A DNA stretch of 64,000 bases from contig CM072512.1 of NCBI GenBank assembly GCA_036898135.1, positions 16,092,597-16,156,596 on the forward strand, given 5' to 3'. Below, piece after piece: positions 1 to 64,000 of this stretch (position 1 is its first letter; every line of letters begins with the position of its first letter). The stretch comes from Oncomelania hupensis. Taxonomy: Eukaryota > Mollusca > Gastropoda > Littorinimorpha > Pomatiopsidae. A model generated the notes under the pieces. That model worked only from the letters and a program-made list of their open reading frames with translations, was not told where the DNA came from and ran no database searches. The position numbers and the translations under genes are program-made.

Positions 1-555
1 AAAAAGATATTGAAGTGTATATTAAACTTTTCAGTGCAAAATTAAAGGGTTTTCGCTTCTTTTCTCTGTTTTTGTTTTCTTTCAAAATTTAGGGCACCGT
101 GTGGGTTGCTTCCCTTGGCCCAAATACGAAACTGCCGAGAAGAGCTAGCTGTAGCAGACGAATTATTTTGGGGGCCAAGCGGGCCCTTCGTTTTTTAACA
201 TTCCGAGCCCGAAATCAACTTTGCGGGTTTTTGGCCCCGGGCCCCCGCTAATTTCGAGCCCTGAAGGAATGTGAGGAACGATGGACGTCCTGACATTTGA
301 TTTGGGGTGGTGAGTGGGAGAAGTGGTGGAGGTGTACGGGTGCATAACGTTTTTGTGTCTACATTAAATTCCACGAACAACTTCATCCACTAGAATAAAA
401 AAAATGTATAAATACGTCTCGTTCAATTTTACTGCTCCCCTACTCCTCTTTCTTCTTTTACCAAATTCCGCCATTCTGCATGTTTTCAGTATCGTTCATC
501 CTTTAATGTGTTTAGTTCACATTTCATAACGATCTGCTACCTAATACTTTTATTT

Positions 556-985
556 ATTTATTTAATCGTTCTTATATAGCGCTTTTCCAGCTCAAGAGCT
601 GCTCAAGGCGCTGGCCGACACAGGATCTAACACAAGCCGCCCGAGGCGCCAACTTGCAGCCTTTGGGCGCATCGTAATAACGCTCCAGACAACTGAGCAC
701 AATCCTGGGCAGCCAGGGACCTAGGTGCATGTTGGATGTGTTCTTGTCACCGGCACTCACCCGTCTAGGACATGAGCGTCAGGATTTTTAAAGTCCGTTA
801 CGATGGAATGTATGCGACACAGACTAGACCTCGGTTTATACTCTTATCCGAAGGAGTAGGAAACGGGAGTAAAGTGTCTTTCCCAAGGACACAACACAAT
901 GCCCCGACCTTGGCTCGAACCCGGGACCGTCAGATCCGCAAGCCAAAGCTCTACCATTTAGCCACCGTGCCTCCCTCTGTCCCTC
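556..985 (-). mobile_element. tRNA-derived SINE, full-length
   Basis: On the minus strand it starts GGCACGGTGGCTAAATGG (A box) and carries GGTTCGAGCC (B box) about 45 nt later. A body of about 350 bp follows and ends CGCTATATAAGAACGATTAA, then an AAATA-repeat tail. A diverged copy at 20298-20790 shares the body and tail. Confidence 0.85.
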
Positions 986-2143
986 TCCCTACTTTGTCAT
1001 CGGCAAACAGCAGAACTGCTGATCTATTTCTGTTATGCCTGGTGAGTCTGTTTCTAGATTACCACTAAAATTCACGAACCGGCCACAACATTTAGTAGCA
1101 TCGGCACTCCTAATCAATTGCGTATAATTTTAAAACTTACCTGGTAGGTCTTTCCCACTGTGTGGTTCTGGTGACATGATTTACATAGTGTACTCTGCCG
1201 CTGGCTGACCGCCTCTCTTCCCACCTGTAAATCAAGTAATTTTGTTACTATCAAACTAGGGAAGCTAGTTCAATATTACAGACGCGTGAGACACAAAGTC
1301 GTAGTGTATTGTTGTACAGTGTTGTAGTGCGACCAACCTTTTTAATAGTGACGATGTCACTGCAGAAAGAAGAACAAAAATATATGGAGGGCTCAGAGGA
1401 GGACGTCACTAAAAGTGTGAAAGTGTCGTGTGACTATAATCTACAAACAAACAAACAAAACGTCACTAGTCAAATAACAGGAAATGAGTTTCACACAACA
1501 GACAAGACACTTCAGCAATGTTAGTGCAGAAATAAGAATTAAAACATGTAGAGGAAGGTGGGGAAAAAGTGATAATGTTGACAAAGAAGATGCTGACAAA
1601 AAGGAAAAAGACGACGAGAAAGGTAATGCCGCTGACAAAGATAATGGTTGGATAGAACATACCCACTCTACTGGTAAAAGTGAAGCACGTAGAAAAATCC
1701 CTTCAATACAAGATAATTGCCATTAAAGATGGCGAATCCCTGGCTGAATAGCAACAGTCTATGAATGTACGGTCTTTGTCTATAGTAAAAATTAATCTAA
1801 TAAATTCCGTGTGTAACTTTCCTCGACTCTAGACTCACTCTACGTTTCTGGTGGCTATGGTGTGAACACCAAAAACTATTGTTGCCCAGCGAGGTATTAC
1901 GGCTATTATCTGATACACATCGTAGCTACACCAGCATCCGTCTTCATTTGACGGGGTGCTCGTGACCCGCTGAGCTAGAAACCGTCTGCCAAACCCAAAG
2001 ATAAAGGTTCTTAAAGCTTGAGAGACAGATTAGTTAAAGTCAATTTACTCATTCTTGAGATACCTGAGGGTTAACATGTTAAATCATCTTGTGCGCGGTC
2101 GCGATGGGTGGTTGTAGTGAACAAAATCGCAAAAATTGCAGAG

Positions 2144-2145
<2 letters not shown>
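986..2145. other. SMURF intron 5 segment, no convincing gene
   Basis: Two short overlapping plus-strand frames (1309-1524 and 1484-1726) are Lys/Glu/Asp-rich and resemble nothing I know. No splice or promoter signal supports them. Confidence 0.4.

Positions 2146-2213
<68 letters not shown>
2146..2213 (+). repeat. GA microsatellite
   Basis: About 34 uninterrupted GA units, followed by a G-rich run. Confidence 0.97.
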
Positions 2214-2214
<1 letters not shown>

Positions 2215-3793
2215 TGGGAGGGAGGGAGGAGAGGAGGGTCAGGGGCAGATGGAATATCTGTCCATCGAGAAAGTTCGGATTTAAAGTGCGTCTGAGGTCA
2301 AGATACAAATTTCGCACAAATGTTTAAACCACGCTAAGAGATGACTATTTGATCATTGTGACATATATTCAGAAATTGTTTGTTTGATAGTTGCGAACAT
2401 TGAATCTAAACTTTGTGTCAGACCGTTCAAATTAATCTAAACATTGTGTCCGACCGCTCAAAAGGCTGTCTGCTATAGAAGTAAATGGAAGGCATAGGTT
2501 ATACTTATAGGAGTAAATGGAAGGCGTAGGCTATGTCCCTTAGAACAGAGGTGAAGGTGTCCAATTCAACAGATTAACGCATCAGTGCCTGACGAAGATG
2601 CTCCAACCAAAGCGTTATTGTGAATTAACCAAAGCGGGAGTACTGTGTGCCTGTGGTATTGAGAGACGCGTATTGACTCGCGAGGTGATGTTATCGAGAA
2701 ACTGCGAACGTCTTGTGAGAACTTTAACTTAATAAAGTGGATTAATAAACTCTTTGTTTGCACAAAATGACCTTAGACTGGTCATGTGTGACTTAGCTGT
2801 AGACCTACGCATTTGAGCAAATATTTCGAGCAGCTTTGTTCAGAAAACCTCTTGCCAAATCAATGCGTATGATACACTGGAAGGAAATGTCAAACAGAAT
2901 GACTCTCGTGATACGCCATATCAAGATATCCGTAGTGCTGTTATATTTGCGTCCAGGATTTCACAGGAATCTTTTCTCTTAGGGAAAATGTATTTTCTAC
3001 CAGAATCATAATGATGGAATGAAGCCCGTCTTTTGTCCCGTTTCGTATCGGGTGAGCATCGCCAACAGTGCGCTCTACGAACACAGATCACGCTTGTAAA
3101 CCACAGTTGAAATAGGAAAGGGTAACGTTTACACGTATCACTGTGAAAACTATTAATTCTTCACTATCATGAGCAAAAACATTCTACACATTTCTAAACC
3201 CGACTTTCTTGCCCAGACAAAAAAAACAGTGCCTTCTTTTCAAATACAAGCCATCCACACTTTCGCGCTTGTTCTCAAAAATAGGTCTTTATCAACCCGC
3301 CAAGAGGTATGCTTTAGCTAAAACTAGCACAGGCGTTTGAAGGTGAATTACTGCTAAGTATCTGTCTCTCCCCACTTTCAACAACTGCTTTCTAAGACAA
3401 TTTATCCGGGTCAAATCTGACAGCTCCGACATCCCATTTTCATCTGACATCAATTTTCCCTCGAAGATGCCAACCGCGATCTCTCCATTTTCCTGACAAT
3501 AAACAGATAATGACCGCCAACAAGGGAGAGGCTCTGTTCAAGCAGCACGCGTGTCATCTAGAGCAAAAAGGCCCGCTTTTAAAATGCCTGAGCTGCTTTC
3601 AGGCAAATCAACAACTTGTTTGTGTACGTGTGCGAACACGCACAGAGAGCTTGTTTAGGACCTTCACGATGAACGGCGTCTGTCAACGAAACTGTAATTT
3701 AAATGGAGACTTTAAATTTGCGGATATGTTCCTATCATTCACATTGCTTCAAGACTTCGTTTTTTACCCCAACTTCTAAAATATTAAGATTCT
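2214..3793. other. SMURF intron 5 segment, nothing recognised
   Basis: Ordinary AT-rich intron. A short unit AGTAAATGGAAGGC(A/G)TAGG occurs twice at 2480-2540. Confidence 0.5.
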
Positions 3794-3809
3794 GATTACA
3801 TTTTTTTTT

Positions 3810-4320
3810 CATTTGGAAAGACAGGACCATCAGTCTACATTCCAAAGTAAGACTGCTGCGCTCCCTCGTCATCTCCATCTTCCTATATGCTTGCAAAGCA
3901 TGGACCCTCACAGCAGATCTCCAACGAAGAATACAAAGCATGGAGATGAGGTGCTACAGAAGACTTCTGGGCATTTCCCATACCCAACACATCACCAACG
4001 ACGAAGTCCGACAGACCATCACACAAGCCATTGGACAACACGATGACCTGCTCACAGTGGTGAAGAAACGGAAACTCCGATGGTATGGCCACGTCACCAG
4101 ATCATCAGGCCTTGCAAAGACTATTCTGCAAGGCACAGTGCAAGGAGGTAGAAGAAGAGACCGAAAAAAAGGTGGGAGGACAACATTCGAGAATGGACTG
4201 GTTTGACACTGAGCGAAGCCATCAGGGCTGCTGAGGACAGAGAAAGATGGAGTATGCTGGTTAAACGATCATCTGTGGTGCCCCTACGACCTCCGGGTTA
4301 CGGGACAGGATAGGATAGGA
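3810..4320 (+). mobile_element. RTE-type LINE, 3' fragment
   Basis: A strongly 5'-truncated copy carrying the end of the RT region (RRLLGISHTQHITNDEVRQT and HVTRSSGLAKTILQ) with a frameshift, ending in GGATAGGATAGGA. A 9-bp duplication GATTACATT flanks it (3794-3802 and 4319-4327). Lies in SMURF intron 5, opposite to the gene. Confidence 0.88.
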
Positions 4321-4327
4321 TTACATT

Positions 4328-4986
4328 ATTTCCCTTTGTTTTTTTATTAGACCTGCGAAATAATTCCCTAGGCCTACGCATGACCTTTTTTTTAAAAGCC
4401 TCATAGTATGTATCAAACCGAAATAAATGTAAACAGTGTATCTATTTATGCTAGAAACCCCCAAAGCTGACACAAAATGGAGGTGTCAACGTAAAAAGTA
4501 TGCAAGTATTGAGCGACAAAAACGGCTGTTTTGATGTAGAGCAAGTAAACAAAAATACGCCCAGCCAAAACAAAATAAAAGCCCAGTTCATGTACATCTA
4601 CAAAGGCACATCTGCCTTCTTACTTCATGTTTCTCTTCCAGATTTTCTCCCACCCCTACAAAGACCAACTTTCATACTGCACTACAGCATACCCAGAGGT
4701 CTTTGAAAGAAATGATCACCCCTGAAAATTATCAGAAAGTAAACCCCCAAATTAATCTTAATTCTTTAAAATTCTGTGCTTTTGACCTATGTTTCAACCT
4801 CGGATCCTAATAATTATAACAATCAGTATACCTTACCTCTCTTAAAGCACAGTCGCGTAAGTTAACTCAAGCTATGATTAAATCTTGTTCATCGGCCATT
4901 ACAAGGGTCCACGCTTCTTAGAATGAACAAAGGGAGGAAGGAACGAACGGAGGAAGAACGAACTAACGAACGAACTAACGAACGAA

Positions 4987-5017
<31 letters not shown>

Positions 5018-6062
5018 CGACGTAGCTTTCCCTATTACGTCATATCCGTCCAGTTCATTGCACGCTCACGCCCCCCTCCCCCCCCTCCTTTCTCTCTAGC
5101 TCTCTCATTGCCCTTATTCGACTCCTTATCTTTTCTCTCATTTGATGTCTCTCCACATCCTTTTTCTAACCTAGTGTGTGATCTTTACCCGGTAACGGTG
5201 TGCTTCATTTTTCCATATCAGGGAGCTTAGATCCACACATGAATCGACGTCGGTGTACAACACTAAGGTTCTGGAATTCGGTCCAGCCTACGCTCTTTAC
5301 CTATTCTTCACCTGCAACTGCTAGGTAAAATGTCTTTCCCAGATGAGAATCGGCACAATGTTGTGGATGAGAAACACCCGAAACTCATCTGACGCTACTA
5401 ACACTCCCCCCACCCTCCTACCCCCTATCTCTTTTCTCATACCCTTACGACGTACACTCCAACCACCTTATCCCTCTTCGTCTGTCCCAATTTCTGCTCT
5501 TCTCTTTCTAGTTCCCTCCCCTGCCTCCCCTTTCTAGATCTTCCATCCAAAACATCACTTCCCTAGGATGACACCTCATACTTCCATCTCTAAGATCTTT
5601 CTTTCTCTTTCTCTGATACAATAAGCGCTTCCTGACGCCCACGATCCCAGTCCCCGGAGTTCGAAATAGGAATCTATTAGTCACTGAAGCGCACATTGTA
5701 CCCAAAGACCGTTCAAAGGATTCAATCGCGATCGTCGCAGTTCAGTACATTCGCGATCGCTGTAGCTCGTAGATCCCTGACAGCCCGATTGTCTTTGAAG
5801 CTGTATCGTCTATAACGCGGCACGCAGGCGAAAACATGGGATGTAGGGCACAGTGCTCAAACGCTGGTGCTCAGCCTCACACGGAGCGTGGTGTAAACAA
5901 GATTGGTGGCTACAAGTGTTTGGATTATCTTCGGTAGAGGCAAGCATATTGCGTGACATTCAAAACAGAAGACACAACATAAACAAATCTCGACGAACAA
6001 GCGACAACACATTCCAGAATGAAGAAATATTATTTGGAAGCTGAGTGAAGTGTTCCACAGAC
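4328..6062. other. SMURF intron 5 segment, nothing recognised apart from simple repeats
   Basis: C/T-rich patches and short runs only; no exon of SMURF was found despite searching the minus strand for a WW-domain exon. Confidence 0.5.
4918..5015 (+). repeat. GAAC/CT/CA simple-repeat cluster
   Basis: GAACGAAC-type units, then CTCTCT and CACACA runs. Confidence 0.8.
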
Positions 6063-6135
6063 GAAGAAGAAGAAGAAGAAGAAGAAGAAGAAGAAGAAGA
6101 AGAAGAAGAAGAAGAAGAAGAAGAAGAAGAAGAAG
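6063..6135 (+). repeat. GAA microsatellite
   Basis: About 24 GAA units, purine-only on the plus strand, 120 bp downstream (in gene sense) of SMURF exon 5. Confidence 0.97.
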
Positions 6136-6256
6136 ATCGTGCTCAATGGTGAAGATTTTTTAAACACTCAAGTAAAACTGAGAGGGGCTGGATTTTTAAA
6201 ACAAATAAAAGCACACACACACACACACCAATCAAAGTTTTTAAATGGCTACTCAC

Positions 6257-6425
6257 CCATCTGGAAGCTCATTGGGGTCGTAGGGAATGGACGGGGAAAT
6301 GCCCGAGGCGTCTGTGACGACTGGCCCAGACCCGCCCCGATCCCTTGAGATGAGGGAGATTACGATCTGGCCGCGGACTGTCTCCGTGTCATCGGAGCTC
6401 TGCCGCTGCAGGTCCAGGCGCTGGA
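6257..6425 (-). CDS. SMURF: SMURF exon 5 (end of C2, start of C2-WW linker)
   Basis: Reads FQRLDLQRQSSDDTETVRGQ (with the split first codon), IVISLISRDRGG, then a variable linker and NELPDG before a GTGAGT donor. In SMURF the next residues begin the first WW domain. The exon and about 220 nt upstream of it are clearly more GC-rich than the surrounding intron. Confidence 0.92.
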
Positions 6426-9400
6426 CTGAAACAGACACCACGGGAACGCTCAGTCGTCGCTGGAAACGTATGATAGCTCTGCGAGACCCAATAAAGGGAC
6501 CTCGAGGACCTTGACAAGACACATACGGAGCTGGAGGACTGGGAGGCGGAGTCCCAGGAGGTGGAGTCCCTGCAGCCGTCATTAGGACGCGTGCCGGCAG
6601 CATCGGACCCCTGCAGGTGCTGCTGGTGATGACCTCCAGAACCATTCAGACACAAAAAGTGGCTGATAGTCAAGGTAGGTGTTTCAACCACGATGGGACC
6701 GTGCGTCTAGGTATATCCTGATATGTAATTCGTTATATGTTTGTTTGTTTGTTTTAGATTTCGACAGAGCACGCTAGATTCAATGAAACAATAGGGCAAG
6801 TTAGTATGGTGAAAACGTCAGCAGCAACCGAGTCCTGAACAATAATGACAGCCGCAGATAAAACAGCCAGTCATCACACAATCAGCACAATAATGGAGAC
6901 GTTATCAAGCGCATCCACAGTAATTGGCACAAGGACATGCCAGAAGAGTGATGACCGCAAAAGCAGAAAGTGTCAAGAGTACTCCACATGAAGAGAATCG
7001 GCATTGGGATTGAATAGGAATTAGGATTGGTCTGCTTGTTACTCTTTTGCACGGTTATGTCTTTATTATTACTGACCCAAGAAGAAATGAACGTGATAAA
7101 AAGAAGTCACAGGTGCACACAAATGAAGACTGAAGGTGAAGAAAGCGGCACTGATATGTGCGGGAAGGAGGGTTGAAGCACCCTGCTGTTATTTTTAGGG
7201 AGGCATCTCGCTAGCAATCTCTTCAGTTCAAGCACTGCACAGACAACAGATAGAGCACTTCACACAACAGTAACAACCTATCAATTAAAACTAGTGTTTT
7301 TTACTGTTGCGATGCTCAGACAGTTTACCGTTTTCACCTTGCGTTGTCACTTTATCGCACACATAATACCGCCGCAGGTTAGGAATCATTATCATCGTGC
7401 TAATATTAATAAAAGAAAATATTCAGGCCTCTTTTCGGCATTTAGCTGTTCAGTCTGACAACGTGCATATCCCTTCGCAACTGTTACAAGCAAAACTCTT
7501 TTAGGACCAGTTTTCGTATAATTAGTTGCAACAAATCCTGGAATCGGGTCACAACAGCTGAAAGTGAAATTACAGTGTAAATAAAATTAATGTGTACACA
7601 GTAACTGTTTTGAAAAAGTCCATCCTGCTCTGACAAACTAAACCTTTTCCAGGGCAGCTTCAACTGCAATGTAACGCAAGTAGGTGCGCACAGGGAGGAA
7701 CAGGACTGAAACTGAGATTAGCGGAGACCAAATGTCGCAAACTCAGGTAAATCCTTTCCCAAGCAAACACAGGGCCCGAGCACTTACGTCAACTTGTTAC
7801 ATCCACGCAAAGAATGAAGAAAGCTCGCCGTCGCGCCCCCTACCCTCATTCCATCATTACCCACTCTCTCTGTCTCTATCTCTCTCTCTGATCTGATACC
7901 GTCAAACATCTAATAACACTGTTTTAACAAGCCAGCAACAAGCATTAGGCTTACACCAAACCAAAACTGAGTACTCCGACGGGCTAGAAGAGAGAGTATT
8001 CAACACGCTAGAAGTTGCTTACTTAGGTTAAATGTACCCAAATGTACGTTTTTGAGCTGTTAAATTTTGAAAAGCTAAATCACTTAACTATTAACGGCAT
8101 ATTAGTTTTAACTGCTCTTTTTGGCTGCAATATGCTACCAGTCAGTTGAAAAGATCACTTTCAAAATTTAAAAAGATCCCGCCAGAAGCACGCCCAAATC
8201 AAAAGAAAACGTTACACAGTTTTGAACAGAAACTCTTTTCATTTACTCTCACACATACAGGTAGCAGCTGAATGAAATGTAAACACACTCCAGCGTCACA
8301 AACTTTCTGAAACTGTACACCGCTCTTACAGGGCTCGCAGTCTTCTTGCTAGGTTAGTTCTCCGCAATTATCTAGCATTGTCGTCTTTTCCCTGCGCACC
8401 TGCACATTTTTCTCAACCAGAACACCAGCTGCTGCACACGTAAATGTACTTTATTGTAAAAGCAAAATTGATTCACTTTCAACAACTGCTTTCCTACAGG
8501 TCATGTTTCCACATACTCTGTTTCCTGACTTTAAAAACACTTGAGATGAAGACAACAACAACAAAAAAGAAAACGGTAAGAAACGAACTGAAAACTATCA
8601 AATATGTCAAGATTCAAAACGACAAATCAGACATAGTAACTGCTCGACAAAAAATGCACTAACAGAGGACGACTACTGACACTCTCCTCTCATCAAGAAC
8701 ATTGGCTTGCAAGCCTCTGTACAGCAAGAAAACGTCTTGCCAAGACTAAGTCTGTGAGAGCTCTACCCCCGTGCCAAACTCGTAGTACGCACGGCGAAGC
8801 CCAAGAAAACAAGGCGAGAATGAGCGAAAGGTAAAGCGATGGGAAGAAGAGGTAACGTACAGGTTAGGAGGATGAGAGGGAAATAAGAATGAGAGACGCG
8901 TGACCAGGCGAGACCGAGGTGTTTGGGGACGAAGGTGGAATGGGAAACGTAATATTGAAGAGAAAAACAGCAAAGGGGTTCCTCTGCTGATAGGCAGAGG
9001 GCAGCCTAAGGGGAAAGAGCAGGAAAGAACAATAATACTAAACAGAAAGTGAACGAGGAGGAAGATCACACTAGGGTATGAGGTAAGACGAATTTTAAAA
9101 TGTACGTGTAGTGAAAAATATTAATAACTGGAGGAGGGGTGTGGGGTTGTAGGGAGGAATTTGAGGGAGGCAGAAAGCTCGCTGAATGTCAGCGTGTGAG
9201 ATTATGCGAAGGAGAAGCAGCCGCGTGAATCCAACCACAAAAACCAACAACTTAAAAACAGCAGCCTTTTAGGCTTCTTACTGCAAGAGAATTTCCAAAC
9301 ACGGCCAGGGCAAAAAAACAAAACATTAGCCATTCACTGTCTGTTTATGAACTCATACTTTTTCTTTTTGTTTTAACGTATCCTTCACTGTCTGCTATTT

Positions 9401-12400
9401 TGTATACTATACTCTTTTTTTTCCTAATCGCTTTAAGACCGAATTTTTCCGCAAGTAGTTAAAACTCTCAGGGACAACATCAGATAGTAGGTAGGTCTAC
9501 TGGATTTTTTTTAAATTAAATAATTCATTTTAACGTCTGTTCATATACAAGTGACTTTAGACCACTGCACACAGTTTATTCTCACGCATGGACATATAAA
9601 CATGCATGTATAATCAATTTAATATGTCTTTAGTCTTCACATAAACTGCATGCACTGTTCGTCCACTTGAAACTAAGCATATCCTGAGATTTCAATGATA
9701 TTGACATTATTGTGTTTCCGAGGGAAAAAGAAACAAGAAGTGTGGGAGCTCCGGATGTAATTTTACTGCTTGAAATTTCTTTTCTTTTTCCTGAAGGCGC
9801 CAGAGAAAGAGGTCTTAAAACTTTAATTCCAAAATTCGAAAACGTTAACAAACAAAATCAGGAGGACAAACTTTGATAGTAAGAAAAGACCTTGACAAAA
9901 ATACGAGAGGAAAGGGGAGAGAGGGGGAGGTGAAGAGGGTGAAAGAGGGAGGGTGGAGGAAAGAGGCAAAGCGTATGACGACCAGATATCTGATTCTGAA
10001 TGGGTGCTAGACTTCTCTACACTATCCTGAAGACGTTTCAGCTTCAGAAGTGTTTATACATACGCGACCTTTCTGCTTTACCTGCGTGCACGTCGTGTAC
10101 CGTTTTACATCTGTTTCTGCTAACACCCATCACTTCATTCTCCTGGCGTTCTACTCTGGCTAGATAAGGAAGGAGATAAACCCTAACAGCACAAGCGGAT
10201 ATTAAATTTCGTTCAAAGTTACTTTTTTTGCAAACAAAGAAAAACGTTTCTGGGTTTCGAACGGTATGGTTGGGCGGGTAGAGGAGGTTGAAGAAGTACA
10301 ATAATGGTACTGAACGCAGTCAATATAAAAATTTCAAAAATAAAAATTCGATTCCCCCCCCCCCCCCTCCTCCCCACCCGTCTTTCAATAGCGATCTCCC
10401 TGCCTTTACACCACCTGTTTGGTGATGGATGTGTATTTGTTGTGTGTGTGAGGGTGGATGAGACAGGCGAGCGTGTATGTTGGTACATATCGCCCCGCGC
10501 TTTGAGCCTGATTGATTTGGGGAAAGGCGCGAATATAGCATCCAGTATTATTACAAGCACATCGAAAAAAAAATAAACGAAAAATAAAAATAAAAAACTG
10601 TATAATACTAAAGAATTGAGTTGATAGAATTTGTATGTAAATGTACACCGAATCAACTATTGCGATAGACTATCCTAAACTACCAGCCTTAATGAGCAAG
10701 GAGGCGTGGTGTGGGATGAGATGGCGTGAGGTGGGGACGACCTGTAAAGTAAACGGCTTTTACTCGCAACGGAACCGTATGGTAGTAACCCAAATGACAA
10801 GACAACACGAAAAACTCCAGAAAGACCCTAAACCAGGAACTGCAACGAAAAGAGCAAAGATCGGGAGATAGCAAAGTCTGTAACTGCGGCATTAACAACA
10901 GCAACAGCAACAGAAATCTCTAAGCGTCGTGCGCATCGGAGGCTACCTGAACTACGTTGATTTTGACCCAAACTGAGTCCACTCTATAGTGTCTGATTCT
11001 CAGTGTGATCTCCAGGTTTACGTTGCTCGGTAGCAGAAACTAAACCTACGGCTATGGTTAAATTAGGGATCCAGATGTAAACCACAACAAGGTCAGATTA
11101 TACACACAAAGGGTATTTGTTTGTAAATCAAGTCGAATAAAACGCTTCACCCCATAAAGGTAATAATAACATAAGAGTTACGACGCTCTTAGACTGTGCA
11201 TCTGGGTATACATCAACTGAATTCTCTGCGCGTCTTGTCAGTTAAGGTTATAAACATCAATAGAATCCACGTTAAGTTACTTTGCAAGTGAGATCACTAG
11301 AATGCGCCTACCAAGCTAAACTTTATTAATCAAATGATGCACCGCTATGCAGAACGGGCAGTGGAAAATACTGTGGGTTCACATAACGGCTAGCCTAAAT
11401 TTGAGTACATCAGTTTTATTTACCCTGTACAAAAACAGATAGGTCGTCGTGACATCAAAGTCTTCAACAACAAAAATCGTACAAAAATTGGGTGCTGGTG
11501 TTATTATTCGGATTGCCAGATTTTTTTTTTTGTTGAAAATCTGACAGTCCTCAAACAAAGGCAATTGAACTTTAAAGCAAAGTACATTTTATAAGATCTT
11601 CATATTCCTTGATGTAGGACATAAAATTATGGAAATATTTTCGCTTTTACTCCGGAGATGAGTGTTGATGCTACATTACTTTTATCCGGTACGGCTGTTG
11701 CTACATTACTTTTATCCGGCAAAGCGGGTACTTCATCGACATTCATTCAAGTCGACAGCTTCTATTAGCACACTACTACAGTTGTAGGAAAATCAGAGGT
11801 TGATGTCGGGCCAAGAGGAAAACAAACAGTTCTGAAGTACATTCTAGAAGACTGACAATGGGATTTCCAATGACAAAACATAGCATCTGTTCATAACGCC
11901 GCCCTGATGTTACTCACTCCTATGACAAAATACCGTCTGTTCAACATCTAGCCCGAGTTTTACTCGCTGCATCCACGATACGTAACAACAGCTAAACCCT
12001 TACCCTTTATCCTCTTCACTCTCCAACTAACCTTAAATTCACAACTCTACTAAATTCTCTGCCTTACCCAGCATGCAGGTAAATACACTGACTACCGCAT
12101 AACCCCTTGCCCTTTAAACGCTCCATCTAACTCCACCTCTCGCAAACATCATCCCGTCCATGACCCCAGTACCCCCCCTCCAACACCTCTCTTCCCTCCC
12201 CAAATCCAAATCCCGGACCCCCACCCCCTTAGAACTCCATCTGCTCTCTATGTAGCCCAGGTATACACGAGCAAGCTAAGCAATCGTCAGGTAAACTGTT
12301 TCTGACAGAAAGCTTCTCAACGCCCCGCGATCCTTGCGTAATGGCTAGAACATAATGAGAATTGGTGAGAGAGATAAAATACGATCTGAAAAATTAATTG

Positions 12401-15400
12401 GAGTCCGTCAGTGCCTTCCAGATCGTTGTGCAAGCACTAAGGAAACGACTCTAAATATTATATGTTTGAAGTGCATTTCCGGCGCATGGATAATGACTTT
12501 CAGCAAGGACTTTATAATATTACTGACCATGCATTACACCCCCCGTGCATACACTAAGCGAATGAATCTAAAATTAGTTTTAATTACAATTCTAGTGTAA
12601 TCCTGATGCACTTAGTATGACTTTCAGCAAGTAGATCGAAAGTTTTTAACACGCAAAGGCAAAATCCATTTATTCTTTTACATTCGTTTTCTATTACATG
12701 AAAATTTCGATCATAAAATGATAAACTCAATGTTCTCTTTTTGAAACACACTTATTATTAATTATTAAAGATTGCAGCAGCGTCTGAATTAATGAACTGC
12801 TCGTTGCTGCTCAACCCAAAAGGAGAAAGAAGGAAGAAGAAGAAGCAAAAGACTCTGCACCTTTTATATTAACAGTGAATAACGGAAATTCTGAAGTTTA
12901 ACCCAGGTTCGAACATTAAAAAGGATAACTTGGAGTGACTACTGCACGCGACAACGAGCTTGGCAACGCAACATTTTCTAGTTAAAGAAACGTGGGAGCC
13001 GACAACTAGGCCTTTCTTATCAGTTTTCAGCATCCGCTCATCCGGAATAGTCTACATCGTTCTTTCTTCTTGTCTCAAGTATGCATGCATCAAAATACTA
13101 AGAGGTGAGCGTTCTATAGAGAGGACGCTAACGTGTCCAAATACGAGCGCCTGTGGCATGCGCATATATGTGCGCAACAGCTGCAATAGTTATTTGGGGC
13201 TTATTTGCATGTCGTCAGTGAATATTTATGTATTTACTTTTATTTAAATCGGTATTTCTTATGGTAATTTCCTATGGAAAAACTTTCACTTTCAAAAGAA
13301 ATTGGCATCGTGCTCCAAGTTGTTTGTGTTATATAATACATGCTATCAACTTAATCAATGAAACTATTAATGATACTGAACTTAATAATAACTATATAAA
13401 GACGGCATTAAAAGACTTAAATTTTGCACTTTATCAGAGTAAAACTGTTCCACACCAACAGTCAGAACAATGATAATGTGTGTCTGGGACTTGTTTACAC
13501 ACGTCGTCAAAACGTCTATCGCAAGTGTGTACGATGACGAGAAAACCGCACGAAGCTTCCAGTATTTCTGGCATACAACCTAACACTTCATTCAAGCAAA
13601 CCAGCAGAGACAAAACATGAATTACCATGCCACTGAAGAATGCTAGCTTGACTTTGCTTAGAATACTGCTGCCAAAATCATTCAAGCATGATCACAAATT
13701 AACCCAGGAAGAAAGGTTGATGGAAAGTGTCCTAAAAGTGAAACAAAACCTGGCAACCTGGTCTTCAGAAAAAAAAAGTATTTTGTAATCCTTCACTTTC
13801 TGACAATGAAACTCAAAAGGTTACAGTTCAAACCTCTCAAAATTAAAGTAATACCATTAATGCAGGCTGTGTATGTATGGACTGAAAGTATTCTTAGCTG
13901 AACTCAACTGGGTGCCATATCACCTTTGCAGGTGTACTAAGTAATTACCCGGTTAGCAATATGATCTGACGGGATTACGACAAACGAAACAACAATATTA
14001 ATCAACCAACGATCAAACCACGCTTACTTAAACAACCTTAATAATTCCTCTGCAGACAATAACTAACTAACTAGTTCAAATTGTATATTTCAACTGACAT
14101 GAAATAATTTCCCAGCAAAACAAAATGCTCAACAAGAATAATAATAAATTATAGTTATAATATATAATATATTTATTATATAACTTTTGACTTGATGACA
14201 AGCTGATATCAGTTATTCACAGCCACTCACAATCAGAAGAAGCCCACAAACTGTGTGATCAAAACAAGTTGCTCAAAATAACAATATGTACAAAATAACG
14301 TACACAAACGTGTTCAAAATTACAATACAAAGACAAAGCAATGCACTCATATTACATAATATATAGCATTGTTGAGTAGATGGTATTTCTGTTTTTGAAG
14401 TGATATGCTTGTAAACTGACCATTAATAAACATCACAAGTATATCAACTAACAAGTTAGTATCTCGTATTGCCCCAAGTCGACGTGCGGTGGTCCCGTTG
14501 CCCTTGGTTTTATCCACAAGCTGAGACGGGGGTATCCCAAACCTAAAAATAGAATAGAGAATTCTGGGAAATCTGTTCAAGGGAAGTAACTGATAACTAG
14601 CTATGGTTGAAATCATGGTCGCCATTTCTCGCGAAGATGTGCTGGGTGAAATTAAACGAAAGTTGGGAGAGGAACTGCATATTTCTGGTAGTGAACAAAG
14701 GCTTTGCTCAATTATCGAAGGAGAACACGATGGATTTATAGAAACATGCACACATGTATGTGAGCTCAGTGCAGGCGATCGTGAGTCGCTTCGATGTGAT
14801 GGTTCATTTATCGCTTGCATCACACTGTATAATGCACATGCAAGTTCTGTCAAAGATATGATGACTTGAGCATATGTTCGATTCCGTACCGATTGGAAGG
14901 TGGGGTGGAAAAATTCAATCATGGTGATGATCAATCCTATTTTGCAATGGTGGTTAGGCCTAATTTATTGACTGTATGGTCACCGGTACTTACCTTTTGT
15001 ATTTTGTGTGCTTTTTGTTCTGTCGGCCTTGAGTGTTTGCGTCGCCTTGGCTCGTTGTACTTTGTTGTGGTCTCGCTCTCTTTTGATTTGTGAAAGCAAA
15101 TTCAAATTACATTGTTTTCCAGCAGCATGCGAGGTCAAATTAGACGAATTCAGATCTAACCAATCTTCTTGTGACGCCATTTTGCGTGTGTCTCGTGTGC
15201 CATGCACTAATCGCGAAGAGCCCTGCCGACGTCATTTCAGAAAATGATTTCCCTACCCATAATTCCCCTGGGTTTTGAAGTTTCTAAAAAATTATTTTAG
15301 GCCGACGACGCTCTATGGAGCGCAAAGCATGTAAAGGGAAGCAACCGGTTGTACGCGCACGTCGACAGAGACATAGAAGGGAAATACTAACTTGTTAGTT

Positions 15401-17714
15401 GATATACTTGTGTAAACATTCATTACTTTGATCAAAATAATTATTTGAATTAATTATACACATTTTTTATTATATAATTATATAAAACGTTTTTTCATAC
15501 TCACAACCAGTGTCTTTGAGCTGATGTATGGCATTGGACATGATGCGAACACATCCTAGAAACCCTGCTCCTTGTTTTTTGTGAATTTTCTTGTGGTTCC
15601 ACACACTGATGGTGATGGAGTCTTTGTGACTCACGTAACTGGAAGGAGAAACAAATATTATTTAATAACAAAGTACAAAGAAAAAGTCTAATTCAGTATT
15701 CCAAGATGTATAATAATAATAATACAACGTTAATGATAATCATAAAGTGCTTGGAAAAAAACAAAAGAATCACATAAAATATTAATATCTTGCTCTCAGT
15801 AGTGTGTTTTATTAGTGCTATAAAGATCATAACTATCATTTAAAACTGTGCCCAGCCCTGAACAATAGAAGGTAATATTATTGTACTAGTGTTTACTACT
15901 GTTTTGTGAAACCCCAAAAGCACACCCTCGACTCGTCCTATGCCGAAGGACGCGGGTTCGATTCCCGCAAGGGACGAACTTATGTGACTTAGGTACGAGG
16001 ATTTGAGGTCACCGAGGGTTTTCTCCGGATACTCTGGTTTCCTCCCTCCCTTCAATAATGGTATTGGATGCAGTCAATCTAAACTTTCGCAAATAAAAAA
16101 TTGTATTTCCTTTCCGTCTGCTAATAGCGACTTGCCTTTACACCACCTGTTCAAATTATGATTTTGTGTGTGTTGTGTATGCAAGAGTGTCTATAACATG
16201 TGAGCGTGTATGTTGCTTGCAGATTGCTTAGGAGTGTGATTTAGGAATAAAGCGTGTATAACATCCAGTATTATTATTATTATAATCTTGTCAAAACAAA
16301 GGTTCCGAGCTTGACAACAATAGAGATAATCATGCTAAACAAGGAACTGCTCACTTTACTGTTAACAAAGTTGGATTCCTGAGTTATTCAACTTAATAAC
16401 CCCTGTGAGAATATAACAACTGACAATGCAGCCGTGAGCGCTTGGTAAGAGGCCAAAGAAAGACAACTTCCTAGGTATGGACTTGCAAAAGACTACAGCA
16501 CCTTCAGCAAATTGTTTCCCCCTTGCCAGCATAGTGAGGCTTACATGGGGTTCCAGAACAAGGTACAGTAGGCGTCATGGACTGATTGTTAAGCTGTCTA
16601 ACGACTTCAAAAATGATTATTCAAAGTATCAACTTACAGGTCGTAGTGCTGGTTCCATTTTGGATCAAGTGTGTTCTTGCAGGTGTCTGTAGAGTGACAC
16701 TGGCCAGAGCCATCTACACTGACCTTAGCAAAAGGGTCGGGTAGGCCTGCAAATAAATTTTTTTAAATGGAATTCATTATATTACAAAGTAAATAAACCA
16801 TTTTGGATAAAAATTTTAGGATAACAAAAATAATAATAAAAAAATTATGATGATCATGTTCCTAAATACTGATGAAATAAAGAAATACAGCCTTCTTGCA
16901 ATCCAATACCATAGATCATAAACTATTGTAGGAATAGATTAGCTATTTTGGAAATACAACAAAATGATAATTATAAATGGACAATGAGATGATGACAATC
17001 ATGTTATTTCTAATTACTGAAGAAATACAACAAGTAAGCCATTCTGCAAAGTATAATAACTTAATTTTATATTATAAATTCCATTATTACTATATTGTAT
17101 AATATTTAATTTTATATTATAAATTATATTAATACTATATTGTATTATATTCTTAAAAAAACAAAACAGTGATTGAGTTCATAAGATACAACTGACTGCC
17201 TAATTATAAGATTGAGGTGGACTGGTACTAATACTTCATGACGTTACAAATTATATCTTAATAAATAATAAAATAATTAAAAATGCCTGCTGTGTTAGTT
17301 TTCTAAGAGAAAGATGGAGTACACTGGTTAAATGATCATCTGTGGTGCCCCAACGACTTTGAGTTATGGGATAGGATCGGATGGATGGAAATATATATAT
17401 TGGCTTAATTAACTGTAACTCTAATACATGAAAAGACAGTTACCAAGGCAAAATTGATGTCGTTGGTGTCCATTCAAAACCTCGTATCTCCAAAACAGCA
17501 GTTTTGAGACAAACAACAAAAAAAAAAAAATGTTTAAAAACATCAGGTGTCACCAAAACAAATGTTTTTAATATAATTTGTATTGAATACAAATTATATT
17601 TAAAACATTTGTTTTGGTGACATCTTATTTTTTTTAAACATTTCTTTTTGTTTTTCTCAAAACTGCTGTTTTGGAGATATGAGGTTTTGAATGGACACTG
17701 ACGATGTGTAACAC

Positions 17715-17775
<61 letters not shown>

Positions 17776-20700
17776 CAGAGAGAGACAGACAGACAGACAG
17801 ACAGAGAGGGAGAGAGAGAGAGCGTGAAAGAGAGAGAGAGATACAATTTTCAACCAAAGATTATGAACATTGGGGATTTACCACTACTTCTTCCACACAA
17901 ATGTCTTCATCAATCATACAAATAATTTTAAATCTTGCTTCTGGCCATTCAAGTGGAGTACAATGTTATTGCCATTCCTCTCTTTGCTTAATTACCTTTA
18001 TTTGTCTCTCTCTCACACACATGCACACACACGCTCACACACACACACACAGCTGATTCATTCGTCACAATCAAAATCAAATTTAACATTATGACAGAGA
18101 GAAGCCGTGTGGTTTCTTTAGCTTATGTCAGTCAAGCACTAAGGCTCTAAGCAGCAAGTAATCTCCGAGATCTCTACCTTGCACTTGCTTGATCTAGCAG
18201 TTTATCTCACACAGCCAGAAATTCCTGACCTGGGTGAGATAATTTTATGATCTGCCCTACAAGTACTATGGGATTCCCTTTGTAAAATATTTATTTCCAT
18301 CACTTTCAGCTAATTAATTTTTATTTAGAAGGATATTTTCTATCACAATGTAAGATGTCTATAAATAATATATTTTCTCTGTAAATAACTTATTTACCTA
18401 AGCAATATATTGTTTAGGTAAATAAATCATGATATAGGTAAATCAGACATTGTTGCTAAATAAAGAATTATTTATCTATATAATGTATTATTTAGCAGAT
18501 TATGTTAAATAATGTATTATTTAGACATTTTTCTCTAAATAATAATTTGTTTTCCTATATAATGCATTATTTAGCAGAATGTGCTAAATAATTTATTATT
18601 TAGAAGATGTTGCTAAATAATGCATTATTTACATAAAGAATTCATTGTGTGGGGACTTCAATTTTCATTATTTAGGTGATTCGTATGTAAATGTGGTATT
18701 ACTGTGATGTTATATGGTAGTAATAAAGAAAATTGCAAAATCATGATTTTATGCCGTTTTGTGATCTAAAATGAGGCAACTACTTTATTTCACTCTATTT
18801 TTTCTTAGTTCGCAACAGTATAATTATTATACCAAACTGCAACGGCAACGGCTCCAAAAAAGAGGGATTTATCATTAATTATGCATTGGCGTCCTTGCCT
18901 TCAGAGTACTTCTGCCATGTTTCTTGTCATTCCGACCTGCAAATTCCTGGTAGTTTCGAATAAGCTGAAACTTTCCGTTTGAAACTAAAAACATAATTCA
19001 ACTCAAAAGAACAAACGGAAACACAGTCTCAACACAGTTTTTGGGTAAATGAATACAAAAACAACAGGTTTTTTTTCTTCTGATGGAGATGTTACAAAAT
19101 GAACACTCCCGCACAAAACTGACCTTGACCTTTTCTTTGTGTTCGGGAGATTACAGACGTTTTATCTTCGAATTTGTGGAGTAATTTATTTTAAAATATA
19201 AATAATTAATATACATTTTGGATACAATTTTTGGAAGTGAATCCTGGAATCCCCTAAATAATTAAAATTGCAAACCCTACCTAAACAATGAATTGTTTAC
19301 GTAAATAATGCATTATTTAGCAATATCTTCTAAATAATACTTACTTTAGCAAATTCTGCTAAATAGTGCATTATATAGGAAAAATATATCATTATTTATA
19401 AACAATTCTAAATAATACATTATTTAACACAATATGCTAAATAATAAATTATACAGGTAAATATTTTTTTTTTATTTAGTAACAATGCTATATTTGGCTA
19501 TATCATGATATATTTAGGTAAACATTGTATTATTTGGCTATATCATGATATATTTAGGTAAACATTGTATTGTTTAAGTAAATAATACGTTATTTACAGA
19601 GAAAATAACTCATTTAGAGAAATCTAACATTAGTTTGTAAACAAATGATTATTTAGAGAATATGCTTTTATGTAAAGATTATTTACCTAAAAGTGTAAAA
19701 TTATACCGAAAAATCTAGCAAATAAATATTTTACCTTAAAAAATTCCAGAAAGTACAATGTAGACCAAAATATTGAATAAACCCTAAGTTACAATTTTTT
19801 GATTTGATCAAACTTTAAGAGACCTATAATGTGTGCAAACTCAAGTCAAATATTTAGTACTATCCTGAAGTTCAATTTAATTGACAACCTCAAGCACATA
19901 GAACCAGGCAGTTTGAACTACAATACCAATACAAAGGCAAAAGCAACCATACCAGATCTGACTGCTTTACAACGAACGACTCATGAAATTCAACTTTCTT
20001 AAGCCAGTTGGGGCTAGACAAGAGGAAGTGAAATTCCAGACTTTGTGAGATACTACTTTGTGAATTGTCTGCTTCTGTTGCTAAGAACAAGCCTTCGGTT
20101 AAACTGAGAAGAAATTCCCACTGAAAGAGATGCCTGAAACTGAAAGTGAAGGTATACGAATAAAGTCTGTTTTTGAGATGACTTTGCATTTAATCTTCTA
20201 GTGAGTAGTGTTCCTGTATTGTGGGCGACTCGAGCTGGCATTTTAAAATAAAACTGGGGGAAATCACCTTATCGTCACATCATTAAAAATACTAGATCAA
20301 AAGGTTAAAGGGAGTGCAGTTAGCCCACTGGTGTACTCCGTGTACTCCAATGGCAGGCGATAACATTGCAGCCTGTACCGACAGTAGTTCAAATGCAGTT
20401 AACAGCCTGGGGGCAAGGAAGGGGAGAGGAGGGGGGGGGAACTTGCGACACTGTGCTCCTACTCCTTCAGATGAGAGTATAAACTAAGGTCTAATCTGTA
20501 CACGCACACATTCCACCACACTGACTTTAAAGATCCTGACGCTCATGTCCTAGACGTGGAAGTGCTGGCTACATAAATACATCCGCACGCACCAGGTCCC
20601 TTTTCCCCATCACTGGTCGCCCAGGATCGTGCTCAGTCATCTGGGAGTCAGACTATGAGCCCAAAGGTTGCAAGAGGATGCCTCGAGCAGCTTGAGTTAG

Positions 20701-23700
20701 ATCCTGCAAGCCAGCGGCTTGAGCGACTCGTGAGCTGGTAAAGTGCTACCAGATAAAGAGCTATATAAAAGTGATTCAATAAATAATGTTGCAGTAATTA
20801 TACTTACGGAAAAAGTCCTTCTTTGCTATGTTCTTTGCACACAAAACTGAAACAGAAATAATAAGACAAAAATTAATGTATTGAGAATAGAAAGAAAGAT
20901 GAAAATCTTCACAAAAAATAAGACAAAGATGTGCACCTTTTCTGTGATCTTTAATAAGCTGTAGTAGTAAAAGACATACTGGCATATGTATGCCTGGTGT
21001 TTCAATAATAAATTTCAAACAAGATTTTTTTTCATCAGTCATTTTCTTTAAGTTTTAACAACACAACTACAAACAAATGGCAATGACCTATGGAATTAAT
21101 ACCCTCTCCTCTTGGAAGTCTTATGTTCATATTCATACTCACTTTTTTGTGTTAGGTTTGACACCTTTTCAACTAAAATACTTTGTGCACACCCGACTAA
21201 GTAAAATGTTGCTGCTGATGCTGGTGAAGATAATAATGGTGACAGTGGAGATCCTATCCTATCTATCCTGTCCCATAACCAGAAGGTCGTAGGGGCACCA
21301 CAGATGATCGTTTAACCAGCATACTCCATCTTTCTCTGTCCTCTGCAGCCCTCATGGCTTCGCTCAGTGTCAAACCAGTCCATTCTCGAATGTTGTCCTC
21401 CCACCTCTTTTTCGGTCTCCCCCTTCTTCTACCTCCTTGCACTGTGCCTTGCAGAATGGTCTTTGCAAGGCCTGATGATCTGGTGACGTGGCCATACCAT
21501 CGGAGTTTCCGTTTCTTCACCACTGTGAGCAGGTCATCGTGTTGTCCAATGGCTTGTGTGATGGTCTGTCGGACTTCGTCGTTGGTGATGTGTTGGGTAT
21601 AGGAAATGCACAGAAGTCTTCTGTAGCACCTCATCTCCATGCTTTGTATTCTTCGTTGGAGATCTGCTGTGAGGGTCCATGCTTCGCAAGCATATAGGAA
21701 GATGGAGATGACCAGAGAGCGCAGCAGTCTTACTTTGGAATGTAGACTGATGGTTCTGTCTTTCCAAATGGGCTTCAACCTTGTCAGGGCAGCAGTTGTT
21801 TGTGCGATCCTGGAGAGGACTTCCTGTCGAGACCCATTGTCTGACACAATGGCTCCTAAATATTTGAAGCTGTGCACTGTGTTGAGGGATTGGCCTTGTA
21901 CTTTGATGTCCGTGTTGATGCCATTGGTGTTGTTGGTCATCATTTTGGTCTTCTCTGCACTTATTTCCATTCCATAAGCTCTGGAGGTGGTGTCAAGCCT
22001 CTGTACAAGCTGTTCAAGTTCTTGTTCCTCTCCAGCCAATCCATCAATATCATCCGCAAAACGAAGATTGGAGATTGCTCTGCCCCCTATGCTGACTGTG
22101 CCTTCGTGATCTGCAAGAGCATCTGACATGATGCGCTCTAGGAAGATGTTGAAGAGTGTTGGAGAGAGTAGGCATCCTTGACGCACACCGATTGTTGTTC
22201 TGAACCAGTTCCCGATGACGCTGTTATGGAGGACTGCACTGGTAGCCTTGTCATACAGGCTTTTGATGACTTCTATAATTTTAGGGCTGATGTTGTACAC
22301 TTTCATGGTTGCCCATAGAGCTGCATGCCAGACTCGGTCAAATGCCTTCTTGAAGTCTATGAACACATGATATAGATGTTGTTGGTGCTGTAGGTATTTC
22401 TCACAGATTATTCTGAGGTTGAAAATCTGTTCAGTGGTACTTCGCCCTGCCATGAATCCTGCTTGTTCTTCAGCTATGATTTGTTCAGCTTGTGGTTTCA
22501 ATCTGTTGAGTATTATTTTCAGGAGGACCTTGCTGGGATGGCTGATGAGGCTGATGGTGCGGTAATTTTCACACTCCTGAAGGTTACCTTTTTTGGGAAG
22601 AGTGATGACAAGCGACTGGGTCCATGGTGTAGGCCATTCCCCACTCTGCCAGATCTTGTTACAGATAATGGTGAGAGCATCAGTCATCGCTTCTCCTCCT
22701 GCTTGTAGCAGTTCCGCTGGTATGTTGTCCACTCCCGCTGACTTCCCTTTCTTCAGCGATTGCACTGCTGCCTCAACTTCTTCCCGTGGAGATAAAGCAG
22801 GATTTATTCATAAGTTGTTTCTTCTACATGCAAGAGAGGGGGTTTCGGGAGTGGAATAAAATATAATTTCCATCTAATGTGTTTAAACAAGCAGCAGAAT
22901 GCAATTCCGCTAACGCCTGTTAGATGCATTATATGCTGGGTAAAATCATATGGCCTTGAAATCAAGTCTCTTCTCCTACATAATCCCAACAATCACTAAA
23001 CCCATTAGTGCCCTAACCCCATCAACCTCTCGTCTCCTACTGCCTCTCTCTAGGATACAACTACTTATACCAAAATAGTTTAAAGACAAAATCAGAAAAT
23101 GTCGACTTTGTTTCTTGCAGTTACTTCCGCTGAACAATATGAAAATTGCATTGTCCAACAGCAGTAACATTTCCCATAAACCCCACACCCAAATGCACAA
23201 TCTATGGCTATGTTAAGTATGGCTACTGCGCGCAACACAAGTACTTCCCACTTATTTAAGTGTAATGTGACTAACAGTTCATTATTGTATCACCAACACT
23301 CATTTCCTTCATACGCATTTTTTTAATCCTCTCAAAATTAGGCACCATTCGATGCATCATCAGGGCTGGTCCCATCCTACATTGATGGATTATCTAAATA
23401 TAATACAGAAACTCTCTCTCTGTCTCTCTCTCTCTCCCTTCTCTCTGTGTATGCTTACATGTATGTATGTGCATGAGTTTGTGTCTATGTCTGAGTGGGA
23501 TAGAGGGAAACAAAGAGTATGTGTGCATGTGTGAAAGAGAGTGAGTGTGGGCATGTGTGCGGGGGGTGGGGGGAGAGAGAAAGAGTCTGCAGATTTATTC
23601 ATGTGTTAATCAACCAAATACTACACAGATAGTACTTTACCCTTGCTGGGAGACTTTCTGTCTATGTAGGCAGCAGGGATAGCTCAGTCGTCAGAGCGCA

Positions 23701-26700
23701 CGACTTGTGTACATGCGTCTCGGGCGACGTGGGTTCGATTCCTGACTTCACCAAACTATTTTGTGATTGCTGGATAGTAGTGGCCAGCGCTTTGAGAAGC
23801 TCTCTGAGCTTGTAAGTGCGCTATGTAAGAGTAATCTCTTTCTTTTTTTATGTTTTCTGCTCAATCAGCAGACTTAAATATCATTTCGAACTCTCCTGCT
23901 TTTAATCGGTTTTACGCCTTATCTGGCATAGATCTGTAATTTGTTGGTTTGGGGAAATCCTACTACTAGTTCCTCCTCAAATCTGTCCACATTCTTGTAG
24001 GGTAGGGTTTAGAATTATGATAAAGTCAAACAGTACCACCACCTCAAATCTCCAAACAAAGAGATCAATAAAGAGAAAGGTGACCGTATGGTGGATAGAC
24101 AGAACCTAAGACCTTAGTTGAAGAAGGGGTGGTAAGATTTTTTTTTTAAAGTCAACACGAGGGTAGGGGTGGCGAGGATAATGTATATATACCTACAGAG
24201 CCCCAAGATTAGACTGTCACTTCAGTGTAGCTAGATCTGTGTAGGGTACTGTTTAGTTTTGGAGCTGTCTGCATTCCTGTTTTAATCGCCACCAGCAGAA
24301 TGGCATTGGGAATAAATAGCATAGGATACCAACAAATCTATAAATGTGTGTCTAACCCTCTGTCACTCTGTATGTATATATATATGTCAAGGTCTGATGG
24401 AGTATTTAAATGTTGTCAGAGCTGGAATGAAGAACTAACTTATTGAAGAATGAAAATATTCAGTTGTACTTGCATAATAATAATTTTATTATACTATTAA
24501 GCTTCATCTAGTATTATCAGGTTATTGGACATTTTATTTAATAAATCAATGACCTTTTTTCTTATTTGTAAAATAAAAATAATGTTTCTAAAAACAGGGC
24601 TGAGACTATTAAACTATAGATTAAACTAAGTAATCTTGATAGTCACACTGAACAAAATATTACATGTCTGAACCATGATTAACAGAGACCATGATAATAC
24701 AAATATTTCATATATATAATATGGCCTACACCAAGGACCCAGTCGCTTGTCATCACTCTTCCAAAAAAAGGTAACCTTCAGGAGTGTGAAAATTACTGCA
24801 CCATCAGCCTCATTAGCCATCCCAGCAAAGTCCTCCTGAAAATATTACTCAAAAATAATGTTTCTAAAAACAGGGCTGAGACTATTAAACTATAGATTAA
24901 ACTAAGTAATCTTGATAGTCACACTGAACAAAATATTACATGTCTGAACCATGATTAACAGAGACCATGATAATTGAAATTCCAAGCTTAACAAATCATA
25001 ACTGAAGAACAAGCCGGATTCAGGGCAGGGCAAAGAACCACTGAGCAGATTTTCAACTTCAGAATAATCAGCGAGAAAAACCTACAGCGCCAACGACATA
25101 TATATCATTTGTCTGTAAACTTCAAGAAGGCATATGACCAGTCTGACATGCAGTTCTGTGGGCAACCATGAGAGTGTACAACATCAGCCCTAACAATAAC
25201 ATTATTAAAGTCATCAAAAGGCTGTATTACAAGGCTACAAGTCCTCCACAACAGCGCCATATGGAACTGATTCAGAACAACAATCGGCGTACGTCAAGGA
25301 TGTCCACTCTCTCCAACAATCTTTAACATCTTCCTGGAGCGCATCATTTCCAGATGCCCTTGCAAATCATGAAGGCACAGTTAGCATAGGGGATAGAACA
25401 ATCTCCAACCTCCGTTTTGCAGATGACATTGATGGATTGTCTGGAGAAGAACAAGACCTTGAACAGCTGATACAGAGGCTTGAAACCACCTCCAGAGCCT
25501 TTGGAATGGAAATAAGTGCAGAAAAGACCAAAATGATGACCAACAACACCAATGGCATCAACACGGACATCAAAGTCCAAGGCCAATCCCTCAACACAAT
25601 GCATAGCTTCAAATATTTAGGAGCCATTGTATCAGACAATGGGTCCCAACAGCAAAGTCCGCTCCATGATTGCACAAACAACTGCTGCCCTGACAAGGTT
25701 GAAGCCCATTTGGAAAGACAGGACCATCATCCACACTCCAAAGTAAGTCTGCTGCGCTCCCTTGTCATCACCATCTTCCTATACGCTTGCAAAACATGTA
25801 CCCTCACAGCAGACCTACAACAAAGAATACAAAGCATGGAGATATGGTGCTACAGAAGACTTCTGGGCATTTCCTATACCCAGCACATCACCAACAATGA
25901 AGTCCGACAGACCATCACACAAGCCATTGGACAACACGATGACATGCTCACAGTGGTTAAGAAACTGAAACTCCGACGTCATGTCACCAGAGCATCAGGC
26001 CTTGCAAAGACCATCCTTCAAGGCACGGTGCAAGGAAGCATAAGAAAAGGAGACAAAAAAAGAGGTGGGACGACAACTTTCGAGAATGGATTGGCTTGAC
26101 GCTGAGCAAAGCAATGAGGGTTGCTGAGGACAGAGAAAGATGGAGTACACTGTCACTGGTTAAATGATCATCTGTGGTGCACCAATGACTTCGAGTTACA
26201 GGATAGAATAGGATGGATGGATTTATATATATGGCTAGTGTGCGTTCGTGTACAAAATCAGTGGTCTAATAAACACAGAAACAGTTTCTATGAATAAAAC
26301 ATTCCCACATTTCTAGTGAATTTTACCAACATTTTCAAATAAAGTTCATGAGTTTGGGGGTGGTCTTAAGCATAAGCCACAAGGGAGAGACGTGTGTTTT
26401 TTGAATGAAAATATAGCAATGCTGAGGAGGTGACATGAACAGCCAACACATCGGTAACTGTTCATTCAAGCAGGTCAACACAGCAGATTGAGGGGTTGGA
26501 ACACGAGCTCTCGAAACATTAACACAGTCATTCAACCAGCAATGGAATGTAATAAACAGAGGTATCCCATAGACAAGTCTGCCAATAATGAAATCATAAA
26601 AGCTGAATTTAGATAGATATGCATCAACAAATCTCCTCATGCCACAGATCCAATCACTGGGTTTTAATAAATACAGTTTTAAAATATTGTAATAAGAGTC

Positions 26701-26951
26701 AAATGATCAAGCAGAAATTGGTCAATAATAACCCAGCTCCAAATACGAACCACCCTGTCATAAAGTTTATCCTCTGACCTCAAGACATTAAATTGATCAA
26801 ACAAGAAATCCCTCCTTTTTAATCAGCCATTTTTCATTCTGAATCTATCAGATTATAAAACAATCTTCAGGAATAAACACTCTTTTATTTTTCTTTAATA
26901 AACTTGCTGCTGCACAGACTTAATAATAATAGTAACAACAACAACAACAAC

Positions 26952-26991
<40 letters not shown>

Positions 26992-29806
26992 CATTATCTA
27001 TAAGCCAAAATTATAACTTCTGAGTAAATTTTTAAAATTATGAGTGGACTCCAAAATGTTACATAACTATAAATGTAGGGAAAGGGAAGGAGGGGACCAA
27101 ATACACATCAACTAACAAAGAAGTTCAATTGTATTTTGAACTTGAGAGCATTAAATGTTTTACAACAGTCTAAACAAATTATAATATTTACAAAGTACAA
27201 ATTAGTACAGTATTCTTGTACTAACAAGTGATACTAATTAACTTTTTAAGCTACTAGCGCACAGAGAAGAAAAAAAGGGTTTCGGCTCCATATACTATCT
27301 GATTGTACATGTTTATATTCTGATAAATGTTGACTGTTATCAACTGGCAGTGATCTTACTTTGAAGACTGGTCTTACTGATTAGCTTATTCACATACCTT
27401 GAGTATGATCTGTAACCTGCAACTTCCTCATCCCATCCCTAACAACTTGATATCCCTAGCAATTTTATTTTGTACTGATTAGTCAACTGATCGTAGACAC
27501 AGTTATGCCTGCACATGGCAATGTAACTTAACCAAGTCAGGGGACAGCTAACTAAAGAATTAAATAAAAGTATAAACAAATACGATTTTATTTCAAAATT
27601 ACATACAAATGTATAACTATTACTGTATTAGTGATCATAAAGAACTTGACTATTAATTAATCGTAAAACCTCCCTTAATAATAAAATTTAATGGTTTATT
27701 CCACCCATGTCATTTTTGCCTTGCTTTACCACTCCTTCAAAGGCAATCGCAGCAGAACTTACTCTTATTACTAAGCAAGGTTCATCATTTGAAGTCTAGA
27801 TACACTGTAGTGTATGCCTGATTCAGCAATTTCTTGGTATGGCTGTGTATATTGAATAAATTCAAACCCACCCATCCATAAAGCTGAAACGGTTCACTGA
27901 CCATCAGAGTGGTGTATGATTTCAAAAATAAAAATATTACAAGTACTCAGTGATCAATATGGTGATTTGCAGATGAAAGAAAAATAAAGGGATTCTTAAA
28001 GATGAAGAACACTATGCTAACTCTACACTTTATAATTAGGAAGTTGCTTTAACTAAGTGGTGCTGAAGGGACAAGACAAATAATTATACAGCTCTTTCTG
28101 ATATGGGCAATTATGCAACAGTGCTTGTGTAAACCAGATAAAACCAATAGAATGCATGTGTTCAAACAATAATATATTTAAACTGTTTTGAACTGATTTT
28201 ATTTTGCTAAAAATGGTAAGCTAAAATATTTATTTAAAACAAACACAATACAGTATAAACTATAATACAACAGTTTAACCTAGAAGGCCAAAGCCCATAT
28301 GACTCACAAGTTCCACAGGAAATCTAAGCTAACATTATTCTATAGCAAAATAAAAGTGCCCTGTGTAGGTGGATCTATACAAAAACAGAACTAAAAAGAC
28401 TGGTTTTCAAAATCCCTATCGCAATCACTGAATAGGGTTAATTAATCAATGTCCATGATCATTGAACAAAAGTGTACACAGTACTACTGGCATTTCATGA
28501 AAATTAATTTATGAAAAATATCTACTGAATGTGCTTCAGGAGTTGTTCACATTCATAAAGCAATTTAATACAAAATGTTAAGTCTTCCTTTTTCTCTTCA
28601 AGTTCAAGATTTTGCTTTCATTATTTCCGTTCTAGAATGCACCCATCTGCATCATCATGTTAAAATAGCCTAGACTAGAGCGAATGGCACTAAACAAATA
28701 TATATATCATATATACAAAATAAATCAAAAACTGTACAGCATTGCCATTAGCCATTAAATGTTGCACTAAAAATTATCTGTTTAAAATACCAAAATAGCA
28801 ATAAAACAAGTATTTGTTAAATCAATAAATTCAACTGATCATGTATTCATTATCATTTCAATAATGCTAATTTGACTATAAAAATAATAAAGTTCTACTT
28901 TTTTTTTTTTTAAAAAAGAAGAAAAGAATCAGTCAAATGAAGAAAACTGAAAAAAAACAACACTTGGTCATGTATGTATGGAATGTTTTAATCATAAAAT
29001 AAATTAAACTCTAAAGTACTTGTCAAGTATGACAGATGGACATGATTAAAGACAGAAGAGGACAGTAACAGTGGAAAAAAAAAACCTTACGACTTAACAC
29101 ATGCATGTTAAGATTTTTGTTTTCAGATGGACATTAAAGGAAGAAGAGGAAGATCAGTCACCTGTCATACTCGACAATTACTTTAATTATGATTAAAATA
29201 AAAATGTCTTAGAAAGTTAACGAGACATGCAGTAAAAGTACCACCCGACTGAGTGCTTTTGTTTTGATAATTTTATGCACTGAAAAAGACTCAGATGGGC
29301 GAAAACATTGTGAAGCTGTTACTGTTAGTTTTATGGAAATCAATGTACAACATAAAATCACAGATACTGATACGCACTGTACGCACACTCAGCTATTTTA
29401 ACAGTATACATCGAAACATGAATTCAAAGATCTTGAAATATTTTCGGGTGAATCTCAGCCCTTGCTGTTATTTTAGTCAGCATGTCGCATCTTTTCCAAT
29501 TTCTGTACAACTAAACCGCGCGATCGCATAAGAAATTCCATTCAGTATCCAACTTAAAATAGTTACCTGTTTTCGGTCTTCAATATTACACACTATTAAG
29601 CAACGAATAAACAAACTACAGGCGCGGAATTCGTTCTCAAAACTTTTGACCCGAGGTCGCACTTGGCAGCCATGTTGAGGTTTGCAAGTGCTTGTTGTTG
29701 AAAACTAGGCACAGTCTACAGGAAATCACATCAGAATACAATGATCAGACTTACCTGTTAGTCTAATTTTCATAGGTCCATTTCTTCTCGACCCTTCACT
29801 AGCCAT
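6257..29806 (-). CDS. SMURF: SMURF1/2-type HECT E3 ubiquitin ligase, 5' part (exons 1-5, C2 domain)
   Basis: Five minus-strand exons (29806-29755, 20846-20808, 16746-16638, 15638-15505, 6425-6257) join with matching phases into 167 codons without a stop. The product matches the start of vertebrate SMURF1/2: RRNGPMKIRLT, then VLCAKNIAKKDFF, LPDPFAKV, NTLDPKWNQHY, ITISVWNHKKIHKKQGAGFL and ETVRGQIVISL, ending at LPDG just before the first WW domain. This is the complete C2 domain (about residues 10-145), which in this family binds membrane phospholipid and holds the HECT domain inactive. SMURF proteins ubiquitinate SMADs, TGF-beta/BMP receptors and RhoA. The WW and HECT exons must lie left of position 1; none was seen in 1-6256. 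Introns are roughly 8.9, 4.1, 1.0 and 9.1 kb and carry many transposons. Invertebrates usually have one SMURF, so SMURF1 versus SMURF2 is not decided. The family call is firm; only the 5' part is present. Confidence 0.93.
6426..6645 (-). other. open frame running in frame into SMURF exon 5; possible alternative first exon
   Basis: A minus-strand ATG at 6645 opens a frame that runs without a stop across the exon 5 acceptor and continues in the SMURF frame. The added part is rich in Pro, Arg, Ser and Thr (for example GTPPPGTPPPSPPAP) and resembles no domain I know. The stretch is GC-rich in an AT-rich intron. It could be an alternative promoter/exon giving a C2-less SMURF, or chance read-through of a GC-rich intron. 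A second minus-strand frame over the same bases is also open, which weakens the coding case. Confidence 0.25.
6646..14426. other. SMURF intron 4, left part
   Basis: Apart from the SINE at 10262-10560 no gene or element was identified. A 30-bp unit (GCTACATTACTTTTATCCGG) is repeated twice at 11667-11725. Short open frames look random. Confidence 0.5.
10262..10560 (+). mobile_element. SINE 3' portion, copy of the family at 15925-16290
   Basis: Carries the shared blocks from CAATAATGGTACTGAACGC to ATCCAGTATTATTAC, with C-rich and A-rich insertions. The tRNA-like head is missing. Several spurious frames arise here. Confidence 0.65.
14347..14846 (-). CDS. candidate exon 2 of the same unrecognised gene
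   Basis: Phase matches the donor at 14994. The product is Ser/Pro-rich (for example SDSRSPALSSHTCVHV) and passes through the left TIR into flanking intron before its stop at 14347. It overlaps an equally long plus-strand frame at 14603, and the two cannot both be taken at face value. Confidence 0.25.
14603..14869 (+). CDS. candidate small ORF in the TIR element, plus strand
   Basis: 88 codons: MVAISREDVLGEIKRKLGEE early on, with protein-like charged composition, ending at TGA. A possible GTATGT donor occurs at 14755. It is antisense to the candidate exon 2 above and has the more protein-like composition of the two. No family recognised. Confidence 0.3.
   Translation: MVEIMVAISREDVLGEIKRKLGEELHISGSEQRLCSIIEGEHDGFIETCTHVCELSAGDRESLRCDGSFIACITLYNAHASSVKDMMT
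14994..15180 (-). CDS. candidate exon 1 of an unrecognised gene inside the TIR element
   Basis: ATG at 15180 in context gcaaaATGGCG encodes MASQEDWLDLNSSNLTSHAA and on to a Lys-rich end, then meets a consensus GTAAGT donor at 14993. Upstream on the minus strand is a TGACGTC half-palindrome. Joined to an acceptor TTTGACAG at 14847, the frame stays open for 165 more codons (14846-14347), although that second part runs out of the element. No family recognised. Confidence 0.35.
15505..15638 (-). CDS. SMURF: SMURF exon 4
   Basis: Encodes YVSHKDSITISVWNHKK, then IHKKQGAGFLGCVRIMS and AIHQLKDTG. I place the donor at 15504/15503 (GTGAGT) rather than 4 nt upstream. That choice gives LKDTGFQRLDL across the junction, matching the vertebrate pattern KDTGYQRLDL. 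Confidence 0.93.
15925..16290 (+). mobile_element. SINE with B-box head and CTCCGG body
   Basis: GCGGGTTCGATTCCCGC (B box) at about 15950-15970 is followed by GGTTTTCTCCGGATACTCTG. From 16050 its 3' half matches 10295-10550: CAATAATGGTA, GCAGTCAAT, TTTACACCACCTGTT, GAGCGTGTATGTT and ATCCAGTATTATTA. Confidence 0.65.
16638..16746 (-). CDS. SMURF: SMURF exon 3
   Basis: The acceptor is TTTGCAG and the donor GTAAGTT. It encodes LPDPFAKVSVDGSGQ, CHSTDT and NTLDPKWNQHYDL, the central C2 strands and loop region, nearly identical to vertebrate SMURF. The last codon is split with exon 4. Confidence 0.93.
17306..17388 (+). mobile_element. RTE-type LINE, last about 80 bp
   Basis: Only the 3' tail of the family (GAGAAAGATGGAGTACACTGG and ATCATCTGTGGTGCCCC) followed by a GGATCGGATGG tail. 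In SMURF intron 2. Confidence 0.8.
17466..17698. repeat. 233-bp foldback (inverted repeat) element
   Basis: The two arms (about 110 bp each) are near-perfect reverse complements, beginning GTGTCCATTCAAAACCTC and meeting at GTATTGAATAC near 17585. RNA or single-stranded DNA would form one long hairpin. Located in SMURF intron 2, next to a GA microsatellite. Confidence 0.9.
17718..17843 (+). repeat. compound GA/GACA microsatellite
   Basis: GA run, then GACAGACAGACAGACA, then interrupted GA. Next to the foldback at 17466-17698. Confidence 0.95.
18285..19735. mobile_element. 1.45-kb AT-rich element with about 400-bp inverted repeats
   Basis: The left arm (18285-18683) and right arm (19243-19735) are imperfect reverse complements, with matching blocks such as TATTTTCTCTGTAAATAAC and AAATAATGCATTATTTA. 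Each arm is itself an array of short palindromic modules. The unique centre (18690-19240) has no long frame. Exact ends and target duplication are not clear. Confidence 0.75.
20298..20790 (+). mobile_element. tRNA-derived SINE, second copy of the family at 556-985
   Basis: Shares AGAGTATAAAC(T)AAGGTCTA, GATCCTGACGCTCATGTCCT, GCCCAAAGG and the end AAGAGCTATATAAAAGTGAT with the copy at 556-985. The tRNA head is degraded. Confidence 0.85.
20808..20846 (-). CDS. SMURF: SMURF exon 2 (39 nt)
   Basis: A 39-nt micro-exon between a TTTCAG acceptor and a GTAAGTA donor. It reads VLCAKNIAKKDFF plus the first base of the next Arg codon, matching the first beta strand of the SMURF C2 domain. Phases agree on both sides. 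Confidence 0.9.
21253..22785 (-). mobile_element. RTE-type LINE, 5'-truncated, with intact RT frame
   Basis: Flanked by an 8-bp duplication GTGGAGAT (21245-21252 and 22786-22793). The 3' end carries GGATA-type short repeats rather than poly(A), as in RTE elements. The 5' part, including the endonuclease, is missing. It lies in SMURF intron 1, on the same strand as the gene. Confidence 0.9.
21263..22765 (-). CDS. reverse transcriptase of the RTE-type LINE (endonuclease missing)
   Basis: 500 codons without a stop. RT landmarks in order: KSAGVDNIPAELL, NYRTISLISHPSKVLLKII, EEQAGFMAGRSTTEQI, FIDFKKAFDRVWH, GVRQGCLLSPTLFN and the catalytic FADDIDGL. A C-terminal region follows with RRLLCISY, RWYGHVTRSS, GRPKKRWEDN and a final WSMLVKRSSVVPLRPS. 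This C-terminal layout resembles BovB/RTE elements. It cannot move alone without the endonuclease half, and the start codon used is simply the first Met in a truncated copy. Confidence 0.9.
   Translation of the reverse strand: MQSLKKGKSAGVDNIPAELLQAGGEAMTDALTIICNKIWQSGEWPTPWTQSLVITLPKKGNLQECENYRTISLISHPSKVLLKIILNRLKPQAEQIIAEEQAGFMAGRSTTEQIFNLRIICEKYLQHQQHLYHVFIDFKKAFDRVWHAALWATMKVYNISPKIIEVIKSLYDKATSAVLHNSVIGNWFRTTIGVRQGCLLSPTLFNIFLERIMSDALADHEGTVSIGGRAISNLRFADDIDGLAGEEQELEQLVQRLDTTSRAYGMEISAEKTKMMTNNTNGINTDIKVQGQSLNTVHSFKYLGAIVSDNGSRQEVLSRIAQTTAALTRLKPIWKDRTISLHSKVRLLRSLVISIFLYACEAWTLTADLQRRIQSMEMRCYRRLLCISYTQHITNDEVRQTITQAIGQHDDLLTVVKKRKLRWYGHVTRSSGLAKTILQGTVQGGRRRGRPKKRWEDNIREWTGLTLSEAMRAAEDRERWSMLVKRSSVVPLRPSGYGTG
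23668..23855 (+). mobile_element. tRNA-derived SINE, second family
   Basis: Starts GGGATAGCTCAGTCGTCAGAG (A box region) and has GGTTCGATTCC (B box) about 60 nt later, then a body ending AGTGCGCTATGTAAGAGTAA and a T-rich tail. The tRNA-like head does not close into a full cloverleaf acceptor stem, so it is not a tRNA gene. Confidence 0.75.
24577..24974 (+). repeat. 125-bp direct duplication flanking a LINE fragment
   Basis: The sequence at about 24577-24696 (AATAATGTTTCTAAAAACAG to CATGATAAT) recurs essentially unchanged at about 24854-24974. The LINE piece 24719-24850 lies between the two copies and the LINE resumes right after the second. Confidence 0.9.
24719..26222 (+). mobile_element. 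RTE-type LINE copy, broken by an internal 125-bp duplication
   Basis: The RT region is recognisable from KKRNLQE-like sequence onward (MSGEEQDLEQLIQRL at 25437, RRLLGISYTQHITNNEV, HVTRASGLAKTILQ) and ends in GGATGGATGGA. Stops and frameshifts break the frame. Between 24850 and 24975 a copy of the DNA just upstream of the element interrupts it. Located in SMURF intron 1. Confidence 0.88.
25437..26099 (+). pseudogene. RT C-terminal fragment of the broken LINE copy
   Basis: A 220-codon open frame that begins inside the palm domain just after FADDIDGL and runs into the C-terminal region. The catalytic motif lies upstream in another frame, so it cannot be a working RT. Confidence 0.85.
26223..29754. 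other. SMURF intron 1, right part
   Basis: AT-rich, with one microsatellite (26921). A 101-codon minus frame at 26335-26640 has no recognisable family and no splice context that I can support. Confidence 0.5.
26921..26988 (+). repeat. AAC/AAT trinucleotide microsatellite
   Basis: AAC units pass into a longer AAT run. Confidence 0.95.
29755..29806 (-). CDS. SMURF: SMURF coding exon 1
   Basis: Starts at the ATG complementary to 29804-29806 and encodes 17 codons (MASEGSRRNGPMKIRLT) plus one base, followed by a consensus GTAAGT donor. RRNGP and KIRLT align with the extreme N-terminus of vertebrate SMURF2. No earlier in-frame ATG is needed to match the family length. Confidence 0.9.
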
Positions 29807-29970
29807 TCTTTGGGGGGAACATGAACTCAAACATCCTCAATCACAAACAAACACGTTCTAATCGACATCTGTCGATCTTTTTCATAGCAGTTTCTCTCTC
29901 TCTCTCCATGTAAATGAAGGCGTGTCGTCACTTCCGGAGCAGACAGTCAGGCTGACGTCATTGTGCGCTC
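29807..29970 (-). promoter_or_regulatory. SMURF promoter/5' UTR with ETS-type site and CRE
   Basis: Upstream of the SMURF start codon the minus strand carries CCGGAAGTGACG (around 29925-29936), an ETS-family core in the context common to metazoan housekeeping promoters. A perfect palindromic CRE, TGACGTCA, lies at 29953-29960. A short CT run lies at 29893-29906. No TATA box was seen. Binding is inferred from motif shape only. Confidence 0.6.
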
Positions 29971-30017
29971 ATTGAAAGAGTTGTGGGAAAAACTATTTGA
30001 CCGAAAATAGATCATTT

Positions 30018-30110
30018 TGAAGTACAATACAATACAAGATTATTGCTTTAGGTCCAGCGGACTCTTCCGAGCCAAATGAGGACCAGATTTTGAAGTAAGC
30101 TCTATGATTT
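30018..30110 (-). repeat. LINE/SINE 3'-end fragment with TGTAT-type tail
   Basis: On the minus strand GGTCCTCATTTGGCTCGGAA, then GAGTCCGCTGGACCTAAAGC and a TGTATTGTAT tail. The same block occurs at 63590-63668 with an ATGTA tail. Confidence 0.7.
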
Positions 30111-30815
30111 TGTTCCATAAATATTTTTTTTAAAAGCAAAATATAAAGATGAGGCAAGAAGCAAAGGTAAAGAGATTTAATTAGGCCTATAATATACCAT
30201 AAATAGCAAGGCAATATAGTATGTAAAGTACTAGTTCAGCTTTTCGTATTAGAGAGACTAAACTACTTTAGGTTGTGATTCTGCCAAAGCTTTATGTTTA
30301 TGGAATTGTGCCATAGATAAGACCTACATATGGCCATTTCGCTGTGTTCAGCCATCTGTTCAGCCAAATGGCCAACTTTGGCACAATTCCACAAAACATA
30401 AAACTTTAGCAGCAGAAAAGGGGAGATGAGATAGGTCTTTCATATTCTCACCTTTAACCCAGCTTCCAATAAAGATTACGTCCAGGATGATTTCATGTAA
30501 CTCCTGTCCCCTCTAAGTCTTTCATAGGCAAGGCAATCACAACCTGAAGTATTTTTGTCTCCCTAATTGTTCATTCTCCCCAGCGGTCGCTCTTCTTTAT
30601 AACCCTCTTCGTATTTGATCTACATTTCAGTAAAGTACGTTCAATCTACTACTTAAATTACTTCTTTTTTTTTTTTAATTGTACGCTGTCTCAATACGTT
30701 TAGGTCAAATTTGGAATATTACGACTTCCATTATTATATTATTATACACGTATATTTGTCAGTTTGGAAAAAAAAAACTTTAAAAAATAAATAAATGTAG
30801 CTAATTATTTAATGA

Positions 30816-30889
<74 letters not shown>

Positions 30890-30902
30890 CAACAACAACA
30901 AC

Positions 30903-30957
<55 letters not shown>
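30816..30957 (+). repeat. long AAT/AAC/AAT microsatellite
   Basis: About 140 bp of AAT with a central AAC block; the same AAT-to-AAC arrangement as the array at 26921. Confidence 0.96.
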
Positions 30958-31446
30958 GATTAATTATTAAAACATGTTTGAAAGGCTTGCAATATCCTAA
31001 ATTATAAGTTCTATATATTTATTTCTTGATAGTACAGATGTAGCCTACTATAATTATATGTTTCTTTGTCAGATCTGTGACGCTAACATATAAAATATAT
31101 TCATCTAATGAACACTATCTCCCTACTCTATCATAGATTATATTTCAATATTTCATAGATTTTTTTCCGTGACCACACAAGAAATATACGTATTCCTTTT
31201 GATCCCACACGCCCAGAGATCGTGGATGGATCTCACTACAACGTTCTGTGTTCCAGTAAATCAAGGGACATAATCAATCTATGACATAGATGGCAGAGTG
31301 GGATGCATGGTTATTCTACTTGACTGCTATGAGCTAGCTTCAGGATACTTCCCTCTCTGTACTCAAATACCAAAAATTTTGATCCCCGAATGATGGGTTG
31401 AATAATGAAACAATAAGAAAAGGGGAATCATCAAGACAACTGTTTG

Positions 31447-31461
31447 GAAGAGAGAGAGAGC

Positions 31462-31522
<61 letters not shown>
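31447..31522 (+). repeat. GA microsatellite
   Basis: Interrupted near the start by GAGCGAGA and AAAG, then pure GA. Confidence 0.96.
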
Positions 31523-31526
<4 letters not shown>

Positions 31527-32117
31527 GTAAACGCACTCAGTTCATGTCATTATTGACTCACATGCATGGCAATGTGAGTCTATGTACTCACTCAAACATA
31601 AAAAATTCAAGATTTTTTCAAATCTGTTCTAAATAAGTCCTAAATAGTCCAAACACAACATTTTAAAAAAATCAGTACGTCCCTCTGTCCGCAGTCCGCC
31701 TTCTGTCTGTGCAAAAACTTGCAAGTGGATTAATATCTCAGAACCTATTTTAATTATCACAACCAAACTTGGTGTATATCCATGAGACCTCATAAATGAT
31801 CAGTGAATGCTTAACTTCACTTCAAGGTCAAGGTAACAGGTTCAACAAATGTTAGTAAAAAAATTAAAGTGGTATAAGCATGGAACAAACCATGGCGGCA
31901 AGACGAAAATTAATTCAGCTCACTCTGATAGAGAACTTAAAATAAAATTGCACGTGGGAGCGCATCCACACAAGAAAGAAAAAAAGCTGATAAACCCAGG
32001 AATTTGAAATTCTATTATCAACGCTAATCAACTTCAATCAGAATACAGAATACAGATTATTCAGCCAAATGCCATCAGTGCCATTGCATTTTGATAATTG
32101 TCCCGATGTTGTAAACA

Positions 32118-32230
32118 ACTCTCACACACACGCACACGCACCCACCCACACACACCTACACGCACACACACTCATGCCACACACCACAGACAAATATCAA
32201 TCATACAGTCATATCTCTCTCACACACACT
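32118..32230 (+). repeat. interrupted CA microsatellite
   Basis: CA-rich run with CACGCA and CACCCA interruptions, just left of the split TIR element. Confidence 0.85.
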
Positions 32231-32357
32231 GTATAATACTACAACTTAAAATTAAAAAAATTTGACAGACACCATTGCAACACTGGACACAATCACACTT
32301 GCGAGGCGCCGTATTAGTAAAATGCTATAAATAACATTCTTTAATGTTTTCTATGTA

Positions 32358-32490
32358 CATTCTATAATAAATAAATAAATAAATTCTATAATAAATAAAT
32401 AAATTCTATAATTTATAAATAATTTCTATAATAAACAAATCTACTCTATAATATAGAAATATATTCTATAATATAGAAATTCGTTCCATG
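32358..32490. repeat. degenerate ATTCTATAATA-type short repeats
   Basis: About six imperfect copies of a 15-26-bp AT-rich unit (ATTCTATAATAAATAAATAA and variants) inside the split TIR element. Confidence 0.7.
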
Positions 32491-32594
32491 TATAGGCAGT
32501 TACACTTATGTTCTTGGATTAAATTCTATATTATAGGATAGATCCTATGTGCAAAGAGTGTATTGTACGTATATATAGAATGAATTATATGCAC

Positions 32595-34310
32595 TGTCAA
32601 AGCCCCCCCTTACGGTCCTTCGTTTCTCTTACCATAAAGGGGAACTCTGAGCAGTGTATGCAACCATACGTGAACAACGGATGAATAGATAGAGACAAGT
32701 ATTACGTTGGCAAAATAAAACAACAATTTATTCACATGAACATAACATGGAGTCGTAAATGAATAACTAAAATTTATAAAGGTGATAAAATCAAACGACA
32801 GAATGAAATGTTCTTTGTTTTAAATAAATTAAATGGTTCTACACAGTATTCTCGTTCAGTCTCTTTGTTTTCCTTTTCTACTGTTCACTCATTGTTCGCA
32901 CACAACCTATGCACTGTTTACAAATTTGTTGCTACTACTGTTATAACGATTTCAGTTCACAAGTCCCGTTTTACAAATACATATCACACTCCTGCGATCA
33001 AACCTTTGCAATACGAAATTGCATAATAACAAAAACGTCCCGAAGACACTAGAGCATGAACTCGCTCAACGCAGGAGTGAAATGTATATATGTCCCGGGA
33101 ACACAGTAGGCAAATAAACTAAAAATTGTCAATGCACTAGATGTAATCGATAAGTGCATACACCTCGAATGTCACTGGGACTGTAGCTGCTACGATTAGA
33201 TGCATCCGCCGTGGTCATCCAATATTTCAAAGTCTGTGGTGAAGAAGCGAAGGCAAAAAGTTAACTGGCAAAAAGTCTATTATAATACAATCGGTGAAAA
33301 GTGATGGTAAACCCAAAAACAAAGTCGAAGTTAAAGTTGAAGTTGAAGGTAAAATCGAAGTTGAAGATGAAACCAAAGGCAAAAAGCGAAGGGTACACTG
33401 CAACATAACCCATACAAAATCTTCTAAGAATTTGAGTAACAATTTATACATGCTTCCTGATGCAATTGAAAACTCAACCATTTTCCTTAATAATAATAAT
33501 CGCTAACTCTTGTATTGTAACAATCACAAATGTAAATCTAACGCATGTATGAATGAATGACTGCAACCTTGAATGTTTTGTATGCTTGGAAGAATAATGA
33601 TTGTAATAAATATGGTATCACTTATTCGAGTATAATACTTCCCCATAATATTTTAGCCCCACAACATAATGATAACCAACAATGACACGACAAAATACGG
33701 ACCACAGAAATAAATGACAACAAAGAGACACCCGACTAGCCAGTGAAAACACCCAAGTCCACACTTACTCAACTACCCGTGGATACGGTGATGCGGCTAA
33801 GGTCGGATACGTCTCTTCATCCGCAGCATTCCTTTTGGTACAGGTAGGTCAACGGTCAGGTCTACTAGTCGTCTCGATCTTCATTGACTAAAACAAACAG
33901 TCGAACTTGCACCAGTTTCAAGGTCGAACTCTTTCTCCCTCATCGTTCTCAAACGACTTCTGGTAAAAACTCAAGTTCTTGTCGTAGGGCACCGCTACGT
34001 GAGGATATCACGTACGTATTTCCTTAAGCGTACAGTTGACGGATAAAGGATTAGCAGGGACGAAAAACGATTCAACACACTGCTCCTAGATTCACTGTTT
34101 CTCGGACCTCCATGTAACGACCAAAATACCTGTCTTCTTTCTCTTTCGTCATTTCCTCTTTTCTACGACAATAAGTTACGTCACACTTTTCATTTACTTT
34201 TGTCCCGGCTTATTCAAAGGCACACAAAACGATGATTCATAGGCACTTGCGAGAAGACCACCTATCTACAAACAACAATATAAAGTTCAAACTGAGTGTG
34301 GGTCGTGACA
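32595..34310 (-). repeat. 3' LTR of the Gypsy element
   Basis: The left-hand LTR, same length as its partner and identical wherever compared line by line. It follows the polypurine tract at 34311-34322. This identity argues for insertion too recent for LTR divergence. Confidence 0.95.
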
Positions 34311-34322
34311 TACCCCCCCCTC
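34311..34322 (-). other. polypurine tract
   Basis: On the minus strand the bases before the 3' LTR read GAGGGGGGGGTA, a typical plus-strand priming tract. Confidence 0.85.
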
Positions 34323-34363
34323 AAGACAAAACCTTGGTTTTGTTCAAACTCAAAGTTCACGAC

Positions 34364-37300
34364 TTACACGTTTCTGCTCAAAAAGTCTGCAGTGACGTTT
34401 TCCTTTCCCGGAATACTTTCAATAACCAGTGGAAACGACTGCATCAACAGCGCCCATCTCATCAACCTGCTGCTGGTAGTTTTCGATTTCTGAAGGTATT
34501 TCAGCGGTTGGTGATCAGTTTGTACGATGACTGTCCGATCGTACACATATTGCTGAAATCGTTGAAGTCCCCAAATCAACGCTAAACATTCCTTCTCAAT
34601 CGTTGAGTAGTTCTTTTCTGCGGCAACTAACTTCCGGCTGACACAAGCCACTGGTTGGAGTCCGTGACCCTGATCTTGGCATAGTACTGCTCCAATACCT
34701 GTCTCTGACGCGTCTGTTTGCAAAACAAACGGTTTTTCGCCATCTGGCAGACAACATACAGGACTAGAGCACAACCTTTCTTTCAAAGTGTTGAAAGCTC
34801 TTTCGCATGCTTCCGTCCATGCGACTGGTCCTGTTTTTCCTCCCTTCGTCAGATCGGATAGAGGTGCGGCTATGGCTGCAAAGTTTGGTACAAACCTCCT
34901 GTAGTAGCTCGCTAACCCCAAAAACGACCTCACTTGTTTCTTTGTAGTTGGTTGTGACGTTTCTCCGATGCGATCCATTTTCTGACGGTCTGGTTGAATC
35001 TTACCTCGCCCTACCATGTGTCCCAGATACTCCAAACTCTGAAATCCTAGGAAACATTTTGACGGTCTTGCAGCTAACTGCACTTCGCGGAGTCTCTGAC
35101 ACAACGCTCTTAGACATTCCAAATGCCTTTCTTTTGTTTGAGTAGCTATCATCAAATCATCCATGAAGTTGTCTATTTCAGGCATGTGAAGGGGTGCCAA
35201 TAACTTCCGCATCATTCGGGAAAATATAGCTCCGGCAGTCTTCAATCCAAAAGGCATCACGCACCACTGGAACTGACCTTCAGGAGTGGTGAACGCTGTC
35301 TTTTCTTTGTCCTCTTTTTTCATTGGGATTTGCCAATACCCTTTTGACAAATCTATTTTGCTCAGATATTTCGCTTTTGCGAGCTTCGCGAACAAAAAAT
35401 CGATATCAGGTAGAGGCTCAGCGTCGAAGACGATGTTACGATTCATTTTGCGAAAATCAACGCAAAATCGTATTTGTCCATCTTTTTTTTTCACTAGCAC
35501 AATCGGTGAGCTATACGGTGACGTTGCTCTCTCAATGACCCGTAATTTCATCATCGTTTCTACTTCATCCTTCACCACCTGCATTTGTGAATGAGGTAAA
35601 GGGTATTGTTTTGTACGGACTGGCTCTTCATTGATCATCTTTATCTCGCACGTATCCAAGGTGCATCGTAAAGGGAAATCAGTGAAAATGTCTGCATAGT
35701 CTGACACTATGTTTAGGATGTCCTCATGAATTTCTGGACATTCTGGGTCAACGTGTACATCTTTCGGACCCTCGGTCGCCACTAACGGACACGTTGGAAT
35801 GTCGTTGCCCACTTGTTCTTCTTTCCATTGATCGTCTTCTGTCACTACTGCATCGACTGTCACTCTTTCTCTGCATTCTTTCAACAGATTGACGTGGAAG
35901 AGTTTAGTTTTCCGTCCTACTGATATGCGATAATCGCATTCGCCAACTTTTTCTATGACTTCATAGGGTCCTTGCCAAGCCATTTGGAGTTTATTATGTT
36001 TAGTGGGTAGCAACAGCAACACTCTGTCGCCTGCTTTGAAAACCCTGGGTTTCGCTTTTCGGTCAAAGTAGTGTTTCTGGCGCTCTGCAACACCTTTCAT
36101 ATGTTCTTTTGCTATCTGGCACGTCTCCTCGATGCGATTGCGTAGATCGACTACGTATTCACTGCTTACTTTCACTTCTTCAGCAGCAATCTCCTTCGAC
36201 CATAGCTCTCTCAACACGGCCATCGGTCCTCTGACTGTTTTTCCGTATAGTAGCTCAAACGGTGAAAATCCAGTAGCCTCTTGAGGTACCTCTCGGTAGG
36301 CGAAAAGAAGAGCTGGTATGTACCGGTCCCACATCCGTGGCTGTTCTGTAGTCAGTTTTCTCAGCATGGTCATCAGAGTGCCGTTAAACCGCTCAACCAG
36401 CCCGTTACACTGAGGGTGGTAGGGTGTGGTGGCTTTTCCATGGATGGCCAACAATCCGTTCATTTCATCCATGACTGCTGACATGAACTGCGTCCCCCTG
36501 TCGGTTAGTATTTCACGAGGGATGCCTACCCTCGACCATATGGTCCACAGAGCCTCTGCTACTTTTTCAGTGTCAATTCTTTTCAACGGAACTGCTTCTG
36601 GGTATCGTGTAGCGTAGTCGACAACTACCAAAATGTATTGGTTACCTTGTTCCGACTTTGGTGCAATCGGACCTACAATGTCGATAGCCACTCTTTGGAA
36701 TGGTTCGTCCATCAAAGGCATCTTTTGTAGGGGTACCTTGCTGACTCGACCCCTTGGTGTCACTCTCTGGCATTCAATGCATGATGCACAGTACCTGCGA
36801 ACGTCTGCGCACATACCTGGCCAGAAAAACGTATTCCATATACGTTCGCGAGTTCGTTTTCCTCCTAGGTGTCCTGCCATGGGAGGATCATGAGCTAGCC
36901 TCATGACTTCTTTTCGTAGTTTCTTGGGAACTACTAGCTGCGATGTCTCCACTCCTCGCAACTGATGCAACCTGTATAGTAACCCTTTCTTTCGCGTGAA
37001 TTTTACTGTAGCATTTCCTGACTTCAGTTCGCTCTGGGCATCAGCCAACGCTCGAACTTTTTTAAGACTATCGTCTTCTTCTTGCAATGCAGCCAACTCT
37101 GTCGGTGTGACTTCCACTCCTAGAGTTTTCGATACCTGCAAAGGTACTGTCGCTCGTTTTTCACGTCCTATTTGTCCTCTTGTTTCGACTGCTGCTGCCA
37201 CGGCACATTCACTACCATCAATGGTAACTGGGCTTCGGTAACCAGATGAAAATGTAATCCAGTTACCCAGAAGAATGTCAGGTCCCATGTGGTCAAGGAC

Positions 37301-39235
37301 GAACAGTTCAACAGTCCCTGTCACAAAGCCTGATTCAAGTTTCACCCATGCTGTAGGGTACTTTCCTGTTTTTGTCTGGTCTGCTAAGTACACTTCAACA
37401 CTCCTCCCTGTGTAATCTTCAGGTTTGACCCATTTTGAAGCAACTGCTCCCATCTCTGCTCCAGTATCACGCATGATGCGTACTGTATTTTCGTTGATCC
37501 GACCCTCACTCCACGGGTTATAGGGTTTAATAGATCGGACGTCTATTGGCGGAGTATAGATCGGTAGGGTGTCGGTCGCAATTGTAACCTGACTGACTGC
37601 ATGCGTTTTCATGCATTGCCTGGCGAAGTGCCCCTTACCCCCACACTTATAGCACTCGTCTGTATTCCTCCTGTCTCTTTCATCTCTACCGACAACTGGT
37701 CTCCTAATAGGTTCCCTCAATCTCGTTTGTGACTCGTTCGGTCTACGCTCGGGTTGACTGCTCGGTGTTCGTGGACTCGCTCTTTGGAAAACAGGTCCTC
37801 GGGATACGGCTCGTTTTACGTCCAAATGCAGTTGAGCATATTCGGCTGCTTGTGCGGCGTCTGTCGGCAATCGTTCACGCACGAACATCTCGAGCTCAGG
37901 ATTCATTACTGAATATATCTGTTCAGCCAAAAACATGTCTAACACAGACTTCGCGTCATCGATGTCTTTGTCTGCCAAGGAAAACCATCTTTCTACAGAT
38001 GTCTGCAACCGGATGAGAAATTGCGGAAAAGTTTCATTTTGTTCTTTCTTGGTCTCTCGGAACTGTCGGCGATACCATTCCGCATCGCGGCGAAAACGAC
38101 GTAACAGCGCGTTGCGTACTTCTTCAAAATCTTGAGCCTGTTCGGGTGTCAGACGCAAATACGTATCGCGCGCTTCTCCTGACAATAGTGGAGACAACCT
38201 TGCTGCCCAGCAATCTCTATTCCATCCTTGTGATTCAGCTATGAGTTCAAAATGACGCAGATAAGCTTCGATGTCTTCTCTACCATCGAAAGGGTGAATT
38301 TTCAGTCGGTAACCATCATGATGTTCTCTACGAGTTGAACGGTCAGCGAAAACTTCGCGTTCTTCTCTGATCACCTCCATCTGCATTTTCATCCGTTCTT
38401 TCTCTGCCTCCATTCTGATTTCTAATGATCTTCGTTCTTCTTCTTTGTCTTCCTCGCGTCGGCGACGTTCTTCTTCTTTCTCTTCCTCTCGTCGGCGACG
38501 TTCTTCTTCCATTTTCCTCTCCATCAGACGTCTGTCTTCTTCTTTTTCCTCTTCTCGTCGGCGACGTTCTTCTTCCATTTTTCTCTCCATTAGACGTCTG
38601 TCTTCCTTTTCTTCTTCTCGTCGGCGACGTTCTTCTTCTTTTTCTTCTTCGCGTCGGCGACGTTCTTCTTCTTTTTCCTCTTCGCGTCGGCGACGTTCTT
38701 CTTCTTTTTCCTCTTCGCGTCGGCGACGTTTTTCTTCTTTTTCCTCTTTGCGTCGGCGACGTTCTTCTTCTTTTTCCTCTTCGCGTCGGCGACGTTCTTC
38801 TTCTTTTTCCTCTTCGCGTCGGCGACGTTCTTCTTCTTTTTCCTTTCGCTCTTCTTCCATTTTCCTCTCCATTAGACGTCTGTCTTCTTCTCGCTCTCTT
38901 CGTTCTTCTTCCTTTTGGATGCCATCCACGACAAATCTCGCTAGCGCCTCTTCTCGCAGGCCTAGGCTCATACCTAATTCTCTATACTTCACGGATACGT
39001 CAATCACTTCGGACGTCTCTTGGTTCCTTGACGGTTCTACGGCTACCGCCATGCGAGGGAAACCTAAGACAGACGTACTCAGAGTCTCTTCTCTCGTCAA
39101 ACTGGACATGGTCGCTTCTCCCGATGCTCCCAGTACAATATCGGCTGAGTCGCTGCTAGGGGTGATCGATGTCCCTTCCCCACCAATCGTTTTCTTGGCT
39201 CCAGCACGTTTTGTACCTTTCCGGGTGGCGGACAT
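34364..39235 (-). CDS. gag-pol polyprotein of the Gmr1-like Gypsy element
   Basis: 1623 codons from ATG at 39235; the open frame runs about 19 codons further up but without an earlier ATG. In order: a highly charged coiled coil of 11-residue repeats rich in Glu and Arg (about residues 105-290); a retrotransposon Gag/SCAN-like capsid segment (about 310-475); a CCHC knuckle CYKCGGKGHFARQC (528-541); aspartic protease DTGAE (590-594); integrase zinc-binding HHCC (from 782); integrase catalytic Asp-852, Asp-912 and Glu-948; a GPY/F-like module (about 1087); RT with KIDLSKGYW (Asp-1295) and FMDD (1358-1360); RNase H with QTDAS (Asp-1508), TDHQPL and a final TADFLS. Every key catalytic residue I looked for is present. 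There is no frameshift or stop between gag and pol, so Gag:Pol ratio must be set some other way, for example by processing. The protein acts in retrotransposition particles. Confidence 0.95.
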   Translation of the reverse strand: MSATRKGTKRAGAKKTIGGEGTSITPSSDSADIVLGASGEATMSSLTREETLSTSVLGFPRMAVAVEPSRNQETSEVIDVSVKYRELGMSLGLREEALARFVVDGIQKEEERREREEDRRLMERKMEEERKEKEEERRRREEEKEEERRRREEEKEEERRRRKEEKEEKRRRREEEKEEERRRREEEKEEERRRREEEKEEERRRREEEKEDRRLMERKMEEERRRREEEKEEDRRLMERKMEEERRRREEEKEEERRRREEDKEEERRSLEIRMEAEKERMKMQMEVIREEREVFADRSTRREHHDGYRLKIHPFDGREDIEAYLRHFELIAESQGWNRDCWAARLSPLLSGEARDTYLRLTPEQAQDFEEVRNALLRRFRRDAEWYRRQFRETKKEQNETFPQFLIRLQTSVERWFSLADKDIDDAKSVLDMFLAEQIYSVMNPELEMFVRERLPTDAAQAAEYAQLHLDVKRAVSRGPVFQRASPRTPSSQPERRPNESQTRLREPIRRPVVGRDERDRRNTDECYKCGGKGHFARQCMKTHAVSQVTIATDTLPIYTPPIDVRSIKPYNPWSEGRINENTVRIMRDTGAEMGAVASKWVKPEDYTGRSVEVYLADQTKTGKYPTAWVKLESGFVTGTVELFVLDHMGPDILLGNWITFSSGYRSPVTIDGSECAVAAAVETRGQIGREKRATVPLQVSKTLGVEVTPTELAALQEEDDSLKKVRALADAQSELKSGNATVKFTRKKGLLYRLHQLRGVETSQLVVPKKLRKEVMRLAHDPPMAGHLGGKRTRERIWNTFFWPGMCADVRRYCASCIECQRVTPRGRVSKVPLQKMPLMDEPFQRVAIDIVGPIAPKSEQGNQYILVVVDYATRYPEAVPLKRIDTEKVAEALWTIWSRVGIPREILTDRGTQFMSAVMDEMNGLLAIHGKATTPYHPQCNGLVERFNGTLMTMLRKLTTEQPRMWDRYIPALLFAYREVPQEATGFSPFELLYGKTVRGPMAVLRELWSKEIAAEEVKVSSEYVVDLRNRIEETCQIAKEHMKGVAERQKHYFDRKAKPRVFKAGDRVLLLLPTKHNKLQMAWQGPYEVIEKVGECDYRISVGRKTKLFHVNLLKECRERVTVDAVVTEDDQWKEEQVGNDIPTCPLVATEGPKDVHVDPECPEIHEDILNIVSDYADIFTDFPLRCTLDTCEIKMINEEPVRTKQYPLPHSQMQVVKDEVETMMKLRVIERATSPYSSPIVLVKKKDGQIRFCVDFRKMNRNIVFDAEPLPDIDFLFAKLAKAKYLSKIDLSKGYWQIPMKKEDKEKTAFTTPEGQFQWCVMPFGLKTAGAIFSRMMRKLLAPLHMPEIDNFMDDLMIATQTKERHLECLRALCQRLREVQLAARPSKCFLGFQSLEYLGHMVGRGKIQPDRQKMDRIGETSQPTTKKQVRSFLGLASYYRRFVPNFAAIAAPLSDLTKGGKTGPVAWTEACERAFNTLKERLCSSPVCCLPDGEKPFVLQTDASETGIGAVLCQDQGHGLQPVACVSRKLVAAEKNYSTIEKECLALIWGLQRFQQYVYDRTVIVQTDHQPLKYLQKSKTTSSRLMRWALLMQSFPLVIESIPGKENVTADFLSRNV
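38430..38860 (-). repeat. 33-bp tandem repeat inside gag
   Basis: Roughly 33-bp units encode the 11-residue block RRREEEKEEER, with two interspersed DRRLMERKMEE variants. The repeat builds the charged coiled coil of Gag. Unit number could vary between copies without breaking the frame. Confidence 0.85.
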
Positions 39236-39533
39236 TTTGCTAGCCGACCACCTTTTCTTGTATAATTGGTAAACAACAAATCTATTTACCAACTATATAT
39301 CTCAGAGTTCAAATAACTCAACAGTTATACCACGGTTTGGCTCAGATGACACTAAGTTGTATTATAGTAAAGTGTGGGCTTGGTTGCTTACCTTATTACT
39401 GTCGGGTGCTCTAAGTGCGCCCACGCGATTCAAAACGCTCCAGCACCCGCCAACCACCCACGTCACTTACTCTGATTGTATGGTATAACACAACAATGTC
39501 AACGTAATTCTATCTCCTCCATTCATCCGTTCG

Positions 39534-39551
39534 ATCCCACCGCTGCCACCA
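39534..39551 (-). other. primer-binding site, tRNA-Leu type
   Basis: The plus strand here reads ATCCCACCGCTGCCACCA, the 3' end of animal tRNA-Leu(AAG/UAG) including CCA. The minus strand is therefore complementary to the tRNA. It lies four bases inside the 5' LTR. Confidence 0.85.
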
Positions 39552-39555
39552 AATA

Positions 39556-41271
39556 TGTCAAAGCCCCCCCTTACGGTCCTTCGTTTCTCTTACCATAAAG
39601 GGGAACTCTGAGCAGTGTATGCAACCATACGTGAACAACGGATGAATAGATAGAGACAAGTATTACGTTGGCAAAATAAAACAACAATTTATTCACATGA
39701 ACATAACATGGAGTCGTAAATGAATAACTAAAATTTATAAAGGTGATAAAATCAAACGACAGAATGAAATGTTCTTTGTTTTAAATAAATTAAATGGTTC
39801 TACACAGTATTCTCGTTCAGTCTCTTTGTTTTCCTTTTCTACTGTTCACTCATTGTTCGCACACAACCTATGCACTGTTTACAAATTTGTTGCTACTACT
39901 GTTATAACGATTTCAGTTCACAAGTCCCGTTTTACAAATACATATCACACTCCTGCGATCAAACCTTTGCAATACGAAATTGCATAATAACAAAAACGTC
40001 CCGAAGACACTAGAGCATGAACTCGCTCAACGCAGGAGTGAAATGTATATATGTCCCGGGAACACAGTAGGCAAATAAACTAAAAATTGTCAATGCACTA
40101 GATGTAATCGATAAGTGCATACACCTCGAATGTCACTGGGACTGTAGCTGCTACGATTAGATGCATCCGCCGTGGTCATCCAATATTTCAAAGTCTGTGG
40201 TGAAGAAGCGAAGGCAAAAAGTTAACTGGCAAAAAGTCTATTATAATACAATCGGTGAAAAGTGATGGTAAACCCAAAAACAAAGTCGAAGTTAAAGTTG
40301 AAGTTGAAGGTAAAATCGAAGTTGAAGATGAAACCAAAGGCAAAAAGCGAAGGGTACACTGCAACATAACCCATACAAAATCTTCTAAGAATTTGAGTAA
40401 CAATTTATACATGCTTCCTGATGCAATTGAAAACTCAACCATTTTCCTTAATAATAATAATCGCTAACTCTTGTATTGTAACAATCACAAATGTAAATCT
40501 AACGCATGTATGAATGAATGACTGCAACCTTGAATGTTTTGTATGCTTGGAAGAATAATGATTGTAATAAATATGGTATCACTTATTCGAGTATAATACT
40601 TCCCCATAATATTTTAGCCCCACAACATAATGATAACCAACAATGACACGACAAAATACGGACCACAGAAATAAATGACAACAAAGAGACACCCGACTAG
40701 CCAGTGAAAACACCCAAGTCCACACTTACTCAACTACCCGTGGATACGGTGATGCGGCTAAGGTCGGATACGTCTCTTCATCCGCAGCATTCCTTTTGGT
40801 ACAGGTAGGTCAACGGTCAGGTCTACTAGTCGTCTCGATCTTCATTGACTAAAACAAACAGTCGAACTTGCACCAGTTTCAAGGTCGAACTCTTTCTCCC
40901 TCATCGTTCTCAAACGACTTCTGGTAAAAACTCAAGTTCTTGTCGTAGGGCACCGCTACGTGAGGATATCACGTACGTATTTCCTTAAGCGTACAGTTGA
41001 CGGATAAAGGATTAGCAGGGACGAAAAACGATTCAACACACTGCTCCTAGATTCACTGTTTCTCGGACCTCCATGTAACGACCAAAATACCTGTCTTCTT
41101 TCTCTTTCGTCATTTCCTCTTTTCTACGACAATAAGTTACGTCACACTTTTCATTTACTTTTGTCCCGGCTTATTCAAAGGCACACAAAACGATGATTCA
41201 TAGGCACTTGCGAGAAGACCACCTATCTACAAACAACAATATAAAGTTCAAACTGAGTGTGGGTCGTGACA
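39556..41271 (-). repeat. 5' LTR of the Gypsy element
   Basis: The right-hand 1716-bp LTR, upstream in the element's minus-strand sense. Terminal TGTCA/TGACA. Small frames inside (for example 40188-40442 minus and 40255-40467 plus) recur unchanged in the other LTR and look like low-complexity by-products rather than genes. Confidence 0.95.
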
Positions 41272-41389
41272 TGCACATAACACGCACTGTGTGTACATAG
41301 AAAGAATTGCATACATAGAATGTTATTTATAGCATTTTACTCATACGGCACCTCATACACGTGAAAATTAAGCCTTCTGACCGAGACCA

Positions 41390-42600
41390 GCGAGCTCCAG
41401 GACCCCCATCAGCTTGCGTACATAGAGAATCGCAGCTGTGAAGACGCCATCAACTTCCTCCTCCACAAGACGTAGGCTACTAACACTTAGAGCGACCCAG
41501 ATCGTATGTCCGCATGCTGTTCCTGGACTTCAGTTCAGCTTTCAACACCATCTAGCCCCACCTCATGATGACCAAGTTACTGGAGATGAATGTGAACTCC
41601 ACGTTGATCTAGTTGGTCTTCAGCTTTCCAACCAGTAGGCCCCAACGAGTGCGCATCTCCATCTGCGTTGTCTGATCTGATCGTGACCAAGACCGGTGCG
41701 CCGCAGTGCTGTGTACTATCCCGAGCTCTCTTCACCTTGTACACAGCCGACTGCTGAAGTAGAGATGATGACGTACTGCAAATAAAGTTTTCTGACGACA
41801 CCTCAATCACAGGTATGCCGACGGATGATGAATCAGCATACAGGTGGGTTTTCGCTGACATGGCTGAGTGGTTTCAAGTGAACCATCTCCTTCTTAATGT
41901 CACCAGACCAAGGAGGTCATTATTGACTTTCGGAGAGACCCGCCGCCTATCCAGCCCCTCCAGATCAACAGTGAAGAGGTCGGGATTCTCCAGGAGAAAA
42001 AGTACCTGGGCACCGTCATTGACTCAAAGTTGAGCTGGCCTTAGAGAGAACACCACTGCGCTGGTCAAGAAGGGGAACCAACGCCTATTTTTATCCCATC
42101 CCGTAACTCGAAGGTCGTTGGGGCACCATAGATGATCGCGTAACCAGCGTACTCTCTTTTTCTGTCCTCAGCAACCCTCATGGCTTCGCTCAGCCCAACG
42201 CCTTTATTTTCTGATTAAGTTGAGGTCCTTCGGCGTGCAGCAGACGATCCATGTTCTACAGTTTTACAGTCGAGAGCGTCATCACAAACAACAGTCTCTG
42301 TTACTTTGGTCGCCTGCGTGCTGATAACACCTCCAGGCTGACCAAGCTGACAGAGACTGCCAGCAGTGTCGTCGGCTGCGCTGTGACTGATCTCCACGCC
42401 CACCACGAGAAGAAGGTGCGGAAGCGACTCAAGGCTATCTTGGTAAACTCGTCACACCCAATGTACAGTATGGCGGATGCTCAGAGGTCGACTCGTGGAT
42501 CATCAGAGAGGTTGAGGAGCTTCAGGGCAAGGACCAACCGTTTTCATCAGCCCTTTGTCCCCTTTGCCATCAAACTGCACAATGACCACTTGTGAGCCCA
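41390..42600 (+). pseudogene. CR1/Rex1-like LINE RT remnant
   Basis: Several frames together give a degraded RT: MLFLDFSSAFNT-like sequence near 41515, FADM/WFQVNHLLLNV near 41868, then YSFTVESVITNNSLCYFGR at 42253 and ILVNSSHPMYSM near 42450. The order and spacing fit the end of a Rex1/CR1-type protein. It is interrupted by a 110-bp RTE tail at 42087-42199. Frameshifts and stops are frequent. Confidence 0.7.
42087..42199 (-). mobile_element. RTE-type LINE, last about 110 bp, inside another LINE
   Basis: The family 3' end (minus strand, GGATGGGAT tail at 42090) interrupts a CR1/Rex1-like LINE. The host sequence CCAACGCCT(T)TATTTT is repeated on both sides, an imperfect target duplication of about 14 bp. 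Confidence 0.8.
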
Positions 42601-42712
42601 GAGTACTGTACATGTCTGATGTCACTGCATGACTTGTGAATGAGTTCGTTAAACTGACCTTTGATATGAACCGGATACGTGAGATCGTTCATTACCATCA
42701 AGTCGTCGTAAC

Positions 42713-42780
<68 letters not shown>

Positions 42781-42781
42781 C
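42713..42781 (+). repeat. ATC microsatellite
   Basis: About 23 ATC units followed by mixed TCG/ATC repeats to about 42860. At the 3' end of the Rex1/CR1-like remnant, so it may have begun as a LINE tail. Confidence 0.96.
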
Positions 42782-43015
42782 GCGTCGTCGTCATCGTCAT
42801 CATCTCTCGTCGTCGTCATCATAATCATCATCGTTGTAGTCATCATCATCATCGTTGCTGTCGCCATACAATCGTTTATGTAGGCCTATCGTCGTTATCG
42901 TTGTCGGCATCTTAATTATTAATTATTGTTTTGCAAGGCTGGAAGCAATTTTTCCAAAGTGAACTCTTGGACGAATAAATCTCTTGTTGTTGTTGTTAAG
43001 TAAATTAAAGTCCCC

Positions 43016-43280
43016 GGACGCCTAGGCATATAATGGACGTAAAAATTACAGTTAAGAATAGTTTAAGATAAGTTGAGAAATGTCTGCTGACTGGCCTTTC
43101 AGGACCGGTTAAAAGTCAGATTAAGAACAACTAAGGGGGATAATACAATTCATTCATACAAAATCAAAAAGAGCAATGTCATGAAAAATTAGGTGTAAGA
43201 AAGTGAATGATAACTGGACCCTATGGTCCGTAAAATGTACTATAATGATATGTACAGAGATTTAAAACATTAAGTTGGGG

Positions 43281-43312
<32 letters not shown>

Positions 43313-44156
43313 CTTGCACCCCAAGTTTAAGATAGTGTTTTTAAAACGAATTTCGCGAAATAAACGTTAAAACCGTTAAGTATAAATCTACAGGCAACCA
43401 ATACATTAATAAGTGATGTTAAGATAACATATCTTTAAAAAGTTAAAAGACTCCGCAGGGCCGGAGTTTTAGCAACCCGAGGAGAAAAAACAATTGGGAA
43501 TGTGACGGACCGCATTCATCAAGCCGGGTCAAGCCGGGTTACCGTACACATTCATACCTCCAGAGAGTTCTGGGAAAAAGCCCCTTTCACATTCGCACAA
43601 TCACGAGGATAAGAGCAATCAAGTTCTTGCATTCAATTAATAAATTATACATTATATTATATTAAAATTATTAAGAAGTCGTAGTGCATACCGAGTGTGC
43701 AGCGACCTAAGTGGAGAAAAACACTTGGGATGGGGAAGAATAAAAAAAACGCCGTTAGGAAATATAATGACTTAGTATAGTTAATAATAAATTAATAACA
43801 TACGTCAACCTGACGAGGGAGGGCATTAGGGAGAGGGATAATTAACAGGTACGACTTAATGTATGTCAGTTGGTTAAGATTACTGATGACGAATTTAATT
43901 TCCTTATGGATGAATAAAATAGTATGAGTATGAGTATGAGTATGATTACATGATAATCTCAATTTCATTAATATTGTACATAGACCTCGTTGGGGAGAAA
44001 AATAATTGGGGAGGGGGTAAATCGAGGTCGGTTAGCTTTTAACAGGATTTGTACAATTACTGGTATACTAAGATTTAAGTAAAAAGTTACATAAAAATGA
44101 TGGTAAAAAGCCTTGAGAGCGTGTGCCCGCCCCCGAAGTTACCTAATTGCAAGTAT
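43016..44156 (-). other. AT-rich stretch, possible LINE 3' UTR
   Basis: No gene seen. It holds a poly(A) run (43291-43313), a GAGTAT repeat (43924-43946) and three related blocks of the form GGAGAAAAA(N)AATTGGG. It may belong to the LINE fragment on its right, but nothing proves it. Confidence 0.35.
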
Positions 44157-44660
44157 TTAAAGTAAGTTGCCAACGGGGGACCGGTGGATGATCTGGGCAG
44201 TTAGAATGAGGAAGCACATTCCCTTCGCCTCTACGGAACGGCGGAACCCCAACATGTCAGGAGGGTGGCCCAGAGCCCTACATGACATAGTGATGGGGGA
44301 GAAGCAGTCGGCCAGACCGGTGCACCCAAAGAGACAATGCTCGTAGCCAACCGGAAGGCCGCACACACACACCATAGGTGTGAAGCGCGTCCTCCAGTGG
44401 CCTGAGCAGAGTCTGAGGGCAATAGTTTTGATGTGAATGGGAATATTAGCATGAAGTAAAACCGGTCTGTTGCTGGTAGGAAAGACCGGCGAGGAGCGGC
44501 CGGCACTCCAAGTCTCAAACTCAGAGGACCAGTCGCTCCAAAGCTTGCGCCTGAACTCCCCCACCAGCTCGGTAACGGATGGGAGGACGGGTGCGGAGGA
44601 TAATGCACGGCCTGCCGAGGCCAAAGAGGCCGCCCTGTCAGCTTTCTCTCCAAATAAATC
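44157..44660 (-). pseudogene. C-terminal end of an RNase H-bearing LINE (I/R1-like)
   Basis: Minus-strand translation begins GEKADRAASLASAGRA, resembling the last RNase H motif (GNExAD) of I/R1-type LINEs. It then reads IALRLCSGHWRTRF and VCVCGLPVGYEHCLFGC, the Cys/His tail found at the end of such proteins. Upstream RT is absent. The AT-rich DNA to about 43020 may be its 3' UTR. Confidence 0.55.
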
Positions 44661-45264
44661 TCTTATATCTTATGTTTCTTATGTCTTATATAAACTATCA
44701 AAAATTGACAGGTGTATATCATAGACAAGCCAATTATCATTCAGAATGCTAAAAGAAAAAAAGCACACATGTACACATACACTCAAAGGGAGGTAAGCTT
44801 ACATCATCAGTATATGCGTAAAGGGACCCACTTTGACCAAGCCCCCTCGACAGATTCTTTTAACATTCACAGTGTTACCCTACTGAAAAAATAAGCTTAC
44901 AACAAAAATTAATTCTTTCGGAAGTATTTATTTTTTAAATGAACAATTTCCGTACTTTGTGTGCCTATTAATAGAAACAGCCGTTGGCTAGCCAGTCAAC
45001 ATTCTGGCGTTGAAAACAGCAGTTATCAAAACCGGTAAGAGAAATAACCCGTAAAATTGCTCATAAGGGGTTTCGTTTTAGGTTGATCAAATACACCCCT
45101 ACCCTACCCCACACAACAAAGATGCATATTTCAAGCCGCGTCAAGTGGTTCATTCACAAATAGGGTCAAAGTTCACACGGCTGTACCAGTTAACTCCCTG
45201 TCAGAACTGAAATTGAAAATTCAAACACTTGAGCGGATGGTTTGGCCAAAGAGAGCCCACTTTA

Positions 45265-45265
<1 letters not shown>

Positions 45266-45306
<41 letters not shown>

Positions 45307-45323
45307 ACACACACACACACACA
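45266..45323 (+). repeat. AC microsatellite
   Basis: AC run with one CCC interruption, adjoining the LINE at 45338. Confidence 0.95.
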
Positions 45324-45337
45324 AAATTTAATATATT

Positions 45338-46585
45338 TATCCTGACCCGTAACCCGGAGGTCGTAGGGGCACCACAGCAGATGATCGTTTAACCAGCATA
45401 CTCCATCTTTCTCTGTCCCCAGCAGCCCTGATGGCTTCGCTCAGTGTCAAACCAGACCATTCTCGAATGTTGTCCTCCCACCTCCTGATGATCTGGTGAC
45501 GTGGCCATACCATCAGAGTTTCCGTTTCTTCACCACTGTGAGCAGGTCATCGTGTTGTCCAATGGCTTGTGTGATGGTCTGTCGGACTGCGTCGTTGGTG
45601 ATGTGTTGGGTATAGGAAATGCCCAGAAGTCTTCTGTAGCACCTCATCTCCATGCTTTGTATTATTCGTTGTAGATCTGCTGTGAGGGTCCATGCTTCGC
45701 AAGCATATAGGAAGATGGAGATGACAAGGGAGCGCAGAAGTCTTACTTTGGAATGTATAGACTGATGGTCCTGTCTTTCCAAATGGGCTTCAACCTTGTC
45801 AGGGCAGCAGTTTTCTGTGCGATCCTGGAGAGGACTTCCTGTCGGGACCCATTGTCTGACACAATGAATCCCAGATATTTGAAGCTGTGCACTGTGTTGA
45901 GGGATTGGCCTTGGACTTTGATGTCCGTGTTGATGCCATTGGTGTTGTTGGTCATCATTTTGGTCTTCTCTGCACTTATTTCCATTCCATAAGCTCTGGA
46001 GGTGGTATCAAAGCCCCTGTACCAGCTGTTCAAGTTCTTGTTCCTCTCCAGCCAATCCATCAATGTCATCAGCAAAACGAAGATTGGAGATTGCTCTACC
46101 CCCTAAGCTGACTGTGCCTTCGTGATCTGCAAGAGCATCTGACATGATGCGCTCTAGGAAGGTGTTGAGGAGTGTTGAAGAGAGTAGGCATCCTTGACGC
46201 ACACCGATTCTTGTTCTGAACCAGTTCCCGATGACGCTGTTATGGACGACTGCACTGGTAGCCTTAATTGTCATACAGGCTTTTGATGACTTCAATAATT
46301 TTAGGGCTGATCGCGATGTTGTACACTTTCATTGTTACCCAGAGAGCTGCATGCCAGACTCGGTCAAACGCCTTCTTGAAGTCTATGAACACATGATATA
46401 GATGTTGTTGGTGCTGTAGGTATTTTTCACAGATTATTCTGAGGTTGAAAATCTGTTCAGTGGTACTTCGCCCTGCCTTGAATCCTGCTTGTTCTTCAGC
46501 TATGATTTGTTCAGCTTGGGGTTTCAACTTGTGGAGTATTATTTTCAGGAGGACCTTGCTGGGATGGCTGATCAGGCTGATGGGG
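45338..46585 (-). mobile_element. RTE-type LINE, 5'-truncated, mutated
   Basis: RT motifs appear in pieces: QAGFKAGRSTTEQIFNLRI, FIDFKKAFDRVWH, GVRQGCLLSSTL and NLRFADDIDGLAGE, then RRLLGISYTQHITND. Small indels split the frame and a deletion near 45485 removes part of the C-terminal tail. The 3' end abuts an AC microsatellite. Confidence 0.88.
46008..46527 (-). pseudogene. RT palm fragments of the RTE-type LINE at 45338-46585
   Basis: Two overlapping frames (46264-46527 and 46008-46295) together cover the fingers and palm with FADDIDGL. A short insertion (ATCGCG near 46314) and others disrupt continuity. Confidence 0.8.
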
Positions 46586-47196
46586 CTGTGTTACACTCAT
46601 TCGATGTTGGTGTTTTTCTATCAGTAGTTGATTCAGCCCCAATGCTTGAATTCTCCTGATAGGTGTAAAGTCGGATTCGTTTATCCACGCAACCCGTTCA
46701 ATCAGCATGCAAGTCACAGAGTCGACGTATGAAGTTTTCCACTTTTATTCAGCACACATCAACAACTGCATACAATCGCCTTTTCACTCTCAACTTTTTA
46801 CTTTCCAACTCACTATCAACAGCACATAATTATATAGCCTCTCTCTTCTCCCGAACACCATGGATCAATCGCGTATGACGCAATTTAACCAATCGCTAAT
46901 TCTAACTTCGTCATCACTGTCTTACGTCATACATCTTTCTAAACATTCCAGGAACGTTCTCAAACTTCGACATTTATCAGGAAGTTTCTATCGACAGTAA
47001 ACACGCGAATCTAGAGAATTCTCTAATAATATCGATTAACAAAAATTACCAACGTTATACAAAGCTTCTTCTAACAACAACGCAAACTCAAATCAAAGGT
47101 AAATACACTCTATTATTGAATACTTTGCAAAACGAAACGATTAGATCTATCGTGCGCGTTTCAGACATACTACCATTCGCGTTTCAACGTAACAGG

Positions 47197-47201
<5 letters not shown>

Positions 47202-47264
<63 letters not shown>
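47202..47264 (+). repeat. TA microsatellite
   Basis: About 31 pure TA units. Confidence 0.96.
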
Positions 47265-47269
<5 letters not shown>

Positions 47270-47585
47270 TATGCAACACAATACAATGCATACATTATAC
47301 TTTACATCAAAGTTGTTAAAACAAGCACAATAATTTATATACAGTTTTTTCCTCCCAAATCACCTTAATCCTCTTCCAAATTATCTGCGAAATAAACTTT
47401 AATTTAAACCTACTTTTTCTATAGCAAGTTTATTTCTTATAATGGAAACAGTGGAAAATGGAGCAGCGTTATCATACGTAATCACATAACTCGTAATTAA
47501 TGCACCATGACATCAATACTTAAAATCTTATAAATATTTGTAATAATTTTAAGTTTAATTATTAATCTTATACGATCTTCCTAGA

Positions 47586-47655
47586 GGAAGAAGAAGAAGA
47601 AGAAGAAGAAGAAGAAGAAGAAGAAGAAGAAGAAGAAGAATCGCCGATAAAACTA

Positions 47656-47744
<89 letters not shown>

Positions 47745-47755
47745 CGTAGTAGTAC
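47586..47755 (+). repeat. compound GAA and GTA microsatellite
   Basis: GAA units (47586-47641), a 17-bp spacer, then about 30 AGT units (47658-47755). Confidence 0.96.
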
Positions 47756-48169
47756 TAGTAGTACGAAGGAAGAAATTTAATATAAATCCTTTTACATAAA
47801 GCCTTTGGGGTGGTGAAATACAACTATAAATAATAACGCAAACTTTACAGTAAAGTGTCTTAGCAGAAGTATCTTTTAAAATATATATACTTTTTTTTTT
47901 TAAACATTTTTGTTTAACAAGCTTTATCAGTAGAAGATATTTATATTTAGCGATGTTTCTTTTTTTTCTTTGATTATGTGCCAGGATGAGTCGTAAAAAA
48001 AGCGCATAATTTATCATCTTACTAATTTTATGCGCATATATCACAAATAAAAGTGTATTGGTCTAATTGATGAAGCTATAACCTGTTTTAACGATTACGT
48101 TTTTAACTGCCACACTTTGGCTTCAAAATTTACGACAACTTAAAAGTGGGTGTATTATAATTATCTTTC

Positions 48170-48240
48170 GCGAAATGCGATTGGACACTTTCAACCAATC
48201 ATTGACACACTGACGGAGTATTTCATGCGAATCGGGCAAA
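48170..48240 (+). promoter_or_regulatory. promoter-like segment with opposed CCAAT boxes
   Basis: GATTGG (48179-48184, inverted CCAAT) and ACCAATC (48194-48200) lie 40-60 nt before the ATG at 48241. Paired CCAAT boxes of this spacing are typical of NF-Y promoters. No TATA box was seen. Confidence 0.4.
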
Positions 48241-48651
48241 ATGGCTGTCAGTATAAATATAAGACGCGGCCCGGGCAAGGTCGAAGAATTTACACGGATA
48301 TTAGTTGCTAATAAAATTACGTCGGATTTAATTGCATTCGTAATTGGGAAACTGCTCTTCCTGGCATATACTGTGAATTCTTACTTAAGTGCATCGTTGA
48401 ATAGTTCTTTCCAGGGATGTATCTTTACTGTTTACAGTACGAGCACAGAATCTTTGTGGAAATGTAATGGAATTTACGAAGTCCTTCCTCTTTCAATTAC
48501 ATCCTGTTTGGTAACATCTGTTGCCTGTATTACACAATTTTCCGCTGTCCGAAGCATCGCCAATTGTATTACGAGCAAGGACTACTATGACACAATATGG
48601 CAACAAGGTATGGGTAATCTTATCTATCTTACTTGTCTACAGTTAGTCTAA
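48241..48651 (+). CDS. unrecognised 136-codon ORF behind CCAAT boxes; possible first exon
   Basis: An ATG in a good initiation context (gcaaaATGG) opens 136 codons without a stop in AT-rich DNA. The product begins MAVS, is moderately hydrophobic and contains a Cys/Ser-rich middle; I recognise no family. A possible donor (CAACAAG followed by GTATGG) occurs at 48607. Vertebrate BTAF1 also begins MAVS, and BTAF1 lacks its first exon here, so this ATG could be the BTAF1 start. However, the only donor in the required phase is a weak GTCGGA at 48321, which would insert 22 extra residues. Whether it is a separate small gene, BTAF1 exon 1 or chance is open. Confidence 0.35.
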   Translation: MAVSINIRRGPGKVEEFTRILVANKITSDLIAFVIGKLLFLAYTVNSYLSASLNSSFQGCIFTVYSTSTESLWKCNGIYEVLPLSITSCLVTSVACITQFSAVRSIANCITSKDYYDTIWQQGMGNLIYLTCLQLV

Positions 48652-49041
48652 ATCTGTAATACTAATTAAAGTAGTAGGAAGTTTTCAAGTGTGTCGAAGT
48701 TGATGACCACAACAATACAATATGGTAGCAAGTTTTGTTAATATCTCTGTTGGTACTTATCTTGTAAGTGTAACAGGCAAACAGAAGTTTGTTTTTGTAT
48801 AGTGACAAAAATTTATTATATTACATTTGCCGCACCTTTTCTGAACCACAGGCCCAGAGCACTAAGTTGTAGGCCTCAATACAGTACTCTAATAAGCAGT
48901 ACTGGTATCAAAAGTTACAAAGATGAAAGAAGAGACTTCTAAGCATGTGTCTGAACACACCCACACTTTTTTGCACACACATGTATACCTGTTAGTACAC
49001 AGGCATGTTCAAGTCAACAAATCTTTATTACCATCAAATGA

Positions 49042-49725
49042 ATGATGTACAGCCATTTGCGGGCAGGGCGAAGTACCACTGAACAGATTTTCAACCTCAG
49101 AATAATCTGCGAGAAATGCCTACAGCACCAACAGCATATATATTATGTGTTTGTAGACTTCAAAAAGGCGTTTGACCGAGTCTGGCATGCAGCTCTGTGG
49201 GCAACCATGAGAGTGTACAACATCAGCCCTAAAATTATTGAAGTCATCAAAAGCCTGTATGACAAGGCTACCAGTGCAGTCCTCCACAACAGCGCCATCG
49301 GAAACTGGTTCAGAACAACAATCAGTATGCTTCAGGGATGCCTACTCTCTCCAACACTCTTCAACATCTTCCTAGAGCGCATCATGTCAGATGCCCTTAC
49401 ACAAGTTACAGATCACGAAGGCACAGTCAGCATAGGGGGGGGGAGAGCAATCTCCAACCTTCGTTTTGCGGATGACATTGATGGATTGGCTGGAGAGGAA
49501 CAAGAACTTGAACAGCTGGTACAGAGGCTTGACACCACCTCCAGAGCCTATGGAATGGAAATAAGTGCAGAGAAGACCAAAATGATGACCAACAACACCA
49601 ATGGCATCAACACAGACATCAAAGTCCAAGGCCAATCCCTCAACACAGTGCATAGCTTCAAATATTTAGGAGCCATTGTATCAGACAATGGGTCCCAACA
49701 GGAAGTCCTCTCCAGGATCGCATAA
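49042..49725 (+). pseudogene. RT palm fragment of the LINE at 49045-50182
   Basis: A 227-codon frame with FADDIDGL, ending at a TAA where the family reads a Gln codon. It carries small in-frame insertions (around the run of Gs at 49437) compared with the copy at 21263-22765. Confidence 0.85.
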
Positions 49726-50182
49726 ACAACTGCTGCCCTGGCGAGGTTGAAACCAAGTTGGAAAGACAGGACCATCCGTCTACATTCCAAGTAAGGCTAC
49801 TGTGCTCCCTTGTCATCTCCATCTTCCTATATGCTTGCAAAACATGGACCCTCACAGCAGCTCTCCAACAAAGAATACAAAGCATGGAGATGAGGTGCTA
49901 CAGAAGACTTCTGGGCATTTCCTATACCCAGCACATCACCAACGACGAAGTCTGACAGACCATCACACAAGCCATTGGACAACACGATGACCTGCTCGAA
50001 GTGGTGAAAAAAAAGAAACTCCGATGGTATAGCCACGTCACCAGATCATCAGGTCTTGCAAAGACCATCCTGCAAGGCACAGTGCAAGGAGGTAGAAGAA
50101 GAGGGAGACCGAAAAAGAGGTGGGAGCGATCATCTGTGGTGCCCCTACAACCTCCGAGTTATGGGATAGGATAGGATAGGAT
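49045..50182 (+). mobile_element. RTE-type LINE, 5'-truncated
   Basis: Starts within GRSTTEQIFNLRI, has FVDFKKAFDRVWH and NLRFADDIDGLAGE, then stops near 49723, and ends GGATAGGATAGGATAGGAT. A short possible target duplication ATTTGCG occurs at both edges. The target lies between the ORF at 48241 and BTAF1. Confidence 0.88.
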
Positions 50183-50694
50183 TTGCGTCACATTTGAATA
50201 AATAAAATTAAAAGCATGCAAAATAAACAATTCTTTAAAACTGACACTTGTAGAACAAGTTACATTAAAAAAAATATAAATTTTGCAGATTATATTCATA
50301 ATATATATAATATATTATATTTTCTTAGTTATACATGCATGTTGTACGCCTACACATTCCATAATACAAGCATATTTAATAATACTAAGGATATTTATAT
50401 ATTATACAGCACTTTTTCCCAATGAACAATTGTCGTGAATTGATATCAGTTCAAAGCACAGTACTCACGCATTCATTCTAAACATCCGGCTTTATACAAA
50501 ATAAAATCAGACACTTGCTAACAAGTAAGAGACAAGGAAGGAGGGAAGAGCTAATGATGGGTGATGGGGTGGGTGGTGGCGGTGGTCTGAATCAAAACAA
50601 TGAACAAAACAAAACAAATGGAGGAATGATGACGATGATGATGGGAGGCAAGATCAGAAACATTTAAGGAAGAGATGAGTTTTCAAGTTGGATT

Positions 50695-51027
50695 TTAAAG
50701 TAGCTTTGGAGAGCTGTGAAGAGAGAGGGGAAGAGAGTTCCAAGTTGAAGGGCCAAGCACTGAGAAGGATCGACAGCCAGCAGAGGAGTGTTTGTAGCAG
50801 GGTATATGAAGCATGAGGGTGTCATAGGAAGAACGAAGATTTCTAGAAGGCTTATACAATTGAATGTTTTGGGTGAGGTAAGAAGGGGCTAAGCCATGGA
50901 CACGCTTGTAACAAATAGCGATTTTGTAGATAATTCTATGAGACACTAGAATCCAGTGGCGTGAATGTAGAAGAGGAGTGATATGGTCAGATTTTTTTAT
51001 TTTTGAGAACCAGACAAACGCAAACAC
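50695..51027 (-). pseudogene. CR1-like RT C-terminal fragment
   Basis: Encodes KIAICYKRVHGLAPSYL and RSFSVLGPSTWNSLPLSL. The frame begins in the target-site duplication of the nested RTE copy, so its first residues are not original. Confidence 0.85.
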
Positions 51028-51973
51028 GACGGTTGGAGATTGCTCTTCCCCCTATGCTGACTGTGCCTTCGTGGTCTGCAAGGGAATCTGACATGATGCG
51101 CTCTAGGAAGATGTTGAAGAGTGTTGGAGAGAGTAGGCATCCCTGACACACACTGATTATAACCTTCGTTGTGTGGATGGCATTGATGGATTGGCTGGAG
51201 AAAAACAAGAACTTGAACAGCTGGTACAGAGGTTTGACACCACCTCCAGAGCCTATGGCATGGAAATAAGTGCAGAGAAGACCAAAATGATGACCAACAA
51301 CACCAATGGCATCAACACAGACATCAAAGTCCAAGGCCAATCCCTCAACACAGTGCATAGCTTCAAATATTTAGGAGCCATTGTATCAGACAATGGGTCC
51401 CGACAGGAAGTCCTCTCCAGGATCGCACAAACAACTGCTGCCCTGGCGAGGTTGAAGCCAATTTGGAAAGACAGGACCATCAGTCTACATTCCAAGGTAA
51501 AGCTGCTGTCATCTCCATCTTCCTATATGCTTGCGAAACATGGACCCTCACAGCAGATCTCCAACGAAGAATACAAAGCATGGAGATGAGGTGCTACAGA
51601 AGACTTCTGGGCATTTCCTTTACCCAGCACATCACCAACGACGAAGTCCGACAGACCATCACACAAGCCATTGGACAACACAATGACCTGCTCACAGTGG
51701 TGAAAAAACGTAAACTCCAATGGTATGGCCACGTCACCAGATCATCAGGTCTTGCAAAGACCATCCTGCAAGGCACAGTGCAAGGAGGTAGAAGAAGAGC
51801 CCGAGAATGAAAAAGAGGTGAGAGGACAACATTCGAGAATGGACTGGTTTGACACTGAGAGAAACAAACAGGGTTGCTGAGGACACGGAAAGATGGAGTA
51901 TGCTGGTTAAACGATCATCTGTGGTGCACCCACGACCTCGGAGTTATGGAATAGGATAGGATAGGATAGGAGA
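51026..51973 (+). mobile_element. RTE-type LINE with 5' inversion, nested in a CR1-like LINE
   Basis: 51026-51165 is family sequence in minus orientation; 51166-51973 continues the family in plus orientation up to the GGATAGGATAGGATAGGA tail. A 12-bp duplication GAGAACCAGACA flanks the whole. The inverted 5' part is the product expected from twin priming. Inside, the frame from 51173 carries GMEISAEKTKMMTNN before breaking. Confidence 0.88.
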
Positions 51974-52163
51974 ACCAGACATGCAGCTGAGTTCTGAACA
52001 CGTTGGAGCAGATAAATAGAAAGAAGTTCTAAGGAAGTCCAGCCTGGAGAGAGTTACAGTAGTCTAAGCGTGACAAAACAAGACAGGAAATGAGTTTGAC
52101 AGTGGTCAGATGTTTGCAGACAAGGCCTATTCTACGCCTACGGAGATGAAAGTTTCCTTTTTT

Positions 52164-52364
52164 TTAACAGGTTTTGCGTATGAATTCTGACATGGAGAGG
52201 GTGTTGTCAAGACTGACACCAAGGTTTTTGACAGAAGATGACATAGGAAGAGTGGTCTGGCCAAGAGTGACAGTGTCTACAGAGGAAGAAGACAGGTTGT
52301 GTTTGGTACCTGTGAGCATGACTTCAGTTTTGTTTGCATTGAGTTGGAGCTTGTTGACTGTCAT
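52164..52364 (-). pseudogene. CR1-like RT palm/thumb fragment
   Basis: Encodes KLQLNANKTEVMLTGTKHN and VKNLGVSLDNTLSM, the segment just after FYADDTQL in CR1-like RTs. Part of the remnant at 50650-52690. Confidence 0.85.
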
Positions 52365-52921
52365 CCAGTTAGAAATGTCTTCAAAGCATTCAGAAGTTTT
52401 GGTCAGAATGGATGGAAGGTTTTGAGGATTGTGACTGTTTTTTTTAGCTGTGTATCATCTGCGTAGAAATGGTGGAAAGTGTCATGGTTTTGGATGATGT
52501 GAGACAGAGGAGATGTGTAAAGGGTGAAAAGAACAGGGCCTAGAAATGACCCCTAAGGAACACGGAAGACAAGTCTGGATGGTTCAGAGAGGTGGTTGTT
52601 GATGCAGACAGATTGGAAGCGATCAGTTAGGTAAAAGCGGAACCAGCTGAGGGCTCGGTCTTTTATTCTGCTACAGATTTTTTGACAAGTCACACATGCG
52701 TAGATGGCTACTTACTCATGTAGCTTTCAGCGACTATCCTGTCACCTTCATCAGCATATTTTGCTATTATTAAATACTTTAAAATACAATATCAGGAATA
52801 CAGTAATATATATACACTCCTGCTCCCACTTGTAATTTGTATCATACAGGGCTTCATCAGGAGTATCTGGCAACAACACACAAAATGCCCCATTCGTGAT
52901 TAAACTAATAGAACAACAACA

Positions 52922-52925
<4 letters not shown>

Positions 52926-53009
<84 letters not shown>
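52926..53009 (+). repeat. compound TC/TA microsatellite
   Basis: TC units pass directly into TA units, about 300 bp before the first visible BTAF1 exon. Confidence 0.96.
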
Positions 53010-53016
<7 letters not shown>

Positions 53017-53303
53017 TACAATAATAGTTAATAAAATTAACAATATATATATTTAAATAAAATAAATAAATAAATAATAACAAATATTAACATAATACAT
53101 AAAATAAAAAATAAACACTTCACACACATCCAAGAACACACGAACTCTTCTCACTAATATCACTAATGTGTCAGTGTTTACCTTTCAGGCGAGTTTCCAA
53201 CTGCTGTTAGTGTTAATGTTATTGTCAATAGGCAGAGGCTCCATGAACTTTAGATAGAATAAAACATTCAGCAGTGCATGTAATGACATAATGATGTTTG
53301 CAG

Positions 53304-53427
53304 ATTGGATCGGCTGTTTTTGCTGCTGGACACAGGCACCACTCCGCTTATTCGTAAATCTGCTGCTGAACAACTTGGAGAAGTTCAAAGACTCCACCCC
53401 TATGAGCTGAACAATCTCCTACAAAAG
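53304..53427 (+). CDS. BTAF1: BTAF1 exon with [11 protein letters not shown] (exon 2 presumed)
   Basis: Acceptor TTTGCAG, entering phase 2 and leaving phase 0. It encodes 41 codons from [18 protein letters not shown] to [11 protein letters not shown], the first HEAT repeat. Vertebrate BTAF1 has only about five residues before this point. Confidence 0.95.
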
Positions 53428-56400
53428 GTGTTAACAAAGTTTTGGTCTTTATTTTAACAAAATGTTTTTTTCCTTTTTGTTTAATTAGCGGTGGTAGTGG
53501 GAGAATGCTAATGGTTAAAATTGTTGCTATAAATTCTATACACCTGCATGTGGTTGGGCGTGCTCAGAACGGTGCACTAAATATGAATAATTTATGTTTT
53601 TAATTTGGGAATGTTACATATATGTATGCGTTAAAAGTTGTTGATATTATTATACTTGTGCGAGCGTTGTGCCTGCATGGTCCAAGGCGGGACTAACTTG
53701 CCTTGTCCACAGGCTAGAAACCAATGGCGCCTGACAGGTATGGGATTGATTCCGAATCTGGGCATAAGGTTTCTCCAAATATTATTTACTTTCAACTCGA
53801 TGTCTGGGGGGTTTTCTCCGGGTACTCCGGTTCGCTCCCCCAGCAAAATTAACACAAAACACAACTAATATTAGGTAGGTTGGGTGTAACTGCGCCTTTT
53901 TCAGGGGAGATGGTGTGGCCCAGAATTTCCCTTTAAAAAGGGACAGTAAAGAGTCCCCCCCCCCAAAAAAAAAAAAAAATCCCTTTAAAAATCCCCCCTC
54001 CTTCCCTACCCCCAATCAATATTTTCTACATTTATCTCACATTTCTGGTGGGTTGAGCATATAGAATGTGTGTCACGTGTATGTCTACAGGTAAGTGTAA
54101 ATTGTGGAATATAACCAACAACAAAAAAGTTATCTGTGGTAACTTTCTGCCATTGATGTATACTACGTACATACAACAGTATGTACAGCAGTTAGAATAA
54201 AAAGGTGTGAAGAAGAAGTTTGGTGGGAAGGAGGGTGGAGTGGTGCAAAAATGTTTACAAAACAAATTAAACAGAAATCAGTAATCAAGCTTGGCTTGAG
54301 AATATATTATACATATATGCATCTGCAACACAGTGTACCATTCTTGTTTTATGCTAAATAGGCAAACAAACGAAAATGAATCATAAAGCCCCGCCCAGGT
54401 TAATGAGCAATCTCAACACCTATAAATTATCATTGTTCTTTCAGCTAGTTTAATTATGATTGCCATTATATAACTTTTAATGTGTAGGTTCGTGAGTATC
54501 TTCGTAACAGCAACTGGGACACCAGAATAGCAGCAGGACAGGCTTTGGAGGCAATTGCAAAAAATGTCCTTCAGTGGTCTCCTCAGGGTGTGACTAAACC
54601 AGGTAAAAATACTAAAATACTAAAAATTTGCTGAAAAAACTCAAATTAAAAAAAAACAGTTAATGTTGAGGAATGTATACAGTAATTATCATTTGTTATT
54701 TCATTATTTGTAATTTTTAAATCAGTGTTATGTTTTTTTTAAAAATAAATGCATTCAAAACTAATTGTTATGCCTTAAATCAACTTGGACATGTTTGTAT
54801 AGTAAATAAATAGTTATTTGAAATGTGTGTTCTATTTTGTGCTTGGACTTGAAGTTAATTTGTTTTTGGCATTGTAAAGCATGAAATGGTAGTGATTGAG
54901 CAATAGTAGTAGTATCATCATGATCCTCCTACTCTTGATCCTCATCATCATCATCATCCTCATTTCTAATTTTATTTTATATCCATAGACTCAGATCGTT
55001 CCTCACCAGCTGCACATATTGCTGGGCGGATTCTGTTCTCTCAGTTTAACATACAGCGAGTGCTCAACTATGGAGCATCTTTGCTGGGTAGCGAGGGCGG
55101 CCAGTATGATATGGATGCATCCACTGCTGGTGAGTAACACAGAACTTGATATTTATTTATTTTTGTTACAATATTAATTTTTGAAGAAAGTGAGGACAGG
55201 ACATACATATAAATCTGACCATTTAGTTAAAAGCAGATGATGACATGTATAGAGGTAAATCCCACATCACCACTTAAATTTCTTTTCTTTATTGCATAAT
55301 ATATTTGTAATAATGAAGATATTGTTACAGGCCTGGATGACAAGGAGAAGCTGTCGCAACAACGCATGCTTCTCAACCAGCGACTTGGATTGGATGCAGC
55401 TGGAGCGTTAGGAATAGACACATCCTGTCTCTTCAATGATGATGACCTGAAAGCAAGTGCACTCGATCCCCAGCAGACTCCACCTGCTTCCCCTCCTCTC
55501 TCTCAGGTACATAACTCCTACTTATTTGAAAATGATGGCTTATGGTGGATGTGATCAAGACATAGCCAACTATCTTTTATGCTGTTGACTAGAAGTTGAA
55601 CTGAGAACTTTTTCTTATTTCCTGTACCTTCCACAATTTGTTAGATCTATACATATATATATATGCCTTTGAGTTATTGTCTGTGCATTTTTTGACATTT
55701 CAGGTTAGTCTTAGCTTCTGATTGTTTTTCTTTCCTTTTTCAGCCAGCAGCTGAACTTGTGAAGCAGCAGCTTGCAGCTGTTGTTGGTGGTTCCTTGAGA
55801 AGATCACTCTCAAGAACAAGGTCTAGCTTTATTGCTGATCGTTTATTTGTATTTTTTAATAACCTTTTGTTTATTAATTTTTGGTTTGGGGCTAACATTT
55901 GAAACCGTTAATAGAAAGCAAGCTTTTGTGCATGTTTAACTTATGGGGACGGTGACAGTCGTGACAGAGGAGGTGCTGGTGCGTGTGTCTGTGCTGATAT
56001 AACAGTTATTTTCTTTTTATGCAGTGACGGTCAGCCCCCAGCAAAACGCATAAAACTGGAGAAGGATGGGAGTTCAGGATCACAGAAGCTGGTAATGGGT
56101 AAATCCACCAAGACCGTCAAAGAAGAAAAAGATGAAGTAGAGGAGGAGGAAAAGCTTGTTATGGATGTTGGAGATAACACTGTAAACCCAGAAGAGGTTA
56201 GTAGCCTGCCCAAATTTGATAAATAAATGAAAAGAAACAAATGTAATGCCAAGAGGGGGGTGTGTGTGGGGAGGGAGGGAGTGGGGGTGGGGTGGGATGG
56301 AGGAGGTTGGAAAAGGCAACAATAAAAAATGCCACCAAACGTAATAAAAACAAGGTAGAAATTACTGATAAAAACTTTCAGGTCAGAATTTTGAGATTTG

Positions 56401-59400
56401 TGTTGCAAAGGCAGCATTTTAAATACATTTTTGTGCATGTTTATATTGCTTGTGACCTGGCACATGCTGTCACAGGGGTGTACAATTTTGCGACTACTTA
56501 TTTGCATGTTTTGCAGATGGATGAATGGCCGTTCCAATGGTTTTGTGAGGCCTTGATGAATGACCTATTTCACAGTTCATGGGAGATTCGGCATGGTGCG
56601 TCAACAGGCCTCAGAGAGATCATCAAACTACATGGCAGTGGTGCAGGACGATGCACAGATACCCCTTCAAACTTAGTATGCTATCTTTTAATATATGTAA
56701 CAATATACAGAATGACTATATCCTTCTTGTGTAATTAAGGTAATTGTTTCCTAAATTTACCAGACAATCAAACCCTCGCTTTTTTCTTCTTTCCACAAGT
56801 ATAATTCATCACTAATGGCACTTAAATCTACCACTTTCACTGATTGATATTCATTTGTTTCTCATATGTCTGTGATTTTCCTGCCTGATTTCACCCTCCC
56901 TTAAAGTGATTTTAATTGTGTGTTTTGCAAATAATTACTCTTGTCTTAAGGCATTTGAATGAATGTTGCTTGGACCATATTTAGCATTTGGCTAATGAAA
57001 TAATACATATGAATCGTGTATTAATCTCTATGGCAGGAGAAGCAACATTTGCATGGTATTGCATTTTTGTTCCAGATGGAATCTGCCAACCAAACATGGT
57101 TAGCTGATGTTGCCTTGAGACTGCTTAGTGTGATGGCCCTTGACAGATTTGGTGACTTCGTTTCGGATGAGGTAGGCCAGCTTGCAGTTGCGTTCTATGA
57201 AAGTGTGCATGGTTTTGCTTCTGTGCATTTTCTGGGGGTTACATGCAGGATTATAACTGGTGGATTTTATTGTTATTTTTAAGGTAGTAGCTCCAGTGAG
57301 AGAGACCTGCGCCCAAGTTGTGGGTGTTGTTGCGCGCTGCCTGACAGTAGAGGGTGTCAGGGGGATGGTGGATGTTGTCCTTCAGCTTCTGAACCAACAG
57401 CAGTGGGAAGTGCGACACGGCGGACTGCTCAGCTTGAAGTACATCCTGGCCATTCGACAGGTGAAATTAGCCCTGCGTCCAGGACGCGCATTTTAAATGT
57501 GATTTGCGAGCACAGTCAAGAACATGTATGTTTATCTTGAATTGAAAGCTGAACACTCACACATACAACCCCCATTTCCTTGTTGCCATTATAATTATCC
57601 TGTACAACAAGGGCAGGGAACAACTGGGGATGTGGCGGATCTAGAATATACCTGGTATTTAATTGTAAGTGTACTTAAAATGATCTGATTTTCACCGTGT
57701 GTACACATTTTCCCTACAGGAACTGACCAGCATACTGCTTCCTATGGTAGTGCCGGGCATATTCCGCAGCCTGCAAGACCCCGATGACGATGTGAGGGCT
57801 GTAGCTGCTGCTTCCCTCATCCCCGTCGCTGACAAGCTAGTCATGATCCTGCCTGCTCAGGTGCCTATGGTGATATCGTGCATGTGGGAAACACTGCTGG
57901 ATTTGGATGACCTCACAGCATCTACCAACAGTATTATGACGCTTCTGTCACAGCTATTGGCTCAGCCATCTACCTCTGCTAATGGGAGGTCAGTTGTGCT
58001 ACTTTGTAATTTTCATCAATGTTATTTTTATTTTTTTAATTATTTATTTAAATTCTGAGAAGTTAAAGCATTCTTTTTGCAAATAAATTGCTTGCGATTA
58101 ATTTCTGAATTATTATTTTATATTAGATGAAATCAGTTTGGAATGGAAAAGGGCTGATTGAACTGCAAGTCCACAAGCATTGATATTGTATCATTTAATT
58201 GCTTGTGATCATTTGTTGTTATTTCTATTTAATTTACTACTTTTTGTGTTGTTGTTTGTTTTTTTTTAAATTATACAGTTATATTTCAATTAATACTATT
58301 TTTGTTTTATGTGCAGCCTTACAAACTCGCTGACCGAATTGGTCCCTCGATTGTGGCCTTTCCTTAAACACATGATCGTAAGTGTGCGTCGCTCTGCTCT
58401 ACAGACATTGCACACTTTGATTTCAGCAAGTGAACCGCAGGTAATTACAGTTTGTTTGGTTATTTGGTTCCATATTTTTGCTGAGAGAGACAGAAAAAGA
58501 GAGACCGAGAAAGAGAGGTTTAGCTTTCTTCTATTATGATTACTCTATTTCTTCTGTGTTGGTTACGATGTTTAATTTTTGTGTTGGTTATGCAGTAGGT
58601 CTTTCTCTGTGTTTTACAGAAGTGTGAGTGGGTGCTTCCCATTCTTCAAGATGCATTGCGGCACATGTTTCAACGTAGTTTGCTGGAGTCGCAGTCAGAG
58701 CTGCTGGAACTTGTGGAGAAAGTGTGGGATGATTTGTTACACGCAGTCCCTTTGCCTTTTGTTGTGGCTGCTGCCAATCCTTATCTGGGAGTATGGCTGT
58801 GCCTCCTTATGCAGCCAGCCAGAATGCCCTATGACCCTGCGTATCTGATTGAGGCCAAGCACAGAGTGAAAGTAAGAGCTTATTATATTTGTGTTGTGTT
58901 TGATGTCTTTGCCTCTTTTATCAGAGTGAAAGGGTGATCATTGCCTCTTTTTTCAGATTGAAAGGGTGATCTTTGCCTCTTTTTTCAGAGTGAAAGGGTG
59001 ATCTTTGCCTCTTTTTTCAGAGTGAAAGGGTGATCTTTGCCTCTTTTTCCAGATTGAAAGGGTGATCTTTGCCTCTTTTTTCAGAGTGAAAGGGTGATCT
59101 TTGCCTCTTTTTTCAGAGTGAAAGGGTGATCTTTGCCTCTTTTTTCAGAGTGAAAGGGTGATCTTTGCCTCTTTTTCCAGATTGAAAGGGTTGTCTTTTG
59201 TCTGGTTACAGAGTGAATTAAAGTGATAGTTGGTTTGTAGTGTTGAGAAAGATGAGATGAGAGGTGAAAGCAGAAAAAAGGTATTGCCTGGAAGATTCAT
59301 TAGGAATAAAATGCAAATAGAAGTAGGTTGGTGTCTGGGTATGTGGTGGGTCATACTAGTTCAAGTACATTTGTGTGTGTTAGTAATGCATCTTATGTGT

Positions 59401-62400
59401 GAAAGTAGGTTATTAGAAAATGTTATCCATTGTCACAATAGAAGGCTTTCTGTTAGATTATCCCATTTTCTAATTAACAAAATGCTTTTTCTTACCTAAC
59501 AGTTTTTAGTAATGTATCTAAATAGTAATTCTATTATATTTTTTATGTGGTGAAAAAAAGGGGAACACGCATTCCTAACAATTTCTACTGTGCTTTAAGT
59601 TTTATTTGTATGATATTGTTCTGTTGTGCTCTTTTATTTGATTTGAATGTTTATTATTGGTTGAATCAATCAGAATCGACGGATTAATTCCGTTTTTATA
59701 TGAGCAGGAAGGAAATTATCAGGGAAAGCCCCGTCCCACTCCTGAAGTGAAGAAAGTTACAGGTCCAAGCGGCGAGCAGCGGGATTACATTGGTTCTGTT
59801 GAACCATCTACCATTGACACTGATAGAAAAGCAGACCCCATCACTCGAGCTAGAATCATTGGTGCCAGGTACTGTGTCCCATAAAGGTTGTTATTGTTGC
59901 TGTTGTTTTATTCTTAATCTGTTGGTGGTGGAAATGGTGGTGGTTTATATCATATTATTTAGCATTGATTTCAATCATTACCTTGAAACAAGCAGGTTTG
60001 GAGAGAAAGTTCCATTTACTGCATATAGAAAGTTTGAAGACAGATGAATTTGTATTATTGTATACATTCTTTCAACGTTGTGACTGTTTAAGTGAAAGGT
60101 AAACCAGTACCAATAATCTTGATAGGGGTGTAAGTGCCACATCAGCAGCGCTATATGATAAAAATAATGTGGACTGACTTTTAAAATTGTAACTGGAATC
60201 ACCATCAAGCAGAGTCTAGCTTCAAACCTGAAATTATCCTTGATATTGTCATCTGTATTTTTTTCACTTTAGTATTGTAATTTTACATCTGTTCACTCTA
60301 GGTGATATTAGACAACAAAATCAAAATCGAATCAAATAAAATTATAAAAAATCTACCAACTACCCCCAGTTTTAACAATGTCTGGATGATATAAAATGTC
60401 CTCCTATTTATATTGTCATCTGATGTTTCTGTTTATGTCCATTTGCAGGTTGATTGGCAAAGTGGCCAGCTACATCACCAAGCCAGAAATTGTGCTGCCT
60501 CCTGAGATGGAGCCTCCAAATGTATCCTTGGGCAAGCTCTGCATCTTCCACCTCAACAGCAAGTCCGCCCTGCAGCGGTTAGTCATCGGTCAGATGGTCA
60601 TTCACTGGGCGCAACAGCATGTGGTGAGAGATACCCACTCAGAGATACTTTATTTATCCTGCGTGTGGGGGTTGCGAGAGGGCATGCGCCTGTGCTTTAC
60701 TCCTTAAAATAACTTTCTCTATTAGAGTATTTTAATGTTTTAATGTCCAGTGGAAGATTGTTTGTTGTGCAGAGAGACTGAATGTTTTACCGCATCACCA
60801 AAACGAAATCCTATGTATTTTGAATTCATTGGGTAATAAAGTGTCTTGAACTTGAACTTGAATATCAGTAGTTTGATCTGACGATTTTTCGTTTTTATTG
60901 CTATGTGCACCAAAAAATGCAACTACATAAATGTGTTAACTACGGAACGGACATGTAACTACGTAGGTAAAAAAAAAGGTAAAAGGTGGTAAAGGTGGTC
61001 CCATAGCCTTGTGGCCGTAGGGGAGTGTGATGTTGGAGATCACACTTATCTTGGGCCAGCGTAATGAGGGTGATGCCCATCTCTCTCCCTCGCTGCTTTA
61101 TCTTCCCCACCCTTAAGAGAGTAAGTACTCAGTCATAGTTGAGTCCACTGGGGGCGTTGTTATTTGTCGCTTCACGTTTTGCGGTCACCCATCCAAGTGC
61201 TAACCGCACTGCACGGTGCTTAACTTGCGACACAGTAGCGAGTGCTCCAACCACTGCGCTATCTGACACCACATAACTACGTAGGGTAAAAAGAAAAAAA
61301 AATACAGTACATGTAACTGACAAAACTGGAAGGTAAGGAAAGCATAGAAAACTTTTCTGGAGACTACAGTTTATATACTTTTAGTTTGTTATTGGAAACG
61401 AATCGGAGACTCCTGAGTGTTCTAATATGGAATGTCTCGATGAAAGGCGCTTATAGACATTTTAATTTTAAGGACATTTGTTTTTCCTTCCACAGCCTTG
61501 CCAGTGCCCCGATGTAGTAAAAACCCGCCTTTTGGAATGTTTGAATGAGACTGTGCTGTTTGATGAGATTGCTTTGGCGTTCACACGCATGCAGACGGAT
61601 GTCCGCGACTTTCTGGCCTGTCTCAAGCAAGAAGGCATCAACCTAGAGACCCTGTATCCACCAAGGTATAAATGTTGAGAGCTCTCCTCATCTTCTAGCC
61701 TTAATCAAAGTGGTGGGAATGTCAGTGTATAGTGGATGAGATTGTGTTTAAGTTCAAATTTAGAAGCATTCAAGAGTTCTGTTTACCCTTTGACCTCAGC
61801 GGTGTTGTCATGTTGTGGTTGACGTACTTTCAATAATAGCGCAACACACTTGAATGGCAAGATGTTCCAAAATCCAGCTAATACATACACTATTATTTTT
61901 AGTGTGTAAATGTTGTGTTTACTACATTCAACAACTTCCTTGCACAAAATATTATCATTGGGATAGTTTTGTTCATTAATTAAAAAAAAAAACAACTTCA
62001 AAATAGATTTCTGTTTTGTTGCAGTATGATAGTAAGTTTGGAGCAAGCACTCCACCTGGTGACAACAGTGTATGATCAGGTCAAGGGAACCCTTAAACCT
62101 CGTGTGCTGCCAAATTTCAACGACCGTCGACGACAGTTGCAAGCCATCGTATCATCCACCTACAATGACCAGCAAGCACTGAGTGTCAGGTCAGTGACGA
62201 ATGTTTTCTGAAAACGAAGAATATATTTACCAAAAACATTTTCATTACAATTGTTATTTCTAATATCAATCTATGCCATTAACAACAGACTTTTTTTTTT
62301 AAAGGTCGTTTGTTTTTAGATGCTTTTTGTTGAAAAATGTGTGATGTTCCTAACCATGAGCATTTTTAATTTCAGAGTGCTTTGTAGCCTGGCTATGGCA

Positions 62401-63832
62401 ACAGTGAGTCTGGGAAGTCTGCCTGAGAAGCTGACACCTGTTATCCGTCCCATGATGGATGCTGTGAAAAAGGAAGAGCATGAGGAGTTACGCAAGCAGG
62501 CTGCCTATAGCCTGGCCAACATTATGCAGACCTGTCTCGTCCGCAACCCCAATCCAAGTGCCAAAATCACCAAGAACCTGTGCAGTTACCTCTGTTGTGA
62601 TCCCACCGTCACCCCAAACGTCATGTCACCTATGCCACAGAAACTTGCTGGTAAATACAGTTCATGGTACAAATAACTCGCCATACAAATTTTCCTGATG
62701 GCTATAAACTATGAGCTGTGAACTAGGTTTGAACTTCCATTTATTTATTTATTTATTTATTTATTTATTTCTAATGTCTATTTATATTTATATGGGGATG
62801 TTAGACATTTTATTTAGGCTTTTTTTTTTTTTTTTTTACAGTTTCAGAACTTTCTCCGCTGGAAGTTACCTGTGATAAGGAAAATGGTATTTTGACCCTC
62901 ATCAATCTTCAGAAGGTGAGAAAATATTTGTAGAGATTCTTGGTATTTAAATATCGTCATGAGTATTCACTAATTCTAAACAATTTGTCTATCATTTCAC
63001 CAGTCTAACATTTCTTTGATATTCTAAGTATTGATCCTTTCCCTCCAAATTTTACGATTTTTAAACTGGTATTTTAATCTTCCCTTTCCCCAGTTGGGGT
63101 GCCGGGGGTTTCAGTATAAATAGTATCCCCACTTTCTGGAAATTTTGTGCTTTAAATTCCCAATGTCGCTGTCTTTCTCATTTGCTCTTTCTCATTCCTG
63201 CGCTGTTCTATCAATCTACTATCTTCTTCGCTAGACCAGTCACCTACCTTTTTTCTTGAAAACTCTTCCGGGACAAGACTCCTTATTTGTGTATGAGGTC
63301 TGTTGGATCTGCTTGGGAATATTGGACGCTTTCTGCCAGGTGGTCACTAGGGCTTCCTATGATGTTATTATTTAGCAATGTAGGCATTTTATATGTATGT
63401 TTTCTGTTGATATTTTATAATGATGTTTGTATTCTATTTTGTTTTTGTAAATGGGGGTTCGATAAATTAGAGTACAGCCTCAGCGTCCCCTGAGTGGGAT
63501 GTCTTTATTGTAAAGTGACTGGCTGGTGGAGAGCTTTCAGTTTTACCACTAGGGTTGTTTCACCAGATCTTTTATGCGGATCAGGGGTTATCCGGTCCTG
63601 ATTTGGCTCGGAAGAGTCCGCTGGACCTAAAGCAATAATCATGTAATGTAATGTAATGTAATGTAATCTTCCCTTGGCTTTATTTTGCTTGCTGTAGGCC
63701 CCAGAACAGAGCAGAAGGGGATTCCGCAGGAGTGTGAGTGTAAAAGAAGCTGAGAAAAAAGGGGCTGTCACCAGTGCTGTTGCCGATGTTGCACCATTGA
63801 CAGAGCTCATACAATCTTATGAAGATGCAGAG
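53304..63832 (+). CDS. BTAF1: BTAF1 (Mot1/TAF172), N-terminal half, 19 exons
   Basis: Nineteen plus-strand exons with GT/AG borders and matching phases join into about 1010 codons without a stop. They are collinear with human BTAF1 residues from about 6 to past 1000: [102 protein letters not shown] and LTPVIRPMM. The family protein is about 1850 residues. Its N-terminal HEAT repeats clamp TBP and its C-terminal SNF2 ATPase strips TBP from DNA. Only the HEAT/TBP-binding half lies in the window; the ATPase exons must lie beyond 64000. The first coding exon (a few codons, ending in phase 2) was not identified. The region between about residues 150 and 260 is poorly conserved and carries the nuclear-localisation-like basic stretch. 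Identification is firm. Confidence 0.95.
53665..53865 (+). mobile_element. degraded SINE fragment in BTAF1 first visible intron
   Basis: Contains ATTGATTCCGAATC (decayed B box region) and GGTTTTCTCCGGGTACTCCG, the same body block as the SINE at 15925-16290. Confidence 0.55.
54488..54602 (+). CDS. BTAF1: BTAF1 exon 3
   Basis: Reads [20 protein letters not shown] and then a variable tail ending in phase 1 before GTAAAA. The [11 protein letters not shown] core is conserved from yeast Mot1 to human. Confidence 0.95.
54989..55129 (+). CDS. BTAF1: BTAF1 exon 4
   Basis: Encodes a variable N-terminal part, then [19 protein letters not shown], equivalent to the human RFDICRLLQHGASLLGS segment. Phase 1 in and phase 1 out; donor GTGAGT. 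Confidence 0.93.
55331..55506 (+). CDS. BTAF1: BTAF1 exon 5
   Basis: Reads [16 protein letters not shown] followed by LFNDDDL, matching the human KLLQKKLGLN...LFNDEDL segment. It ends in a Pro/Ser-rich linker before GTACAT. Confidence 0.92.
55744..55820 (+). CDS. BTAF1: BTAF1 exon 6
   Basis: A short exon ([16 protein letters not shown] to RRSLSRTR) in the poorly conserved linker. The call rests on position, splice sites (TTTTTCAG, and GTCTAG as a weak donor) and phase agreement with both neighbours, plus the AAEL motif that also occurs in human BTAF1. Confidence 0.8.
56025..56196 (+). CDS. BTAF1: BTAF1 exon 7 with NLS-like motif
   Basis: Encodes [13 protein letters not shown], then a Ser/Lys stretch and an acidic run ([12 protein letters not shown]). 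PAKRIKLE resembles the c-Myc-type nuclear localisation signal; human BTAF1 has EEKRRKI in the equivalent linker. Phases fit. Confidence 0.88.
56517..56675 (+). CDS. BTAF1: BTAF1 exon 8
   Basis: Reads [17 protein letters not shown], then [20 protein letters not shown], very close to the human ESFCEELCNDLFNPSWEVRHGAGTGLRE region. Splits cleanly in phase 0 at both ends. Confidence 0.95.
57076..57171 (+). CDS. BTAF1: BTAF1 exon 9
   Basis: Encodes [20 protein letters not shown] and DFVSDE. I use the acceptor TTGTTCCAG at 57075. An upstream AG at 57036-57037 would add a dozen non-conserved residues and seems less likely. Confidence 0.92.
57284..57460 (+). CDS. BTAF1: BTAF1 exon 10
   Basis: Reads [16 protein letters not shown], then [20 protein letters not shown], continuing the conserved HEAT repeats directly from the previous exon. 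Confidence 0.95.
57720..57988 (+). CDS. BTAF1: BTAF1 exon 11
   Basis: Encodes [20 protein letters not shown] and [19 protein letters not shown], two of the most conserved HEAT helices of the family. It leaves in phase 2. Confidence 0.96.
58317..58440 (+). CDS. BTAF1: BTAF1 exon 12
   Basis: Reads [20 protein letters not shown], then [11 protein letters not shown]; human has LTVLVPRVWPFLHHTISSVRRAAL. Phase 2 in, phase 0 out. Confidence 0.95.
58620..58871 (+). CDS. BTAF1: BTAF1 exon 13
   Basis: Encodes [19 protein letters not shown] and [19 protein letters not shown]. It ends CACAGAGTGAAA before GTAAGA. The same AGAGTGAAA string recurs in the 32-bp minisatellite just downstream in the intron. 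Confidence 0.95.
58913..59190 (+). repeat. 32-bp minisatellite of splice-acceptor-like units
   Basis: Nine CAGA(G/T)TGAAAGGG motifs at exactly 32-bp spacing (CAG at 58922, 58954, 58986, 59018, 59050, 59082, 59114, 59146 and 59178). Each is preceded by TTGCCTCTTTTTTC or a one-base variant. Units 2, 5 and 9 carry the T variant. In the BTAF1 intron after the exon ending 58871. Confidence 0.95.
59708..59868 (+). CDS. BTAF1: BTAF1 exon 14
   Basis: A variable Pro/Lys-rich segment then [18 protein letters not shown] and [10 protein letters not shown], equivalent to human YIAGADTIMEDPATRDFVVMRARMMAAK. Phase 0 in, phase 2 out. Confidence 0.92.
60449..60623 (+). CDS. BTAF1: BTAF1 exon 15
   Basis: Reads [13 protein letters not shown], then [20 protein letters not shown]. 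The [10 protein letters not shown] string is identical to human BTAF1. Confidence 0.95.
60990..61275 (-). mobile_element. SINE with 5S-rRNA-like and tRNA-like segments
   Basis: On the minus strand: AGATAGCGCAGTGGTTGGAG (tRNA A-box-like), then GTTAAGCACCGTGCAGTGCG and GTTAGCACTTGGATGGGTGA, which closely follow the internal control region of 5S rRNA. A body continues to about 60990. It lies in the BTAF1 intron between the exons at 60449 and 61496, antisense to the gene. Confidence 0.7.
61496..61665 (+). CDS. BTAF1: BTAF1 exon 16
   Basis: Encodes [12 protein letters not shown] and [20 protein letters not shown]; human has LYYDEIAVPFTRMQNECKQL. It ends in phase 2. Confidence 0.94.
62025..62189 (+). 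CDS. BTAF1: BTAF1 exon 17
   Basis: Reads [20 protein letters not shown] and [12 protein letters not shown], aligned with human TIDQASDLVTTVFNEATSSF. Phase 1-in (T completes the split Ser codon) and 2-out. Confidence 0.94.
62376..62650 (+). CDS. BTAF1: BTAF1 exon 18
   Basis: Encodes [20 protein letters not shown] and, further on, [14 protein letters not shown], equivalent to human LPEKLNPIIKPLMETIKKEE and KIIKNLCSSLCVDP. Confidence 0.95.
62739..62771 (+). repeat. ATTT tetranucleotide repeat
   Basis: Eight ATTT units in a BTAF1 intron, just upstream of the T run that forms the acceptor at 62841. Confidence 0.9.
62842..62915 (+). CDS. BTAF1: BTAF1 exon 19
   Basis: A 74-nt exon behind a long T run ending TTTACAG. 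It reads [18 protein letters not shown], then INLQK; human has HRGIITLYRHQK at this point. Confidence 0.88.
63500..63668 (+). repeat. LINE/SINE 3'-end fragment with ATGTA tail
   Basis: GGTCCTGATTTGGCTCGGAA and the following 40 bp match the block at 30018-30110, then ATGTAATGTAATGTAATGTA. Translated, the block gives [16 protein letters not shown] LINE end sequence. In the last visible BTAF1 intron. Confidence 0.7.
63698..63832 (+). CDS. BTAF1: BTAF1 exon 20, last in window
   Basis: Reads [19 protein letters not shown] and [10 protein letters not shown] before GTAGGT. It aligns with the human SRRGPTPKAVKAQIADL region. No later BTAF1 exon is visible before 64000. Confidence 0.85.
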
Positions 63833-64000
63833 GTAGGTGCGTTAAGAACATTCATAGGGAAGTCAGGTTTTGCTGTTCAGTGTTTTTATGTTTAGTGCTA
63901 ATCCAGCTGTGTACTAGCTAGCACTGTCAGATAACATTTGTGAAGTTCTGTGTTTTTGTTACTTTTTTTTGTTTCATAACTCTGCTGTATGATGTTCTTA

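What the first reader, a model, noticed from the sequence alone, without database searches (positions are those of the whole stretch)
32595..41271. Intact Gmr1-like Gypsy element with integrase ahead of reverse transcriptase
Seen: one 1623-codon frame in the order Gag, protease, integrase, RT, RNase H, between two 1716-bp LTRs that look identical, with a 5-bp target duplication, tRNA-Leu primer site and polypurine tract. Known: most Ty3/Gypsy elements have integrase last; the Copia-like order within Gypsy defines the Gmr1-like group first described from fish and later other animals. Inference: a full, probably still mobile member in this genome.
Basis: partly seen in the sequence, partly recalled or inferred. 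Interest (0 to 1): 0.75.

Follow-up and report, generated by a model that had tools for sequence, protein, structure and literature searches.

The report
Snail-type Gmr1 retrotransposon with variable Gag rod
This is a complete, very recently copied jumping element of the Gmr1-like Gypsy kind, with its integrase placed ahead of its reverse transcriptase, and its shell protein carries a charged rod whose length changes from copy to copy while the parts compared elsewhere stay almost identical.

Summary
The RT is Ty3-type; the 37 integrase-first rows of the tree form one 100/100 branch with echinoderms, a hemichordate and bivalves, the element lying in its gastropod half. Its Gag carries a SCAN-type capsid domain. 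In the host genome, 201 exact 5' junctions, identical LTRs in 8 of 11 scored copies and excess silent changes in integrase and RT show recent spread. New here: a charged Gag rod of 11-residue units with 13 lengths among 29 scored copies; a rod occurs in 74 of 119 integrase-first Gags. No fish Gmr1 sequence, transcript or insertion polymorphism could be tested. A known kind of element; the gastropod branch and the hypervariable rod are the variant.

The parts
32590..32594 (.). target-site duplication, left copy (TGCAC on +)
32595..34310 (-). 3' LTR, 1716 bp, identical to the 5' LTR
34311..34322 (-). polypurine tract GAGGGGGGGGTA next to the 3' LTR
34364..39235 (-). single Gag-Pol frame, 1623 codons from ATG, stop included
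34433..34819 (-). RNase H domain (aa 1492-1620)
   Evidence: PF17917/PF17919
35015..35494 (-). reverse transcriptase (aa 1267-1426, FMDD motif)
   Evidence: PF00078; best PDB match Ty3 RT 4ol8, E 2.1e-79
35870..36931 (-). integrase: H2C2 zinc domain, DDE core, SH3/GPYF-like end (aa 788-1141), upstream of RT
   Evidence: best PDB match Ty3 7q5b, E 9.9e-33
37262..37507 (-). aspartic protease region (DTGA; aa 596-677), sub-threshold in Pfam
37607..37657 (-). CCHC zinc knuckle of Gag (aa 546-562)
37832..38080 (-). SCAN-type capsid domain in Gag (about aa 405-487)
   Evidence: PF02023 E 2.4e-8, 34.1 bits over cut-off 27; fold
38381..38920 (-). charged helical rod of Gag (aa 125-304); 33-nt/11-residue tandem array at 38433-38849
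39534..39551 (-). primer binding site, 18 nt complementary to host tRNA-Leu(AAG/TAG) 3' end
39556..41271 (-). 5' LTR, 1716 bp
41272..41276 (.). target-site duplication, right copy (TGCAC on +)

Best explanation
An autonomous LTR retrotransposon of the Gmr1-like branch of Ty3/Gypsy. Inferred cycle: the LTR drives a full-length RNA, one frame gives a Gag-Pol polyprotein that the protease cuts, SCAN/Arc-type capsid domains and the zinc knuckle package the RNA, tRNA-Leu primes reverse transcription, and the integrase (encoded ahead of RT) inserts the DNA with a 5-bp duplication. Shown: parts, order, kinship, many young copies at different sites, past purifying selection on integrase and RT/RNase H. 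The Gag rod is probably a long charged helix between the N-terminal part of Gag and the capsid domain; its 33-nt units are gained and lost, most simply by slippage or template switching during reverse transcription, and usually keep the frame (inferred).
For: Structure. Ty3-type enzymes; in the Ty3 chain 7q5b the RT match (598-1009) precedes the IN match (1087-1442), the reverse of this element. Order in relatives: 259 of the 304 distinct proteins listed by three searches are single integrase-first. Tree: 37 integrase-first rows against 12 integrase-last rows, branch 100/100. Capsid. Recent spread: 201 exact 39-bp junctions, 0 of the backward control; the 40 RT places scored (of 1044 candidates; the window's own is one) differ by about 0-1 of 601 bp by their bit scores; LTR pairs identical in 8 of 11 scored copies; perfect 5-bp TSD in 9 of 11, two of them in simple repeats where a match means little. 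Selection: 27 silent and 22 replacement distinct changes in integrase plus RT/RNase H where 574:2003 sites are expected, p 6e-7, or 3e-4 with a silent share of 0.30. Rod variation.
Against: No transcript, particle or new insertion was seen. The whole-protein Pfam scan did not list SCAN at E 0.01; it appeared only when the Gag piece without nearly all of the rod was scanned, and 2 of the 5 relatives scanned (P0017, P0050) lacked it. Foldseek gave no match at E 0.001 or better; the best, Arc, is E 3.6e-3, and TM-scores over the whole query are low, 0.23-0.33 for the first ten. Gag CA/NC (12 replacement, 4 silent changes) and protease (5 replacement, 1 silent) show no constraint. The rod model is a single-sequence prediction with mean pLDDT 61. 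The scored copies were picked for similarity, which favours young ones.
Confidence: 0.93

Rival explanations
1. The integrase-first order arose separately here, so the element only works like Gmr1 and is not kin to it.
For: No protein named Gmr1 or from fish with this order was among the 304 listed by three searches (each lists only its best 120 of thousands). The 2018 mollusc survey listed six known Gypsy clades in molluscs, Gmr1 not among them (passages).
Against: All 37 integrase-first rows, including echinoderms and a hemichordate, are on one side of a 100/100 branch of length 0.87; likewise 87 and 48 rows. The Gag has the SCAN domain that a frog survey reported in Gmr elements only (passages of PMC4131045).
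Confidence: 0.05
2. The rod array is a neutral minisatellite: the DNA slips and Gag tolerates it, with no function in its length.
For: Lengths fall on 33-nt ladders (18 of 29 share one residue class mod 33), and unit gain or loss keeps frame without selection. Gag CA/NC shows no constraint among copies.
Against: A charged rod of 30 residues or more lies ahead of the capsid domain in 74 of 119 integrase-first Gags with room for it, with different units in different snails. 28 of 44 rods are periodic at p<0.05, and 21 of these 28 have a best lag of 11, 18, 7, 22 or 29, near whole helical turns. Rows are related, so this is not a clean test.
Confidence: 0.4
3. A Ty1/Copia element, as the integrase-first order would suggest.
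For: Order alone.
Against: RT and IN match Ty3 best in the PDB; Pfam hits are RVT_1 and RNase H models, no Copia RT model (name recalled) among the 11 families. No Copia sequence was put in a tree.
Confidence: 0.01
4. A recently fixed or gene-converted dead element rather than an active family.
For: Gene conversion can make LTRs identical; 5 of 29 arrays are out of frame or carry a stop, and several copies have broken frames.
Against: Distinct perfect TSDs at nine sites, many near-identical copies, open frame in this copy.
Confidence: 0.06

Closest known systems
Gmr1-like clade of Ty3/Gypsy (type element in cod, recalled; also fish, frog, crustacean, annelid in papers seen)
   Same: Integrase upstream of RT; single Gag-Pol frame; SCAN-type Gag; RT clade with deuterostome members
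   Different: LTR 1716 bp against 337-518 bp in the pufferfish-order Gmr1-4 table (passage of PMC11117352); long variable charged rod in Gag; gastropod half of the tree
Integrase-first elements of echinoderms, hemichordate and bivalves reached here (Lytechinus, Strongylocentrotus, Patiria, Pecten, Magallana, Glandiceps)
   Same: Order; 54-58% RT identity in the five whose values were printed; many with precomputed SCAN, not all
   Different: Separate half of the branch (99/96) from the gastropod half with the query (99/96)
Ty3
   Same: RT, RNase H and IN families
   Different: Integrase after RT; SCAN and rod not tested in Ty3
Mouse LINE-1 ORF1p length polymorphism region
   Same: Length-variable stretch in the coiled coil of the first-frame protein of a retrotransposon (passage of PMC3600994)
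   Different: Non-LTR element, unrelated protein; works-like comparison only

Membership tests
Gmr1-like Ty3/Gypsy | Integrase domain upstream of reverse transcriptase | tested here: met
   feature stated in PMC6238403 and PMC8220671 (passages)
Gmr1-like Ty3/Gypsy | RT/RNase H groups with integrase-first elements including deuterostome ones | tested here: met
   100/100;
Gmr1-like Ty3/Gypsy | RT groups with the type element of cod or other fish Gmr1 | not tested
   no such sequence among those listed
Gmr1-like Ty3/Gypsy | SCAN-type capsid domain in Gag | tested here: met
   over Pfam cut-off (not listed in the whole-protein scan); structure; link to Gmr1 from passages
Ty3/Gypsy superfamily | Ty3-type RT, RNase H, IN | tested here: met
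Ty1/Copia superfamily | Copia-type RT | tested here: not met
   one search lists no Copia RT model; best is Ty3; no Copia row in a tree
LTR retrotransposon, intact copy | LTR pair, TSD, PBS, PPT, open coding frame | tested here: met
Endogenous retrovirus | env frame | tested here: not met
   53 bp lie between the stop codon and the 3' LTR; the longest other sense stop-free stretch is 212 codons, inside the Gag array region
Active element | Transcript and polymorphic insertions | not testable with these tools
   no RNA or population data held

The most novel reading that the evidence does not exclude
Gmr1-like Gags carry a modular charged helical rod ahead of the capsid domain. In gastropod lineages it is rebuilt repeatedly from short repeats that respect whole helical turns, and its length is the fastest-changing part of the element, tuned by assembly or by escape from a host factor.
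Probability: 0.25. Interest if true: 0.7.

Novelty: new variant of a known kind. Interest (0 to 1): 0.5.

Why it matters
It shows the integrase-first Gypsy lineage as numerous and young in a gastropod-like genome, although the 2018 mollusc survey did not list Gmr1 among its clades; its first step took LTRs of 80-1500 bp, shorter than this LTR, though it also used similarity searches. It ties SCAN, the domain that vertebrate transcription factors are reported to have taken from such a Gag, to a recently spreading invertebrate family. The copy-to-copy rod variation gives a natural length series for asking whether Gag architecture is under selection.

Tried and rejected
IMG/VR: 11 stretches matched a pattern, none a relative. 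PDB sequence search of the capsid piece gave nothing significant, best E 0.13. Counting LTR starts for solo LTRs did not complete. Rfam found nothing in the window at gathering scores. Paper searches; of these I saw listings (titles, starts of abstracts) and passages of nine papers (searches cover ten papers with PMC3600994). None showed a length-variable Gag rod in a Gypsy element or Gmr1 in gastropods; the library is open-licence only.

Full report
What is there. The element is on the minus strand, 8677 bp between the outer LTR ends, with 1716-bp LTRs that differ at 0 positions, a 5245-bp interior, a GTGCA duplication, and one Gag-Pol frame of 1623 codons from the ATG at 39235. The PBS begins 4 nt after the 5' LTR and pairs for 18 of 18 nt with tRNA-Leu; ten places in the same genome carry the matching tRNA end, six were fetched, and ARAGORN calls all six tRNA-Leu, anticodon AAG or TAG. 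There is no env frame: 53 bp separate the stop codon from the 3' LTR, and the longest other sense stop-free stretch (212 codons) lies in the Gag array region.

Kinship. RT/RNase H matches Ty3 RT best among solved structures (E 2.1e-79) and the integrase matches Ty3 integrase (E 9.9e-33). Three protein searches, each listing its best 120 of 7293, 5946 and 5666 hits, gave 304 distinct proteins; mapping the window's domain pieces on them gave the integrase-first order with a single RT in 259 of 304. Most of the 45 others are fused gene models of ordinary integrase-last elements (Cordylochernes, frogs, fish, Trichinella, plants). Not counted either way are rows such as Penaeus P0248 (INT-RT-RT-RH), P0139 and P0263 (split RT), and P0216 and P0242, which lack an integrase match. 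Trees of RT/RNase H put all integrase-first rows on one side of a branch in each of three builds: 87 of 144 rows (SH-aLRT 100), 48 of 63 (100/100), 37 of 49 (100/100). The rows were chosen by me. Within the branch, echinoderms, a hemichordate and bivalves form one half (99/96); named gastropods and the query form the other (99/96). Nearest rows are unnamed (P0004-P0006, up to 77% identity). Strongylocentrotus, a deuterostome, is in the branch; I recall, without a source seen here, that the group was first described from deuterostomes. A crustacean paper reports Gmr1-like elements as the first in protostomes, and the Lamellibrachia paper reports them in an annelid (passages).

Gag. The piece without nearly all of the rod hits SCAN above Pfam's cut-off; the whole-protein scan did not list it at E 0.01. 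In one search, 4 of 6 proteins pass for SCAN. The AlphaFold model of the capsid piece (44 rows, mean pLDDT 86.4) matches Arc, dArc and SCAN chains: the first eleven hits have Foldseek probabilities 0.80-1.00 and E-values 3.6e-3 to 0.15, none reaching 1e-3; TM-scores over the whole query are low, while SCAN crystal chains reach 0.68-0.76 over their own length. Ahead of the capsid lies a 180-residue stretch with 80 E, 57 R and 20 K, coded by 12.8 copies of a 33-nt unit. A single-sequence model shows two long helices with a weak middle (mean pLDDT 61).

The family in its own genome. The assembly is 1.45 Gb. The exact 39-bp LTR/PBS junction occurs 201 times, its backward control 0 times. A 606-bp LTR piece gave 41 places, all reported as 100% (40 of 550 candidates scored), and a 601-bp RT piece gave 40 places within about one mismatch (40 of 1044 scored); both include the window's own, both are lower bounds biased to the youngest. 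Of 12 copies examined (the window and 11 loci), 11 had both LTRs scored: 8 pairs identical, 3 with one or two differences; 9 of 11 have perfect 5-bp TSDs, at nine different places, two of them (L012, L018) inside simple repeats. Zero differences in 1716 bp gives an upper 95% bound near 0.17% by the rule of three; I have no rate for this host. Some copies have broken frames and one has a large internal deletion. Counting distinct changes in 11 copies against the window, integrase plus RT/RNase H has 27 silent and 22 replacement changes where sites are 574:2003 (p 6e-7; 3e-4 if 30% of changes were silent by chance), so these enzymes were under purifying selection while the family spread. Protease has 1 and 5, Gag CA/NC 4 and 12, no sign of constraint in either; all pieces together still give an excess of silent changes, p 2e-5.

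The variable rod. Arrays could be scored in 29 of 32 copies (three lacked the anchors): 13 lengths from 231 to 612 nt, 24 distinct sequences, 24 open and in frame. 366 of 406 pairs differ in length, while the 100 nt just downstream differ by 0.14% on average. Most lengths fall on 33-nt ladders: 18 of 29 in one residue class, 7 more in two others. A charged rod of 30 residues or more precedes the capsid in 74 of 119 integrase-first Gags with room for one, and occurs in 1 of 45 other models, a weak control because those are mostly fused models whose Gag part was not checked. Among named rows printed there, Patiria and Ylistrum have none. Of 44 rods of at least 50 residues, the query's included, 28 are periodic beyond 200 shuffles at p<0.05, 21 of them at 11, 18, 7, 22 or 29 residues, near whole helical turns; the single rods at 12, 19, 20 and 31 do not fit. 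Related rows are not independent, and residue phasing of a helix alone could favour such lags.

Reading. The element is an intact, very young member of the Gmr1-like lineage. The order itself is known. What the listings and passages I saw did not show is the gastropod half of the lineage and the hypervariable Gag rod. Whether the rod length matters to the element is open; neutral slippage and selection both fit parts of the data. The best working analogy, not kinship, is the length polymorphism region in the coiled coil of mouse LINE-1 ORF1p (passage).

Noticed in passing
3810-4321, 21251-22807, 24973-26218, 45338-46589, 49042-50126, 51019-51971: Six stretches of one non-LTR RT family in both orientations, 86-97% alike in the pieces over 300 bp; RVT_1 over its cut-off in three of the frames scanned, DUF6451 only below its cut-off.
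   Followed up: no
32303-32359 and 41292-41354: The flanks hold a 63-bp inverted pair, 82% alike; with flanks joined the target looks like an AT-rich inverted-repeat element of about 370 bp.
   Followed up: partly
58906-59217: Tandem repeat with 64-bp spacing, 89-93% alike.
   Followed up: no
18347-19631: Cluster of short inverted and direct repeats in the most AT-rich part of the window.
   Followed up: no
42713-42853: CAT triplet run of about 47 units.
   Followed up: no
own genome, one search list (about the first hundred of 201 places are shown): Three pairs of same-strand 5' junctions about 6.8-6.9 kb apart suggest tandem copies that share an LTR.
   Followed up: no
L016: A copy lying between inverted LTR pieces of the same family, as if nested in another copy; it has no matching TSD.
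   Followed up: no
L017: A copy whose LTRs are identical to the window's but whose interior lacks part of integrase and RT.
   Followed up: no
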